Assembly: GCA_000752675.2 (NCBI GenBank)
Contig: LM994624.1
Span: 1 to 64,000, forward strand
DNA length: 64,000 nucleotides
Direction of reading: 5' to 3'
From: a bacterium OL-1
GTDB lineage: Bacteria > Actinomycetota > Coriobacteriia > Coriobacteriales > Atopobiaceae
Under the pieces are notes generated by a model. The model searched no databases. It was not told the DNA's origin and was given only the letters and a program-made list of their open reading frames with translations. Positions within the stretch are counted from its first letter, which is position 1. Each line of letters starts with the position of its first letter. Below, piece after piece: positions 1-64,000 of the stretch. Position numbers and translations under genes: made by a program.

Positions 1-30
1 TGGGGGGTGCGCCGCGCGAGGAAGTAATAT

Positions 31-68
31 ACGCCCCTGCGGGGCCCGTGGGAAGGGCCGAGGGGCGT
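31..68 (-). terminator. Possible terminator hairpin after the phosphohexomutase gene
   Basis: ACGCCCCT (31-38) pairs with AGGGGCGT (61-68), and GGCCC/GGGCC inside extends the stem. It lies just downstream of the stop codon of the minus-strand gene. The sequence after the stem on the minus strand is AT-rich (ATATTAC) but has no clean T-run, so termination is plausible rather than clear. Nothing else is seen in bases 1-93. Confidence 0.4.
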
Positions 69-93
69 CTCCACACCTCCTACACAACCGGGC

Positions 94-1497
94 TCAGGCG
101 CCCGCGCGCACCATGCCGCAGGAGGCATCCAGGAGGCGGTCGCGCTCGCCCTCAGTCGGCGCCTCGGAATATACCCTCACCACCGGGTCTGACCTGGACG
201 GGCGCATAAGGACCCAGGACCCGTCATCGAACTGGAGGCGCAGGCCGTCGGCATGGCTGACCTCCACGGGACGACGTCCTGCCACGGACCCAGGGTTCAG
301 TCCAGGCAGGACATTGCGGAAGGCCTGCGTGGCTGCCGGATCAAGGCGCACGTCTCGCCGCGTGTAGCGCATGTGGCCGATCTTATCGCCCATGTCACTA
401 ACCAGCTGACGCAAACTCCTGCCGCTCTTAGCCACCAGCTCGACCACCAGCAAGCACACGAGCAGGCCATCTCTCTCACAAAGGTGGGACGGAAACGCAA
501 GGCCACCGTATTCCTCGGCACCCAGCACCACGTCTCCCTCGCGCATTTCTCTATATATACGAGAGAAGCCAACGGGGACTGAGGTGAGTCCGCAGCCCAG
601 TCGCTCTGCCTGGCGCGCGATGCGCGCCGAGCACGTAAGCGTAACAACCACGCGACCGGACTCGCCGCGGTTCTCAATAAGATGGCCAAGAACCAGGGGC
701 GACAGCTCATGCGGCAGCAGAATATTGCCGTTCTCGTCCACCACGCCCGCACGGTCCCCATCACCATCGAGGAGAAACCCTATGTTTGCGCCTGTTGAGG
801 AGACTGTCTCCTCGCACTCATCCGCCCAGGGGTCGCAAGGCTCGGGATGGAGCCCGCAGAAGTCCTCGCATGCGTCGGCGTGAATCTCCGTCACGTTGCA
901 GCCCAGACGCTCGAGCGCAAAGGCAAGCACGCTAGCGCCGGCACCATACATGGGGTCGACCACAACATTGAGACCTGCCGCCGCAATGGACGGGCCATCG
1001 ACCAGCGTAATTAGATCATCGAGGTACGGCCCAATGAAGTTCGCCGTTTGAAAGCTTCCGCTATCGACGGGCGGCTCCAACGAGATGTGCTGCTCGACCG
1101 CATCAAGGAACTCGCGCGACACGGGACCGCCGTCCGCGCCACGCACAATAAGGCCCCCGTACTCGCAAGAACGCTCGCTTGCCGTGAACATGACCACGCC
1201 GATGGCGTCGTTCCTCTTCGAGCAGCACCAAGACACACAGGGCGTGGGGCACGGCCTGTCGGAGACAATTGCATGCAGTCCAAAGGACGCGAGCACGCCG
1301 GCGGCCGCACGAGCATACTCAGCAGAGTTGTGGCGGGCATCGAATCCAACGAGAACCGTGGCGCCGGGATGAGCCTCGGTCCAGAGAAGGCCAAGCGCGT
1401 CGGCAACGCGCCTGACGCCTGCCTCGTCGAACCCGTCGTCAAGGCGCGCTTGCCAACCATCGGCACCAAATCTAATTATGTTTGGACGTCTATCCAA
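94..1497 (-). CDS. Phosphoglucomutase/phosphomannomutase-family protein with altered active-site motifs
   Basis: 467 aa, usual length for an alpha-D-phosphohexomutase, the family that interconverts hexose 1- and 6-phosphates. The metal-binding loop DGDGDRAG is intact and the phosphoserine is kept in the motif TAS. The residues after that serine are ERS where the family has HNP. The sugar-binding loop reads GAEEYGG (usually GGEESGG), and the C-terminal phosphate-binding loop reads SRSDP (usually SGTEP). The start is a TTG inside the end of galU (8-nt overlap), so the two genes are translationally coupled. With galU it would supply UDP-glucose for envelope polymers. The fold assignment is secure; substrate and activity are uncertain because of the motif changes. 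Confidence 0.8.
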   Translation of the reverse strand: MDRRPNIIRFGADGWQARLDDGFDEAGVRRVADALGLLWTEAHPGATVLVGFDARHNSAEYARAAAGVLASFGLHAIVSDRPCPTPCVSWCCSKRNDAIGVVMFTASERSCEYGGLIVRGADGGPVSREFLDAVEQHISLEPPVDSGSFQTANFIGPYLDDLITLVDGPSIAAAGLNVVVDPMYGAGASVLAFALERLGCNVTEIHADACEDFCGLHPEPCDPWADECEETVSSTGANIGFLLDGDGDRAGVVDENGNILLPHELSPLVLGHLIENRGESGRVVVTLTCSARIARQAERLGCGLTSVPVGFSRIYREMREGDVVLGAEEYGGLAFPSHLCERDGLLVCLLVVELVAKSGRSLRQLVSDMGDKIGHMRYTRRDVRLDPAATQAFRNVLPGLNPGSVAGRRPVEVSHADGLRLQFDDGSWVLMRPSRSDPVVRVYSEAPTEGERDRLLDASCGMVRAGA

Positions 1498-2386
1498 GAG
1501 TTACGTCACCAAGAGCTTCGCGGAACGCCTCTGCGGTCTGGGGATTCTTGATGGCCATGCGCGCATTTGTTGCAGCCCAGGCAGCGGGAGTACCGGTATC
1601 ACATCCCTCTGCGGGATCCACCACCAGTGCGTACATCTCCTCCTCGGCGAGAAGTCGCTGCATGGAGTCCGTCAGCTGAATCTCGTTGCCTGCGCCCGGT
1701 GCCTGCGTGGCAAGAAGCTCCATGATGCGGGGCGAGAGGAGATAGCGGCCAACGATGAACAGGTGCGAGGGGGCATCCTCGGGCTTGGGCTTCTCGACGA
1801 GTCCCGTCACCTTCCAGACGGCGCCCTCGTCCTCCTCGCCAGCCTGTGCACCCTCGAGGTGGCCAACGCACTGGCCAGCAATGATGCCATAGCGGCTCAC
1901 CTGGTCTGCCGGCACTGGTGCGACAGCGATGACCGAGGCGCCGTTGTGCTCGCGGGAAACCTGGGCCATGCGCACGCACATCTGCTTATCCGGCACAAAG
2001 TAGTCACCGAGGAGCACGAAGAAGGGCTCGCCGTCGATCTTGTCGGCAGCACAGTGGACGGCATGGCCGAGTCCGCGCGGATTGTCCTGGTAGACAAAGG
2101 AGACCGGCAGAGTGGAGGCCTCGTGCACGAGATCTGCCGCCTCACCCTTGCCCCGCTCGCGCAGCATGGACTCAAACTCCTCGTCGACAGAAAAGTACTG
2201 CTCGATCTGCGGCTTCTCGCGCGAGTTTACGATCACGACGCCATCGACGCCTGCAGGCTCAAGCGCCTCCTCAACAACATACTGGAGGATGGGCTTGTCG
2301 AGCACGGGCAGAAGCTCCTTGGGCATGCACCTCGTTGCGGGCAGAAAGCGCGTGCCAAGACCTGCTGCCGGGATAATTGCCTTCAT
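1490..2386 (-). CDS. galU: UTP-glucose-1-phosphate uridylyltransferase
   Basis: 298 aa. Makes UDP-glucose from UTP and glucose 1-phosphate in the cytoplasm. The N-terminus MKAIIPAAGLGTRFLPAT with KELLPV is the nucleotide-binding signature of GalU. VEKP and the acidic VDPAEGCDTG stretch near the C-terminus also fit. A longer in-frame reading to 2551 exists, but this ATG is preceded by GAAGGGA and starts exactly at the conserved motif. It overlaps the downstream phosphohexomutase by 8 nt. The 169 bp upstream (2387-2555) separate it from the DtxR-type gene and may hold its promoter. Confidence 0.95.
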   Translation of the reverse strand: MKAIIPAAGLGTRFLPATRCMPKELLPVLDKPILQYVVEEALEPAGVDGVVIVNSREKPQIEQYFSVDEEFESMLRERGKGEAADLVHEASTLPVSFVYQDNPRGLGHAVHCAADKIDGEPFFVLLGDYFVPDKQMCVRMAQVSREHNGASVIAVAPVPADQVSRYGIIAGQCVGHLEGAQAGEEDEGAVWKVTGLVEKPKPEDAPSHLFIVGRYLLSPRIMELLATQAPGAGNEIQLTDSMQRLLAEEEMYALVVDPAEGCDTGTPAAWAATNARMAIKNPQTAEAFREALGDVTLG

Positions 2387-2555
2387 AGTGTGTATGTTCC
2401 CTTCGGAAGTGGGCAGTTTGGGCATAAATCGCCAGGTACACCATACCCCCGTGTGCGCACGGATAGCCTTACCTTCTCTTAGCGGCGGCCCTCCGCCGGA
2501 TGCACGGTGACAAGCCAGGGCACCATCACACGGCGCACACCAAATTGCCATGAGG

Positions 2556-2984
2556 CTAATCTGGGATGGTCACGCCCTGCCTAGCGAGATAGTCAATGAG
2601 GCGCGACATGGTATCGGCAGAAAGAACATGCTCCATGAGGCAGGCTTCCTCGTCTGCCTGCTCTGCCTCGACGCCAAGGTCTGTCTCGAGAAATGCGCGC
2701 AGGGCACGGTGAGCGCGCCACACGATGGCCGCGTACTCCTTGCCCTCTGGCGTAAGCGTCACCCTGCCATAGCGGCTCTGGTTGACCATGCCCTCTTCCT
2801 TGAGCATCGAAAGCGCCTTGTTCACGCTTGCCTTGGATACGTCAAGCTGCTCGGCAACGTCGACGGAGCGAACGCTCCCGTCGGGCTCGCCAGACTCTGT
2901 GGACAGCCTGTATATCGACTCGAGGTAGTCCTCGCCCGCCCTTGTAAGGGCGTGATCGTGATTTCCGTCACCCGTTAGAGCCAT
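2556..2984 (-). CDS. DtxR/MntR-family metal-dependent transcriptional repressor
   Basis: 142 aa: N-terminal winged helix (about 10-70; VAEQLDVSKASVNKALSMLK recognition region) followed by the metal-binding dimerisation domain. The motif EEACLMEHVLS carries the Cys/Glu/His ligands typical of DtxR-family iron or manganese sensors. There is no C-terminal SH3-like domain, so it is the short, MntR-like architecture. The start chosen (MALTGDG) follows GGGGGAG by 6 nt; an upstream in-frame start is less likely. A DtxR/IdeR-like box lies upstream of feoAB at 44446-44464 in this window, making that operon a possible target. Whether the ligand is Fe or Mn cannot be told. Confidence 0.88.
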   Translation of the reverse strand: MALTGDGNHDHALTRAGEDYLESIYRLSTESGEPDGSVRSVDVAEQLDVSKASVNKALSMLKEEGMVNQSRYGRVTLTPEGKEYAAIVWRAHRALRAFLETDLGVEAEQADEEACLMEHVLSADTMSRLIDYLARQGVTIPD

Positions 2985-3051
2985 GAGAAGTCTCCCCCAT
3001 CTTGCTGTACGCGCCCCCGGCGCGTGTCCTGGAGACATTATCCCCAAGTAA

Positions 3052-4263
3052 TCAATTCTTTGGCGCCGACGTGGATGAGGAGACCGTAGATTCGGCAGAC
3101 TGCTGAGACGTTGCTACCGTCGACGACGCCGTGGTGTCGGTTGTGGTTGAGGAGTCGCTCGTCGTGGCATCCGAGCCCGCAGAGGAGTCATCGGCATTGT
3201 AGCCGTACTGGTCAACGTCAAAAGACGACGGATCCTCACCCGCATCGATGACCTTCATCATCTCGTCGAGGGCATCCCAATCGGCCACAACATATGCGAC
3301 GCCATTAACGTCCTTGGGCTCGGAGGGCACATAGGCCGTGTAGATATCGCTCTCGGTATCCATGCCCACCATCTCGGAGGCGAGCGTCACAATGTCGGTG
3401 ACCGAGAGGTCGGTGCTGATAACGTCTGCGGTGGCGTTGACCAGGTTCACAATCTTGGTTGGGTCGTCAGTGGCCAGCAGCTGGTTGAGCATGGCCTTGA
3501 TGAAGGCGCGCTGGTGGCGCATGCGCGTGTAATCGCCATCAGGGAAGTGGCGGCACCTGCAGTAGAAGAGCGCCTGCGCACCGTTGAGCGTCTGGACCCC
3601 GGGCTGGAGCTCGGTGACGTCATCGAAGTTCTCGGTGTCCTTAATGTGCTGATCGACGTCAACCGTCACGCCGCCCATGGCGTCGGTAAGGGTCGAGAGC
3701 CCATCAAACGCAATCTCGGCATAGTGAGAGATCTGGACTCCGCACTTCTCGCTCACAATCTGCACCATGCCGGCTGCGCCATCGTAGGTGTGGACCCCGT
3801 TGATCTTCATGGTCGTGCCCTTCCACTCGACCATGGTGTCACGAGGAATCGAGAGGAGCGTCACGCGCTTGTTGGGCGGGTCGATGCGGGCAAGAATGAT
3901 GGTATCGGCACGGTAGTCCGTCTCGCCAGGCCGGCCGTCAGTTCCAAGGAGCAGCACGTAGTAGGGGTCATTTGGCGTTGCAGGGGTATCGTCCTCGGTC
4001 GAGCTCGCCAGGCTCTGCTGAAGCTCGGGGGTAATGACCTGGCTGTTGTTCATCCGCGTTTGAACGTTGTTGATCCACAGAGCGAACGCCGTTCCCCCGC
4101 CGACAAGGACCGCCACTAGCGCAATAACGATCCCTCGCACCACATTCCTGCGAGTTGCGTGCTTCTTGCGCTTGCTGCTGTAGCGCTCGACGTTGTCGCG
4201 GCTGTACTCGTCAGGCGCATCGACACCGGAGCCGTTCTCCTCGGTCTTCATGTGCTTGCTCAT
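3052..4263 (-). CDS. LytR-CpsA-Psr (LCP) family cell-wall glycopolymer ligase
   Basis: 403 aa. LCP enzymes transfer lipid-linked glycopolymers to peptidoglycan outside the membrane. A basic cytoplasmic N-terminus (KRKKHATRR) precedes one membrane segment (about 41-63). The LCP domain (about 100-290) has LLLGTDGRPGE, the Asp/Arg motif DYRADTIILARID, LLSIPRDT and the final Arg-rich motif ending GDYTRMRHQR. The C-terminal 60 residues are a Ser/Thr-rich low-complexity tail, probably a wall-spanning linker. It sits between murA (33 bp upstream) and the DtxR-type gene, with galU further on, which fits a cell-wall cluster. Confidence 0.93.
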   Translation of the reverse strand: MSKHMKTEENGSGVDAPDEYSRDNVERYSSKRKKHATRRNVVRGIVIALVAVLVGGGTAFALWINNVQTRMNNSQVITPELQQSLASSTEDDTPATPNDPYYVLLLGTDGRPGETDYRADTIILARIDPPNKRVTLLSIPRDTMVEWKGTTMKINGVHTYDGAAGMVQIVSEKCGVQISHYAEIAFDGLSTLTDAMGGVTVDVDQHIKDTENFDDVTELQPGVQTLNGAQALFYCRCRHFPDGDYTRMRHQRAFIKAMLNQLLATDDPTKIVNLVNATADVISTDLSVTDIVTLASEMVGMDTESDIYTAYVPSEPKDVNGVAYVVADWDALDEMMKVIDAGEDPSSFDVDQYGYNADDSSAGSDATTSDSSTTTDTTASSTVATSQQSAESTVSSSTSAPKN

Positions 4264-4296
4264 CAGCCGCTCCGCATTCTTTCCGCGAGCAGGGAC

Positions 4297-5583
4297 CTAG
4301 TCCCTGATCGCATCCTCGTCATCGGGAACCGTGTCCCGCTCCGCCTTGGCACCCAGCGAGACAAGCTTGCTCACAAACCCCTCGTAGCCACGCTCGATGT
4401 GATGGATGGCAGAGACCGTCGTGACGCCATCGGCCACAAGGCCGGCCATGACCAGGGCCGCACCGCCGCGAAGATCGGGCGACTTCACCTGCGTGCCCGA
4501 GAAGCCTGGAACTCCATGCACGATGGCGTGGTGTCCCTCGATGGTGATGTCGGCGCCCATGCGCTGCAGCTCACTCGCAAACATGAATCGGTTCTCGAAG
4601 ACATTCTCGGTAATCACGCACGAGCCCTTGGCGAGTGCAAGAAGGCACATGGTCTGCGCCTGCATGTCGGTGGGAAATCCCGGGAAGGGCAGCGTCTGAA
4701 TGTCTGTGGGAAGGATGGGGCCCTCGCGCCAGACCGTACAGCCGCGCACGCCGCGCTGAACGGTGATGCCCATCTTCTCGAACTTCTTAAGCACAAGGCC
4801 AAGGTGGACGGGGTCAAAACCGTTTACCCTAACCGGCTCTCCGCAGAGACCGCCAATAGCGAGGAAGGTGCCCGCCTCGATGCGGTCCCCCACCACGGTG
4901 TGCGTGACAGGGTGGAGCTCCCCCACGCCCTCAATCTCGATGACGGGCGAGCCAGCGCCACGGATATTAGCGCCCATCTCATTGAGCATGTTGGCCAAAT
5001 CGACGATCTCTGGCTCACGCGCGGCGTTGTCGATGATGGTGGTGCCCTTGGCGTGGACCGAGGCCATCATGAGGTTCTCGGTGGCACCCACGCTCGCGAA
5101 TGCCAGCGTGACCGTGTTGCCCGTGATACCGTTTGGCGTGGTTGCATGGATGTTGCCATGCCTCACGTCAAACTGGACGCCAAGCTCCTCAAGGCCGAGG
5201 ATGTGCATGTCGATCTTGCGCGCGCCGATGTTGCAGCCGCCCGGCATGGCAACGACGGCCTTGCCAAAGCGGGAGATGAGCGGCCCGAGAACCGCCGTCG
5301 ACGCACGCATCTGGGCAACCAGCTCGTAGGGCGTCTCCCATTTATCGACGTTCGTTGTGTCAATGACCAGAGTGTGCTTGTCGAGCACGTCAATGGTTGC
5401 ACCCAGGCGCTTGAGCACCTTGCCCATGACGTGGACGTCCGCGATGTTGGGGACGTTCTTCAGCGTGGTGACACCCGGCGCCATGATGGTTGCCGCCATG
5501 AGCTTGAGCGCCGAGTTCTTTGCGCCCTCGACCGTGACCTCACCAGTTATTGCGTGACCGCCCTCAACCTTGATGACGTCCAT
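4297..5583 (-). CDS. murA: UDP-N-acetylglucosamine 1-carboxyvinyltransferase
   Basis: 428 aa. First committed step of peptidoglycan synthesis: transfers enolpyruvate from PEP to UDP-GlcNAc. Two-domain EPSP-synthase-like fold. The N-terminal signature EGAKNSALKLMAA and the catalytic loop GGCNIGARKID are present. The loop Cys (residue 117 from the chosen start) is the fosfomycin-reactive residue, so sensitivity would be expected unless other factors intervene. The ATG at 5583 follows AGGAGG at ideal spacing; a 12-residue longer reading is not favoured. It lies 51 bp downstream of atpC and could be cotranscribed with the ATP synthase operon. Confidence 0.96.
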   Translation of the reverse strand: MDVIKVEGGHAITGEVTVEGAKNSALKLMAATIMAPGVTTLKNVPNIADVHVMGKVLKRLGATIDVLDKHTLVIDTTNVDKWETPYELVAQMRASTAVLGPLISRFGKAVVAMPGGCNIGARKIDMHILGLEELGVQFDVRHGNIHATTPNGITGNTVTLAFASVGATENLMMASVHAKGTTIIDNAAREPEIVDLANMLNEMGANIRGAGSPVIEIEGVGELHPVTHTVVGDRIEAGTFLAIGGLCGEPVRVNGFDPVHLGLVLKKFEKMGITVQRGVRGCTVWREGPILPTDIQTLPFPGFPTDMQAQTMCLLALAKGSCVITENVFENRFMFASELQRMGADITIEGHHAIVHGVPGFSGTQVKSPDLRGGAALVMAGLVADGVTTVSAIHHIERGYEGFVSKLVSLGAKAERDTVPDDEDAIRD

Positions 5584-5634
5584 ATTCCTCCTGCATATAG
5601 CAAGCGACCCCGCTTTCACGGGGCCGCCTGGGAT

Positions 5635-6060
5635 TTAGTTCTGCTTCTGCTCCGCCGCTTCTTTGAGCAGTAGATTACACCACTTTACCTTGTTCTCCCA
5701 ATACGCGCGGCGCCCGTCCGCCTCATCGAGACCGTTGAGCGTATCGAGGGCGGTGTCGCGGGTCTCACGGACAACGTCTGGCTCGATGTCATCGGTGAGA
5801 CGCGCGTGGTCGGCGAGGATGATGACGCTCTTCTCGTCGATCTGGGCATAGCCGCCCGAGATAACGACCTTGGTTGTGCCACCGCCGTCCTCCTCGCGGA
5901 GGTGCAGGCGAACCACGCCGTCGCCCAGTGAGCAAATCTCTGGCGCATGGCCAGGCCACACGCCCAGCTCGCCGGAGTGCGCGACAAGGATGAGGCTTGC
6001 GACAGGCCCCTCGTAGAGAAGCCTGTCTGGACGGACGAACTGACAATTGAGCTCGGCCAT
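5635..6060 (-). CDS. atpC: F1Fo ATP synthase subunit epsilon
   Basis: 141 aa. Central-stalk subunit and inhibitor of the F1 motor. The N-terminal beta-sandwich shows FVRPDRLLYEGPVASLI, GELGVWPGHAPEI and the IDEKSVIILADHA strand; a helical C-terminal hairpin follows. AGGAAG before the ATG lies at the end of atpD (8-bp gap). It is the last gene of the ATP synthase operon; murA follows. Confidence 0.93.
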   Translation of the reverse strand: MAELNCQFVRPDRLLYEGPVASLILVAHSGELGVWPGHAPEICSLGDGVVRLHLREEDGGGTTKVVISGGYAQIDEKSVIILADHARLTDDIEPDVVRETRDTALDTLNGLDEADGRRAYWENKVKWCNLLLKEAAEQKQN

Positions 6061-6068
6061 GTGTCTTC

Positions 6069-8476
<2,408 letters not shown>

Positions 8477-8482
8477 CGCTCG

Positions 8483-10183
8483 CTACTCCTGGCCCTTCTC
8501 CGCGTCCTGGTCCTGACCGGGCACCGCAACAGCCTCGGGGCCTTCGGTCTTCTCGGCGACGTGCTCGACGTCGCGTGCCTTGGCCTTGTTGGGGTGCTCG
8601 AGCATGAACTGAGCCTTGTAGTGCGTGATGTGCTCCTTGAGACGACGCTCCTGATCCTCGGTAATCTTGCCCTCGAGGAGCGAGGCGCGCAGCGCAGGGT
8701 GCTTGTCGGCCATGTACTTGGCAAGCCCGTCGCGGAACAGGCTCACGTGGTTGAGGTCGATGTCGTCAAGGAAGTCCTCCTTGCCGGCGAAGACTGCGAT
8801 GATCTCGTCGGGCGCGGCAAGGGCCGCAAAGCGTCCCTGCTTGAGGAGCTCCATCATGTGGGCACCGTGGTTGAGCTGGTACTGCGTGGTGGCGTCGAGG
8901 TCAGAGCCAAACTGCGCGAACGCCTGCTTGTCGCGGTATGCGGCAAGGTCAAGGCGCAGCGTGCCGGCAACCTGCTTCATGGCCTTGTACTGGGCGTCGC
9001 CGCCAACCCTAGAGACCGAGATACCCACGTCCACAGCGGGGCGCTGGCCCTGGAAGAACAGGTTGGTCTGCAGGTAAATCTGACCGTCGGTGATGGAAAT
9101 CACGTTGGTGGGAATGTAAGCGGAGACGTCGCCCTCCTGCGTCTCGATGATGGGGAGCGCCGTGAGCGAGCCGCCGCCGTTCTCGTCGGACAGCTTGCAT
9201 GCGCGCTCGAGCAGACGAGAGTGCAGGTAGAAGATGTCGCCAGGATAGGCCTCGCGTCCAGGCGGACGGTGCAGCGTCAGCGACATCTGACGATAGGCAA
9301 CGGCCTGCTTGGAGAGGTCGTCGTAGACCACGAGGACGTGCGCACCGGGGTGCGTGGCGTCTGCGGGGTTCCCGTTGGCGTCGTTGTACATGAAGTACTC
9401 GCCGATGGCCGCGCCGGCCATGGGGGCGATATACTGAAGCGGTGCGGAGTCTGCGGCGGTGGCGGCAACGATAACCGTCTTGTCGAGAACGCCATGCCTT
9501 GCCAGGGACTCCCTGATCGTAGCAACCGTAGAGGCCTTCTGGCCAATCGCCACGTAGATGCAGAGCATGTCCGTGTCGCGCTGGTTCACGATGGTGTCGA
9601 TGGCAATGGCGGTCTTGCCCGTCTTGCGGTCACCAATGATGAGCTCACGCTGGCCGCGGCCAATGGGCACCATTGCGTCGATGGCGAGAAGTCCGGTGAG
9701 CACGGGCTCGCAGACCGGCTGGCGTGCCATGATGCCAGGGGCCTTGAACTCGATGGGTCGACGGTGCGTAGAATCGATAGGACCAAGGCCGTCGATGGGC
9801 TGGCCCAGTGGGTTCACCACGCGACCGAGCATGGCATGCCCCACGGGGATGTCCATGACGCGGCCGGTCGTACGGCACTCGTCGCCCTCCTTGATGGAGT
9901 CGACGTCACCAAAGAGGACGGCACCAACCCTGTCCTCCTCGAGGTTCTGCGCCAGGCCATAGACGCTGCGACCCGTCACAGAGCTCGTGAACTGCAGAAG
10001 CTCGCCTGCCATGGCGGTCTTGAGGCCCGAGATGTACGCGATGCCATCGCCAACCTGCGTGACGACTGACGCCTCCTGGCGGTCGACCGTTGCGTTGATG
10101 GCGGAAAGCTGCTCGCGCAGGGTGCTCATGATGCGCTCAGAGCTAATCGACGAGTCGATGGTAGCCTGCTCGTTCTCTGTCAC
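8483..10183 (-). CDS. atpA: F1Fo ATP synthase subunit alpha
   Basis: 566 aa. Non-catalytic nucleotide-binding subunit of F1. [15 protein letters not shown] is the P-loop (the common form is GDRQTGKT). [12 protein letters not shown] and the C-terminal FLDDID region fit. The C-terminus has a charged extension of about 40 residues ([20 protein letters not shown] and onward), longer than usual. The start is a GTG overlapping the atpH stop (GTGA), preceded by GGAGGTGA. Confidence 0.98.
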
Positions 10184-10653
10184 TGCTCTTCACCTCCGAT
10201 AAATGCTGAGGAGAGCGTCTTCCTAATGTGCGAGAGCTGGGCACGCACCGAGGCATCCATGCGCTTGCCGCGCGCCTCGAGAAGAACGCCGCCCAGGATA
10301 CTGGGGTCAACGCGCTCGACAAGATAGACGGGTGCGTTGAGCAGCTTCTCAGCCCGTGCACGGACCTTCTCACGCAGCTGGTCGTCCATGGGGACGGCCG
10401 TGGTGATAGTGACCGACACGGTCTTGTCCTCGCTGTCCAGGATCTCCTTGTACCTCTTGGCAACCTGGTCAATGAGGTCTGCGTCGTTCTCGGCCTGCAT
10501 GGCCGAGAGGGTTTCGAGCACCTCGGGCGAGAACTTCTTGGCATGCTGCCACTGCACCAGGTCGGCGTTCGCACGTCCCTCCTGTCGGGCCGCATCGAGC
10601 AGGGCCCTGGTGTAGGCCTCCGCCTTGTCTTCCTCGGGTCGCTTACTGCTCAT
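10180..10653 (-). CDS. atpH: F1Fo ATP synthase subunit delta
   Basis: 157 aa. Peripheral-stalk subunit joining F1 to subunit b. Predicted N-terminal helical bundle ([13 protein letters not shown]) and C-terminal domain ([41 protein letters not shown]). The ATG at 10653 is chosen; a GTG at 10662 three codons upstream is also possible. The gene overlaps the end of atpF and shares GTGA with atpA. Confidence 0.9.
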
Positions 10654-11251
10654 TGGGGGCACTCACTTCCGCGAGGTACTTCTCGGCAAGCCTGCGCTGC
10701 TGGTCCTCGGTAAGGTCGTTGCCAATGATCTTGCTCGCAATCTCGACGGAAAGGTCGACGACAGAGCTCGAAAGCTCAATCGTGGCCTTGCGGCGCTCGG
10801 AATCGACGGCACCATGCGCCTTGGCAATGATGTCGGACGCCTCGTGCTGCGCCTTGGCAAGAATCTGTGAGCGCTCCTCCTCGGCTTCCTTCTTGGCCTC
10901 GGAGATTATCTCCTCCGCCTTGCGATTGGCGTCGACGAGCTTGTCCTCGTAGCTCTGTGCCTCGGCCGCGGCCTTCGCCTTGGACTTCTCGGCAGAGTCG
11001 AGATCGTCCTGGATCTTCTGCTGACGCTTCTCCATCATCCCGAGAATCGAAGGCCAGGCAAGCTTGGCCATGATGAGCCAGATGATGAGGAAGGCAATGA
11101 GCGCGGGGATGAACTCCGCGGGCTTTGGCAGAAGGAGGTCGGGGCCGCTGGGGCTTTCGGCGAGGGCGACGGTGGGCAGCGAGAGGACCGTGCCAAGCAT
11201 GAGACCGGCAACGGCCGCAATGCGCGCGCTCCCCTTCATGTTCCTGTTCAT
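10643..11251 (-). CDS. atpF: F1Fo ATP synthase subunit b with an extra N-terminal hydrophobic segment
   Basis: 202 aa. Peripheral-stalk dimer subunit. The membrane anchor FIPALIAFLIIWLIMAKLAW is followed by a long charged coiled coil (KRQQKIQDDLDSAEKSKAKA and onward). Before the anchor lies a second hydrophobic stretch ending ALAESPSG, which looks like a Sec signal peptide with a possible cleavage site after ALA. The chosen ATG (MNRNMKG) follows GGAGGG; a longer reading from 11290 lacks a ribosome-binding site. The signal-like segment would place the N-terminus outside the membrane before cleavage. Confidence 0.92.
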   Translation of the reverse strand: MNRNMKGSARIAAVAGLMLGTVLSLPTVALAESPSGPDLLLPKPAEFIPALIAFLIIWLIMAKLAWPSILGMMEKRQQKIQDDLDSAEKSKAKAAAEAQSYEDKLVDANRKAEEIISEAKKEAEEERSQILAKAQHEASDIIAKAHGAVDSERRKATIELSSSVVDLSVEIASKIIGNDLTEDQQRRLAEKYLAEVSAPNEQ

Positions 11252-11294
11252 ACGTCCCTCCAACTCAGCTTGTACGTCGTGTTGTGCCATGCAG

Positions 11295-11486
11295 CTAGGC
11301 GATCAGCGTCACGACGAAGCCGATGAGGGCCAGTGCCTCGACGAATGCCGAGCCCAGGATGAAGACTGTGAACAGACGACCCTGGACCTCAGGCTGACGC
11401 GCCATCGACGTGGTTGCGCCGTAGGCAGCAAGGCCAATACCGATGCCGGCGCCAATAACACCGAGACCATAACCAATGACTCCCAC
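11295..11486 (-). CDS. atpE: F1Fo ATP synthase subunit c, GTG start
   Basis: 63 aa, short for a c subunit (usually 70-90). The loop motif ARQPE (29-33) joins two membrane helices. The ion-carrying Glu is in SAFVEALALIGF (Glu50). The helix-1 position that is Gln in Na+-type rings is Ile (GIGIG) and the residue after Glu is Ala, so proton coupling is likely. GTG at 11486 is chosen because AAAGGAGG lies 4 nt upstream. A long open reading frame extends upstream through atpB in another frame but is not real there. Confidence 0.9.
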   Translation of the reverse strand: MGVIGYGLGVIGAGIGIGLAAYGATTSMARQPEVQGRLFTVFILGSAFVEALALIGFVVTLIA

Positions 11487-11575
11487 GATTCCTCCTTTGT
11501 CACTCGCCTGGACCCAGGCGAACTCTGACGTCGTGCTATGCAGAAGCGGTCGTGTTCCGCTTGTTGCCCTGTTGG

Positions 11576-12376
11576 CTACTCGTCTTCCTCGACGAGCTGA
11601 ATGTAGACGGCCGAGAGAAGCGTGAAGACGTATGCCTGAATCACAGCGACCAGAATCTCGACCAGATAGATGACAATGAGGATGAGCACCCAGAAGACCG
11701 AGACCGCCGCCCCGCCGAGCGCCGCCACCGAGAAGCTCTGCAGCAGCGGCTCGAAGAAGAGCGATGCCAGGATGGCGAAGGTACCCATGACCACGTGACC
11801 GGCAAACATGTTGCAGAAGAGTCGGACGGCCAGGGTGATGAGGCGAAGGAACGTCGAGAAGAGCTCGATGACCCAGACCATGATGGCCATGGGAAGGGGA
11901 AGTCCCTTGGGGGCAAAGCTCTTGAGGTATCCAAGGACGCCCATGCGCTTGATGCCCACGGCGATGAAGTAGACGAACGAGACGAGGGCAAGGGCAGCAG
12001 TGACGCCAATCGTGCCGGTGCCGGGGTGACAACCGGGGATGATGCCCACGATGTTATTGAAGAGGATGAAGAAGAACAGCGCGGCAATGAAGGGGAAGTG
12101 CTTCTTCCAGGTGTCGCCCAGGATGGACTTGCACATGTCATCGCGGGTGAACTCGACGAGGTATTCCATGCCGTTCACGAAGAAGCCCTGCGGCACGAGG
12201 CTCTGCGCCTGCTTCTTCTTGAAGACAAACATCACCACGAAGAGCAGCGCAATGGCGACGAACATCCAGAAGATGTACTGGGTGAGACCAACCGTGGTGT
12301 CTCCGACGATGGCATGGGTCATGAAGCCGTCAAGCAGCTCATCCATCGCATCGGGCAACTTGGAAAGCGCGTCCAC
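11576..12376 (-). CDS. atpB: F1Fo ATP synthase subunit a
   Basis: 266 aa integral membrane stator subunit forming the ion half-channels. The essential Arg is in LAVRLFCNMFAGH. Other signatures are PQGFFVNGMEYLVEF and NNIVGIIPGCHPGTGTIG. The GTG at 12376 is preferred, since GGAAGGA lies 7 nt upstream; another GTG at 12397 is in frame without a site. First structural gene of the ATP synthase set; 89 bp separate it from atpE. Confidence 0.94.
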   Translation of the reverse strand: MDALSKLPDAMDELLDGFMTHAIVGDTTVGLTQYIFWMFVAIALLFVVMFVFKKKQAQSLVPQGFFVNGMEYLVEFTRDDMCKSILGDTWKKHFPFIAALFFFILFNNIVGIIPGCHPGTGTIGVTAALALVSFVYFIAVGIKRMGVLGYLKSFAPKGLPLPMAIMVWVIELFSTFLRLITLAVRLFCNMFAGHVVMGTFAILASLFFEPLLQSFSVAALGGAAVSVFWVLILIVIYLVEILVAVIQAYVFTLLSAVYIQLVEEDE

Positions 12377-12589
12377 TATTCGTCCTTCCTTCCACACTTC
12401 GTCCCCGAACAGCCGAGTGACAACCTTCTGGGATGCCCCTGGCTGCGCGCACGAACCCTATTCTACCCACTCCATGCAGGAAGCCATTCGCATCTCCCGT
12501 GTACGGCAATGAGCAGAGACCCGCATTGGTGGCTCTTGAGCGCGCTCCTTCGCAAGGCGATGATTCGGTTGTTCAAAAAGCATGGAGGG

Positions 12590-12595
12590 ATATTA
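12590..12595 (-). promoter_or_regulatory. Candidate extended -10 promoter for the ATP synthase operon
   Basis: On the minus strand the sequence reads TGCTAATAT, an extended -10 (TG-n-TAATAT) with no good -35 hexamer. It would start transcription near 12583 and give a leader of about 200 nt before atpB. Confidence 0.35.
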
Positions 12596-12635
12596 GCACT
12601 TTGGGAGTACCCGGGAATCAAGTTCAGGCATATTT

Positions 12636-12650
12636 TTGAACAAGGTTCAA
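12636..12650. promoter_or_regulatory. Perfect 6-3-6 palindrome upstream of the putative atp promoter
   Basis: TTGAACAAGGTTCAA is a perfect inverted repeat about 40 bp upstream of the candidate -10, a position suitable for an activator or repressor site. The binding protein is unknown. Confidence 0.3.
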
Positions 12651-12798
12651 TAAACAACGAGAGTTTCTTTATGTAGCTGGGGAAACGTCAGTTGTCTCAT
12701 TTAGTCAACGGCTTGTTAAGCCTGGCTGCAGCATCATCAAATTCGCATCGACAACACAATTCGCACCCGTTTTTCTCGCCAGGGCGTACGCAAGGCTC

Positions 12799-13077
12799 CT
12801 ACCCCCGGGGCGCCCGTCGCCACGCAACCAGTCCGGCGATGGTCGTAACAACCAGAAAAGAGATCGCAGCGGCAGCGCCAAACGGTAGGGTGACCGTAGC
12901 GTCTGCTACGTGAACGGCAAGAATGACAAGCTGAATCCCAAAGAATGACGCCAAGATGCTGCCAAGCCCCGCCGCCATGGAGGGTCTATTTGTGCTTGCC
13001 GCCTGATGGAGCACGAAAAGGACGGGCGTGGCAGCGAGAAGTCCCACTGCCACGCCCAGGATAACCAGAAGGGTCAT
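12799..13077 (-). CDS. Small three-helix membrane protein, AtpI-like
   Basis: 92 aa and almost wholly hydrophobic: segments at about 1-23 (TLLVILGVAVGLLAATPVLF), 32-52 and 62-84, ending in a basic tail (AWRRAPRG). It lies between upp and atpB, the place of atpI in many atp operons. AtpI family members are poorly conserved small membrane proteins linked to c-ring assembly. The ATG is one base after the upp stop (TAGCATG), so translation is coupled to upp. Identity as AtpI rests on size, topology and position; no sequence motif proves it. Confidence 0.65.
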   Translation of the reverse strand: MTLLVILGVAVGLLAATPVLFVLHQAASTNRPSMAAGLGSILASFFGIQLVILAVHVADATVTLPFGAAAAISFLVVTTIAGLVAWRRAPRG

Positions 13078-13078
13078 G

Positions 13079-13723
13079 CTACTTGGTGCCGTAGATGCGG
13101 TCGCCGGCATCGCCCAAGCCAGGCAGAATGTAGGCGTTCTCGTTGAGACACCTGTCGACGGAGCACGTGAAGAGGCGAACCTCGGGATCATAATCGAGAA
13201 CGGCCTTGACGCCCTCGGGGCAAGAAACGATGGTGAGGCAGCGGATGTCCTTCACACCCGCCTCGCGCAGGAACTGGATGGCAGCGGTAAGCGAGCCGCC
13301 AGTGGCGAGCATGGGGTCTACCACAAGGCATGTGCGGTTCTCGACATCGGGCGGGAACTTGCAGTAGTACTGGTGCGGGATGTGGGTCTCGGGATCACGA
13401 TACATGCCCACATGCCCCACGCGCGCGGAGGGCACAAGCGTGAGGATGCCGTCGACCATGCCCAGGCCGGCGCGAAGGATTGGGATGATGGCGACCTTCT
13501 TGCCAGAGATGCGCTTGCAGGTGGTCTTCTCGAGCGGGGTCTCTACCTCGACGTCCTCAAGCGGGAAGTCGCGCATGGCCTCGTAACCCTCAAAGATGGC
13601 AAGCTCGGTGACAAGCTCGCGGAACTGCTTGGTGCCCGTGCTCTTGTCCCTCAGGATGCTCAGCTTGTGCTGAACGAGGGGGTGGTCGACAACCGTGAGC
13701 CTGCTCTCGTCGTAATCTGCCAT
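13079..13723 (-). CDS. upp: Uracil phosphoribosyltransferase
   Basis: 214 aa. Salvages uracil with PRPP to UMP. The PRPP loop reads VVDPMLATGGSL. PILRAGLGMVDG and the C-terminal uracil site GLGDAGDRIYGTK are canonical. The ATG at 13723 follows GAAGGGA; a 16-residue longer reading begins inside a REP-like palindrome and is unlikely. It is followed directly by the AtpI-like gene. Confidence 0.97.
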   Translation of the reverse strand: MADYDESRLTVVDHPLVQHKLSILRDKSTGTKQFRELVTELAIFEGYEAMRDFPLEDVEVETPLEKTTCKRISGKKVAIIPILRAGLGMVDGILTLVPSARVGHVGMYRDPETHIPHQYYCKFPPDVENRTCLVVDPMLATGGSLTAAIQFLREAGVKDIRCLTIVSCPEGVKAVLDYDPEVRLFTCSVDRCLNENAYILPGLGDAGDRIYGTK

Positions 13724-13741
13724 GTGCGTCCCTTCTCGTAA

Positions 13742-13770
13742 TGAGACAAAGGGAAACCCCCTTTGCCTCA
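13742..13770. repeat. Degenerate REP-like palindrome (TGAGACAAAGGG family)
   Basis: TGAGACAAAGGG and CCCTTTGCCTCA form an imperfect hairpin. It is a weaker relative of the perfect copies at 18940-18970 and 22255-22285 and lies just upstream of the upp start. Confidence 0.65.
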
Positions 13771-13809
13771 AGAACTTCCCCGCAAGACCTTAGCACTTGG
13801 GGATGAGAC

Positions 13810-13844
13810 AAAAAATGAGACAGAGGGAAACTCCCTCTGACTCA
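13810..13844 (-). terminator. Rho-independent terminator of glyA built from a REP-like palindrome
   Basis: Seen on the minus strand, a stem of TGAGTCAGAGGGA and TCCCTCTGTCTCA (13816-13844, one A:A mismatch) is followed by six Ts (13810-13815). It begins 7 bp after the glyA stop codon. The stem belongs to the same repeat family as 13742-13770, 18940-18970 and 22255-22285. Confidence 0.75.
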
Positions 13845-13851
13845 TTCCTCG

Positions 13852-15105
13852 CTAGAGCTCCGGATAGAGGGGGTGCGCCTGCAGGAATTCCTTGACCTCG
13901 CCGGCAACGCGCTCCTGGACGTTTTCATCACCGAGGTTGGTCACGACGTCGCCAATGAGCTCACCGATGCGCTCGCACTCCGCCTCGTCAAACCCACGCG
14001 TGGTGGCCGCCGCGGATCCAACGCGGATGCCGCTTGTGACAAAGGGAGAGCGCTGCTCGCCAGGGATGGTGTTCTTGTTGACAGTGATGCCCACGGCGTC
14101 GAGCGCGGTCTCGGCGTCGCGGCCGGTGACGTCACCGGCAGGCGTGAGGTCAACGAGCAGCAGGTGGTTGTCGGTGCCCCCCGTCACGAGCCTCAAGCCG
14201 CGAGACTCCATGCCACGGCCAAGCGCCTTGGCGTTGGCGAGAATGGCGTCGGTATAGGTGGCGAACTCGGGGCGCAGCGCCTCGCCAAAGGCCACGGCCT
14301 TACCGGCGATAACGTGCTCGAGCGGGCCGCCCTGCGTGCCCGGGAAGACCGAGGAGTTGATCTTCTTGGAGATGGCGGGGTCGTTGCAGAGAATGATGCC
14401 ACCACGGGGCCCGCGCAGGGTCTTATGCGTGGTGGAGGTCACCACGTCTGCGTAGGGCACCGGCGAGGGGTGACGGCCGGTGGCAACGAGACCGGCGATG
14501 CGGGCCATGTCCACCATGAGGGCAGCGCCGTTGTCGTGGGCGATCTGGGCAAAGCGCTCGAAGTCGATGATGCGCGGGTATGCGGAGGCACCGGCGATGA
14601 TGAGCTTAGGCTGGTACTTCTCGGCCTTTGCCGCCACGTCATCAAAGTCGATGCGCTCGGTCTGGGGGTCAAGGCCGTAGGAGACAACGTTGTAGAGCTT
14701 GCCCGAGAAGTTCGCAGACGAACCGTGGGTGAGGTGGCCGCCGTTGTCGAGGGCCATGCCCATGATAGTGTCGCCAGGCTTCGCGAAGACGGCCTCTGCG
14801 GCGTAGTTGGCCTGGGCGCCAGAGTGGGGCTGGACGTTGGCATAGGCTGCATCAAAGAGCTTCTTCACGCGGTCGCGCGCGAGGTTCTCGACCTCATCGA
14901 CAGCCCAGCAGCCGCCGTAGTAGCGATGGCCTGGAAGCCCCTCGGCGTACTTGTTGGTGAGCGGGGAGCCCACGGCCTCCATCACAGAAAGCGAGACGAA
15001 GTTCTCGGATGCGATGAGCTCAATGGAGTTGCGCTCTCGCGTGAGCTCGTCGCCAATGGCGGACGCAAGCTCGGGGTCGGTGGCGCTCAGGTGCTCGAGA
15101 TACAT
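13852..15105 (-). CDS. glyA: Serine hydroxymethyltransferase
   Basis: 417 aa PLP enzyme interconverting serine and glycine with tetrahydrofolate. PLP lysine in [13 protein letters not shown]; the entry signature IELIASENF; the folate-site region [11 protein letters not shown]. One oddity: the conserved motif VDMAHIAGL reads VDMARIAGL, replacing the His that lies near the cofactor (His203 in E. coli numbering) with Arg. AAGGAG precedes the ATG. rpiB lies 67 bp upstream and upp downstream. Confidence 0.96.
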
Positions 15106-15172
15106 GGCTTTCTCCTTTTTGGGCCGGATGGCTTACGGTGACGGGTGACTGACGGTTTCTACATGCGTGAGC

Positions 15173-15646
15173 TTATAGGCCAAACTCCTCGGGAAAGCCC
15201 GCAAACGACGGGTCGTCCTCGCGCATGATCTTCTCGACGCGGGCAGCGTGGCGCCCACCGGCGAACTCGGTGGTGAGGAAGGTGTCGACGATCTGTTCGT
15301 TGGTGTCGAGCGGAACGAAGCGACCGGAGAGCCCGATAACGTTGGCGTTGTTGTGCTCGCGTGCGAGCTGGGCAAACTGGACCGTCTGGACGGGAGTCGC
15401 GCGGACACCGGGAACCTTGTCGGCGGTCATCGAGATGCCGAGGCCGGTACCGCAGATGACAACGCCGCGCTCGGCCTTTCCGGAGGCGACATAGCGGCCG
15501 ACCTTGTCGCCAAAGTCCGGGTAGTCGCAGCGCTCGCCCGATCTTGGGCCAAGGTCGATGACGTCGTAGCCCTCCTCGCGGAGGTGCTTGACGATGGGGC
15601 CCTTCTGGTCGAATCCGGCGTGGTCAGAGGCAATGGCAACGCGCAT
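15173..15646 (-). CDS. rpiB: Ribose-5-phosphate isomerase B family sugar-phosphate isomerase
   Basis: 157 aa. Interconverts ribose 5-phosphate and ribulose 5-phosphate. Motifs ASDHAGF, VICGTGLGISMTADK (catalytic Cys65) and AREHNNANVIGLSGR are those of RpiB/LacAB. The ATG is preceded by AGAGAGGAA; a longer in-frame reading to 15730 is rejected. Located between tsaC and glyA in the housekeeping run. Confidence 0.93.
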   Translation of the reverse strand: MRVAIASDHAGFDQKGPIVKHLREEGYDVIDLGPRSGERCDYPDFGDKVGRYVASGKAERGVVICGTGLGISMTADKVPGVRATPVQTVQFAQLAREHNNANVIGLSGRFVPLDTNEQIVDTFLTTEFAGGRHAARVEKIMREDDPSFAGFPEEFGL

Positions 15647-15793
15647 GTGGGTTCCTCTCTCCCCTGTGCAGGTGCCGGTATGCAGCACCTTGTCATGAGG
15701 ATACCGCGCGAGGGGACCGCCCGCGGCCACCTTTCGCCCACGTGAAACACGCCCGTGCGGAACGGCAACCTTATGGACAGATGGCGAGAGGGG

Positions 15794-16429
15794 CTAGGCC
15801 CCAGCTACCCGCAGGATGTCCTTCTCGGCAATGGCTCCCTCGCGAAGGACGCGCGGCGCGGCGCCCGTACAGTCAACGATGGTTGAGGCAATCGCCAAGG
15901 GCGCAGGACCTCCGTCGAGCGTGAGGTCAACGGCATCGACTATCTGGGGCTCGACCGAGGCACCCGAGGTGGCCGAGGGCTCGCCGTGCGTGTTTGCGCT
16001 GGTCTGGGCAAGGGCACCCACACGACGCGCGAGCTCGCGCACAAGAGCTGAGTTGGGGCAGCGGAGCGCCACGGTGCCCGTGGGGGCAAGGTACTCGGCC
16101 GGCAGGGCGTCCGTGGCGGTGACCACCAGGGTGAGCGCACCCGGCCAAAACGAGCCGACAAGCGCAAGCGCCCAGGCGGGAACCGACGCTGCGTAGCGGG
16201 GAAGGTCTTCGGGGTCCGCCACGAACAGCGGAAGCGTTTGGGTGGCCGGGCGATTCTTGATTTCAAATATGCGCTGGTGGGCCGGGTTGTGGGGCGTCGC
16301 CGCGCACACGAGACCATAGACGGAATCGGTGGGAGACACAATGACGCCTCCAGCCTCGAGGGCCTTGGTCGCGGCGTCGAGCGCCTCTGGGGTGGGGTTG
16401 TCCTGGCTTACCTGCATCACGCGACCCAT
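15794..16429 (-). CDS. L-threonylcarbamoyladenylate synthase (TsaC/Sua5/YrdC family)
   Basis: 211 aa. Makes threonylcarbamoyl-AMP for the t6A37 modification of tRNA. Signature VSPTDSVYGL at the N-terminus, then IKNRPATQTLPLFV, FWPGALTLVV and ALRCPN. The SANTHGEPSAT motif fits. It is a YrdC domain only, without the extra Sua5 domain. The ATG at 16429 (MGRVMQ) has GGGAGGAA immediately upstream. Confidence 0.93.
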   Translation of the reverse strand: MGRVMQVSQDNPTPEALDAATKALEAGGVIVSPTDSVYGLVCAATPHNPAHQRIFEIKNRPATQTLPLFVADPEDLPRYAASVPAWALALVGSFWPGALTLVVTATDALPAEYLAPTGTVALRCPNSALVRELARRVGALAQTSANTHGEPSATSGASVEPQIVDAVDLTLDGGPAPLAIASTIVDCTGAAPRVLREGAIAEKDILRVAGA

Positions 16430-16536
16430 GGTTCCTCCCGGTAACGACATGTTGGATCGAAGCCCCTGAAGAGGACCCCCGAGAACCGAACAAGCACCGA
16501 CGCAGGGCAACGCCCCGGCACCAGTTCTTTGGCTAA

Positions 16537-16596
16537 CGGGCAGAAATCAGACGTTTTCTAGCTTCCGAGCGCACCAAAACGTCTGATTTTTGCCCG
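16537..16596. repeat. 21-nt inverted repeat between prmC and tsaC
   Basis: Arms 16537-16557 (starting CGGGCAGAAATCAGACG) and 16576-16596 match in 20 of 21 positions around an 18-nt loop. A similar, weaker inverted repeat with the same arm core is at 41906-41965. The gap (16430-16676) holds no gene. It may terminate prmC transcription, since the arms contain short T-runs. Confidence 0.7.
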
Positions 16597-16676
16597 ACAG
16601 CACTTCACCAAGACGACAGGTCGCCCGGGCGGGGCAGGTCAGCTGGACGTACCGGCAGACTTGCCCGACAGTCATA

Positions 16677-17729
16677 CTACCCCTCGCGGACGGCGACGAG
16701 GACGCGCGGACGGTGCGTGAGGTCCTCTCGCACCTCGGCGCTGGCCCAGCCGCCCTGGGCGCGCACCAGCTCGGCGGCGGTCCCCACGTTGTCCTCGAAG
16801 AGCTCGCAGCAGAGCATGCCGCCCGGCGCCAGCGCGCGCGGCGCCAGCTCGAGGATGTGGCGGAAAACGTCCAAGCCGTCCTCTCCCCCGTCGAGCGCAA
16901 GACCAGGCTCATAGCCAATGACCTCCTGCGGAAGCGTGGGCACCACGGCCGAGGGGATGTAGGGCGGGTTCGAGACCAAGACCGAGAAGGTCCCCATGAG
17001 CTCCGGGTCCACGGCGGAGACCAGGTCCCCCTCCACCACGCTCACCGCGTGCTCGAGCCCCAGCGCGTCGCGGTTGCGCGTGGCAAGCGCCACCGCCTGG
17101 GGCGATAGGTCCGTGGCCACCACGCGGGTTCCGGGCCGCTCGCTCGCGATGGAGAGCGCAATGCAGCCTGTGCCGGTACCAATCTCCAGCACGCGGCAGC
17201 CAGGCTCAACCAGCACCGGAGGCTCGGCGGGTGCGGCGGGCTCGACGTCTTCCCCCACGGGGGTGTCGTCCTTTTCGACTGGCAGGTCGTCCTGGGGCAA
17301 GGCGCCCTCGGCGTTCTCGTCCGCTGCCTTGTCCTGGACGGGCTCGGGAACTTCGCCCAGGATTGCGGGAAAGGTAAGCGTGGCCGCATCAACGCCTTCA
17401 AGGGCAGCGTCGACCAGAACCTCCGTCTCGGGGCGCGGAATGAGCACCCCGCGCTCGCAGTGCAGCACGATGTGACGGAAGGGCATCTCGCCGGTCACGT
17501 ATTGGAGCGGCTCGCCGCGACCACGACGCACCACGGCGTCGTGCATGGCATCAAGCTCGGACGATGTGAGCGGCTTGTCGAAGTTCATGTAGACCTGGAC
17601 GCGGGAGAGCCCGGTGACGTCGCTTATCAGCCACTCTGCAGAGAGCCGCGGATGCTCGTCGCCCTTGCGCTCGAGGTACCCGCGCGTCCACTCGAGGATG
17701 CGCTTTACGGTCCACGCCTCGTTGGCCAT
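16677..17729 (-). CDS. prmC: Peptide chain release factor N5-glutamine methyltransferase with an acidic insertion
   Basis: 350 aa. Methylates the GGQ glutamine of release factors using SAM. The NPPY motif is at 254-257 (LVSNPPYIPS); SAM site EIGTGTGCIAL near 182-192; IPRPETEVLVDAAL near 97-110. Between these two elements lies an acidic, Pro-rich insertion of about 58 residues (119-176; LPQDDLPVEKDDTPVGED is typical), absent from ordinary PrmC. It starts 8 bp after the prfA stop. An intact frame across the insertion argues for a real feature. Confidence 0.93.
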   Translation of the reverse strand: MANEAWTVKRILEWTRGYLERKGDEHPRLSAEWLISDVTGLSRVQVYMNFDKPLTSSELDAMHDAVVRRGRGEPLQYVTGEMPFRHIVLHCERGVLIPRPETEVLVDAALEGVDAATLTFPAILGEVPEPVQDKAADENAEGALPQDDLPVEKDDTPVGEDVEPAAPAEPPVLVEPGCRVLEIGTGTGCIALSIASERPGTRVVATDLSPQAVALATRNRDALGLEHAVSVVEGDLVSAVDPELMGTFSVLVSNPPYIPSAVVPTLPQEVIGYEPGLALDGGEDGLDVFRHILELAPRALAPGGMLCCELFEDNVGTAAELVRAQGGWASAEVREDLTHRPRVLVAVREG

Positions 17730-17737
17730 TCCTTGCC

Positions 17738-18805
17738 TTACACCGCCTGCGCGAGCTTCTCGGCGCGGTCCGCCGCGGCAAGGGCATCGATCACGGTGCC
17801 CAGCTGATCGCCGAGAAGCACGCCGTTGTACGTGGAGTTGAAGCCGATGCGGTGGTCCGTGACGCGGTCCTGCGGCTGGTTGTACGTGCGGATCTTCTCG
17901 GAGCGGTTGCCGTGCCCAATCTGCGAGAGGCGCTCGGCGCCCTGCTCGGCCTGCTGCTTCTCGAGCTCGGCTTCGTAGAGGCGGGCACGCAGCATCTGCA
18001 TGCAGACCTCGCGGTTCTGGATCTGGGAGCGCTGCTCCTGCGACTGCACCACCGTGTTGGTGGGGATGTGCGTGATGCGCACGGCCGAGTAGGTCGTGTT
18101 GACGCCCTGGCCGCCGGGGCCGGACGAGCAGTACGTGTCGATGCGCAGGTCCTCGGGCTTAATCTCGATGTCGATCTCGTCGGCCTCGGGCAGCACCGCG
18201 ACGGTGGCCGTTGAGGTCTGAATGCGGCCCTGGCTCTCGGTCTTGGGCACGCGCTGAACGCGATGGACGCCGCTCTCGTACTTCATGACGGAGTAGACCT
18301 TCTCGCCCGTAACCTTGAACTCGATGGTCTTGAAGCCGCCCGCCTCGCCGGGGCTGGCGTCTAGAACCTCGGTCTTCCAGCCGCGAGACTGAGCAAAGCG
18401 CTGGTACATGCTAAAGAGGTCGCCGGCAAAGATGGCCGCCTCGTCGCCACCCACGCCCGCGCGGATCTCGACGATGGTGTCCTTCTCGTCGTTGGGATCG
18501 CCGGGAATGAGCATGTACTTGACGTCTTCCTCGAGGGCGGGAAGCTTGGACTCGTTATCGGAGATGTCCGCCTGGAGCATTTCCTTCTCCTCGGCGTCGG
18601 ACGCCTCGTGGAGCATCTCCTTTGCGGCCTCGATGTCATCGAGGGCCTGGAGGTACTCGCGCGCCTTGGCCACAAGGGCGGCCTGGTCAGCGTGTTCCTT
18701 TGCGATGCGCGCGTACTCCTTGGGGTCGGAGACGACGGCCGGGTCGACCATCTTCTGCTCCAGCTCCTCGTACGCGGCAATGATCTTCTCGAGCTTGTCG
18801 CGCAT
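17738..18805 (-). CDS. prfA: Peptide chain release factor 1
   Basis: 355 aa. Terminates translation at UAA/UAG. SSGPGGQGVNTTYSAVR contains the catalytic GGQ; the stop-codon-reading tripeptide is PKT (P-x-T type) in QRVPKTESQGR. The ATG at 18805 follows AAGGAG; the longer in-frame reading lacks a site. Cotranscribed with prmC, its methyltransferase. Confidence 0.97.
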   Translation of the reverse strand: MRDKLEKIIAAYEELEQKMVDPAVVSDPKEYARIAKEHADQAALVAKAREYLQALDDIEAAKEMLHEASDAEEKEMLQADISDNESKLPALEEDVKYMLIPGDPNDEKDTIVEIRAGVGGDEAAIFAGDLFSMYQRFAQSRGWKTEVLDASPGEAGGFKTIEFKVTGEKVYSVMKYESGVHRVQRVPKTESQGRIQTSTATVAVLPEADEIDIEIKPEDLRIDTYCSSGPGGQGVNTTYSAVRITHIPTNTVVQSQEQRSQIQNREVCMQMLRARLYEAELEKQQAEQGAERLSQIGHGNRSEKIRTYNQPQDRVTDHRIGFNSTYNGVLLGDQLGTVIDALAAADRAEKLAQAV

Positions 18806-18939
18806 GGCAGTTCTCCTTGCAGGTGGGCCGCGGCGCACGGTGGACGTGCGGTGACGCGGCATGATTAGTCAGCATTGCAAAGTCTACCACCGCAGGGGTG
18901 TTTCGATTCAGGCGGGCACGCCCCACACGCGCGGCGCAC

Positions 18940-18970
18940 ATGAGACAAAGGGACTGTCCCTTTGTCTCAT
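18940..18970. repeat. Perfect 31-bp REP-like palindrome
   Basis: Fifteen-base arms starting ATGAGACAAAGGGAC flank a single central T. The left arm is intergenic; the right arm contains the TGA stop codon (18967-18969) of the minus-strand ABC permease gene. Identical arms occur at 22255-22285. Confidence 0.9.
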
Positions 18971-20856
18971 CGCGCGACGAACTCGTAGCCGTAGCGGGAG
19001 CGCAGCCAGGCAACGGTATGAGGCGTAGCGCCCTCGCTGAGGTAGATGGTCGTGCCAACGGAGTCCTCGTCGGGCGTCGCTGTTGGGTAGAGGCTTATAT
19101 CGGCAAAGTAGGGTTCTCCAACCTCTGCGTCAGAGAGGTCTCTCATGTTTGTCCGGTGCTGGTAGGTGCCCGTTGAATCATAGAATCCGGCTGCCAGCTG
19201 GTACTGCGGCACCACGCACGCCGCACCATGCTCGTCAATGTCCTGGTTGAGCGCATTGCGGAGGGCAGCGTAGTCCGCAGGCAAGATCTCCTCGCTGCGC
19301 CAGGGAGCGTCCTCCTGGGAATCTGGCGCGTATTCCTCATAGGCAATCGTCACAGACGACAGGCCTGCGTCGAGAAGGACCGCGTCAACCTGGGAGCGGA
19401 GCGCCTCCTCGGTTGCAGGGTCGCGGGCGAAATCCATGAGTGCCTGAGCAGCCTTACTGCCAGCGCTTGGCTCGCCGTCACTGTTGAGGGGAATGGCGTA
19501 CTGGCGAGAAATACTGGTACCGTCCTTCATCTGGTACGAAATCATCTCTGAGTAGATGTTTGATGGCACTGGCTCGTCGCCGGAGCAGGGGGAGCCCATC
19601 AGTGTGCTGTGCAGCTGGGTCACGCGCTCCACGCCCTTCTCGTCTTCGAAGGGTACGGAGACGCAGGAGACGGCTGCGCGTTGGACGTCTACGGGGTTGG
19701 GCACGTAGGCTGCAGCATCTGCGGCAGAGCCCACGCAGGCAATGCTCGCCACAAGGGCGACGCCTGTTGTTGCCGCGAGGGCCGGAACGCGTTTGCGCAG
19801 GGCTTTGACGCCGTGGCCCATGATGGCCTCGAGAATCGCAAAGGCCAGCGCCGAGAAGACCACGGGCAAGACGCATGCCAGCTGGGGAGAGACGCCATAG
19901 AGCACCGCGGCCATCCGTGCGGGGATGCCATAGCGGTTCGAAAGCGACCACGAAAGCACAAGCTTCGCGGCAGCAAGCCCAATGAGTATGCTGACCAGCG
20001 CGTTCACCACGGTTCGCACGGTGGCGCTCACGTATGCGTCGCCCGCTCGCTCAAGGTTGCGACGTGAGAAGGCCAGCATCGCCAGCACCGCGCAAGCAAG
20101 GCCCACGATTGCATAGATGACAAGGGCTTGCGTCAGGGCAGCTTCAAGATTGGAAACGGGGAAGGGAAAGGCAGTTGCCCAGGAGGAGACGAGCTGCACA
20201 AGGCGTATGAGCGGGCTTGCACAAAGTTCTGCGACGGACGCCAACGACACCGATGGTGCAACGAGACTGTAGAGGGCCTCCGCGAACTGCCGCGCAGCAA
20301 ACGCGTAGAAGTTGACGAGGAGGTAGCACAGCAGCGCAAAGACCGGCCTGCCCGCAAGCTGCACGCACAGGGCATCGATGCCGCCAAAGGTCACGATGAC
20401 CAGGGCGTGTCCTGCCATCCAGGGAAGAATCGCTGCCGCGTCCCGTCCAAAGCCGAGCGCCGCGGCAAAGACAAGGCCGGCGATGCCCACGGCAACAAGG
20501 AGCGGAATCACGCCGGCAAGGACGGTCGCAAGGAAGATGGACCTTCTCCGCAGCGGAATCATGCCGTAGAGCTGCACCGCCCTGCGGTCGTACATCCAGG
20601 AGAACACGCAGCCAACCGCCGCAAACGAGACGACCGCCGAGAGCACCACGACAGCCATGCCAGACTTCGCAAGCTCATACGCGGGATCTGCGGGCGGTGT
20701 TGGCCCGGCAATTCTCAGCGCCAACGGAACAAGCCAGAACAGCCAGACGATGAGGTAGCCCACCCCAAGGTACAGGCACCGCTGGCAGGTGTCGAGAAAG
20801 AGCCCGAGCGCCGGCGAGGGAGCGCGGCGCCCCTCTTGCATCTCACATGATGCCAT
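18967..20856 (-). CDS. ABC-2-type membrane permease of a YtrA-regulated transporter
   Basis: 629 aa with many hydrophobic segments: about six or seven in the first 280 residues, then a cluster around 300-440, then a long soluble C-terminal region (about 200 residues) predicted to lie outside the membrane. No substrate can be named. The start (MASCEMQ) lies inside the end of the ATPase gene with GGAGG 8 nt upstream, so the two are coupled. With the ATPase and the GntR-type regulator it resembles YtrABC-type efflux or envelope-stress transporters. The stop codon is supplied by a REP-like palindrome. Confidence 0.75.
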   Translation of the reverse strand: MASCEMQEGRRAPSPALGLFLDTCQRCLYLGVGYLIVWLFWLVPLALRIAGPTPPADPAYELAKSGMAVVVLSAVVSFAAVGCVFSWMYDRRAVQLYGMIPLRRRSIFLATVLAGVIPLLVAVGIAGLVFAAALGFGRDAAAILPWMAGHALVIVTFGGIDALCVQLAGRPVFALLCYLLVNFYAFAARQFAEALYSLVAPSVSLASVAELCASPLIRLVQLVSSWATAFPFPVSNLEAALTQALVIYAIVGLACAVLAMLAFSRRNLERAGDAYVSATVRTVVNALVSILIGLAAAKLVLSWSLSNRYGIPARMAAVLYGVSPQLACVLPVVFSALAFAILEAIMGHGVKALRKRVPALAATTGVALVASIACVGSAADAAAYVPNPVDVQRAAVSCVSVPFEDEKGVERVTQLHSTLMGSPCSGDEPVPSNIYSEMISYQMKDGTSISRQYAIPLNSDGEPSAGSKAAQALMDFARDPATEEALRSQVDAVLLDAGLSSVTIAYEEYAPDSQEDAPWRSEEILPADYAALRNALNQDIDEHGAACVVPQYQLAAGFYDSTGTYQHRTNMRDLSDAEVGEPYFADISLYPTATPDEDSVGTTIYLSEGATPHTVAWLRSRYGYEFVAR

Positions 20857-21733
20857 CGTCATCGCCTCCAAGCTCGCAGATGAACCGCTCCTCCAAGGAG
20901 AGCGGCAGGACCTCGAGGTAGGACGGGTGCAGGGCGGCAAGCGTCTCTCGCACCTCGCCCGCGCTTCCGCGCACAAGCAACGTGAGTACGCGACCTTCGT
21001 TGGATTGTTGGATTACGCTGAGGCCAGCGGGCAGGACTGCGCCCTCGGGCAGGACAACCTGCACCTTTGCGACGCCCTCCGAGGGCTGGGAGAGGTCGAC
21101 CTCCTCGCGCATGGTGCCCTTGTCCATGATGCCCAGATGGTCGCAGACGCCCTCGAGCTCGCGCAGGTTGTGGCTGGTCACGAGCACCGTGAGGCCGCGT
21201 TCCGCAACGTCGTCGAGCACCAGGCGCCACATGCGCCTTCTGGCGAGAGGATCGATGCCGTCCATGGGCTCGTCGAGCAGCAGGACGTCCGCGCGGATGG
21301 AGAGCGCTAGCCAGATGGCCGCCTGTGCCCGCATGCCTCGGCTGAGTTTGCGAAGCGGCTTTGTGTGGTCGATCTCGAAGTGCTTCTCCAGTTCGAAGTA
21401 GCGCGCGAGGTCAAAGCCGGGAAACACCGCGCGGTAGAAGTCCGCCATGCCGTCCGCGCTCTCGGAGCCAATGAAGTAGGGCTCGCTGGGAACGCAGGCG
21501 ATACGTGCCTTGACGCTGGGGTTCTCGAAGACCTTCTCGCCCAAGACAAAGACGTCGCCGGAAGTGGGACGCATGACGCCGCATAGGTGAGAGACGAGCG
21601 TGGACTTCCCACAGCCGTTTGGCCCCACAAGCCCAAAGACCGCGCCCGCGGGAACGGTGAGACTCACCCCGTCGAGTGCAGGCGTGCCGTCGAAGACCTT
21701 CCGCAGGTTTCTGACCTCAATGGCCGATGCCAT
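20843..21733 (-). CDS. ABC transporter ATP-binding protein
   Basis: 296 aa. Walker A GPNGCGKST, signature LSRGMRAQ, Walker B VLLLDEPMDGID and the switch histidine in VTSHNLRE. The signature (LSRGM) is that of ABC-2-type exporters. Its ATG shares one base with the stop of the upstream regulator (TGATG), and its 3' end overlaps the permease, forming a tight three-gene operon. Confidence 0.92.
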   Translation of the reverse strand: MASAIEVRNLRKVFDGTPALDGVSLTVPAGAVFGLVGPNGCGKSTLVSHLCGVMRPTSGDVFVLGEKVFENPSVKARIACVPSEPYFIGSESADGMADFYRAVFPGFDLARYFELEKHFEIDHTKPLRKLSRGMRAQAAIWLALSIRADVLLLDEPMDGIDPLARRRMWRLVLDDVAERGLTVLVTSHNLRELEGVCDHLGIMDKGTMREEVDLSQPSEGVAKVQVVLPEGAVLPAGLSVIQQSNEGRVLTLLVRGSAGEVRETLAALHPSYLEVLPLSLEERFICELGGDDDGIM

Positions 21734-22092
21734 CACCCCTCGCCTCCCCCAACTCTTCGCCCAAGCTCCTCGGGCGTCATGCCCAGGGACTCGAGCTCTT
21801 GGACAAGCTGGTCAAACTGCTCCAGAAGCTCGCGCCGGCGCGCCTCCGCGGCGCCCGACACGTCTGCGACAAAGCTCCCCTTGCCCCGCACGGAGGAGAT
21901 GCAGCCCTCCTGCTCAAGCTCGCGATAGGCGCGCTGGATGGTGTTGGGGTTCACGGCAAGGCGGGACGAGAGCTCACGCACAGAGGGAAGCTGCTCTCCC
22001 GGGACGAGCACGCCCGCAAGGATCTGCTGTCGGTAGGCGTCGCGCACCTGCTCGTAGATGGGACGCGGGTCTTGGTAGCTTATCTGGATCAC
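21733..22092 (-). CDS. GntR-family regulator, YtrA subfamily
   Basis: 119 aa. Short GntR protein: winged helix with IYEQVRDAYRQQILAG, LPSVRELSSRLAVNPNTIQRAYRELE, then a roughly 40-residue helical dimerisation tail, as in YtrA. A GTG (MIQISYQ) with GGGAGG upstream is chosen; an ATG four codons earlier also exists. It probably represses its own ABC transporter operon through the palindrome at 22168-22196. Confidence 0.9.
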   Translation of the reverse strand: MIQISYQDPRPIYEQVRDAYRQQILAGVLVPGEQLPSVRELSSRLAVNPNTIQRAYRELEQEGCISSVRGKGSFVADVSGAAEARRRELLEQFDQLVQELESLGMTPEELGRRVGGGEG

Positions 22093-22167
22093 GGCACCTC
22101 CCATCCCTTGGGTGAGCGGCCGGGCCTGCCGCCGGGCACTCGTGCTGCTAGCGGCGATTATCCGTGC

Positions 22168-22197
22168 TAACTGTACTAGTTAGTTTAATACAGTTAA
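22168..22197 (-). promoter_or_regulatory. Promoter/operator of the YtrA-type ABC operon
   Basis: TAACTGTA (22168-22175) and TACAGTTA (22189-22196) form an 8-bp inverted repeat in an AT-rich patch. On the minus strand TTAACT (22192-22197) and TACAGT (22170-22175) are spaced by 16 bp and fit -35 and -10 elements, so a bound dimer would block the promoter. Confidence 0.55.
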
Positions 22198-22254
22198 GGC
22201 AGAGAAAAACACCGCCACGCTGCCCGCCGGCAGACGGTAGCAACGTGGCGGCGA

Positions 22255-22285
22255 ATGAGACAAAGGGACAGTCCCTTTGTCTCAT
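22255..22285. repeat. Perfect 31-bp REP-like palindrome
   Basis: The same 15-base arms as 18940-18970 with a central A instead of T. The right arm supplies the TGA stop (22282-22284) of the flavoprotein gene. No T-run follows, so it is not an obvious intrinsic terminator. Confidence 0.9.
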
Positions 22286-23694
22286 CGGTCGGCGAGCTTC
22301 TCGCCCATGAGCAGGCCCATCACCGAGGCCATCATGAGGCCGCGGGTCCAGCCGGAGGAGTCGCCCAGGCAGTGGAGGTGCTGGACGTTGGTATCGAAGT
22401 TCTCGTCCATCTGGACGCGGTTGCTGTAGAACTTGACCTCGGGCGCGTAGAGCAACGTCTCGTAGGAGGCAAAGCCCGGAACCACGCGGTCGACGGCCTT
22501 GATGAACTCGATGATCTCGACCATGGGGCGCATGGGCATGGCGGCGGTGATGTCGCCGGCCTCAGCGTCGGGGAGCGTGGGCACCACGTTGGACTGCGCA
22601 AGCTCCTTGGGCCAAGTGCGCTTGCCGTCGAGAATGTCACCAAAGCGCTGCACAAGGATGTGGCCGGCGCCCAGCATGTTGATGAGCTCGCTTACGCGCT
22701 GCGCGTAAGCAATGGGCTGGTTGAAGGGGTGCTTGAAGTTAAGCGTGCAGAGCACCGCCACGTTGGTGTTGGGGCTCTTGCGGTCCTTGTACGAGTGGCC
22801 GTTCACCACTGCCAGGCCACCGTCGTAGTTCTCCTGGCTCACAAAGCCGCCGGGGTTCTGGCAGAAGGTGCGCACCTTGTTCTTATACGGATTGGGATAA
22901 CCGATGAGCTTTGACTCGTAGAGCACATCGTTCACGCGCTCCATGACCTCGTTGCGCACCTCCACGCGAACGCCCACGTCAACGGGGCCTGCCACGTGTC
23001 CAATACCGTGCTCCTCGCACATGGAGTCGAACCAGCTTGCACCACGACGACCCGTGGCGACGATCGTCTCTCCGGCAACGACGCGCGTCTCGCCGTCACG
23101 GTTGCGCACCACGGGGCCGCTGCACACGCCATCCTCGATCACGACCTCCTCGCACTCGGTCTCGAAGAGGATGTTCACGCCGGCGTCAAGCAAGTGCTTC
23201 TCGATGCGCGCGTAGAGCTCCTGGGCCTTCTCGGTGCCAAGATGGCGGATGGGGCAGTCCACGAGCTTGAGGCCCGCGCTAATGGCGCGACGGCGAATCT
23301 CCGCAACCTCGTCGGCGTGGCCAAGGCCCTCGACGTGCGGGTCGGCGCCAAAGTCGAGGTACATCTGGTCAACGCGGTCGATGGTGTCCTGCGCGAACTG
23401 GTGGCCGATGAGCTCGGGCAGGTCGCCGCCCACCTCGCGCGAGAGCGAGAGCTTGCCGTCCGAGAAGGCGCCTGCGCCCGAGAAGCCCGTGGTGATGCGG
23501 CACGGCTGGCAGTTGACGCAGTGTCCCACCTTGGCCTTGGGGCAGCTGCGCTTCTCGACAGGCAGTCCCTTCTCGACGATGGTGATGGAACGCGTGTCTC
23601 CCTTGCCGATAAGACCGAGCGCGGTGAAGATGCCGGCCGGACCAGCGCCAACAATCGCGACGTCCGTGTGGATGGTAGTGGTTGTGTCTGCCAT
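22282..23694 (-). CDS. FAD-dependent oxidoreductase of the COG2509 type
   Basis: 470 aa. N-terminal FAD-binding fold VAIVGAGPAGIFTAL. The cysteine cluster SCPKAKVGHCVNCQPCRI leads into GFSGAGAFSDGKL, the hallmark of this uncharacterised flavoprotein family. The substrate is unknown. The ATG at 23694 follows a GGGG-rich site and sits at the conserved N-terminus. It stands alone between the ABC operon and the trigger-factor-like gene (divergent). Its stop lies inside a REP-like palindrome. Confidence 0.88.
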   Translation of the reverse strand: MADTTTTIHTDVAIVGAGPAGIFTALGLIGKGDTRSITIVEKGLPVEKRSCPKAKVGHCVNCQPCRITTGFSGAGAFSDGKLSLSREVGGDLPELIGHQFAQDTIDRVDQMYLDFGADPHVEGLGHADEVAEIRRRAISAGLKLVDCPIRHLGTEKAQELYARIEKHLLDAGVNILFETECEEVVIEDGVCSGPVVRNRDGETRVVAGETIVATGRRGASWFDSMCEEHGIGHVAGPVDVGVRVEVRNEVMERVNDVLYESKLIGYPNPYKNKVRTFCQNPGGFVSQENYDGGLAVVNGHSYKDRKSPNTNVAVLCTLNFKHPFNQPIAYAQRVSELINMLGAGHILVQRFGDILDGKRTWPKELAQSNVVPTLPDAEAGDITAAMPMRPMVEIIEFIKAVDRVVPGFASYETLLYAPEVKFYSNRVQMDENFDTNVQHLHCLGDSSGWTRGLMMASVMGLLMGEKLADR

Positions 23695-24020
23695 GTTCCC
23701 CTTGTTCCTCTCCGCAAGGGGCCCGTACCGTGGGCGCGTCCCTTGCGTACTCATTTTGCCCCATTTGGGGACTGAAGTCTTTGATGTGACACGCTCTCGC
23801 GCCGGAAGGTACGTTTTGGCAGCAAGCGCGTACGAAAGGAGCCTTCGGGCGCCATTCCGACGCCGGAGGGATCGCTATCGCAGCAAGTGTGCATAAAACT
23901 CTCGCTCGGGCGCCAAATTGTCGCCCGAAGGTCCGTTCTCGCAAGGCCGGCCTGAAAAGTTGGGCATACTGGCCAGAAGTCAGCCGCGCGCACGAGCCAG
24001 CCGCGCAGTCAGGAGGATTC
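23695..24020. other. 326-bp divergent intergenic region with degenerate tandem repeats
   Basis: It separates the divergent flavoprotein and trigger-factor-like genes, so it should hold promoters for both; I could not pick convincing hexamers. The middle contains three imperfect repeats, described separately. Confidence 0.6.
23801..23945. repeat. Three imperfect repeats spaced by 61 bp
   Basis: Related units start at 23801 (GCCGGAAGGTACGTTTTGGC), 23862 (GCCGGAGGGATCGCTATCGC) and 23923 (GCCCGAAGGTCCGTTCTCGC), each followed by GCAAG or AGCAAG. Units two and three are preceded by CGGGCGCCA and can form hairpins with the following CGCC(C/G)GA. The period and hairpins suggest a repeated RNA or protein-binding element, function unknown. 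Confidence 0.55.
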
Positions 24021-24884
24021 ATGACCATCCAGAAGCCCGAGCCGCTTGTGATCGGGAATAAGGCATTCTACACCCTTACCTCGTACGGGCCGGTAGACGT
24101 GGAGGTGCACGTTGTCCGCACCACAGACGAGGAGGTAGAGCTTGCCATCCAGACTCTGGTGCGCGAGGCGGGCGGCACCGAGAAGGACCTCGCAGACCCG
24201 GCGTGGGTCGCAAGCCACTTTGACGGCCTCGAGAACGAGCAGCGCCTGCGCGAGCAGACCCGCGCATACCTCAGCTCGCTGAGCGAGGACTCCGCAGAGG
24301 AGCAGAAGGCCAACGCGTGTCTCGACGCGCTCGCCGAGCGCCTGTGCCAGTCGGTGCCGGCAGCACAGGTGTCGCAGGTGAAAGACGCGCTGTTCCAAGA
24401 CATTGCGCAGCAGATCGCCACAACCGGCCAGCCGGTGGAGGCGGTTCTCGCACAGATGGGCATGCGACCCGACCAGCTGGACTCGATGCTCCAGAGCGAG
24501 GCCGTGAAGGAGGCCGAGCACGAGGCGGCGCTCGACGCCTATGCAAGCGAGAAGAAGATCAAAGTCGACGGGACCGAGCTCCCCCACCTGCTGCAGCTCT
24601 CCCCCACCGATGCGCAGGCGCTCATCGCCCGCGCAAAGGCGGCAGGCCAAATGGACCAACTCATCGATGCCGCCCGCCGCGCCAAGGCCCTCGAGGCCGT
24701 GGTGTCCGAGTGCAACTGCACCTACGTGCAGGAGACCGAGGCCGAGGCCAAGAAGCGCCTGGGCGAGGTGGCGGCTGTCATGCAGCACCGAGAGGAGCTG
24801 GCGCGCAAGGCGGCCAGCGCGGCCGAGAGGGACAGCCCTGCGGGCAGCGACGCGAACGGCAGCTCTGGGCTCAAGCTCGTCTAA
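24021..24884 (+). CDS. Trigger-factor-like protein lacking the ribosome-binding domain
   Basis: 287 aa, largely helical and acidic. The middle (VSQVKDALFQDIAQQIATTG, AQMGMRPDQLDSMLQSEAVK, ALDAYASEKKIKVDG) resembles the C-terminal substrate-binding domain of trigger factor. There is no N-terminal ribosome-docking domain and no clear PPIase domain. The tail is low complexity (SAAERDSPAGSDANGSSG). The ATG follows AGGAGG. The function is inferred as a cytoplasmic holdase-type chaperone. Its last 82 bp are duplicated at 32856-32937. Confidence 0.65.
   Translation: MTIQKPEPLVIGNKAFYTLTSYGPVDVEVHVVRTTDEEVELAIQTLVREAGGTEKDLADPAWVASHFDGLENEQRLREQTRAYLSSLSEDSAEEQKANACLDALAERLCQSVPAAQVSQVKDALFQDIAQQIATTGQPVEAVLAQMGMRPDQLDSMLQSEAVKEAEHEAALDAYASEKKIKVDGTELPHLLQLSPTDAQALIARAKAAGQMDQLIDAARRAKALEAVVSECNCTYVQETEAEAKKRLGEVAAVMQHREELARKAASAAERDSPAGSDANGSSGLKLV
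24803..24884 (+). repeat. Direct repeat copy A: 3' end of the trigger-factor-like gene
   Basis: 82 bp matching 32856-32937 at 78 of 82 positions, including reading frame and stop position. It marks the left border of the PTS island. Confidence 0.92.
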
Positions 24885-24923
24885 GTGAGCATCTTTGTTG
24901 GGCGTTGACGCCAATAGGCGAAT

Positions 24924-24955
24924 GGGATGGCTCTCGACAACCCGAGAGCCATCCC
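24924..24955. terminator. Strong 13-bp stem-loop at the end of the PTS island operon
   Basis: GGGATGGCTCTCG (24924-24936) and its complement (24943-24955) enclose a 6-nt loop. It lies between the convergent trigger-factor-like gene and the aldolase gene. There is no T-run on either strand, so termination is likely but not proven. Confidence 0.6.
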
Positions 24956-25013
24956 CCCTCCGTTCTCATTGCACTCAAGATGAGCCTATAGCAAAGGCAG
25001 GCAGAGCGTCTAC

Positions 25014-25847
25014 CTACTTAGCCTTGCCGGCACTACCGAAGAGCTCCATGAGATGCATGGACTTTTCCTTATAGCCCGCATACATCAAATCAAAGATACC
25101 GTAGATATTGTTACCTTCCATGCCGTTCTCTACGAGCTTGTTATACGAGGCTCGCAGCACGTCATTGGCGATGTTAACCTTGGCGATGCCGAGTCTGCAA
25201 GCCTTCGCCAGGTTCTCATCACCAGAGCCAGAACCGCCGTGAAGCACCAGTGGCACGGGCACCTTCTCGGCTAGCTCCTGGAGCAGGTCGAAGTGGAGTT
25301 CGGGCGTACCCTTGTAGACCCCGTGGGCTGTGCCAATTGCAACTGCCAGACAGTCGACCTTGGTGCGCTCAACGTACTCAATGGCCTCGTCGGGCACCGT
25401 GAAGGCATTGTGGCCGTCGTGCTCGTAGTTGTCACCCATACCAACGTGACCAAGCTCACCCTCTACCTCGACGCCAGCGGCGTGTGCAATTCGCGAAAGT
25501 TCGCAGACTTCGGCAACGTTATCCTCGAATGGACGCTGGGAGCGGTCTACCATGATTGCCCTGAAACCAGCGTGGATGCCCCTCATTGAGTCCTCGAAGC
25601 TGGGGCTGTGGTCCAAAATCATGGTTACGGGCACCGAAGCCTTGTTGGCATAGTCAGTCATCATGCGGCCAAGGTAGTCGATATCCCTGGTCTGGCCGCC
25701 GCCGCACAGCATGATAAGCGGTGACTCGGTCTCCTCAGCGGCGTCGATACACGCCATGACGCTCAGCTGGTTGCATGCGAGGATCGCAGGCACGCCATAA
25801 TGGCCATCCTTTGCCTTGCCAAGAATCTCACTAATATTTACGAGCAT
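25014..25847 (-). CDS. Class II (zinc) ketose-bisphosphate aldolase
   Basis: 277 aa. Fructose/tagatose-bisphosphate aldolase family. Metal and phosphate motifs: LDHS, EVEGELGHVG, AIGTAHGVYKG, LHGGSGS and KVNIANDVLR. It probably cleaves a phosphorylated ketose from the PTS into DHAP and an aldehyde; the true substrate is unknown. Its ATG shares one base with the stop of the iron-dependent dehydrogenase gene (TAATG). Last gene of the island operon. Confidence 0.9.
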   Translation of the reverse strand: MLVNISEILGKAKDGHYGVPAILACNQLSVMACIDAAEETESPLIMLCGGGQTRDIDYLGRMMTDYANKASVPVTMILDHSPSFEDSMRGIHAGFRAIMVDRSQRPFEDNVAEVCELSRIAHAAGVEVEGELGHVGMGDNYEHDGHNAFTVPDEAIEYVERTKVDCLAVAIGTAHGVYKGTPELHFDLLQELAEKVPVPLVLHGGSGSGDENLAKACRLGIAKVNIANDVLRASYNKLVENGMEGNNIYGIFDLMYAGYKEKSMHLMELFGSAGKAK

Positions 25848-27037
25848 TACTCTTCTCCTTCCATGCAGAGCCTAAGAACGTTGATGATGTCCTCCGAATC
25901 GAGCATCGTCAGGTTGCCGCACTTGCCACGAGGATTGCAATCGGCGCCGTCGGCGATGCGCTGGAGGTCCTCCTCACGCACGCCCAACTTGCGACAATCC
26001 GTGGGAATACCGATGAGCCTAAGGAAGATGCGGTACTGGTTTATGCCCTCGAGAATCACGGCCTCGGGATTCATGGGGTCGGGGTCAACGCCCCACGCCT
26101 CGGTGAAGTAGCGATAGAACCTGGGGAGATCCTTCTTGTAGCAGTACTTGAACCAGCCCAGGGTCACACAACCCACGCCCGCACCATGCGCGGAGTCGTA
26201 GAGCCCGCCAATCTCCTGCTGAATACTGTGAACGGCTGAGTCATCCATGCGGCCCACGGCGGTATAACCGTTCATGCCCATTGATGCTGCCCACATGAGG
26301 TTTGCGCGAGCCTCATAGTTGGTGGGGTCCTTGATCGCGATGGGGGCAAAGCGTCTCACAGCGCGGATTGCGGATTCGTTAAGCATGTCGGTGAGGTAGT
26401 TGTCGTGCTCGGACGTGAAGTAGTGCTCTGTGAAGTGGGAAACGGTGTCGATGGCACCGCAGGCCGTCTGGTAGGGAGGCAGTGTGTAGGTAATCTCCGG
26501 GTCCATCACGGCAAACTTGGGACGGTTGACGTCGCGGTAGATGAACTTCTTCTGGTGCGTTTCGAGGTTGGTAATGACCGAGCCGGGCGAAGACTCGGAG
26601 CCGGTTGCCGCACTGGTGAGCACGACACCCACTGGGACAGGCGTGGGGTAGTCCTGTTGGCCGATGTAAAGATCGTTCCACACATCACCGTCGTAGCGCG
26701 CGGCAACTGCTGCGCACTTTGCAGAGTCGATCACGGAGCCGCCGCCCACGGCAAGGATGAAGTCGCACTTCTCGTCACGCACGACCTGGGCGGCCTTGAG
26801 GGCAAGGCCAAGCTTGGGGTTGGGCTCGACGCCACTCACCTCTACATACGCGATACCGGAGGTCTCGAACGAGGACCTAACTGCCGCCAGGAGCTCGTTG
26901 TAGGCAGGATAGGACTCGCCGTAGCCGTGGATGAGCACCTTGGTGCCACCAAACTCGCGCACATACTCGGCGACATGCGCCTGCTGGCCCTTGCCAAAGA
27001 CAAACTTCGTTGGACAGTAATACTCAAAGTTGAGCAT
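25847..27037 (-). CDS. Iron-containing (group III) alcohol dehydrogenase
   Basis: 396 aa. NAD(P) site GGGSVIDSAK; metal-ligand histidines in TVSHFTEHYF and YDSAHGAGVG. Closest in style to butanol dehydrogenase/YqhD-like reductases. In this operon it could reduce an aldehyde produced by the aldolase, regenerating NAD(P)+, which is an inference. It is preceded by the 2-hydroxyacid dehydrogenase gene (18-bp gap). Confidence 0.9.
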   Translation of the reverse strand: MLNFEYYCPTKFVFGKGQQAHVAEYVREFGGTKVLIHGYGESYPAYNELLAAVRSSFETSGIAYVEVSGVEPNPKLGLALKAAQVVRDEKCDFILAVGGGSVIDSAKCAAVAARYDGDVWNDLYIGQQDYPTPVPVGVVLTSAATGSESSPGSVITNLETHQKKFIYRDVNRPKFAVMDPEITYTLPPYQTACGAIDTVSHFTEHYFTSEHDNYLTDMLNESAIRAVRRFAPIAIKDPTNYEARANLMWAASMGMNGYTAVGRMDDSAVHSIQQEIGGLYDSAHGAGVGCVTLGWFKYCYKKDLPRFYRYFTEAWGVDPDPMNPEAVILEGINQYRIFLRLIGIPTDCRKLGVREEDLQRIADGADCNPRGKCGNLTMLDSEDIINVLRLCMEGEE

Positions 27038-27055
27038 GTGTCTTCCTCCTCTTCC

Positions 27056-28129
27056 CTACTCCGCAACTGCCGGGTTCATGAGCAGGCGCTTGTTGCCGGT
27101 CTCCTTGTACTGGATGGCCTTCTTTGCAGCAATAATCGGAGACTTGCGCTGAGCGTCAGCAGTGACGCCACCAAGGTGCCCGGTGAGCACAACGTTGTCG
27201 AGGTCAAGCCACTTGGTATCCGCAGGCAGCGGCTCCTCCTCATGGACGTCAAGCGCAGCAGCGGCAATGCGGTGCTCCTTGAGAGCATCGTAGAGGGCAT
27301 CGTAGTCAACGAGGCCGGCGCGCGCAGTGTTGACAAAGTAGGCGGTGGGCTTCATAAGGGCAATTTCAGCCGCACCAATCATGTGCACGTTGTCAGGGGT
27401 GAGGCGCGCGTGGACCGAGATGATGTCGGCGGTCTTGAAGAGCTCATCCTTCTCGACTTTCTCGACGCCCGTGCCGGCAAGTGCCTCTGTGGGGATGTAG
27501 GGGTCGTAGGTAATCACTTTGACGTCAAAACCGGAGAGCTTCTTGGCAACTAAGCTGCCAATGTGACCGTAGCCAACCAGACCAACGACCTTGCCTTCCA
27601 TGTCGGGCATGTTGTCAGCATTGGCGAGCGGAGCCGAATACTCGCCGTTCCTAATGTTGTAATTGGACTGAGCGATGTTGCGCACGCATGCCAGCATCAT
27701 GCCAACAGTGAAGTCAGAGACGGCGTTGGCGTTGCGCCCCGCAGCGTTGACCACGATGACGCCACGCTTGGTTGCAGCCGCAATGTCCACGTTCTCGATG
27801 CCCCCACGACAGGCGCAGATGGCCTTGAGATTGGGCATCTGATCCATGAGCTTGGCCGAGACCGGACAGAAGGCAACAAAGAGCACGTCCGCATCAAGAT
27901 TGTTCTTCAGAATCTCTGGAATGGCAAATGAGTCTAGGCGCCCCTCCTTGTCTCCCAGCTCATGCTGGTTGTCCTCGACGGCCTTGGCAAGCGTGGCAAA
28001 GTTTTCGTCCTCGGCCAACCAATCGCCGGAGACAACTTCGTCGGCACCCATAAGCTTTGCTGCCGCGACCATGGTGTCCGCCATCTCCTGCATAACGGGA
28101 ACGCCAGCAAGCACACATACTGCCTTCAT
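27056..28129 (-). CDS. D-isomer-specific 2-hydroxyacid dehydrogenase
   Basis: 357 aa, 3-phosphoglycerate dehydrogenase-like catalytic and Rossmann domains without a C-terminal ACT domain. NAD-binding GLVGYGHIGSLVAKKL; catalytic Arg in SVHARLTPDN, Glu/His pair in ALDVHEEEPLP and TGHLGGVT. It acts on a 2-hydroxy- or 2-keto acid (or a sugar acid) not identifiable here. The ATG at 28129 follows GGGAG. A terminator-like hairpin lies upstream, after the IID gene. Confidence 0.88.
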   Translation of the reverse strand: MKAVCVLAGVPVMQEMADTMVAAAKLMGADEVVSGDWLAEDENFATLAKAVEDNQHELGDKEGRLDSFAIPEILKNNLDADVLFVAFCPVSAKLMDQMPNLKAICACRGGIENVDIAAATKRGVIVVNAAGRNANAVSDFTVGMMLACVRNIAQSNYNIRNGEYSAPLANADNMPDMEGKVVGLVGYGHIGSLVAKKLSGFDVKVITYDPYIPTEALAGTGVEKVEKDELFKTADIISVHARLTPDNVHMIGAAEIALMKPTAYFVNTARAGLVDYDALYDALKEHRIAAAALDVHEEEPLPADTKWLDLDNVVLTGHLGGVTADAQRKSPIIAAKKAIQYKETGNKRLLMNPAVAE

Positions 28130-28164
28130 GTTCTCCCTCTCTACTCTTGCGATGAACGGATGCG

Positions 28165-28200
28165 AAAAAGACCGGCCCAACCAGGTTGCGTGAGCCGGCC
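28165..28200 (-). terminator. Intra-operon terminator or attenuator after the PTS IID gene
   Basis: On the minus strand a GC-rich hairpin (CCGGC/GCCGG outer stem, CAAC/GTTG inner stem) is followed by TTTTT. It sits 9 bp after the IID stop and would lower expression of the three downstream enzymes relative to the PTS genes. Confidence 0.6.
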
Positions 28201-28209
28201 AAGAGTGAC

Positions 28210-29013
28210 TTACAGAATGCCGAACAGGGCACCCACAACGCCGATAACGCAGTAGATGATCAGCAAGTTGAGGAACTTTCCACGCTTCTTGAGGTAAAGG
28301 TATGAGAAGAGCACGAGCAGCGCAGGGAGCAGGCCCGGAAGTATGGAATCGAACACACTCTGGAGCAGGATGGCGCCGTCACCTGAGCCAAGGGAGAGCG
28401 TGGTAGAAAGCGCTACATAGTTGGATGTCATGGCACCCATCATGAACATGCCCACGACGCCAGCCGCAGCAGTCACGAGTTTGATGCGGCCACTTTGGAG
28501 AAGGTCCAGAATGGCCGTCTTGCCGGAGCGGTAACCCAACCAATAGGTGAACCAAGATATGACAATGGCCGAAATCCAGATGATCCAGTCGCCGAAGATT
28601 CCGAAGAGAACTCCACTAGTTGCCATGGGGATGAACATGGCTCGGACAATCGGGCGAATGGTACCCCAGTGGAATGAGTCACCAAAGCCGGCAAAGGGGC
28701 CCATTAGCCCGAGTCTCGTATTGGTAATGAGATCGCTGTCGATATCGCCGCCGTTGGCCTTCTCCTCCTCCATGGCCACGGTCATACCATTGATAGCGGC
28801 ACCGTAGTAGGGCTCGGTAATGTAGGTCACCATACTGCGATGCAGGGCCTCCTTGAGACCCTCTTTGTCATCGCCGTAGGCATCGCGGAGGGAGGGAATC
28901 ATCGAGTAAGTAAAGCCAAGGCCGTAGAGGCTCTCGAGGTTCTGGGAGAAGCGCTGGACAAATGCTTGGCGAGCCCAGCCCTTGATGTGCGCACTTCTTG
29001 AAACCTGTCCCAT
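28210..29013 (-). CDS. PTS mannose/fructose/sorbose-family transporter subunit IID
   Basis: 267 aa. Membrane subunit working with IIC. N-terminal WARQAFVQRFSQNLESLYGLG, GLMGPFAGFGDSFHWGTIRP and several C-terminal membrane segments are typical. The ATG at 29013 matches the family start (MGQVSRSAHIK); GGGAG lies 11 nt upstream. Follows IIC by 22 bp. Confidence 0.93.
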   Translation of the reverse strand: MGQVSRSAHIKGWARQAFVQRFSQNLESLYGLGFTYSMIPSLRDAYGDDKEGLKEALHRSMVTYITEPYYGAAINGMTVAMEEEKANGGDIDSDLITNTRLGLMGPFAGFGDSFHWGTIRPIVRAMFIPMATSGVLFGIFGDWIIWISAIVISWFTYWLGYRSGKTAILDLLQSGRIKLVTAAAGVVGMFMMGAMTSNYVALSTTLSLGSGDGAILLQSVFDSILPGLLPALLVLFSYLYLKKRGKFLNLLIIYCVIGVVGALFGIL

Positions 29014-29035
29014 TGTTATCAGGTCTCCCTTCTGG

Positions 29036-29842
29036 TTAGTCGTCGTCGTCTTCGTCAACGGCAGGACTCTGCAACGCCTGGGGCTGCAGCATTCCGCTCC
29101 TTGCGTACTGGATATGTAGCGCGGCGAGAACCACCGCGAAGACCCCCATAAGGACCAACGGAAGATTCGCAACCTTCATGATGAAGAAGCCAAGTGCGAA
29201 GAACGGGATGAGCTTCTCATCGCCAATGATGGAGATAGCCATGGTGAAGCCGAGGGCGGGAAGCATACCGCCGATGACAGACAGCCCATGGGTGAGCCAC
29301 TCGGGCATGGCAGCAAGGAAGCTATTGGCGGCGTCAGCGCCCAGATAGGCAACGATGAAGACGGGAATGAAGCGCACGGCGAGCTGTACGAGTGCTGGGC
29401 CCCAGATGGCATCAAAGGTTATTGCTCTCCAGTTGAGCTCATCGATGTGCTTCTCAGCACGGTGCCACCACACAGCGTTGATGGTGCGACGGGCGTTATC
29501 CATGAAGGCACCTAGAATCCCAAAGGGAACGGCAAGGGCCACGGCGGTATTTATCTCCATGCCCGTCTTGAGGGCGATGGGGATTGCAATGCATGCGGCA
29601 AGCGCTTGGTCAGAGGGCATATTTGCGCCAACAGCAACCGCCGAGAGATAGATGGCAACCGCCGAGAGATAGATGGTCTCGAGTGCCGCGCCAAGCATGA
29701 TACCCGTAGTGAGATCCCCATAGATTGCGCCAAATAGGCCGCCGAGGAACAGCGGGGCTTGGCACATCATGAGAAGTGGGCAATCAAGGTTAACAAGGTA
29801 GTAGATCAGAGCAATCAATGTTGCGTCTAGAACTGGATTCAT
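29036..29842 (-). CDS. PTS mannose/fructose/sorbose-family transporter subunit IIC
   Basis: 268 aa polytopic membrane protein. GALFGAIYGDL-type motif present as GGLFGAIYGDLTTGIMLGA, followed by ETIYLSAVA. The ATG at 29842 follows AAGGAGGGG. It carries an exact in-frame 21-bp tandem duplication (29634-29675) that repeats IYLSAVA, the position where relatives have this motif once. The C-terminus ends in a run of acidic residues. Confidence 0.92.
   Translation of the reverse strand: MNPVLDATLIALIYYLVNLDCPLLMMCQAPLFLGGLFGAIYGDLTTGIMLGAALETIYLSAVAIYLSAVAVGANMPSDQALAACIAIPIALKTGMEINTAVALAVPFGILGAFMDNARRTINAVWWHRAEKHIDELNWRAITFDAIWGPALVQLAVRFIPVFIVAYLGADAANSFLAAMPEWLTHGLSVIGGMLPALGFTMAISIIGDEKLIPFFALGFFIMKVANLPLVLMGVFAVVLAALHIQYARSGMLQPQALQSPAVDEDDDD
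29634..29675. repeat. Exact 21-bp tandem duplication inside the IIC gene
   Basis: Two identical 21-bp units (29634-29654, 29655-29675) add seven residues (IYLSAVA twice) without breaking the frame. It looks like a recent replication-slippage event. Confidence 0.9.
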
Positions 29843-30013
29843 TGTTCCCCTCCTTATTCGTGCGTACTGCAATAACTCAACGAGCATGGTGTCGAACTGC
29901 GCCGACGTGACTACCCCCCTGCCGCAGTTGTTGAATCCCAACTTCCAAAGTGACTTGAAGCGCTGATATCAAGCGAGTAATCATGCAATATTTATTGTTT
30001 CGAAAGTGATTTA

Positions 30014-30028
30014 CTGTTGTTTCAACAG
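30014..30028. promoter_or_regulatory. Candidate DeoR-regulator operator upstream of IIC
   Basis: CTGTTGTTTCAACAG is a perfect 6-3-6 palindrome in the AT-rich 253-bp gap between IIB and IIC. The 9-mer TGTTGTTTC inside it also occurs twice in the promoter region at 31890-31930. Nothing coding is visible in this gap. A second inverted repeat (GCTTCGTAAAT, 30042-30075) follows the IIB stop. Confidence 0.5.
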
Positions 30029-30095
30029 TATCATAAGCAAAGCTTCGTAAATATACTAAGTATGATTTGCGAAGCGATAATTTATAGGTTACTAG

Positions 30096-30602
30096 CTATT
30101 TGCCAGCTGCAAAGTCAGCTTTGAGTTTGCGATAGATGGGAGCGAGATCAGCGGGCGTCTCGTCAGGAACGAGCTGAAAGGTCACCTTGACTCCAGCGTC
30201 GGCAAGCTCCTTGAGCAAATCGAGCTCATGGTCGGATACGTTGATGGAAACATGGGCAATCTTTCGGTCTGGCGCACCTGGCACCTGCCCAACCACGAGC
30301 TCGGGAAACTCGTAGCCGCCGAAGTAGGCTGCGCGTGCCGTTTCGATGTCTTTGAATAGCACGAGCACCCTTCCGGTGCCAAAACGCTTCTCCTTCCAGA
30401 GCTCGAGGGCTCGGGCAAGCGTACGGAAGACAACCTTCTTGTCGCCCGCCGTAAGACGCAGGACGTTCTTCTGCCATTCGTCATTGGCAGTCTCGTCATC
30501 AATGATGTAGATCTTACTGATATTAAGGATGGGGACCCACTTGCTCATGACCTGGCCATGCAAGAGCCTGTAGTCCACACGGTTAGCGATAACGTCTGCC
30601 AT
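30096..30602 (-). CDS. PTS mannose/fructose/sorbose-family subunit IIB
   Basis: 168 aa cytoplasmic phosphocarrier. The phosphorylated His is in VDYRLLHGQV (His15), the standard IIB site; VFRTLARALELW and VGQVPGAPDRKI fit the family. It follows the IIA frame by 2 bp. A 250-bp gap separates it from IIC, so the PTS genes may be two transcription units. Confidence 0.94.
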   Translation of the reverse strand: MADVIANRVDYRLLHGQVMSKWVPILNISKIYIIDDETANDEWQKNVLRLTAGDKKVVFRTLARALELWKEKRFGTGRVLVLFKDIETARAAYFGGYEFPELVVGQVPGAPDRKIAHVSINVSDHELDLLKELADAGVKVTFQLVPDETPADLAPIYRKLKADFAAGK

Positions 30603-30604
30603 AT

Positions 30605-31037
30605 TTACTCATCCTCGTCTTCGTCGTAGGTGCTTGCGTTCAGGTCCTTGATGAGGTCGCCCACGCACACGACCCCTTCCCGAGCAGCGCTTGCGACGTC
30701 GCGCTCTAGGACATCCAGCGGCACTTCGTCGCGCTCGCTTGCCGCAACGATGAGTGCCGGGACATTCATGCCCGTAATTGCGTAGACTTGACGCCCTCTC
30801 GCGATGCTCATCACTGTGTTGAACGGCGTTCCGCCTTGGAGGTCAACCAACATCAGGCAGTTGCCACCGCAGATGTCAATAAAGAGCTCTATCTCTCTCG
30901 TAATCCTCCAGCGTCGCCCCCTCGACAAGAGGGAGCGCCCGCACGTTGTCGAGCTTGCCCAGAATCATCTGGGTGGAGGCAAGGATTCCCTCGCAGGCGG
31001 TTCCATGGGAAACAAGGAGTATGCCCGTGCGTGCCAT
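30605..31037 (-). pseudogene. PTS mannose-family subunit IIA, frameshifted in a GA dinucleotide tract
   Basis: The gene opens at ATG 31037 with MARTGILLVSHGTA (active-site His10) and reads to LEDYER, then shifts. The remainder, EIELFIDICGGN through DLQGGTPFN and ITGMNVP to the end, is in another frame stopping at 30605. The break falls in TCTCTCTC (30892-30899; GAGAGAGA on the coding strand). Adding one GA restores a continuous 144-aa IIA domain with the family residues EREIEL. As read, the product stops shortly after the tract. A sequencing error, a true mutation and phase-variable slippage are all possible. Confidence 0.85.
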
Positions 31038-31048
31038 ATTGCACCCCC

Positions 31049-31810
31049 CTAGAGGAGAAGCCCACCAGTGGTGTCCAGCGTCGTACCGATAATCTGCGAA
31101 GACTTCTGCGAGAGCAAAAAGGCAACGATGTTACCGAGGTCCTCGGGTTTGGTGAACTGTTTGCTGGGGAGCTTGAGACGGCGCGCCTCATTCTCGGGAG
31201 TGGGGTCGTCGTAATGGGTCTTGTTGGTTGCCACATAGCCAGGCATGATGCCGTTGAAGACAATGCCCTCGTCCGCGACCTCCTTGGATATCGAGCGAGT
31301 AAAGCCGATACCTGCAGCCTTGTAGGTGGCGTAGTCGAAGCCTTTCTTGTGACCGGACGAAACCGCGGACTTGGAGATAACGTTGACCGCCCTACCGGAC
31401 TTACCAGCGTCCTCGCAGTGGACGATAAACTCACGGGATGCCATAAACATACTGGTCATGTTGATGGTGTTGGCGCGGTTCCACTCCTCAAGTGTGATAT
31501 CACGCGGAGACTTAAAGGCGATGCCGCCTCCAACGTTGTTCACCAGGCCATCGACCCCACCCCTCTCCGCAATCACGGTCTGGAAGAGCTTGTGCACGGA
31601 CTCCTCACTGGTTGCGTCAAACTGCACCGCAGTAACGTCAGAGCCCGTTGCCTCAGCAAGTTCAACTGCGTAGCTCTTGGCGAGATCACCGTTGTAGTCG
31701 GCGATGACAACCGAGACACCCTCCTGCGCGAGCACACGGCTGATTCCTCCGCCTATGCCCTGGGCACCACCGGTGACGATGATAACCTTCTTCTCAAGTC
31801 CAAGATCCAT
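31049..31810 (-). CDS. Short-chain dehydrogenase/reductase
   Basis: 253 aa. NAD(P) motif VTGGAQGIGGGI, acidic DY after strand 2 (favouring NAD), NNVGGG, catalytic Ser in KSAVSSG and YATYK (Tyr-x-x-x-Lys), IMPGYVATN. It probably oxidises or reduces the sugar or polyol taken in by the PTS, comparable to sorbitol-6-phosphate or gluconate dehydrogenases. First gene of the island operon; ATG 31810 follows AGGAGAGGGG. Confidence 0.9.
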   Translation of the reverse strand: MDLGLEKKVIIVTGGAQGIGGGISRVLAQEGVSVVIADYNGDLAKSYAVELAEATGSDVTAVQFDATSEESVHKLFQTVIAERGGVDGLVNNVGGGIAFKSPRDITLEEWNRANTINMTSMFMASREFIVHCEDAGKSGRAVNVISKSAVSSGHKKGFDYATYKAAGIGFTRSISKEVADEGIVFNGIMPGYVATNKTHYDDPTPENEARRLKLPSKQFTKPEDLGNIVAFLLSQKSSQIIGTTLDTTGGLLL

Positions 31811-31889
31811 GCCCCTCTCCTGTCCTCTCCGCACTCTGGCTAAGCTGCCGTCCAAGAGCAACATGCACTTTGTTTACAACAACTGTTGC

Positions 31890-31932
31890 TGTTGTTTCGC
31901 TAAATATTACGGCGAAGTTGTTGTTGTTTCAA
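31890..31932 (-). promoter_or_regulatory. Promoter and operator of the PTS island operon
   Basis: On the minus strand TTGAAA (31927-31932) and TAATAT (31904-31909) are spaced by exactly 17 bp. The 9-mer TGTTGTTTC occurs at 31922-31930 (overlapping the -35) and at 31890-31898 (at the start site), and again at 30015-30023. This fits repression by the divergent DeoR protein. The 242-bp region 31811-32052 also contains the regulator's own promoter. Confidence 0.65.
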
Positions 31933-32052
31933 TAGTTACAGATGAGGTTTTCAAGAATGTGAGGTGTAAATTGCCGTAAGCGGTGAATACTAGCTGTTGA
32001 AAGGACAATGTGAGGGCATCTTGCTCTCGAAGACTGTAAGGGGGCTCGTTCC

Positions 32053-32817
32053 ATGGAGATGGCCGAGCGGCGCAACGCCATCACAGAGTTAATCAACCGT
32101 AAGGGAAGTGTCTCGTTCGCCCAAATTAAGAAGGCCTTCCCCGACGTCTCAGACATGACACTGCGCACAGATCTCAAAAGCCTTGACCAAGATCGCAAAA
32201 TCATCCGCATACATGGCGGTGCACGGTCGGTCGAGTACGTCGTGGGTGCCGACGGGTTGCAGGTGAACCCCGAGAGAAGGATGCGTAACGCTGCCTCCAA
32301 GGAGGTTGTGGCCAAGAAGGCCATTGACCTGATAAGGCCAAACACCACCATTTTCATCGACTCTGGAACTACCTGCGAGGAGCTTTGTACCAATATCGCG
32401 GGGATGCCGCTACAGATTTTTACTTGCAGCCTTTCCAACGCAATTGCGCTGGCACGCTCCCCCAAGTCGAATGTCTTCGTCATTGGTGGGCGAATGAGTC
32501 CCTTCACGCTCAACCTCAATGGCAGCCACACGCTTACCATGCTGCAGCAGATTAGCTTTGACCAGGCGTTTCTCGGCGTCACTGCCTATCAGTCTGAGGC
32601 GGGCTTTACCTGCGGATCGGATGAGGAGGCCTCCATCAAGCGGCAGGTTGCCAAAAACGCAGGCCAGGTGATTGCCCTCATGGACTCGAGCAAGGTCGAC
32701 AAGCGCACCACGTTCAAGGCGGTTGACCTTGACGATATTGACCTGGTAGTGGGGGATGACGAGATGCCCGACGAATTCAAGCTCGAGTGTTCGCGTACGG
32801 GGGTTGAGGTAATCTAG
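32053..32817 (+). CDS. DeoR/GlpR-family sugar-phosphate-responsive repressor
   Basis: 254 aa. N-terminal DeoR helix-turn-helix (ERRNAITELINRKGSVSFAQ, DMTLRTDLKSLD) and C-terminal sugar-phosphate sensor domain (IFIDSGTTCEEL, VIGGRMS, VIALMDSSKV). Divergent from the SDR-PTS operon and presumably its regulator. Stop at 32817, followed within 40 bp by the repeat border of the island. Confidence 0.93.
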   Translation: MEMAERRNAITELINRKGSVSFAQIKKAFPDVSDMTLRTDLKSLDQDRKIIRIHGGARSVEYVVGADGLQVNPERRMRNAASKEVVAKKAIDLIRPNTTIFIDSGTTCEELCTNIAGMPLQIFTCSLSNAIALARSPKSNVFVIGGRMSPFTLNLNGSHTLTMLQQISFDQAFLGVTAYQSEAGFTCGSDEEASIKRQVAKNAGQVIALMDSSKVDKRTTFKAVDLDDIDLVVGDDEMPDEFKLECSRTGVEVI

Positions 32818-32837
32818 ACGTACACGAGGGAGATGCC

Positions 32838-32854
32838 AATTCGTCGGACGAATT
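32838..32854. repeat. 17-bp perfect palindrome at the right edge of the island
   Basis: AATTCGTCGGACGAATT ends one base before the duplicated gene end at 32856. It may be a weak terminator for the DeoR gene or mark the recombination border. Confidence 0.6.
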
Positions 32855-32855
32855 T

Positions 32856-32937
32856 GCGCAAGGCGGCCAGCGCGGCCGAGAAGGACAGCCCTGCGGGCAG
32901 CGACGCGAACGGCAGCTCTGGGCTCAAACTCGTGTAG
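32856..32937 (+). pseudogene. Duplicated 3' fragment of the trigger-factor-like gene (direct repeat copy B)
   Basis: 82 bp matching 24803-24884 at 78 of 82 positions. It still encodes the same 26-residue tail (KAASAAEKDSPAGSDANG region) and an in-frame TAG, but lacks the rest of the gene. A terminator lies 30 bp downstream, so this is probably the original downstream border of the trigger-factor-like gene. Confidence 0.88.
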
Positions 32938-32966
32938 CGTGCGTCCGGCACCGACTACAGTAACGC

Positions 32967-33002
32967 AACGGGGAGGCCGACTGACGTCGACCTCCCCGTT
33001 TT
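32967..33002 (+). terminator. Rho-independent terminator between the repeat fragment and rpmE
   Basis: AACGGGGAGG (32967-32976) and CCTCCCCGTT form a stem followed by TTTT-C-TT on the plus strand. It ends plus-strand transcription coming from the DeoR gene or, originally, the trigger-factor-like gene. Confidence 0.8.
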
Positions 33003-33021
33003 CTTGCGCTATGAGCGAGTG

Positions 33022-33456
33022 CTACTCGGCTGCGGGAGCCTCGGCAGCGGCCTCAGCCTCGGGCTCTGCGGGAGCCTCAGCGGCCTTCGCGGCAGCCTTG
33101 GCAGCCTCTGCCTCGGCCTTCTTGGCGTACTCAGCAGCACGCTTGGCCTTCTCGGCAGCCTTGGCCTCCTTGGCGGCCCTGCGAGCAGCCTCGAGCTCCG
33201 CGGCCTTCGCGGCCTTGGCAGCCTTGGCGGCCTTCTCGGCATCGAGCCTGGCCTGCGCGGCGCCGCCGAACTTGTTGGCGAAGCGCTGGACGCGGCCGCC
33301 GGTGTCGACGAGCTTCTGCTGGCCGGTGTAGAACGGGTGGCACTTGTCGCAGAGGTCGATGACGAGCTCGGGCTTGGTGGAACGCGTCTTGAACGTGTTC
33401 CCGCAGGTGCAGCGGACGGTGCACTCCACGTAGTTAGGATGAATTCCTTGCTTCAT
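33022..33456 (-). CDS. rpmE: Ribosomal protein bL31 with an Ala/Lys-rich extension
   Basis: 144 aa. The first 70 residues are a zinc-type bL31: CTCGNTF and [13 protein letters not shown] supply four Cys. The remaining 75 residues are an Ala/Lys/Glu repeat-rich tail ([20 protein letters not shown] and similar), much longer than the usual 66-80-aa protein. The ATG 33456 follows AAGGAG. A leader hairpin is at 33476-33496. Confidence 0.94.
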
Positions 33457-33475
33457 TGCAGGACTCCTTTTGTCG

Positions 33476-33496
33476 GTCCTGGTTTCCGACCAGGAC
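33476..33496 (-). ncRNA. Leader hairpin upstream of rpmE, candidate L31 autoregulatory leader
   Basis: GTCCTGGT and ACCAGGAC form a perfect 8-bp stem with a 5-nt loop, about 10 nt upstream of the rpmE ribosome-binding site. Lineage-specific L31 leader motifs, including a coriobacterial one, have been described; a match to that model was not tested. Confidence 0.5.
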
Positions 33497-33788
33497 AGGG
33501 GTGGTGATGTCTTGGCGCGGATTGCTCCGTCCAAGACGGTCAAGCTCTCGGAGTATAACAAATTGCACGTCGACGGTGTGTGGAGAATCGCTGACCACGC
33601 GCAGCGCGCGGCCGCGGCACCGGGCTTCTCGCCTTCCCGTGCGCGGATAATAACTCTTTTTCTTGATCTGGTCCGATATTTACCCAGGTAGTTCGCATCG
33701 ATTTAAAGAGATGGAGCTAAACTCCGCAGCGAAGGGACCAGCGAGCGGGGGCGATACCTCCGAGTCGAGATTCCTCCACGGCGCCCCT

Positions 33789-33880
33789 CCAAAAGTGAAC
33801 ACGATTTCAATTCGCGGTCCACCGCTGCAACGTTTCCCCAGGGGCCGCGGGGCGCTCATTGAAAACGTGTTCACTTTTGG
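33789..33880. repeat. Palindromic intergenic repeat, copy 1 (92 bp)
   Basis: 23-nt terminal arms (CCAAAAGTGAACACGATTTC at the left) match with one mismatch. The interior is GC-rich and only weakly similar to the other three copies (51141, 51525, 53047). Confidence 0.85.
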
Positions 33881-34095
33881 GCGAGGGGAAAGGGACGGGA
33901 GCAGACGGCGAGGGGCAAGGACGAGCGAGTGCAGACGGCGAGGGGTGCGCCGCAGCGCGCCGGGGGGCACCGCGCGCCAGGGCAATCGCGAGCAGACCGC
34001 CCCCGTGTGTGTTCTAATGACATCTGAGATCAAACGTACCGCGGGCCGAGACGTGCCCGCCGCCGCCCCAGCAGCTCTTGCCAGGAAGGAAGCCT

Positions 34096-34869
34096 ATGTT
34101 TCTCGCGATTGACGTTGGCAACACCCAGACCACGCTCGGCCTCTTTGACGAGGACGGCACTGTGGCGCACGGCTGGCGCATGGCGACGAGCCACACGGAC
34201 ACCTCGGACATGATCGACGCCCGCCTGCACGGGTACTTCAACAAGGACGGTCTGGACCAGGCACGCGTCACTGCCGCGGGCATCGCGTGCGTGGTGCCTG
34301 TGCTCACCCGCGCATGGTACAAGTGCCTGCTCGACCGCACGGGCACAGAGCCGCTGGTCGTGACTCCCCAGACGGACTCCGGCATGCGCATCGACATGCC
34401 CGATCCCACCCAGGTTGGCGCCGACCGCATCGCCAACGCCGTGGCCGCACGCCTCGCCTACGGCGCGCCGGTCATCGTGGTGGACTTTGGAACGGCAACC
34501 AACATCGACGTTGTCGACGCCGCAGGTTCCTACCGTGGCGGTGCCATCTCGCCGGGCCTCATGCTCTCGGCAGCGGCGCTCTTCTCGCGCGCGGCCAAGC
34601 TCTCCAGCGTGCCCATCGAGGCTCCCGCCCACGCACTGGGCGAGACAACCGAGGCCGCCGTGCAATCGGGCATAGTCGTTGGCGCGGCCGCGCAAGCAGA
34701 AGGCCTGGTTGCCCGCATCAAGCGCGAGCTGGGCATACCAAATGCGCCCGTGGTGGGAACCGGTGGCCTTGCACGCACCGTGAGCGCCGCAACCGACCTT
34801 TTCTCGGCCGTCGACCCTGACCTCACGCTGCGTGGCATCCGCGAGATATGGCTCCACCAGCAGCACTAG
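34096..34869 (+). CDS. coaX: Type III pantothenate kinase
   Basis: 257 aa. Phosphorylates pantothenate in CoA synthesis. Actin-like ATPase fold: LAIDVGNTQTTLGLF, PTQVGADRIANAVAA, VVDFGTATNIDVVD and GGAISPGLMLSAAALF are CoaX motifs. The ATG 34096 follows AGGAAGG. The convergent neighbour is a BirA-like protein; coaX and birA are adjacent or fused in several bacteria. Confidence 0.95.
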   Translation: MFLAIDVGNTQTTLGLFDEDGTVAHGWRMATSHTDTSDMIDARLHGYFNKDGLDQARVTAAGIACVVPVLTRAWYKCLLDRTGTEPLVVTPQTDSGMRIDMPDPTQVGADRIANAVAARLAYGAPVIVVDFGTATNIDVVDAAGSYRGGAISPGLMLSAAALFSRAAKLSSVPIEAPAHALGETTEAAVQSGIVVGAAAQAEGLVARIKRELGIPNAPVVGTGGLARTVSAATDLFSAVDPDLTLRGIREIWLHQQH

Positions 34870-34907
34870 CGACCGCCAGCAGCCCACGTCGGGGCGAGAC
34901 CCCGCCT

Positions 34908-35561
34908 CTACTGCGCCGCGCGGATGGACGCCTGCTCGGGCGAGACCTCGACCTCGCCGCCAAGCTCGTTTCTCACCGTGGCGCGCCCCCACACGTCAAC
35001 GCCCGCAAGGGTGCCCCGCATGGCCACGCGGCCGTTGGGATACACCAGCTCGACGGGCTTGCCCATGAGCGTCACGCGATCAAAGTAGTCCGAGAGCACC
35101 GGCGCAAGCGGGCCCGCAACGGCGCGTCCAGCGCCCACGGCAGCGGCCCAGGCGTCCACACGGGCGAGGATGGCGCTGCATACGGCACCTGCGACCTGCT
35201 CGTCTGCCGGCAGCGCATCCGCGTGCGCGCCGCCCGCGACGTCGAACGAGAGCGAACACACCACGAACATGCCCTCGGCGTATCCAGCGCTGGTCCGCAC
35301 GTGCGCAACCAGGCCAGCGCCGTCCTCGCGTACCACGTCCGCCGGCCAGCCAACGCCCACGCCGGCAACGCCAAGCTGCTCAAGCCCCTCGCAGGCGCCA
35401 AGCGCCGCAACGTAGGGCACGCCCGAGAGACTCCCCATGCCCACCTGCGGCCGCAGCACGCAGGCAAGCTCAAGCTCCCCCTCCTCGCGATGCGAGAAGA
35501 GCTCGCCGTGCGACGCTCCCTCGCGCGCACGCCCCAAGGCCTGCTCGGCAGCTACTCCCAT
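34908..35561 (-). CDS. Biotin-protein-ligase-like protein with degenerate catalytic motifs
   Basis: 217 aa. The region AEQALGRAREGASHG aligns with the biotinyl-AMP loop GRGRRGR but keeps only part of it. GWPADVV stands where ligases have KWPND, so the Lys needed for biotin activation is missing. A C-terminal domain (LVYPNGRVAMRGTLAGVDVWG) resembles the BirA C-terminal SH3-like domain. No DNA-binding domain. The ATG overlaps the end of the folP-folK gene by 10 nt. It could be an inactive or altered ligase; assignment is by motif position only. Confidence 0.6.
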   Translation of the reverse strand: MGVAAEQALGRAREGASHGELFSHREEGELELACVLRPQVGMGSLSGVPYVAALGACEGLEQLGVAGVGVGWPADVVREDGAGLVAHVRTSAGYAEGMFVVCSLSFDVAGGAHADALPADEQVAGAVCSAILARVDAWAAAVGAGRAVAGPLAPVLSDYFDRVTLMGKPVELVYPNGRVAMRGTLAGVDVWGRATVRNELGGEVEVSPEQASIRAAQ

Positions 35562-36994
35562 ACGATCTCCCCAAGGTCATCCGTCACATGGCCAACGCGA
35601 TCGTCCGGGTCAACCACGTTCACGCCGGAGTGACGCAGGAAACGCACGGGGTCGTGCATGAGGTCCTCCATGGGCACCAGCACAAAGTCGCGCTCACCAA
35701 GGCCCGGGTGCGGCAGCGTGAGGCGCTTGCCCGCATGGGTCTCGCCCTCGACCCACACCAGGTCGCAGTCGATGGTGCGCGGGCCGTGGCCAGCCTCCTC
35801 CGGGTTGCGCTCGCGGCCCAGGGCGTCCTCCACGGCAAGCAGCTGCCCCATGAGCACCAGGGGGTGCAGCTCGGTGCGAATCTCGGCTACGGCGTCCGCA
35901 ACCGGCGTCTTTATGCCGTAGGCAGGCTCCGTCTCGTACGCATGGCTCACCGAGACCACGCAGGTAAGCGGGATGTCGTCGATCATCTGGACCGCGCGGG
36001 TGATATTGGCGAGACGGTCGCCCACGTTTGACCCAAGTGCCACAAAGCCCTGGCGGGAGTCCTTGTGCGAGACGGCCCAGAACGCGTTCACGGCCTGCGC
36101 CGTGCCGGCAACGTCATGAACGCGCAGGATGCGTGCGCCGTTCTGAATGGAGGAGATGCAGATGCCGTACGTGGCAGGGTCCATCTGGCCCGGCTGCGCC
36201 TCGCCGGCAATGGCCCCCACAAAGCTCTTCCGCGAGACCGCCGCAAGCAGCGGGTAGCCCATCGAGACCATGGAGCGCGTGGCGCGCTGGATGACCACGT
36301 CCTCATCGGCAAACTTGTCGAAGCCCGCGCCCGGGTCAAGGCAGATGCGGTCATGTGCGACGCCCGCGCGCATGAGGGTGCGCGCCTGGTCGCCGAGAAA
36401 ACCCATCACCTGGCGCATGATGGGCGCCTCGTCCGGCAGCGTGAAGCGGTGCTGCGAGGTCATGGGGCGCGGCGCTACCGAGCGCGTGGGGCGCGAGTCG
36501 TCGAGAAGAACCTCGCGGCGCGGCGCGTGCGAGCCAAGTCCCGCATGCTCCCAATGCATGACAACGCAGCCACAGTCGGTCTCGGCAGCAACCTGCACCA
36601 TGTCCGGGTTGGTGAAGCCAGTGGCGTCATTCACGATTGAGGCCCCAAGGCGCACGCACATCTTGGCGACGTCCGGATGGGTTGTGCTCACCGAGACAAT
36701 CGCACCCTCGGCAACCAGCGCGCGAATCACGGGCACCACGCGCTCGGCCTCCTCGTTGGAGGCAAGCGGCTCCTGGCCGGGAACCACTGGCGCAGCGCCC
36801 ACGTCGATGATATCCGCGCCCTCGTCGAGCATCTCGAGGCCACGCTCGGCGGCGGCCTTGGTGTCGACGCCACCCTTGCCGTCCGGGAAGGCCTCTGGGG
36901 TCACGTCGAGAATGCCCATGATGCGCGGGCGCGCGAGCGAGAGCTCGTGCGAGCCGACGAGCCAGGTTGCATAGTTCTCTCGGAGCACAGACAT
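35552..36994 (-). CDS. Fused dihydropteroate synthase and HPPK (folate synthesis)
   Basis: 480 aa. Residues about 15-310 are a TIM-barrel dihydropteroate synthase; about 312-480 are 6-hydroxymethyl-7,8-dihydropterin pyrophosphokinase (FVALGSNVGDR, GPRTIDCDLVWV). In the synthase domain LDPGAGFDK, SRKSFVG and RVHDV are kept. Loop 1 reads ILDVTPEAFPDG (family ILNVTPDSFSDG), loop 2 GAAPVVPG (family GESTRPG), and SVDT reads SVST. These loops bind pABA and metal, so substrate handling may differ. GGGAGG precedes the ATG. Confidence 0.88.
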   Translation of the reverse strand: MSVLRENYATWLVGSHELSLARPRIMGILDVTPEAFPDGKGGVDTKAAAERGLEMLDEGADIIDVGAAPVVPGQEPLASNEEAERVVPVIRALVAEGAIVSVSTTHPDVAKMCVRLGASIVNDATGFTNPDMVQVAAETDCGCVVMHWEHAGLGSHAPRREVLLDDSRPTRSVAPRPMTSQHRFTLPDEAPIMRQVMGFLGDQARTLMRAGVAHDRICLDPGAGFDKFADEDVVIQRATRSMVSMGYPLLAAVSRKSFVGAIAGEAQPGQMDPATYGICISSIQNGARILRVHDVAGTAQAVNAFWAVSHKDSRQGFVALGSNVGDRLANITRAVQMIDDIPLTCVVSVSHAYETEPAYGIKTPVADAVAEIRTELHPLVLMGQLLAVEDALGRERNPEEAGHGPRTIDCDLVWVEGETHAGKRLTLPHPGLGERDFVLVPMEDLMHDPVRFLRHSGVNVVDPDDRVGHVTDDLGEIVWE

Positions 36995-37189
36995 CGACCT
37001 CCCGTTGACGGCGCCGCGCGAGAGCGCGACGGGGGCAGCACGCGCCGCCCCGCATTCAGGATATTGTAGCGTGTGGCTTTGACCCCTTGCGGACGGCCGG
37101 GCCGAGAGGGAAATAACCCCACCAGCGGCGGCGCTGCCGGGCGCGGTCGGGCGTCAAGGCCCGCCGGGCCCCGGAGCGCGCCGAGCACC

Positions 37190-37933
37190 CTAGAAGTCGA
37201 ACGCCTTTGCAATGTCGCAGGCGCACACCAGGTTTGCGGCACCGTCCTGCGGTGTGGGCTGCTTGTTCACAATCACGAGGTCATCGCCCTGGAAGTACTG
37301 CACAAGGCCAGCCGCGGGATACACCACGAGCGAGGTCCCGCCCACAATGAGCATGTCGCAGGACTGGATGTCCTCGGCCGCGCCGATCAGGGTCTTCTCA
37401 TCCAGCGACTCCCCATAGAGCACAACGTCGGGCTTGATGCGGCCGCCGCACTCCTCGCAATGTGGCACACCTGTGGTGCCCATGATCCACTCGGCCGAGT
37501 ACACGTGCCCGCAGCGCTGACACACGTTGCGGTGCACCGAGCCGTGCAGCTCGTAGACGCGCTTGGAGCCCGCCGCCTGGTGCAGGCCGTCGATGTTCTG
37601 CGTGACCACGGCGGTAAGCTTGCCCTCGCGCTCGAGCTCGGCGAGCTTGTAGTGCGCCTGGTTGGGCTTGGCTCCCAGGGCAATCATCCGCGTGCGGTAG
37701 AAATCGAAGAACTCCTCGGTGTGCGTGAGATAGAACTCGTGGCTCAGCATCTCCTCGGGCGGATACTTGAACTTCTGATGGTACAGGCCGTCCTCACTCC
37801 GGAAGTCGGGGATGCCGCTCGCCGTTGAGACCCCCGCCCCGCCAAAGAACACCACGCGCTTGGCACACCTGACCCTCTCGGCCAGCTCTTGGGCTGCCTC
37901 GCGCGCATCAGAGATCACCTTTGCACCCGACAT
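37190..37933 (-). CDS. NAD-dependent protein deacylase (Sir2 family)
   Basis: 247 aa. GAGVSTASGIPDFRSEDGLY is the NAD-binding signature; TQNIDGLHQAAGS has the catalytic His region; the zinc module has CQRCG and CEECGG. It removes acyl groups from protein lysines. AGGGAG precedes the ATG. Divergent from the patatin-like gene at 38000. Confidence 0.95.
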   Translation of the reverse strand: MSGAKVISDAREAAQELAERVRCAKRVVFFGGAGVSTASGIPDFRSEDGLYHQKFKYPPEEMLSHEFYLTHTEEFFDFYRTRMIALGAKPNQAHYKLAELEREGKLTAVVTQNIDGLHQAAGSKRVYELHGSVHRNVCQRCGHVYSAEWIMGTTGVPHCEECGGRIKPDVVLYGESLDEKTLIGAAEDIQSCDMLIVGGTSLVVYPAAGLVQYFQGDDLVIVNKQPTPQDGAANLVCACDIAKAFDF

Positions 37934-37999
37934 GGCGTACTCCCTCGACGAATGGGTAGAAGAACAGTTCCGATGCTAGCACCGAGAGGAGTGGTTTCC

Positions 38000-39016
38000 A
38001 TGACCGACCAGCCGCAACGCGAGGATGATACTGCCGAGCACGTGGCCGAGAAGCCCCAGGCCACCCAGCCCGAGGGCGGGATCGCGGATGTGCGCGAGAC
38101 GACGCCGGAGCCAGCTGCCCCTCTCGCACCCCTCGAGAACAACGTGCACAACTGCGCCCTGGTGATCGAGGGTGGCGCCATGCGTGCAAGCTACGTCTCG
38201 GGCCTGGTGAACGTTCTTCTCGAGCAGGGCATCTACTTTGACTACGTCTGTGGCATCTCGGCAGGCTCGACCGTCGCCACCAACTACGTCTCGCGCGACA
38301 TGGTGCGCACCAAGCGCTCGTTCGTCGACTTTGCGGCAAACCCCCAGATGGGCGGGTTAAAGTCTTTCCTCAACCGTCGCGGCTTCTTCAACGCAGACTA
38401 CGACTACCTGGGCTGCATCGAGGATGGCTCGATGCCGTTTGACTGGCAGACGTTCCAGGCCAACCCAGCGCGCGTGCGCATCCAGGCGTTCCAGCGCGAC
38501 ACCGGGCGCACCGTTGTGTGGGGACGCGACCACATGCAGACGCTCGAGGACCTCATGGCGTGCGTGCGGGCAAGCTCCACCATGCCGGGCATCATGAGGC
38601 CCATCGAGGTCGACGGCCAGGTCATGCTCGACGGGTCGCTGGGCGCAGGTGCTGGCCTTCCCAACCACATCGCCGAGGACGACGGCTTCGAGAAGCTCTT
38701 TGTCATCACGTCTCGCCCCGCGGGGTACCGTAAGGGCGAGCTCTCGGCCGTCAGGCGCCGCGGCGTCATCCACATGATGAAGGACCACCCCTACGCGAGA
38801 AACGCCATGCTCACACGGCCCGAGCGCTACAACGAGGAGCTTGCGCACCTGGAGGAGCTGGAGAAGTCCGGCCGCGCGCTGGTGGTGAGGCCGCGCGAGA
38901 TGCCTGTCTCGCGCACCACACGCGACGTCAAGGAGCTTGAGCACGCCTACCTGCTTGGGCACGAGCAGGGCATTGCCGAGCTGCCGCGCTGGCGCGAGTT
39001 CCTGTTTGGCGAGTAG
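38000..39016 (+). CDS. Patatin-like phospholipase, first of a tandem pair
   Basis: 338 aa. An acidic, Pro-rich N-terminal tail (about 45 residues) precedes the patatin domain: oxyanion region EGGAMRASYVSG, nucleophile CGISAGS, and catalytic Asp in MLDGSLGAGAG (DGS instead of DGG/A). The ATG 38000 has AGGAG 9 nt upstream. The substrate is unknown. The C-terminal part matches the next gene (RPAGYRK, GHEQ), indicating an old duplication. Confidence 0.9.
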   Translation: MTDQPQREDDTAEHVAEKPQATQPEGGIADVRETTPEPAAPLAPLENNVHNCALVIEGGAMRASYVSGLVNVLLEQGIYFDYVCGISAGSTVATNYVSRDMVRTKRSFVDFAANPQMGGLKSFLNRRGFFNADYDYLGCIEDGSMPFDWQTFQANPARVRIQAFQRDTGRTVVWGRDHMQTLEDLMACVRASSTMPGIMRPIEVDGQVMLDGSLGAGAGLPNHIAEDDGFEKLFVITSRPAGYRKGELSAVRRRGVIHMMKDHPYARNAMLTRPERYNEELAHLEELEKSGRALVVRPREMPVSRTTRDVKELEHAYLLGHEQGIAELPRWREFLFGE

Positions 39017-39102
39017 GGCGTAGCGCTGGGGTCCCAGCAGGCAGCGCGGGGTTCTCGCCCTGCTGGGGCGGGCTTCTCGCCCGACTGCCTTTGGCCTCCC
39101 CC

Positions 39103-39108
39103 TATAAT
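39103..39108 (+). promoter_or_regulatory. Candidate -10 box for the second patatin-like gene
   Basis: TATAAT in an otherwise GC-rich 124-bp gap, 32 bp before the ATG. No good -35. An AGACG/CGTCT inverted repeat (39111-39126) lies at the expected transcription start. Confidence 0.45.
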
Positions 39109-39140
39109 CCAGACGATAAAACGTCTTACGGGAGGTCCTG

Positions 39141-40031
39141 ATGGAGCTTGAGAGCAACGTCTTTGATTGCGCGCTGTGTTTTGAGGGAGGCGGCTACCGC
39201 GCCAGCTACACCGCGGGATTTGCCAACGTCCTGCTCGAGAATGGCGTGTACTTTGATTTTGTCTGCGGAATCTCGGCGGGCGCCAGCCACACGGTGGACT
39301 ACCTGAGTCGCGATCAGGCACGTGTGCGCGACGCGTTTATCGCCCTGGCCGACCAGCGACCCAAGGCGGGCGGCGTGCGCTCGATGCTCATGGGGCACGG
39401 CTACTTCAACGCAGACTACGACTACGTGGGTGCGGCGCTCGAGGGCTACATGCCCTTTGACTTTGAGACCTTCGCGGCCAACCCCGCGCGGCTGGCCATC
39501 CAGAGCTTCGAGGCGGACACGGGCAAGTCCGTGGTGTGGGACAAGTCCGTCATGGGCGCGGCCATCCCTATGATGGAACACGTGCGCGCCAGCTCGACGC
39601 TTCCTGGCGTCATGAAGCCCATCGAGGTAGACGGCCACGTGATGTATGACGGCGGCCTGGGTGAGGGCGCGGGACTCCCCACGCACATGGCCGAGGACGC
39701 GGGCTTTGAGCGCCTGGTCATGGTGTGCACACGGCCGGCAGGCTACCGCAAGGTGGCGCCCACAAACCGCGAACTGAGGGTCTACCACGTTATCTCGCAC
39801 GGCAACGAGGCCGTTGAGGCAGCGCTTGCCACGCGCTGGCAGCGCTACAACGACGCTATGGACCACCTGGAGCGCCTCGAGCGCGAGGGGCGCGCGTGGC
39901 TCTTCAGGCCAGACGTGATGCCCGTGCGCTCCACCACCATCGACAAGCCCAAGCTCGAGGAATCCTACGCCATGGGGCACGAGCAGGCCGAGAGGGACTT
40001 CCCGCGCATGATGGAGTGGCTCCGCGGATAG
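39141..40031 (+). CDS. Patatin-like phospholipase, second of a tandem pair
   Basis: 296 aa. FEGGGYRASYTAG, CGISAGAS (nucleophile Ser) and YDGGLGEGAG (catalytic Asp) are the complete patatin motifs. It lacks the acidic N-terminal tail of its upstream paralogue. GGGAGG precedes the ATG. Probably cytoplasmic, since no signal peptide is visible. Confidence 0.92.
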   Translation: MELESNVFDCALCFEGGGYRASYTAGFANVLLENGVYFDFVCGISAGASHTVDYLSRDQARVRDAFIALADQRPKAGGVRSMLMGHGYFNADYDYVGAALEGYMPFDFETFAANPARLAIQSFEADTGKSVVWDKSVMGAAIPMMEHVRASSTLPGVMKPIEVDGHVMYDGGLGEGAGLPTHMAEDAGFERLVMVCTRPAGYRKVAPTNRELRVYHVISHGNEAVEAALATRWQRYNDAMDHLERLEREGRAWLFRPDVMPVRSTTIDKPKLEESYAMGHEQAERDFPRMMEWLRG

Positions 40032-40047
40032 CAGGGCGGGGTCGACG

Positions 40048-40545
40048 CTAGGCGTCCTCCGCGCCTACAAGGGCAAGCAGATCTGCCGGGCACAGCGCCG
40101 GCACGGGGGCGTGGCGGATCAGAGCCTGATCCGAAGTCACGAGCCAGTCTGCCTTCGAACGAGTTACCGCTGCCATGACCAGGCAATCCTCGACATCGTG
40201 GTGGACACGCAGGTAGCGTTCGGCAAGCCACAGGTCGGATTCATCTGCCCCAACAGCCGTGGCAATGGTTCGCAGGTTTGCCAAGCAGTCCAGCGAGAAA
40301 GCCCTAGCAACGGCCGCGGCCTCTTGGTCCACCTGACGTCCTATACGCCTGAACTGCTCTTTTGCGCTTGCCTGCAGAACGTACGCAAGGTCCTGGAGCG
40401 AGCCCATCGCATAGAGCAGATGGACCTCCGCCTGCTGGGCATACGTGAGCAGGCGCGTGGCATCTTCATGCCCCGTCCTAAACGGCAGGTAATTGTCGAG
40501 CCAGACGTTGGTGTCCAGCAATAGTGCGTGTGGTAATGCGCTCAC
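40048..40545 (-). CDS. PIN-domain toxin (VapC-like RNase)
   Basis: 165 aa. LLLDTNVWLDNYL supplies the first acidic residues, VEDCLVMAAVTRS the middle Asp and LVTSDQALI the last, as in PIN nucleases. The start is GTG overlapping the antitoxin stop (GTGA). Expected to be an endoribonuclease neutralised by the upstream RelB/DinJ-type protein. Confidence 0.9.
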   Translation of the reverse strand: MSALPHALLLDTNVWLDNYLPFRTGHEDATRLLTYAQQAEVHLLYAMGSLQDLAYVLQASAKEQFRRIGRQVDQEAAAVARAFSLDCLANLRTIATAVGADESDLWLAERYLRVHHDVEDCLVMAAVTRSKADWLVTSDQALIRHAPVPALCPADLLALVGAEDA

Positions 40546-40919
40546 TGAGCATCGCCGCCAAAGCGCTCGAGCAGCTCCTTCTCGAGCAGCTCTTCATCCG
40601 AACTGCGCGGGACGACGTTCACCATAGAAGTACTAGCATCCAGGCCCAAACGAGTGCAGGCAGCCGAAAAGAGTCCCCATCCCTGATTGAGGGGGTTCTC
40701 GCCGCTACTTGCTCCTGCATGTGCCGGTGATGCGGCGCTGGAGGCGAAGAGTTTCTCGAGGGCACTGATACCCGCAGGCCCAGACGCCGCAAGCCTCCAC
40801 ACGGTGCGCACTGCCTGGGTTGGGCTCACGCCCATAGCTGCCAGACCAGCATCGCCGGCATCTCTCAGTGGCTTGTCCATGCGGACGTTGACCTGCACGG
40901 ATACCGCGGTGTTTGACAT
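40542..40919 (-). CDS. RelB/DinJ-type antitoxin
   Basis: 125 aa. N-terminal ribbon-helix-helix: VSVQVNVRMDKPLRDAGDAG and LAAMGVSPTQAVRTVWRLAA. The C-terminal half is the toxin-binding region and is not conserved. GGAGG precedes the ATG. RelB/DinJ antitoxins usually pair with RelE-fold toxins; here the partner is a PIN protein. Confidence 0.85.
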   Translation of the reverse strand: MSNTAVSVQVNVRMDKPLRDAGDAGLAAMGVSPTQAVRTVWRLAASGPAGISALEKLFASSAASPAHAGASSGENPLNQGWGLFSAACTRLGLDASTSMVNVVPRSSDEELLEKELLERFGGDAQ

Positions 40920-40929
40920 ACGCCACCTC

Positions 40930-40955
40930 CAATATCTAGATTGTTAGACAGTATA
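40930..40955 (-). promoter_or_regulatory. Toxin-antitoxin promoter with overlapping palindrome
   Basis: On the minus strand TGCTATACT gives an extended -10 (TATACT at 40950-40955), followed by CAATCTAGATATTG, a palindrome around TCTAGA suited to antitoxin autorepression. Confidence 0.5.
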
Positions 40956-41073
40956 GCACGTTGCGCTGCACCAGCCGTACTACCCATATGTGCTACGCTC
41001 TGAGAAGCATTTACGCTACCAGACAAACCCGTGCGGCCATGCGCCGCACGTATCGAAAAAAAGAGGACGCATC

Positions 41074-41856
41074 ATGGCAGACACCACCCGCAGCCTGCGC
41101 TTTGTTTCATGGAACGTCAACGGCCTGCGCGCCGTGCTTAAGAAGGAACCCAGCTTCACCCAGATCTTCGACACGCTGGGCGCGGACATCTTTGCCGTGC
41201 AGGAGACCAAGCTCCAGGAGGGGCAGGTCGAGCTCGACCTCCCCGGCTACCACCAGTACTGGAGCTATGCCGAGCGCAAGGGCTACTCGGGCACAGCCGT
41301 CTTCACGCGAGAGGAGCCGCTGCAGGTGGTGTGCAAGATCGGCTCGCCCGTGGCGGACGACGAAGGTCGCGTGTGCGCGCTCGAGTTCCCCAATCTGTGG
41401 TTTGTCGACGTGTACACCCCCAACTCCAAGAACGGGCTTGCGCGCCTGGACGAGCGCATGGAGTGGGACGCGCGCTACCGCGACTTCCTGGCCGAGCTTG
41501 CCCGCGACAAGCCGGTTGTGACCTGCGGCGACTTTAACGTGGCGCACGAGGAGATCGATCTTGCCCGCCCGGACGACAACCACGAGAACGCGGGCTTCTC
41601 GGATGCCGAGCGCGAGAGCTTCACCAAGCTGCTGGAGAGCGGGCTCGTCGACACGTTCCGCGAGCGCCACCCCAATCTGGCCGGCGCATACAGCTGGTGG
41701 AGCTATCGCATGCGCGCCCGCGAGCGGGGCATTGGCTGGCGCATCGACTATTTTCTGGTTTCTCCGCAGCTCATGCCCAAGGTGACCGGCACGGCCATTC
41801 TCGACAACGTGTTTGGCTCCGACCACTGCCCCATCGAACTTGAGTTGGAGCTGTAG
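41074..41856 (+). CDS. xth: Exodeoxyribonuclease III family AP endonuclease
   Basis: 260 aa. WNVNGLRAVLKK, VQETKLQ, VYTPNSKNG, GDFNVAHEEIDL and GSDHCPIELEL are the catalytic motifs of ExoIII. It repairs abasic sites. The ATG 41074 (MADTTRS) follows AGAGGA; longer readings start in non-coding sequence. Confidence 0.95.
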   Translation: MADTTRSLRFVSWNVNGLRAVLKKEPSFTQIFDTLGADIFAVQETKLQEGQVELDLPGYHQYWSYAERKGYSGTAVFTREEPLQVVCKIGSPVADDEGRVCALEFPNLWFVDVYTPNSKNGLARLDERMEWDARYRDFLAELARDKPVVTCGDFNVAHEEIDLARPDDNHENAGFSDAERESFTKLLESGLVDTFRERHPNLAGAYSWWSYRMRARERGIGWRIDYFLVSPQLMPKVTGTAILDNVFGSDHCPIELELEL

Positions 41857-41905
41857 GGCCGGCACTGGCTCTGGGTACGTCGTCGCTCCAACTTGCGTGC
41901 GCTGC

Positions 41906-41965
41906 CGGGCTAATTTCAGACGTTTTTCCTGTGAATTACACGGTTATGTGTCGGATTTTAGCCCG
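41906..41965. repeat. Inverted repeat between convergent xth and feoAB
   Basis: CGGGCTAATTTCAGAC (41906-41921) faces GTCGGATTTTAGCCCG (41950-41965), with two mismatches. The arm core resembles that of 16537-16596. Position between convergent genes suggests a bidirectional terminator. Confidence 0.6.
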
Positions 41966-42029
41966 TCGGCGCATGCAGAGACGAACAGGGCGCCGGCGAG
42001 CCGGACAGCCCCGCCGCCAGGCCATGTCC

Positions 42030-44387
42030 CTACGCCAGGCCCAGCATCATCCCAATGGCGTGCACGATAAACGCGACCACCCATGCCACACCGCACTGGA
42101 GCAGCACCACATACAGCGCGTAGCGGCCGTTGAGCTCGTTGCGCACTGCGGTGATGGCCGCCACGCACGGCGTGTAGAGCAGTACAAACACCAGGAACAC
42201 AAAGGCCGTGAACGGCGTGAAGAGCGTGGCCAGGGCGGCCGGCGTATCGCCCACAAGCACGGTGAGCGTGGCCACAACGGACTCCTTGGCGGCAAAGCCA
42301 GTCACCAGTGCCGTGGAGGCGCGCCAGTCGCCAAACCCAAGCGGTGCAAAGATGGGCGAGATGGCCGAGCCCATGATTGCCAGCAGGCTCTGTGACTGAT
42401 CGGCCACCATGTTGAGGCGCACGTCGAAGGTCTGCAGAAACCAGATGGCAACGCTGGCCAGGAAGATGATCGTGAACGCCCTGGTGAGGAAGTCCTTTGC
42501 CTTGTCCCACGCCAGGCGCAGCGTGGTTGCGGCGCTGGGCATACGGTAGTTCGGCAGCTCCATCACAAACGGCACGGGCTCGCCCTTGAACGCCGTGTGC
42601 TTGAGGACCAGCGCCACCAGCACGCCCACCAGCATGCCAATCACGTAGAGTGAGACCATCACGAGCGGCGCGCCCTTTGAGAAGAACGCGGCGCACAGCA
42701 GGGTGTAGACCGGCAGCTTGGCAGAGCAGCTCATGAACGGCGTGAGCATGATGGTCATCTTGCGGTCGTGCTCCGAGGGCAGCGTGCGTGTGGCCATGAT
42801 GGCCGGCACCGAGCAGCCAAAGCCCACCAGCATGGGCACAAAGCTGCGGCCGGAGAGGCCAATCTTTCTCAGCAGCTTGTCCATAACAAAGGCCACGCGC
42901 GCCATGTAGCCGGAGTCCTCGAGGATCGACAGCAGGATGAACAGCGTCACGATGATGGGCAGAAACGAGATGACCGTGCCCACGCCGGTTATCACGCCGT
43001 CGATGACCAGCGAGTGGATCACGGGGTTCACGTCGGCGGCGGTGAGCGCGGAGTCGATGGCGTCGGAAGCGGCACTCACGCCTGTGGCCATGAGGTCCGA
43101 GAGGTTGCCGCCAATGAGGTCGAAGGTGAGCCAGAACACCACGATCATGATGCCAATGAAGCACGGGATGGCGGTGAAGCGCCCCGTAAGCACACGGTCG
43201 ATGCGCGAGGAGCGCTCGTGCTCGCGGCTCTCCTGCGGCTTCTTGACGCAGCGGGCGCAGATGGCCTCGATGAACGAGAAGCGCATGTCGGCGAGAGCCG
43301 CAAGGCGATCGGAGCCGGACTCCTCCTCCATCTGGGAGATGATGTGCTCCATGGCGTCAAGCTCGTTCTTCTCGAGGCCAAGTGCTTTGATGACCAGCTC
43401 GTCGCCCTCGATGAGCTTGGTCGCGGCGTAGCGGTCGGGCAGGCAAGCGCGCTCGGCGTGATCGGAGACAAGCTCTCCAATGGCGTGGATGCAGCGGTGC
43501 ACGGCGCCGCCGTCAGGTCCGTCCGGGCGGCAGAAGTCGATACGCCCCGGGCGCTCGCGGTAGCGGGCCACGTGGATGGCGTGCTCCACCAGCTCGTCTA
43601 CGCCCTCGTCCTTGGCGGCCGAGATGGGCACCACCGGCACGCCCAGGAAGGACTCCAGGGCGTTCACGTCCACGGAGCCGCCGTTCTCAGTGACCTCATC
43701 CATCATGTTGAGGGCGATGACCATGGGAACGTCCAGCTCCATGAGCTGCGTGGTGAGGTAGAGGTTGCGCTCGATGTTGGTGGCGTCAACAATGTTGATG
43801 ATCGCATCGGGCTTGGAGTCGATGATGAACTGGCGGCTCACGACCTCCTCGCCCGTGTAGGGCGAAAGCGAGTAGATGCCCGGCAGGTCTGTGACCGTGG
43901 CCTCCGGATGGCTGCGCATCTGGCCATCCTTGCGGTCCACGGTGACGCCGGGAAAGTTGCCCACGTGCTGGTTGGAGCCTGTGAGCTGGTTGAAGAGTGT
44001 GGTCTTGCCGCAGTTCTGGTTGCCTGCCAGCGCAAACGAGAGGGGCTTGCCTGCGGGCACCACCCCTCCTGCCGCGCGGGGACGCAGCTTGTTCTCGCCA
44101 ATGGCCGGGTGGCTCGTCACGCCAGACGCCACCTGCAGGCGGACCTTCTCGTGCGCATCATGGACGTTCTCGAGCGAGATCTGGGCTGCGTCCGCCGCGC
44201 GGATGGTGAGCTCGTAGCCGCGCAGGCGAATCTCAAGCGGGTCACCCATAGGCGCGTACTTGACCATGGTGACCTCGGTGCCCGGCGTGAGGCCCATATC
44301 AAAGATGTGCTGGCGCAGGGACTTCTCTTCGCAATCCACCGAGCTGACGATGGCGTCCTTGCCGATCTCGAGCGCGTCGAGTGTCAT
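42030..44387 (-). CDS. feoB: Fused FeoA-FeoB ferrous iron transporter
   Basis: 785 aa. Residues 1-75 are an SH3-like FeoA domain (RQHIFDMGLTPGTEVTMVKY). About 115-280 are the FeoB GTPase: P-loop GNQNCGKTTLFN, FPGVTVDRKDG, DLPGIYSL, NMMDE and SAAK. The rest is the membrane pore with two gate repeats (SGRSFVPMLVGFGCSVPAIM). FeoC is not seen. The ATG 44387 follows AAGGAG. A DtxR/IdeR-like box lies 60 bp upstream. Confidence 0.94.
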   Translation of the reverse strand: MTLDALEIGKDAIVSSVDCEEKSLRQHIFDMGLTPGTEVTMVKYAPMGDPLEIRLRGYELTIRAADAAQISLENVHDAHEKVRLQVASGVTSHPAIGENKLRPRAAGGVVPAGKPLSFALAGNQNCGKTTLFNQLTGSNQHVGNFPGVTVDRKDGQMRSHPEATVTDLPGIYSLSPYTGEEVVSRQFIIDSKPDAIINIVDATNIERNLYLTTQLMELDVPMVIALNMMDEVTENGGSVDVNALESFLGVPVVPISAAKDEGVDELVEHAIHVARYRERPGRIDFCRPDGPDGGAVHRCIHAIGELVSDHAERACLPDRYAATKLIEGDELVIKALGLEKNELDAMEHIISQMEEESGSDRLAALADMRFSFIEAICARCVKKPQESREHERSSRIDRVLTGRFTAIPCFIGIMIVVFWLTFDLIGGNLSDLMATGVSAASDAIDSALTAADVNPVIHSLVIDGVITGVGTVISFLPIIVTLFILLSILEDSGYMARVAFVMDKLLRKIGLSGRSFVPMLVGFGCSVPAIMATRTLPSEHDRKMTIMLTPFMSCSAKLPVYTLLCAAFFSKGAPLVMVSLYVIGMLVGVLVALVLKHTAFKGEPVPFVMELPNYRMPSAATTLRLAWDKAKDFLTRAFTIIFLASVAIWFLQTFDVRLNMVADQSQSLLAIMGSAISPIFAPLGFGDWRASTALVTGFAAKESVVATLTVLVGDTPAALATLFTPFTAFVFLVFVLLYTPCVAAITAVRNELNGRYALYVVLLQCGVAWVVAFIVHAIGMMLGLA

Positions 44388-44445
44388 ATCTCTCCTTGCG
44401 ATAGCCGCCAGGCGTGGGCGCCATGCGGCCGATTGGGGCATTCAG

Positions 44446-44464
44446 TCTGTTTAGGCTAACTTTA
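44446..44464 (-). promoter_or_regulatory. DtxR/IdeR-like iron box upstream of feoAB
   Basis: On the minus strand the 19-mer TAAAGTTAGCCTAAACAGA matches the IdeR/DtxR consensus at 14 positions by my count, including the whole core TTAGCCTAA. The DtxR-type protein at 2556-2984 is the likely binder. Confidence 0.6.
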
Positions 44465-44504
44465 CCCCGTTTAGAGAGCGCATGCACTGTCGAGAAGGTC
44501 TTTC

Positions 44505-45563
44505 CTACTCCGCCATGGGGCCAATCACGGATTCGACAACGCCGGCAAAGGTAGCGGCGTCCCGGCAGGCCACGAGTTCCTGCGGGAAGTGCACCTCGTT
44601 GAGCAGGGCATCTGCTGCCTCATGATGGCCCACGAGCGACGAGACGTGCGCATCCGAGCCAAACGAGATGCTCACACCCAGCTCCGCGCAGCGCTCGACA
44701 ATCTGGCGGCAGCGCTTGTAGGAGCCCGCGCGCTTCTGCGCAATAAGGCTCGACTCGTTGACCTCGATGAGCTTGCCGTGCTCCTTCACGGCGCCAAGCA
44801 CCGTGTCTATATCAAAGTCTAGGCCGGTGCGGCCAATGTGGCCCAGGATAAGCACCTTGGGGTCTTCAAGAACGCGCAGGTACATGCGCGTGACCTGCTC
44901 GCGCGAGGCACCCTCGGTGAAGTCCTTGTTGTGGACGCTCGCAATCACATAGTCGCACTGCTCAAAGGCCATCTTCTTGAGGTTGTGCGGACGGCGGTAC
45001 GCGCTGCCGTTGATACCCTTCTCGAAGAAGATGTCATGCCCAAAGATGTCGCCGTCGAGGTCGATGATGTCCGCCTCGCATCCGCGAAGCAGGCGCACCC
45101 CATGCCACCTGCGCGGCCACGCCCACAGGTTGAGAAAGTACTGCCAGTCCTGAACGGTCTGCTGGGCAAACAGCATCCTTGAGTAATGGTCCGTGACGCC
45201 GAGAAGCTCCATCCCCTGGGCGGCCGCGGCGCGCACGTCCTCCTCGAGCGTCGAGTACGCGTGGCGCGAGAAGAGCGTGTGACAGTGCGTGTCGCAGAGG
45301 ATCTGCCTGCCGGAGACGGGCCGGGGCGCCACGGGGGCAGCGGCCTGCGCGGTTGCCGGCGCCGGCGCGGCAGCGTTCGGGCGGACAAGGCCAAACGACG
45401 TTCGGGGCGAGGCTTGGTAGGCGTCACAAGCGGCGCTGTCCTTCTCGACCGCACGCATCTTCTCGCCAGGGCGCTCGCACACGTTGCGCGTGCGCACGAT
45501 GCCCGTGCGCTCCCCAAAGAAGATGCAGCCTCCGCAGGTGTTTCCAGACGTGCGAGACGCCAT
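44505..45563 (-). CDS. PHP-domain phosphoesterase with an N-terminal four-cysteine module
   Basis: 352 aa. Residues about 90-340 form a PHP domain: CDTHCHTLFSRHAYS, VTDHYSRM, GCEADIID, VIASVHNKDF, ILGHIGRTG and SFGSDAH carry the metal ligands. The substrate may be a phosphorylated metabolite, as for histidinol phosphatase-like proteins. Residues 1-50 hold Cys10, Cys13, Cys29 and Cys46 (CGGCIFFGERTG, CDAYQ), perhaps a metal site. An Ala/Pro linker joins the two. GGGAGGGG precedes the ATG. Confidence 0.82.
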   Translation of the reverse strand: MASRTSGNTCGGCIFFGERTGIVRTRNVCERPGEKMRAVEKDSAACDAYQASPRTSFGLVRPNAAAPAPATAQAAAPVAPRPVSGRQILCDTHCHTLFSRHAYSTLEEDVRAAAAQGMELLGVTDHYSRMLFAQQTVQDWQYFLNLWAWPRRWHGVRLLRGCEADIIDLDGDIFGHDIFFEKGINGSAYRRPHNLKKMAFEQCDYVIASVHNKDFTEGASREQVTRMYLRVLEDPKVLILGHIGRTGLDFDIDTVLGAVKEHGKLIEVNESSLIAQKRAGSYKRCRQIVERCAELGVSISFGSDAHVSSLVGHHEAADALLNEVHFPQELVACRDAATFAGVVESVIGPMAE

Positions 45564-45633
45564 GCCTTTCCCCTCCCGGCAGATTTGACCGAGCGGGCGC
45601 ACACCCAACGTGGGAGCGCGCCCGCCGCGGCGT

Positions 45634-46807
45634 TTACTTGTAGCTCTCGGCCAGCTTCTTCCACGCGGGCATCGAGTTCACGATGGTCTCGTAGCTCACG
45701 CAGTAGCCAATGCGCACCCAGCCCGTGCAGCCAAAGCTGTCGGACGGAACGGGCAGCAGCTCGAGGGCCTTCGCGCGCTCGAAGAAGGCGTTGGCGTCGG
45801 GCTCCAGGGCCTTGACCCACAGGTAGAAGGCACCCTGCGGCTCGATGTAGTGGTAGCCAAGCTCGGAGAGGCCACGGGTGAGCGCCTCGCGGTTGCGCGT
45901 GTAGGCCTCGACGTCCGACGGCACGTCGCAGCAGTCCGCAACCACGCGCTGGAAGAGCGCGGGCGCGCAGACAAAGCCCAGCGAGCGGCCGGCACCGGCG
46001 ATTGCGTAGACCAGGCGGTCGTGGTCGGGGTTGGTGGGCGGCACCAGCACCCAGCCAATGCGCTCGCCGGGAAGCGAGAGGCTCTTGGAGTACGAGTAGC
46101 ACACCAGCGTGCGGTCGTAGATTGCCGGGACCCAGGGCACCTCCACGCCGTAGGAAATCTCACGGTAGGGCTCGTCGGCCACGAGGTAGATGGCCGTGCC
46201 AAGGGCGTCCTCGCGCTCGTGCAGGACGTCCGCAAGCGCGGCGAGGTTCTGCGCCGAGTAGACCGAGCCAACGGGGTTGTTGGGCGAGTTGATCACCACG
46301 GCCTTGGTGCGTGGCGTGACGGCGACACGCACGGCTTCGGTGTCGATCTGGAAGGTCTCCGAATCCGCCATGACCTCGATGCAGGTGGCGCCGGCGGTCT
46401 CGATCCACACGCGGTACTCGGGGAAGTACGGGGCAATCACGATGACCTCGTCGCCGGGGTTGACCACCGCGTGGAAGCTGATGGAGAGCGACGCCGCCGC
46501 ACCGCAGGTGAGGTAGAGGTCGTCGGCGGCAGCGGTGTTCTCGCCATAGCGGCGGCAGAGCGACGCGGCGAGCTTCTCGCGAACAAAGGTCAGGCCAGCG
46601 GCCGGGGTGTAGCTGTGGAGCTGCGTGGGCGGCAGCTGGAGCGAGCGCTCGATGGACTCGCGGACCGCGTCCGGCGAGGGGATCGACGGGTTGCCCAGGC
46701 TGAAGTCAAAGACGTTCTCAGCGCCAATCTGCGCCTTGCGCGCGGCGCCGTAGGCGGCAATCTCGCGGATGGACGACTTGGACGCCCCGTAGGCGTAGTT
46801 CTTCTCG

Positions 46808-46818
<11 letters not shown>
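45634..46818 (-). CDS. Class I pyridoxal-phosphate aminotransferase
   Basis: 394 aa. PLP lysine in YSYSKSLSLPGERIGW, NSPNNPVGSVY, DEPYREISY and the C-terminal Arg in WVRIGYC. Probably an aspartate-type or broad-specificity aminotransferase; the amino acid is not identifiable. The ATG lies inside the end of ftsH (11-bp overlap), so it is translationally coupled to it. Confidence 0.9.
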
Positions 46819-48829
<2,011 letters not shown>

Positions 48830-48871
48830 GAAAACGTCTCCTTGCGATTGCTTTCCGAGGTTGGGGCGCTA

Positions 48872-49420
48872 CTAGGAGTAGGCCTCAGGCTTGAGGATGC
48901 CCACGTAGGGCAGGTTGCGGTAGCGCTCGGCGTAGTCGAGGCCGTAGCCCACCACAAAGGCGTCGGGCACGTGCGCGCCCACGTAGCGCGGGGTGACGGC
49001 CGGCGTGTGGTTTGGGATGTCCTTGATCGAGAAGGCCGCGATCTCGATGGACGCGGGTTTTCTCGACTGTAGGAGCTTTACCAGGTAGGACAGGGTGAGG
49101 CCAGAGTCGAGAATGTCCTCGGCCACAATGATGTGGCGCCCCTCGACCTTGGTGTCGAGGTCCTTCACGATGCGCACCACGCCCGAGCTCTTTACGCCGT
49201 CGCCGTAGCTGCTCACGGCCATGAAGTCCACCGAGCACGGCACGGTGATGGCGCGCATGAGGTCTGCGGTGAAGACGAAGGCGCCGCGCAATACGGCCAC
49301 GATGAGCGGGTTCTTGTCGGCGTAGTCCTCGGAGATCTGGCGCCCCATGCGGGACACGATCCGGCGGATGTCCTCCTCGCTCAGGACGACGCTCTCCACG
49401 TCCGGATGCATCTCTGCCAT
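48872..49420 (-). CDS. hpt: Hypoxanthine phosphoribosyltransferase
   Basis: 182 aa. Converts hypoxanthine and guanine to IMP and GMP with PRPP. IIVAEDILDSGLTL is the PRPP motif; LRGAFVFTADLMR and DFMAVSSYG are typical. It lies between tilS and ftsH. The ATG has GGAGG 7 nt upstream. Confidence 0.95.
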   Translation of the reverse strand: MAEMHPDVESVVLSEEDIRRIVSRMGRQISEDYADKNPLIVAVLRGAFVFTADLMRAITVPCSVDFMAVSSYGDGVKSSGVVRIVKDLDTKVEGRHIIVAEDILDSGLTLSYLVKLLQSRKPASIEIAAFSIKDIPNHTPAVTPRYVGAHVPDAFVVGYGLDYAERYRNLPYVGILKPEAYS

Positions 49421-49474
49421 TGCGATCCTCCACTCCCGACGGGCGCTCGCCGCACTTCTCGGCCCGCGCGCCGT

Positions 49475-51010
49475 CTATGCTGTTCGGAGACTCAATTCTA
49501 GCAAGTGTGAGGTGCGTGGCGTGCATCGCGCACGCTCGTCGGCCCTGATTCCTGCAACCCACACCACGGGGCCGGTGGGCGAGGTGCGCACCACGGGCAC
49601 CAGCGGGCGCTCGGCCGCCGGGATGCGGGCCTCGTTGAGAAGGTCCGACACCTTCTTTGACTGGCCGTGCATGCCCAGGGGGCACAGGACGTCGCCAGGG
49701 TGCGGGGAGTCAACCCAGAGCCGGCCGCCCAGGTTGGCGTCAATGCCGCACGCAGAGGCATCGAGAAGGACCGAGGTGCCGGCCCACTCGCGGCCGTGCG
49801 AGAGGGCAAGCGCCGGGATGTCCGCGCCGTCCGGCGCCGGGAGGAGGCGCGCCGAGAGGTGCGCGGGGGCGCGTCCCGGGCGGGGATCGCCGAGCGGGAG
49901 CTCGCCGGGGACCTCGAGCCAGCCGGCAAAGTCGTGGGCCTTTGGCGCGCTGGCGCGCAGGAAGAGCAGGCCGTACTCCACGCGGGCGTCCACGCCCATG
50001 GGGACGGACGCAGACCCCGCGCCCGCCGCAACAAGCGAGAGAACCTGGGCAATGTGGCGCGCCTCGAGCCGGGCGTCAGGGCAAACCGCGAGAATCGCCG
50101 CGCGCGCCACGCGCCGGGCGATTGCTACCTCGCAAGCCGAGAGACGCGCGGCGTCCAGGGCCAGGGCTCCCTCCCCCGTGCGGCGCGTGAGGTCGCGCAG
50201 AGTGCGCGCGGCAACGGCGGTGAGGTAGGCGTCCTCGTCCGAGAGGATGTCGCAGGTGGTCGAGAGGCTTGCCACCACGCGCGGGTTTCTCCGCTCGAGC
50301 ACCGGCATGACCTCGTGGCGCACGTAGGCGCGCAGGTAGCGGGTGTCAGCGTTTGTGTCGTCCTCGCGCCACACGATGCCGCGCATGCGCAGGAACTCGC
50401 AGAGCTCGTCGTGCGTGCGGTCGAGCAGCGGGCGCACCACGCGGTTGCGGCGGCGTGGGATGGACGAGAGGCCCGAGGCGCCGGTGCCACGGATGGCGTT
50501 CATCACGAAGGTCTCGGCGCGGTCGTTGGCCGTGTGAGCAGTGAGGATGCGCGCAGCCGAGCGGGGCGTACCGAGCTGGGCCGAGAGCTCATTGGCCAGG
50601 CGGGTGGCCTCGCTGTAGCGCACCTCTCGGCCGGCATTCTCCACGTTGCCGTCCGGCGAGGCCGCGGCCAGCGCGGCCACGTCCACGCGGCGGATGGTAC
50701 AGGGAATGCCGTAGCGGGCCGCGAGGTCGCGAACGAACTCCTCGTCCTCGTCGGCGTCGATGCCGCGCAGGCGGTGGTTCACGTGGAGCACGTGGAGGCG
50801 CTCGCGGGCGATGCGGGCGCGGCCGCGGCCGTCCTCGATGTCGAGCGCGGAGGTTGCCGCCAGCACCAGGAGGGCCGTGGAGTCCGCGCCGCCAGAGACC
50901 ATGAGCACCACGGGCGCGCGCAGGGCGTCGTCGGTGCTGCGGGACGGGCGCTCGAAGGGACTGGCGGCACCGGCGTCTCCCGAGCCGTATCTGCGAGCAA
51001 CGCTTGGCAT
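49475..51010 (-). CDS. tilS: tRNA(Ile)-lysidine synthase
   Basis: 511 aa. Modifies C34 of the AUA-reading tRNA-Ile. The PP-loop is MVSGGADSTALLVLA (SGGADST); LHVNHRLRG, TAHTANDRAET and GTGASGLSSIPRRR follow. A large C-terminal region carries the TilS substrate-binding domain. GGGAGGA precedes the ATG. Confidence 0.93.
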   Translation of the reverse strand: MPSVARRYGSGDAGAASPFERPSRSTDDALRAPVVLMVSGGADSTALLVLAATSALDIEDGRGRARIARERLHVLHVNHRLRGIDADEDEEFVRDLAARYGIPCTIRRVDVAALAAASPDGNVENAGREVRYSEATRLANELSAQLGTPRSAARILTAHTANDRAETFVMNAIRGTGASGLSSIPRRRNRVVRPLLDRTHDELCEFLRMRGIVWREDDTNADTRYLRAYVRHEVMPVLERRNPRVVASLSTTCDILSDEDAYLTAVAARTLRDLTRRTGEGALALDAARLSACEVAIARRVARAAILAVCPDARLEARHIAQVLSLVAAGAGSASVPMGVDARVEYGLLFLRASAPKAHDFAGWLEVPGELPLGDPRPGRAPAHLSARLLPAPDGADIPALALSHGREWAGTSVLLDASACGIDANLGGRLWVDSPHPGDVLCPLGMHGQSKKVSDLLNEARIPAAERPLVPVVRTSPTGPVVWVAGIRADERARCTPRTSHLLELSLRTA

Positions 51011-51140
51011 GTGCGGAGTCCTCCCTTCGGTGCGTGCGACGGCGCGGGGTGCGGGGTGCGGGCGCGCGGCGCGATTACGCGCACGATTCTACCCCGTCGC
51101 ACCCCGCGGCCAACGGCGACCGCCCGGCCCGGCCCCCCTC

Positions 51141-51240
51141 GAAAGTGAACACGTTTTCAATTGCAACAACATCGCGCCTCTCGCTAACTGGGGTTTTAGT
51201 CGCATCATCCCTGCTGGATTGAATTCGTGTTCACTTTTTC
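51141..51240. repeat. Palindromic intergenic repeat, copy 2 (100 bp)
   Basis: Left arm GAAAGTGAACACGTTTTCAA, right arm its near-complement (ending GTGTTCACTTTTTC). The interior shares GCGCCTCTCG..AAC.GG..TTTT with copies 3 and 4. Confidence 0.88.
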
Positions 51241-51524
51241 ACTGGGCAGCGCTGGGCAGCGGCGGCGTAGAACAGCGACGGCAATGGCGCACGCCAGGGC
51301 GTGTCATTGTGGCGGAACGATGTAATTTCTCGCATGGTCACATAACGTCATTCTCCCGCCCAAAAGTACCTCTCAGACGAGAAATTCTGGCCTCCACTGA
51401 CCTACGTTCTGACAGGCTTCTTGCACGAAAAGCCCCCGGAGACACACCTCGGTAGCCTTTTTCTCACCCTAACCGTCAATTTTGGCCCTCTGACCCCAAA
51501 ATCACTTGCACCAATCTGACACCA

Positions 51525-51624
51525 GAAAAGCGAACACGTTTTCAATCGCCGTGGCGCATGCACGTTGTCCAACTGGGCTTTTCCAAAAATCGGGGTCCGC
51601 CGATTGAAATCGTGTTCACTTTCG
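51525..51624. repeat. Palindromic intergenic repeat, copy 3 (100 bp)
   Basis: Arms GAAAAGCGAACACGTTTTCA and CGATTGAAATCGTGTTCACT. The interior has AACTGGGCTTTTCCAA, close to copies 2 and 4. It ends 102 bp before the DUF559-like gene. Confidence 0.88.
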
Positions 51625-51726
51625 AAGGCGGGCCCGGGGCGGGAGATGACATAACCTCTCGGCACGCGTCTGCGCGTAGCGAATGCGCCGAGAAACGCCG
51701 GCAATCCGTCGTCGGAGGGAGCGAGG

Positions 51727-52905
51727 ATGAGAATCACGTTCGACAAGCTCACGGCCCTGCACATCCTTCGCATCTGGCGGAGCTCGGGACGCACGCTCGC
51801 CGCAGATCGACACGGCCTCGAAGCGTCCGTGGTTGCCCCGCGTGAGTACTGGACGCGGCGCCGGATTAACGCGTGCCTGGAATCCGTGGACACCAACCTT
51901 TCCAACGTGCACGGGCGTGTGCAGGTGATGGTTCCGCGGCCAGGGGCACGCATTCGCTCGCGATCGGCGAGAAACACCGTGTACGTGCGCGGTTTGCCGA
52001 CAAACCCCATCATCGAACTTGGCAGCCTGGTCCGAATCCCCTGTCCTGAGCTGCTCTTCATTGAGCTCGGAGCCATCATGTCTCCAGCCGCACAGCTTCT
52101 CGTGGGCCTCGAGCTTTGCGGGCGATTCTCGCGCGACGCCCGCGACCCGCGCGACGGCACCACCACGTTTGGCATCAAACCAGTAACCACAGCCGATAAA
52201 ATCCGGTCGTATATCTCGGCAGCTCATGATCTTGCGGGACTTGAGCAGAGCCGCAGAGTAGCAGAGTGGCTCATGGACGAGGCATGGTCTCCGCAGGAGG
52301 CACTTCTCAACGGGCTTGCGCGCATGCCGCTGCACGAGCTTGGATACGAACTGGGAGAATTGCAGCTTAATCCCAGGTATATTGTGCGTGGGTCGCTCCT
52401 TTCGCTTGTGGACAAGAGAAGCCGCGTTCCTGACTCGCTCGTGAGAGGCACCCACGTTGGTTTCAACTATGATGGCGGGCCCCACTTTGGAGAGGGTACT
52501 CCCGGCACGGCTGGGACCGGGCTTCTCGACAGCAATGCAGCCAACAACATGCGCGAGGCAGTCGTTGCTGACAAGCGACGTGACCGCGACCTGCTGGTGC
52601 AGGGGCTCTCGGTTCTCCCCGTCACCAAGGAAGACTTCTACGAGCGCGGCGGGATCGACCGCGTAATGCTGCAGGCGATGTCGCTTCTCGAGCGCGTTTG
52701 CCAGCGTGACTACTCAAAGCACAGGCGCGCGCTGAGAATGCCGAGGCTTGCGGAGGAGCGCCAGCGGCTCATTTGGTCCCTGCTCCCGGGACGGCGCGGA
52801 AGGGAGCTAAGCCAAGAGCTGGCCCGATGCGAGCCGCCCGAGGTAACGATCGAGGATTACGACATCACTTTTGAAAACGGCAAGATGACAATAACGCGCC
52901 TGTAG
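51727..52905 (+). CDS. DUF559-like (restriction-endonuclease-fold) protein of a coriobacterial family
   Basis: 392 aa. The middle region (CPELLFIELGAIMSPAAQLL, GLELCGRFSR, PVTTADKIRSYI, SPQEALLNGLARMPLHELGY) and the C-terminal NYDGGPHF (247-254), ADKRRDRDLLVQGLSVLPVT (281-300) follow the pattern of AbiEi/DUF559-like proteins common in Coriobacteriia. These have an EYDG-H-D-RRxxL core related to Vsr/PD-(D/E)XK nucleases. The Glu usually before YDG is Asn here. Function is unknown; nuclease or antitoxin-like roles are possible. Flanked by palindromic repeats on both sides. AGGGAGCGAGG precedes the ATG. Confidence 0.6.
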   Translation: MRITFDKLTALHILRIWRSSGRTLAADRHGLEASVVAPREYWTRRRINACLESVDTNLSNVHGRVQVMVPRPGARIRSRSARNTVYVRGLPTNPIIELGSLVRIPCPELLFIELGAIMSPAAQLLVGLELCGRFSRDARDPRDGTTTFGIKPVTTADKIRSYISAAHDLAGLEQSRRVAEWLMDEAWSPQEALLNGLARMPLHELGYELGELQLNPRYIVRGSLLSLVDKRSRVPDSLVRGTHVGFNYDGGPHFGEGTPGTAGTGLLDSNAANNMREAVVADKRRDRDLLVQGLSVLPVTKEDFYERGGIDRVMLQAMSLLERVCQRDYSKHRRALRMPRLAEERQRLIWSLLPGRRGRELSQELARCEPPEVTIEDYDITFENGKMTITRL

Positions 52906-53276
52906 GACTAGAGCGCGAGAAGGCCGGCAAGCTACGGCCGGCGGGCCATCTGAGCAGCCAGCCCGCAGCCCAGGCTGCCGCCCGCACCCGGCTGGCTGCT
53001 ACACCCAACTGGCCGCTACGCCCCAAGCCACGATCCCTTGCCGCCTCGAAAAAGTGAACACGTTTTCAATCGCGGCATTGTGGCGCCTCTCGGCAACAGG
53101 TCTTTTTCCAAGCCATACCAGCCGATATTGAATTCGTGTTCACTTTCGGGCCTTGGGCGAGGGGCGCTGACGGGCTGGCGCGGTGCTGCTACGCTGTCCG
53201 CTGCGCAACGCCGCCACGTAACACCGCGGCGCGCAAAACGCGCCGCCCTTAACCAACCACCGAGAGGAACCGCCGC
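52906..53276. other. 371-bp gap with one palindromic repeat
   Basis: Besides copy 4 of the repeat (53047-53148) it contains GC-rich short repeats (GGCTGCTACACCCAACTGG type) at 52920-53035 that could form hairpins ending the upstream gene. No gene is seen. Confidence 0.6.
53047..53148. repeat. Palindromic intergenic repeat, copy 4 (102 bp)
   Basis: Arms CGAAAAAGTGAACACGTTTT and ATTGAATTCGTGTTCACTTT. The interior GGCGCCTCTCGGCAACAGG and TTTTTCCAA match copies 2 and 3. Confidence 0.88.
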
Positions 53277-54101
53277 ATGACCCCACAGATCCACCTGCAC
53301 GTCCTGGCATCGGGTTCGAAGGGCAACGCTGCCGTGGTCGAGGGCCCCGCTGGCAGCGTCCTCATCGACGACGGCATCGCCCGCCGCACGCTCTTGGCGC
53401 GCGCCAGCAAGCTGGGCGTCAACATGGGCGACGTCCGCGCGGTCCTTCTCACCCACGAGCACACCGATCACGTCTCTGGCCTGCCGGTCTTTGCCAACCA
53501 CTTTGACGGCCCGCTCTTTGCGACGGCCGGTACCATCTCCGCGCGCGAGCGCCTCTCGCAGCTCCCGTTTGAGGTCATCAATCACACGGACGCGCTCGAG
53601 CTGTGCGGCATGCACGTGACCGTCTTCCCCACCAGCCACGACGTGGCGGACCCGGTGGGCTTTCGCTTCGCGACCACGGACGAGAACGGCGAGCTTGCGG
53701 ACGCCCTGGGCTACTGCACCGACACGGGCGTGCTTACCGACGACGCCGGCCAGGCGCTCACCGGCTGCCGCGTGCTCGCGCTCGAGTCCAACCACGACGA
53801 GCGCATGCTTGCCACGGGCCCCTACCCCGGCTACCTCAAGCAGCGCATCCACGGTCGCCAAGGGCACCTCTCTAACGCCCAGGCAGCCGACGCGCTGCAG
53901 GACCTTGTGACCAACGAGACCGAGGTCATCGTGGGTATGCACCTCTCGCACGAGAACAACCGGCCCAGTGTTGCGGTGCGCACGCTGGCCGCCGCCGTGG
54001 GCGCCGAGGCCACCAACGAAACGTTCACGGAGGCGCGCACGCCCGACGGCCACCTGACCGTCTGCGTCTCTGCCCAGGACGCGCCGCTCTCGGTGTGGTA
54101 A
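53277..54101 (+). CDS. Metallo-beta-lactamase-fold hydrolase, WalJ/YycJ-like
   Basis: 274 aa. LLTHEHTDHVSGL carries the HxHxDH metal motif; LASGSKGNAAVVE and LALESNHDERML are typical of the YycJ group. It lies just upstream of a two-component system, a frequent context for this family. A DNA-related or cell-wall role is suggested for relatives; none is proven here. GAGAGGAA precedes the ATG. Confidence 0.88.
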   Translation: MTPQIHLHVLASGSKGNAAVVEGPAGSVLIDDGIARRTLLARASKLGVNMGDVRAVLLTHEHTDHVSGLPVFANHFDGPLFATAGTISARERLSQLPFEVINHTDALELCGMHVTVFPTSHDVADPVGFRFATTDENGELADALGYCTDTGVLTDDAGQALTGCRVLALESNHDERMLATGPYPGYLKQRIHGRQGHLSNAQAADALQDLVTNETEVIVGMHLSHENNRPSVAVRTLAAAVGAEATNETFTEARTPDGHLTVCVSAQDAPLSVW

Positions 54102-54217
54102 GTGTGATGTGGTAACGTGCCGCGCAGGAGTCGCGACCGCCGGGGCCGCACCGCGCGACCGCCGCGACCGCGCAACCGCCGCGACACCACCAACCACCGC
54201 ACGACCGGGGAGGCGCC

Positions 54218-54895
54218 ATGCGCATACTGCTCGTCGAGGACAACGCAGACATAGTCCGCACGCTCACGGAGCTTCTGCGCTCCGAGGGCTACGACGTCGA
54301 GGCAACCCCCAGCCAAAACGGGGCCATCGCCCTGGGAACGCGCGTCGAAAAGCCCTTTGACCTCGTGCTTCTCGACGTCACGCTGGAGCAGGGCAACGGC
54401 TTTGCCGTGTGCGGCGCGCTCAAGGAGGCCCGCCCGCACCTGCCCGTGGTCTTTCTCACCGCCTCGGACGACGAGTTCAACACCGTCGCCGGCCTCTCGA
54501 TGGGCGCCGACGACTACATTGCCAAGCCCTTCCGCCCGCGCGAGCTGCTTGCACGCATCCGCACCGTGCTGCGACGCTCGCAGCCCACGCAGCACCTGCT
54601 GCACCTGGGAAGCGTCACCGTGGACCCCGCCCGCGCCCGCGCGACAAAAGACGGACGCGAGCTTGACCTCTCGGCAGTCGAGTACCGCCTGCTGCTGCTC
54701 TTTGCGAGCAAGGCGGGCGGCATCGTGACGCGCGACATGATGCGCGAGGCGCTCTGGGAGGACTCCGGCGCCTACGTGGAGGAGAACACCCTCTCGGTCT
54801 ACATTCGGCGCCTGCGCGACAAGATCGAGGACGACCCCGCAAATCCGCAGCTCATCCGCACCGTCCGCGGCATGGGCTACCGCGCGGCGGAGTAA
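54218..54895 (+). CDS. OmpR-family response regulator
   Basis: 225 aa. Receiver domain with LLVEDNADI, phosphorylated Asp53 (LVLLDVTL), FLTASDDE and KPFRPRELLARI; C-terminal winged helix (EYRLLLLFASKAGGIVTRD, VYIRRLRDKIEDDP, IRTVRGMGYR). Four bases separate it from the histidine kinase gene. Likely controls the ABC transporter downstream. Confidence 0.95.
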   Translation: MRILLVEDNADIVRTLTELLRSEGYDVEATPSQNGAIALGTRVEKPFDLVLLDVTLEQGNGFAVCGALKEARPHLPVVFLTASDDEFNTVAGLSMGADDYIAKPFRPRELLARIRTVLRRSQPTQHLLHLGSVTVDPARARATKDGRELDLSAVEYRLLLLFASKAGGIVTRDMMREALWEDSGAYVEENTLSVYIRRLRDKIEDDPANPQLIRTVRGMGYRAAE

Positions 54896-54899
54896 CGCC

Positions 54900-55931
54900 A
54901 TGCCCCGCGACCCCCGGTTCATCGCGCTTCTCGGCATTGGCGCAGCTGCGACCGCAGCCTGCTGTGCGGGCGCCTGGCTGCAAGCGGGCCCAGCCGCGGC
55001 GTCGTGGGTCCTCGCGTGCGGCGCCGCCCTGCTGGTCCTCTTCGCGGTTACAACCGCCCTGCGCTACCGCCGCATCGCCCAGCTCTCAGAGCGCCTGGAC
55101 CGCGCGCTCTCTGGCGAGCGCGACGTGAGCTTCAAGGGCATGGGCGAGGGCGAGCTTGCCATTCTCGCCAGTCAGCTCGACAAGACCGTGACGCGGCTCG
55201 TGGTGGCAAACGAGGAGCTCGAGGCCGAGAAGCACGCGCTTGCCGACGCCCTGGCCAACATCTCGCACCAGCTGCGTACCCCGCTCACGTCGCTTGGCAT
55301 CGAGCTGGAGCTCATGCGCAAGGCGGCGGCCACGCCCGAGGATGCCCAGCGCATGCGCGACTGCGGCCGAATGCTGGAGCAGCTGCAGTGGCTCGTCTCG
55401 TCCCTGCTCAAGCTCGCGCGCCTTGACGCCGGCGTGGTGCGGCTGGAGCGCCACCGCGTGGACGTATCTTCGCTGGTCAAGGCTGCGCAAGAGCCGCTGG
55501 CCGTGGCCGCGGACCTTGCCGGCGTGACCTTCCAGGCCAAAGTGGAGCCGGACTGCTCCTTCATGGGCGACGCTGCCTGGACCCGCGAGGCCCTGACCAA
55601 CGTGCTCAAGAACTGTGTGGAGCACACGCCCGCCGGCGGCACCGTAAGCATCACGGCCCACGAGGACGCCGTTGCCTGCCGCATCCGCATGGAGGACACC
55701 GGACCAGGCATTGCCGAGAAGGACCTGCCCCACGTCTTCGAGCGCTTCTACCACGGCACGAGCAACCCCGCCCGCCGCGACGAGGACGCGTGCAACCCCA
55801 GCGGCGTGGGCATTGGCCTCTCGCTCTCGCGCGCGCTGCTTGTGGCCCAGGGCGCCCAGATCACGGCATCCAACGCAAGCCCCACCGGCGGAGCCCGCTT
55901 TGACCTGGTCTTTCCCAAGGTGACGGTTTAG
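54900..55931 (+). CDS. Intramembrane-sensing-type histidine kinase
   Basis: 343 aa. Two N-terminal membrane helices (about 7-27 and 35-55) with hardly any loop between them, so no extracellular sensor. HAMP-like/coil segment, then His123 in NISHQLRTPLTS, N box NVLKNCVEH and G boxes DTGPGIAEKDLPHVFERFY, GVGIGLSLSRAL. This architecture is that of BceS/VncS-like kinases that sense through their ABC transporter. Confidence 0.93.
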   Translation: MPRDPRFIALLGIGAAATAACCAGAWLQAGPAAASWVLACGAALLVLFAVTTALRYRRIAQLSERLDRALSGERDVSFKGMGEGELAILASQLDKTVTRLVVANEELEAEKHALADALANISHQLRTPLTSLGIELELMRKAAATPEDAQRMRDCGRMLEQLQWLVSSLLKLARLDAGVVRLERHRVDVSSLVKAAQEPLAVAADLAGVTFQAKVEPDCSFMGDAAWTREALTNVLKNCVEHTPAGGTVSITAHEDAVACRIRMEDTGPGIAEKDLPHVFERFYHGTSNPARRDEDACNPSGVGIGLSLSRALLVAQGAQITASNASPTGGARFDLVFPKVTV

Positions 55932-56007
55932 TCACGCGCCCGTCACGGCCGCGTGGTGGCCCAGGCTCACCATTGAGGCACAACCACAGGCAATCGAGGG
56001 GAGTGCC

Positions 56008-56688
56008 ATGGACATCTTGAGCATCGAGCACCTCACAAAGGTCTACGGGACGGGGCCCGCCGCCGTGCGGGCACTCGACGACGTGAGCCTGACCATCGAG
56101 GCGGGCGAGTTCGTGGCCATCGTGGGCTCGTCCGGCTCGGGCAAGTCCACGCTCATGCACCTCATGGGCGGCGTGGACCGGCCCACCTCCGGCACGGTGC
56201 GCATGAACGGCGAGGACGTCTACAAGCGAACGGACGAGCAGCTCGCTGTCTTTCGCCGCCGCGAGGTGGGGCTGGTGTACCAGTTCTACAACCTCATCCC
56301 CGTGCTGGATGTTGAGGAGAACATCACGCTTCCGGTGCGCATGGACGGCCGCAAGGTGAACGAGCAGCGCCTGCACGCACTCGTCTCGTCCCTTGGCCTC
56401 AAGGGCTTTGAGCACCATCTGCCCAACCAGCTCTCGGGCGGCCAGCAGCAGCGTGTGGCCATTGGCCGGGCGCTCATGAACTCGCCGGCAATTGTGCTTG
56501 CGGACGAGCCAACCGGCAACCTGGACTCCAAGAACTCGGTCGAGATCATGCGGCTTCTGCGCTCGTCCAACCGCGACCTGCGGCAGACCCTCGTAGTGAT
56601 CACGCACGACGAGGACGTGGCCCTCATGGCACCGCGCGTGATCGCCATCGAGGACGGGCGCGTGGTCTCCGACGAGCGCAGGGGGTGA
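56008..56688 (+). CDS. ABC transporter ATP-binding protein (BceA/MacB type)
   Basis: 226 aa. Walker A GSSGSGKST, signature LSGGQQQRVAIGRALM, Walker B VLADEPTGNLDS, switch His in VITHDEDVAL. This MacB/LolD subfamily powers FtsX-type permeases. GGGGAG precedes the ATG; the 3' end overlaps the permease by 4 bp. Confidence 0.95.
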   Translation: MDILSIEHLTKVYGTGPAAVRALDDVSLTIEAGEFVAIVGSSGSGKSTLMHLMGGVDRPTSGTVRMNGEDVYKRTDEQLAVFRRREVGLVYQFYNLIPVLDVEENITLPVRMDGRKVNEQRLHALVSSLGLKGFEHHLPNQLSGGQQQRVAIGRALMNSPAIVLADEPTGNLDSKNSVEIMRLLRSSNRDLRQTLVVITHDEDVALMAPRVIAIEDGRVVSDERRG

Positions 56689-59531
56689 GCCACGTGGGCG
56701 TCTTCACGAGCTACACCCTGCGGTCGCTCCGCAAGAACCGCACGCGCACCGTGGTCACCGTAGTTGGCGTGATCCTCTCGACGGCCCTGCTCACAGGTGT
56801 GGTTGCCACCGCCACGAGCATTGCCGCGGCACTTCTCGGCCGCACCATAGAGACCGAGGGGTCCTGGCAGGTCTACGACGATCTCCAGCCGGCCGAGGCA
56901 GACTCGGCCCTTGGCCGGCTGACGACGGACGCAAACGTGACCGCCGCCATGGATTCCCAGGTCGCAGGCTTTGCCTCGTACGCGAGCGACGCCAACCTGA
57001 GCACCACGCTGCTCGCCATCCAGACCGCGCCACGGGTACTCCGCGGCAGCGAGAGCCAAGCGCGCGGCCTCACCGTGATGCCCACCGTGCGCTCCGGCCG
57101 CGAGCCAGAGGCCGCAAGCGAGGTCATGCTGCCCGTCACGTTCTCTGGCGTCACACTCACGGACGACGGCTCGGGCGCAAGCGCCACCAGCGACGGTCCC
57201 ATCGATCTGGGGTCCACCATCACACTGCCCCTGGGAGCCGCGCTCGACGAGAACGGCCAGCTCAGCGCGCCCGCTGCCACTCGAAGCTACACCGTGGTGG
57301 GCTTCTACGTGCCGCAGCACTTTGAGAGAAACGACTTCACCGCCTTCGAGGAGGCGGGCACCACCGCGATTATCTCGGCAAACGACGTCTCGACCCCCAT
57401 CTACACGCGCGCGTGGACGGATACGAACGGCCTCTCCACGCGTGACGCTATCAAGGGCTGGGCTGCACCCATCTTTGGCGAGGAGGACTACTACCTCCAT
57501 GGGCGCCTGCTCGCGTTCCAGGGCATGGCCAGCTACGAGAGCACCACCATGGTGTCGCTGCGCGGGATGGTCGCCGTGGTTGGCGGGGTCATTGTGGTGG
57601 CCGCCATTGGAATGATCGGCAACTCCTTCTCGATTTCGGTTGCCGAGCGCACGCGCCAGTTTGGCCTGCTCTCCTCGCTGGGAGCGTCAAAGCGCCAGCT
57701 GAGAAGAACGGTGCTCATGGAGGCCGTGGCAATTGGCCTCGTGGGCATACCGGTGGGGCTTGCGGCAGGACTGGCCGGAGTTGCAGCAATGCTCAGCAGC
57801 TCAGCGCGGGCGTTTGACGCACTGCTGAGAAGCTCGCTCTCGGGGACCGCGCAGGGGATACCCCTGGTGATAAGCCCCGCCGTGGTGGCGGGCATGGCGG
57901 TGACGTCCTTCCTCGTGCTTCTCGCCAGCGCCTGGGCACCCGCGTGGCGCGCGAGCAGGGTCTCGGCAATCGACGCCATTCGCCAGCAGCAGGACGTGCG
58001 GCTCTCCAAGCACACCGAACGCGCAATCGAGAAAGCCCAGGCCACCGGCATTGCGCCCAGAAAGCGGATGCTCGAGCGCATCGCGGGACTACCCGGCCTC
58101 CTGGCGAGCAGGAATCTCTCGCGCTCCAGCTCGCGGGGCCGCACCGTCGTGGTGTCGCTTGCGCTCTCGGTGGTGCTCATCGTGCTCTCCGGAGCCATCT
58201 CGCTCTACATGGGACGGACCATGGACATTGGCAACGACCTTGGCGCCACAAACCGCTCCGTCATCTCACTTACCGTCTACAACAGCCAAGAGGCCGACCA
58301 GGGCACCGTATCCAAGGCAACCCTGGGCCTTGTGCGAGACGTGCAGGGCATATCCGGCCAGGTAGATGGCCTCACGTCCAGCGCGCCCATCGTGAGCGGC
58401 GCCCTCGAGGCAACCCTTCCCGCGGGCAGCATCTCGGCCGAAGGCCGCACGTATCTCGCAGACTACAACGGCGACAACGAGAGCGCCGGTGCAGACGGTT
58501 CGTACGCAGGTCCCATGCTCGTCTCGTTTGTGGATGATGACACCTGGACCGCACTCTGCAAGAAAGCCGGCGCAAGCACCACGGCAGCGGACGGCACGAG
58601 CATGCCGGCACTCGCTCTCAACGTACTGGCGTGGATGGAATCGAGCAGCGTGAGAACGGTGGCCCCGTTCGGCTCGCCCACCAGCGCCACGGTCTACGAG
58701 TTGCGCGACCTGCAGTCGACCCTGCTCCTTGACTCGGGCGGCGGCGCTCTGGTCCAGACATGGGAGAACACGGGCAACGGAACAGGCGGAACGCAGAGCC
58801 GGACCAGCATCGAGGATGCAGTCGTGGACTCCGGCAGCATCACCTTTGTGGGCACGCTTGACTCGCTGCCAGAGCAGCTTGGCGACACGAGCCTTACGTC
58901 CTCCTCGATGCTCGCGATGGTGATGCCGCGCTCGGCGCTCGAGGCGCACCCCAATCTCTTCTCCGCGACAAGCGTCGTGGTGCCCTTCTCGCTTGACGAG
59001 GGCGCCGACCCCTTTGACACCGGCAACGCCCTTGAGGAGGCCGCCAACGCGACGATAAGCGGCAGCGCCACGGCATATGTGAACAACAACGTGGCCGAGA
59101 GGGAGTCGACCGACGCCGTTGTTGGCCTCTTCAAGCTCCTTGTGATGATCTTCTCGGTGGTGTGCCTGCTCATCGCCGTGGCCAACGTGTTCAACACGCT
59201 TTCCACGAGCATCATCCTTCGCACGCGCGAGTTTGCCGTGCTTCAGAGCGTGGGGCTGGGGCCCAAGGGGTTCCGCCGCATGCTGGTTGCCGAATGCGCG
59301 AGTTACGCTCTGCGCGGGCTGGGGTTTGGCCTGGTCTTCTCGGTGGGCGTGGTCTGGCTCTTCTGGACTGCGCTGAGTTCCAGCGTGGACCTCTCGTTCG
59401 AGCTGCCCTGGGGCTACGTGGCCGGGGCAGTTGCGGGCGTGGTAGCGGTGCTGGGGCTCTCCGTTGCCTACGCGCTGCGCCGCAGCCACGCGCTGAACAT
59501 CGTGGAGGCGCTGCGCGCGGACGCAATCTGA
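56685..59531 (+). CDS. FtsX-domain ABC permease, large two-repeat type
   Basis: 948 aa. Two similar halves: TM1 (about 20-45), extracellular domain, TM2-4 (about 290-430); then TM5 (about 485-510), a second extracellular domain and TM6-8 (about 800-940). FtsX motifs (NSFSISVAERTRQFGLLSSLGASKRQLRR) occur in both halves (ILRTREFAVLQSVGLGPKGF). It uses a GTG start. With the RR-HK pair it forms a BceRSAB/VncRS-like module, typically involved in resistance to peptide antibiotics or cell-wall stress; the ligand is not determinable. Confidence 0.88.
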   Translation: MSHVGVFTSYTLRSLRKNRTRTVVTVVGVILSTALLTGVVATATSIAAALLGRTIETEGSWQVYDDLQPAEADSALGRLTTDANVTAAMDSQVAGFASYASDANLSTTLLAIQTAPRVLRGSESQARGLTVMPTVRSGREPEAASEVMLPVTFSGVTLTDDGSGASATSDGPIDLGSTITLPLGAALDENGQLSAPAATRSYTVVGFYVPQHFERNDFTAFEEAGTTAIISANDVSTPIYTRAWTDTNGLSTRDAIKGWAAPIFGEEDYYLHGRLLAFQGMASYESTTMVSLRGMVAVVGGVIVVAAIGMIGNSFSISVAERTRQFGLLSSLGASKRQLRRTVLMEAVAIGLVGIPVGLAAGLAGVAAMLSSSARAFDALLRSSLSGTAQGIPLVISPAVVAGMAVTSFLVLLASAWAPAWRASRVSAIDAIRQQQDVRLSKHTERAIEKAQATGIAPRKRMLERIAGLPGLLASRNLSRSSSRGRTVVVSLALSVVLIVLSGAISLYMGRTMDIGNDLGATNRSVISLTVYNSQEADQGTVSKATLGLVRDVQGISGQVDGLTSSAPIVSGALEATLPAGSISAEGRTYLADYNGDNESAGADGSYAGPMLVSFVDDDTWTALCKKAGASTTAADGTSMPALALNVLAWMESSSVRTVAPFGSPTSATVYELRDLQSTLLLDSGGGALVQTWENTGNGTGGTQSRTSIEDAVVDSGSITFVGTLDSLPEQLGDTSLTSSSMLAMVMPRSALEAHPNLFSATSVVVPFSLDEGADPFDTGNALEEAANATISGSATAYVNNNVAERESTDAVVGLFKLLVMIFSVVCLLIAVANVFNTLSTSIILRTREFAVLQSVGLGPKGFRRMLVAECASYALRGLGFGLVFSVGVVWLFWTALSSSVDLSFELPWGYVAGAVAGVVAVLGLSVAYALRRSHALNIVEALRADAI

Positions 59532-59575
59532 CCGGTTGCCCCAGGGCCACGGGTGCCGAGAGGACCCCGCGGCAG

Positions 59576-59605
59576 AAAAAAGCGCCCCGGCCTAAACCGG
59601 GGCGC
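59576..59605 (-). terminator. Rho-independent terminator of hsp20
   Basis: On the minus strand GCGCCCCGG and CCGGGGCGC (59582-59605) form a 9-bp stem with a 6-nt loop, followed by TTTTTT (59576-59581). It lies between the convergent permease and hsp20 genes. Confidence 0.88.
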
Positions 59606-59656
59606 GTGCTTGGGGCCTCGGCGAGGGACGGGTGCCGGCCCGACTGTTGGTTACAG

Positions 59657-60082
59657 CTAGTCGATGGAGACCTTGGTGACGTTGGCCTTCTCGGACTGCT
59701 TGGGGACGTTCACGGTAAGGACGCCGCCCTCAAGCTTGCCCGTGATGCCCGTGGTGGCGGCATCCTTCAGGAAGACGCCACGCGTAGCGCTCCACTCGCT
59801 AGTCTCCTTGTGGAGGTAGTTCTTGCCCTTCTCCTCGTCAGACTCCTTCTTGTCCACCGAGATGGAGAGCCTGCCCTCGTTGAGCTCGACGTCGACCTCG
59901 TCCTTCTTGACGCCCGGGAGTTCGGCGGTGACCACGTAGCTATCACCCGCGTCCTCGACGTTCATCTTGAAGGCAAGGTCACCGTCGGTGGTTGCCAGCG
60001 GAGCGAAGAAGTCATCAAACGCGCCGAACGGCCAGCTGGAAAGGGCCCTTGCGTACCTGTCATACGGAATCATGCTTGCCAT
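59657..60082 (-). CDS. Small heat-shock protein Hsp20 family
   Basis: 141 aa. Alpha-crystallin domain about 35-130: VTAELPGVKKDEVDVELNEG, LSISVDKKE and the GVLTVNVPK signature near the C-terminus. ATP-independent holdase. The ATG 60082 is chosen with GGAG 10 nt upstream. The site lies in the loop of a small hairpin (60087-60100). Confidence 0.94.
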   Translation of the reverse strand: MASMIPYDRYARALSSWPFGAFDDFFAPLATTDGDLAFKMNVEDAGDSYVVTAELPGVKKDEVDVELNEGRLSISVDKKESDEEKGKNYLHKETSEWSATRGVFLKDAATTGITGKLEGGVLTVNVPKQSEKANVTKVSID

Positions 60083-60086
60083 GATG

Positions 60087-60100
60087 CTCAACTCCTTGAG
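60087..60100 (-). promoter_or_regulatory. Mini-hairpin presenting the hsp20 ribosome-binding site
   Basis: On the minus strand CTCAA-GGAG-TTGAG forms a 5-bp stem with the Shine-Dalgarno GGAG as loop, a few bases before the start codon. It could tune translation with temperature; this is unproven. Confidence 0.35.
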
Positions 60101-60175
60101 ACGAGCGGACGCCTCTTTGCGGCGCCCTTGGTGTTCGCTGGTATATGTTCCCGACATCCGATTTATTAAACGCAC

Positions 60176-60191
60176 GAGAAAAGATTTTCTC
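60176..60191. promoter_or_regulatory. Palindromic operator at the hsp20 promoter
   Basis: GAGAAAAGATTTTCTC is a perfect 7-2-7 palindrome. On the minus strand TGAGAA overlaps it and TAATAA lies 18 bp downstream, giving a possible promoter. Confidence 0.45.
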
Positions 60192-60322
60192 AGTGTCTAC
60201 GACTTAGATTTTGTTTCCGCGCACGTCACCAACACAATGGACACGCTGCAGGTGGTTTGGAAACCATGCGTGCTCTATGATATTGGCATTGCCGTGCAGA
60301 CCGCAATCGGAGGCACGAACAC

Positions 60323-60904
60323 ATGAACAACTACAACGACCTGGACAACCCAGGCAACGTTTCTCCCCGCCCGCAGGCGGCGCCCGAGGGGTCGCACTTC
60401 TCCGCACAGGGCAATCCGCAGAGCCGGCGCGTGCCATCGCCTGACGAGACAGTCATGGCAGACTATTCTGGCGAGAACTCCCCTGCCGCAGGCTTTGAAC
60501 AGACGCTAGAACCCGAGCCGCGCGAGGCGACACCCAGGCCGCAGCGCTACACACGCGCGCGTACGCCGCACAAGACCGTTGCCCCTATCAGCGACTTCGA
60601 CAACCAGGCAAATGCCGACGGCTTCGAGGGGTTCACGCACGACTCGGACTACGCCAACAGGGGCACGGTGCTCTCCGGACGCTCCTATCGCAAGTCTCGC
60701 TCAGAGATGCCACAGCTGCGCCGTGACCTCCACTATGGCCAGTACCTCGAGATCCCCAAGGGCCGTCGCGACATCTTTGCCTCACGCGAGCGCAAGATGC
60801 GCATCCGCTCGGTGGTCGCGCTTATCGCCGTCATTGTGGTGCTGTGCGTGATCGTGTTCTTCGTATGGCAGTACATGCAGGTCAACTGGGGCGCCACGAG
60901 CTAA
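60323..60904 (+). CDS. Hypothetical tail-anchored membrane protein
   Basis: 193 aa, not recognised. The first 160 residues are polar and disordered in appearance (Pro, Gln, Asp, Arg-rich). One C-terminal membrane helix (about 165-187; VVALIAVIVVLCVIVFFVW) is followed by a short tail (QYMQVNWGATS), so it is probably tail-anchored with the N-terminal part inside. GGAGG lies before the ATG. A good start site and one clean helix support a real gene. Confidence 0.7.
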   Translation: MNNYNDLDNPGNVSPRPQAAPEGSHFSAQGNPQSRRVPSPDETVMADYSGENSPAAGFEQTLEPEPREATPRPQRYTRARTPHKTVAPISDFDNQANADGFEGFTHDSDYANRGTVLSGRSYRKSRSEMPQLRRDLHYGQYLEIPKGRRDIFASRERKMRIRSVVALIAVIVVLCVIVFFVWQYMQVNWGATS

Positions 60905-60957
60905 CCGGCGCGTAGCCGCCGGCCGCGCCGGTGCCGGCGTCGCACAACATGGCCGCG

Positions 60958-61188
60958 CTAGTCCCACGGGTCGCGCTCAAAGAGCGGCTCGGGGTGTGGC
61001 TGGCGGTCCGAATACGGGTCGTAGCCGTCGTCATCCTCGTTCTCCGCGCGAATAAAGGGTTGGTCAACGGGGTCGATCTTCTCGGCAGATGGCTTTGTTG
61101 CGGGCGCGGGCTTCGCCGCAGGCGCCAGTGACGGAGTCGCCTTCTTGAACGCGCGCGCGTCCTTGGGCGCGACGTTCTTCTCGTCCAT
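60958..61188 (-). CDS. Small acidic hypothetical protein coupled to the PASTA gene
   Basis: 76 aa. Lys/Pro/Ala-rich N-terminal half (APAAKPAPATKPSAEK) and acidic C-terminal half (RAENEDDDGYDPYSDRQPHP). The ATG is 5 bp after the PASTA gene stop with GGGAAG upstream, so expression is probably coupled. No family is recognised. Confidence 0.6.
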   Translation of the reverse strand: MDEKNVAPKDARAFKKATPSLAPAAKPAPATKPSAEKIDPVDQPFIRAENEDDDGYDPYSDRQPHPEPLFERDPWD

Positions 61189-61193
61189 ACACG

Positions 61194-62813
61194 TCACTTC
61201 CCGTAGTAGCTCGTGATGGCGATGTAGCTCGCCAGGTCGTTTCCGTAGTCGCTCAGGTCGATGCCGTCGTAATGGCTCTTTGGCGCGATGGCCACAATCG
61301 CTTGAGTCGGCGAGCCGTTGAGGCTCCCAATGAGTATGCTCCACACGTAATCGCCCTGCTGGCCATAGCCACAGATGAACGAGAGGCCGGTCTTGTCGAT
61401 GGCGCGCGTGGTCTGGGCCGTGTCTGCCGTGCACGAGGAGACCAGGTTGCTCAGGCCGCAGGCGTCCATCACGGCCGAGATGCCGCTCGAGCTGATGGCC
61501 GCGCTCGACGAGACCGCCGAGGCAGAGGCCTGGAGTCGCACGCCGCCCACGGCCTTGCCAGCCGCAAGCGAGCTGGTACCCGTACCGGCACCAAGGGCAT
61601 CGCCGGACTCGGGGTAGTCCGTGATGGTGATGGTCGCCGTGCCGTCGGAGTAGACCGCATAGGCATTGCCGCTGGGGAACACGCCCGTGGACGAGACGGA
61701 ATAGCCCTGCTTCGTGAGGTACGCGTCCAAGTCTGCGGGATCGATGTCAAAGTACTCGGCAAGGTGGTACGCATCCGTCAGCTTGGGCGACGGCACGTAC
61801 AGGGTGACCGTGGAGCCCTCGGAGACCTCGGTGCCCGCCTCGGGCGAGGTCGAGACCACGGCATTCTCCTCGCCCTTCTCGTCCGTGTACGAGACGGTGT
61901 GAGCGAGACCCGCCGCCTCGATGGCCTTCTCGGCATCAGAGAGCGTGAGACCAACCACGCCTGGCACCTTGAAGGGCTGCGCCACCGTGAGCGTGATCTG
62001 GTCTGACGAGACAAACGCCTCACCCTCGCCGGGATCCACCGCGAGCACCGTGCCCTCCGCCTCGCTGGAGTTCTGGTATGCAATGGAGATGTTCTCGGCA
62101 CCCACGTTGTACAGGGCCGTCTTTGCGTCTGACTGGCTAAGGCCCACAACCGAGGGTACCGTGCGCGCAACCGCCACGGTGATGGTCACCGAGAGGTCGT
62201 CGCCCGTGCGCGTGCCTGCCACAGGGTCCATCGAGATGACCTTGCCCACGTTGTCGTCGGAGAGGACCTCGTTGACGTTGACGGTGAAGCCAAGCGGCGA
62301 GAGGGTCGAGCGGGCTTCGGTCTCGGTCTTGCCCACCACGTCGGGCAGGGTCTTGCCGCCCCAGTACTCGTTCACGTAGGTGTACTTCACCACGAAGGCC
62401 GCTGCGGCGAGAAGCGCGACAACCACGAGGACCACGGCGAGCGGGTGCACGCGGCTGCGGTGCTTGTCGTTCGCCGTTACTGGTGAGTCGATGGCCATGG
62501 GCGCATAGGGGGTCACGCGCGTAAAGTCCGCGTCATTGATGGGAGCGTAGGGGTCGTCCATCGCGTCGATGCCGTCGGGACCCTCACCGGACGAGACGGC
62601 GTGGGGCACCACGATGGTGGACATATCGTCGCTCGCGGTGTCACCAGTACCCTCGGGCGATGGCAGCGCGGCAAGCTGGGTCGCGTTAGGGTCCGTAAGC
62701 ACCGTGGCGTCGGGATCCGCAAGCCGCGTGGCATCCGGGTCCGCAAGCCGCGTGGCATCCGGGTCGTCGCGCTTTGCCCGCGTGGCTTCTCCCCCAAGCT
62801 CTGGATCATCCAT
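61194..62813 (-). CDS. Membrane-anchored PASTA-domain protein lacking a kinase
   Basis: 539 aa. Cytoplasmic N-terminus with four tandem repeats DPDATRLA/DPDATVLT/DPNATQLA (about 17-48), one membrane helix (123-145; LAVVLVVVALLAAAAFVV), then three PASTA domains (about 155-360: LPDVVGKTETEA, VPSVVGLSQSDA, VPGVVGLTLSDA) and a unique extracellular C-terminal region of about 170 residues. PASTA domains bind muropeptides or beta-lactam-like ligands. Usually they are the sensors of Ser/Thr kinases; here the cytoplasmic part is only a Thr-containing repeat. GGGGAGG precedes the ATG. Confidence 0.85.
   Translation of the reverse strand: MDDPELGGEATRAKRDDPDATRLADPDATRLADPDATVLTDPNATQLAALPSPEGTGDTASDDMSTIVVPHAVSSGEGPDGIDAMDDPYAPINDADFTRVTPYAPMAIDSPVTANDKHRSRVHPLAVVLVVVALLAAAAFVVKYTYVNEYWGGKTLPDVVGKTETEARSTLSPLGFTVNVNEVLSDDNVGKVISMDPVAGTRTGDDLSVTITVAVARTVPSVVGLSQSDAKTALYNVGAENISIAYQNSSEAEGTVLAVDPGEGEAFVSSDQITLTVAQPFKVPGVVGLTLSDAEKAIEAAGLAHTVSYTDEKGEENAVVSTSPEAGTEVSEGSTVTLYVPSPKLTDAYHLAEYFDIDPADLDAYLTKQGYSVSSTGVFPSGNAYAVYSDGTATITITDYPESGDALGAGTGTSSLAAGKAVGGVRLQASASAVSSSAAISSSGISAVMDACGLSNLVSSCTADTAQTTRAIDKTGLSFICGYGQQGDYVWSILIGSLNGSPTQAIVAIAPKSHYDGIDLSDYGNDLASYIAITSYYGK
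62670..62765 (-). repeat. Tandem 24-bp repeats encoding DPDATRLA units
   Basis: Four units of eight codons in the N-terminal region of the PASTA protein; the first two are nearly identical at DNA level. Confidence 0.8.
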
Positions 62814-62923
62814 GTCGCAACCTCCCCGGACCAACGGTGTCTGCTGAGCTGCTCTCCATTGTGCCCCAACAGGGAAAATCGCGCCGCGCAAACGCCGTTC
62901 GCGGAGCCGGCAGCCGCACACAC

Positions 62924-62959
62924 AAAAAAGCGGCCCCGGAGCACTGGCTCCGGGGCCGC
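62924..62959 (-). terminator. Rho-independent terminator of clpB
   Basis: On the minus strand GCGGCCCCGGAGC and its complement (62930-62959) form a 13-bp stem with a 4-nt loop followed by TTTTTT (62924-62929). Confidence 0.9.
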
Positions 62960-63005
62960 GCTAACGCCGTGACTTGCACCGCCGTTTGGCAGCGTCCTTC
63001 TCGCC

Positions 63006-64000
<995 letters not shown>

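Follow-up and report, generated by a model that had tools for sequence, protein, structure and literature searches.

Behind a trigger-factor-like gene of a gut-type actinobacterium of the genus Tractidigestivibacter, an 8-kb block with a sorbose/mannose-type PTS is, judged from alignment with related genomes, an insertion, bounded by two copies of an 82-bp gene end; on balance, we regard it as a horizontally acquired sugar-use island that one crossover within the gene tail, paired with one illegitimate join, would have brought in. The block was analysed in a window of 64,000 nucleotides on contig C8 (232 kb) of the host's draft genome (2.46 Mb in 10 contigs). Same-genus comparisons were made with seven genomes other than that of the host, and family-wide comparisons with 140 genomes of the family. 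Positions in the window are given in Table 1.

Table 1. Features of the inserted block and its borders, in window coordinates
Feature	Position	Strand	Remarks
Trigger-factor-like (Trigger_C) gene, target gene	24021..24884	+	287 aa; 3' end is copy A; Pfam Trigger_C, E 1.3e-8
Copy A of the 82-bp gene end	24803..24884	+	in frame, stop TAA; runs on into the island
Strong hairpin, island left end	24924..24955		separates target gene from operon; fold energy -28.5 kcal/mol (z -5.3); probable terminator
Class II ketose-bisphosphate aldolase	25014..25847	-	PF01116, E 6e-77
Iron-containing alcohol dehydrogenase (Fe-ADH)	25847..27037	-	PF00465, E 1e-40
D-isomer 2-hydroxyacid dehydrogenase	27056..28129	-	PF02826, E 4.5e-58
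PTS mannose/fructose/sorbose family IID	28210..29013	-	PF03613, E 6e-78
PTS sorbose-type IIC	29036..29842	-	PF03609, E 5e-64
Operator-like inverted repeat ACTGTTG-TTT-CAACAGT (ACTGTTGTTTCAACAGT)	30013..30029		upstream of IIC
PTS sorbose-type IIB	30096..30602	-	PF03830, E 7e-37
PTS mannose-type IIA, split over two frames	30605..31038	-	C-terminal part PF03610, E 1e-6
Short-chain dehydrogenase (SDR)	31049..31813	-	PF13561, E 8e-44
DeoR-family regulator (AgaR-like), cargo right end	32053..32817	+	PF00455, E 5e-43
Perfect 17-bp palindrome AATTCGTCGGACGAATT (AATTCGTC-G-GACGAATT), right junction	32838..32854		one base before copy B
Copy B of the 82-bp gene end	32856..32937	+	continuous with native terminator; right border of insertion
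Native terminator hairpin, rpmE side	32967..33002		kept in every same-genus relative compared
rpmE (ribosomal protein L31, Ala/Lys-rich tail), core gene on the right flank	33022..33456	-	

The anatomy that an earlier note had read from this DNA was borne out: the 82-bp direct repeat, with 78 of 82 bases identical and frame and stop kept in both copies; the perfect palindrome ending one base before copy B; the terminator behind copy B, which is a real hairpin (z -3.5 on the plus and -6.0 on the minus strand, fold against shuffles), native and conserved in relatives; the gene content of PTS, SDR, three dehydrogenase or aldolase genes and DeoR regulator, recovered with domain profiles; and the lack of a visible integrase, as the same profiles detected no integrase, transposase, excisionase, IS or other mobility gene between the repeats.

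An orthologue of the target gene lies in the same context in all seven same-genus genomes. Trigger_C is the sole trigger-factor domain in the host's gene, and its score of 43 bits is far below the 180-bit cut-off of the tig equivalog TIGR00115, so that 'trigger-factor-like' is the right name. In six of the seven genomes the tail occurs once, and the terminator and rpmE come immediately after the gene, the arrangement that the earlier note had expected of island-free relatives; the tig-like protein is 94-97% identical in G001, G002, G003, G005 and G006, and 83% in G004. It is the empty gap in these six genomes that marks the 8-kb block as an insertion. They also lend support to the earlier reading of the locus as an insertion that recreated the gene end, or as recombination with a donor bearing its own copy, and are at odds with a family of relatives that all carry the island with the same repeat. 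A repeat common elsewhere without an island, the other finding that would have spoken against that reading, was likewise ruled out, since the repeat matches just at A and B within the whole genome.

Copies A and B (BLAST self-match, E 1.8e-31) encode the C-terminal ends ...GLKLV TAA and ...GLKLV TAG, respectively, and their differences are conservative: R and K are exchanged once, two third-base changes are silent, and the stop codons are TAA and TAG. As B continues into the native terminator and A into the island, B represents the recipient's side and A the island's side. The repeat bounds the block like the direct repeats of an att site, with the target gene left intact; in the alignment with the empty sites the anchoring segment is duplicated and one border is homologous, the other non-homologous, as in one-sided integration. 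Copy A agrees with the tails of the relatives at only 71-74 of 82-88 positions, and its stop and downstream sequence are unlike those of every relative. Since the tail of no relative is as close to either copy as the two copies are to one another, the duplication should be recent or stem from a conspecific donor, which points to an origin in the host lineage or in a very near donor.

That the copies are young relative to the divergence of the species would also be expected if the gene tail had first been duplicated in tandem, by slippage or unequal crossover, and the island had entered between the copies later, with a product that would look identical. We consider this order of events very unlikely: it would need two events to have struck one point independently, a tandem tail without the island was seen in none of the relatives compared, and the left border of B coincides with the island border. 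Barely credible is an assembly artefact in which unrelated contigs were joined through the repeat; repeats can mislead assemblers and the genome is a 10-contig draft, but 82 bp are short relative to reads, the copies differ at four sites, and both flanks stand in the syntenic order of the relatives on a contig of the above length.

Of the nine genes between the repeats, eight lie on the minus strand and the DeoR/AgaR-like regulator, whose best NCBIfam match is AgaR, below cut-off, on the plus strand. The G+C content of the island is 56.0%, against 64.5% and 65.4% in the flanks. Like sorbose/mannose-family PTS operons with a DeoR/AgaR regulator, the block combines IIA, IIB, IIC, IID, an aldolase and a DeoR regulator; unlike the usual operons, it has Fe-ADH, 2-hydroxyacid dehydrogenase and SDR added and a frameshifted IIA. 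The nearest homologues of Fe-ADH are only 43-44% identical (samples of relatives and of the phylum). In IIA, the N-terminal frame (MARTGILLVSHG...), with the VSHG motif, runs to a stop, and the rest lies in another frame, the frameshift falling near 30900-30925 within a short GA-repeat tract. The gene is possibly a pseudogene, or its split possibly a product of short-tract slippage or of a sequencing error; given the split, the island may be decaying. The inverted repeat upstream of IIC recurs in related form, with 3 mismatches, between the SDR and DeoR genes at 31920-31936 (3 hits in the search against 0.04 expected); it lies in two promoter regions and is likely an operator of the DeoR/AgaR-like regulator. 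Within the IIC gene itself, a 21-bp stretch is perfectly duplicated in tandem, in frame, at 29634-29675 (IYLSAVAIYLSAVA).

Five integrase-type matches were found in the host genome, none of them on the contig bearing the island, and the genes bounded by the repeat are metabolic or regulatory, with no recombinase such as would mark an ICE, IME, prophage or satellite. These results bear on the reading of the block as the remnant of a site-specific integrative element, in which attB would be the 3' end of the tig-like gene, attP would have carried a replacement end, copies A and B would be attL and attR, and the integrase would have been lost or have acted in trans. Exactly such anatomy is seen in e14, which displaces the 3' 163 bp of icd and supplies a replacement end with conservative changes (PMC6379469); as there, the insert restores the gene end, the displaced native end is kept at the far border, and the differences between the copies are conservative, and in addition the palindrome adjoins copy B. 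Unlike e14, however, the block holds no integrase or phage/ICE gene and its cargo is wholly metabolic; the search of family genomes gave no further occurrence of repeat or palindrome, inspection by eye of relatives' loci revealed no integrase beside the gene, and the islands found in the same gap in G007 and G031 are without such a repeat, so that the site is not reused through a shared core sequence as by a mobile element. An integrase origin is therefore rather unlikely. It predicts the same topology as acquisition by a single crossover, and its ranking below that reading rests on the missing mobility gene and on the other islands in the gap without the repeat.

The palindrome was also considered as an island-end marker or attachment site in its own right and rejected, as at up to 1 mismatch it was found nowhere else in the host genome or the 139 other family genomes, and its RNA fold is no better than that of shuffles (z -0.16).

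For acquisition by a single crossover, we infer a course in which DNA from a donor, conspecific or very closely related, with the island already behind its own copy of the gene, would have entered the cell. One RecA-type homologous crossover within the gene tail would then have been combined with one illegitimate join at the DeoR end, adjoining the palindrome, where the DeoR end, the palindrome and gene position -82 follow one another. The fragment could have closed on itself, a single crossover then integrating the recircularised DNA; alternatively, it could have stayed linear and been anchored on one side only. After the crossover, the island would be preceded by an intact gene end, A, and followed by the end that belonged to the recipient, B, which would preserve both the target gene and the rpmE terminator. 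The host genome has a ComEC homologue, weak evidence alone for DNA uptake, and Ku is absent from it.

Precedents for such a course come from E. coli, where most events scored as candidates for homology-facilitated illegitimate recombination (HFIR) were gene-end duplications, 56 of 60 clones screened gave the duplication-diagnostic PCR product, and 14 sequenced duplications of 109-950 bp were explained by a shortened circle integrating through a single crossover (PMC3240628); for T6SS arrays of Vibrio, a comparable one-sided mechanism has been put forward (PMC5361080). As in these products, the insert described here lies between two copies of a 3' gene end, one of its junctions is homologous and the other illegitimate, and a specialised enzyme is not needed; unlike in the E. 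coli experiment, the duplication is 82 bp long and the event natural, with a donor that was not found. Direct repeats are found on either side of about 10% of the small variable segments in the bacterial species that were studied (PMC2884548). Against acquisition by a single crossover, 82 bp is short for RecA-dependent integration, the repeat runs from inside the gene to the stop codon as an integrase att site also would, and the case for the illegitimate join is indirect, the donor allele having been sought in the genus, the family, the phylum sample and a plasmid collection without being found. Highly improbable is a further scheme, by which the island would excise as a circle between the 82-bp copies and re-enter neighbours at their tig-like gene through RecA alone; if it were true, integrase-free sugar islands bracketed by their own repeats would have the gap as their docking site within the family.

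In the genus, family and phylum sample, the best homologues of the island are 42-49% identical, and the plasmid collection yielded no match. No close homologue of the whole island was found in the 140 family genomes, in which all aldolase homologues are at most 49% identical. A similar gene set at about 31-50% identity is present in G018 (L124), with IIA not detected; as neither the tig-like gene nor rpmE was found at that locus, the pathway is present in the family, but the island itself is not.

Different cargo occupies the tig-like/rpmE gap in other genomes. The seventh same-genus genome, G007, and G031, of another genus, share a different island of about 7.3 kb, with a galactitol-type PTS, two aldolase-type proteins and a GntR-type regulator (read from translations by eye), and are 85.7% identical to each other through tig and island alike. 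G012 holds a further, DeoR-associated island, with the DeoR-like gene at the rpmE end, and inserts of 2.3-2.4 kb were found in G156, G146 and G083. In three other genomes a single large gene lies in the gap (L129 1730-3994, L130 1677-4095 and L135 1365-3795); by eye, two of these resemble multi-span membrane proteins and one an acyltransferase. None of the other islands tested in the gap, including those of G007 and G031, has a duplicated gene end; in G031 (L060), the end of the tig-like gene is replaced by island sequence, giving a protein with an unrelated tail.

With cargo that differs among G000, G007/G031 and G012, and six empty sites in the genus, the gap behaves as a hotspot; as far as the genomes compared can tell, it is an integrase-free acquisition site for different sugar islands across species, and new here. 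Identity between G031 and the window is 85-90% across the left flank, tig and rpmE but mostly 72-82% beyond, a pattern which suggests that the island was exchanged together with its flanks by homologous recombination. Many hotspots of horizontal transfer are without integrases, with recombination at the flanking core genes (Oliveira et al. 2017, PMC5635113). The gap resembles them in its variable cargo between two conserved genes, the lack of mobility genes, lineage-specific occupancy and the signs of exchange with flanks; it differs in that species and genera rather than strains are compared, and in that a gene end was duplicated at one of the insertions.

The event is of a known kind, a conceptually familiar acquisition of a gene island, and the instance is new; to judge from a literature search on the genus name, this instance and the tig-like/rpmE hotspot in the family appear, tentatively, to be undescribed. 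Together with its empty sites, the locus is a natural snapshot of a gut actinobacterium gaining sugar-use genes without a recognisable mobile element, in one interval where related species swap different PTS islands. Should strain-level excision or repeated one-sided integration prove true, it would offer a tractable case for how integrase-free hotspots fill.

The surroundings of the gap are variable as well. An insertion of about 10.4 kb, in a region of about 56% G+C, lies behind coaX in G006, G002 and G004 (L055, L057, L059) and is absent from the host genome, its site corresponding to window positions 34863-34900, a second variable site nearby. Between rpmE and coaX, G007 has a further 2.7-3.2 kb or so of inserted sequence (L058 10325-13517; window 33595-34087). 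No gene-end repeats were found at either of these nearby insertions. At 37889-40031, the window holds two adjacent patatin-like genes (by eye), tandem paralogues of about 73% identity over 320 bp. A 42-bp near-palindromic sequence occurs twice (93%), on both strands, at 18931-18979 and 22244-22287, and its copies bracket an ABC-transporter/regulator cluster.
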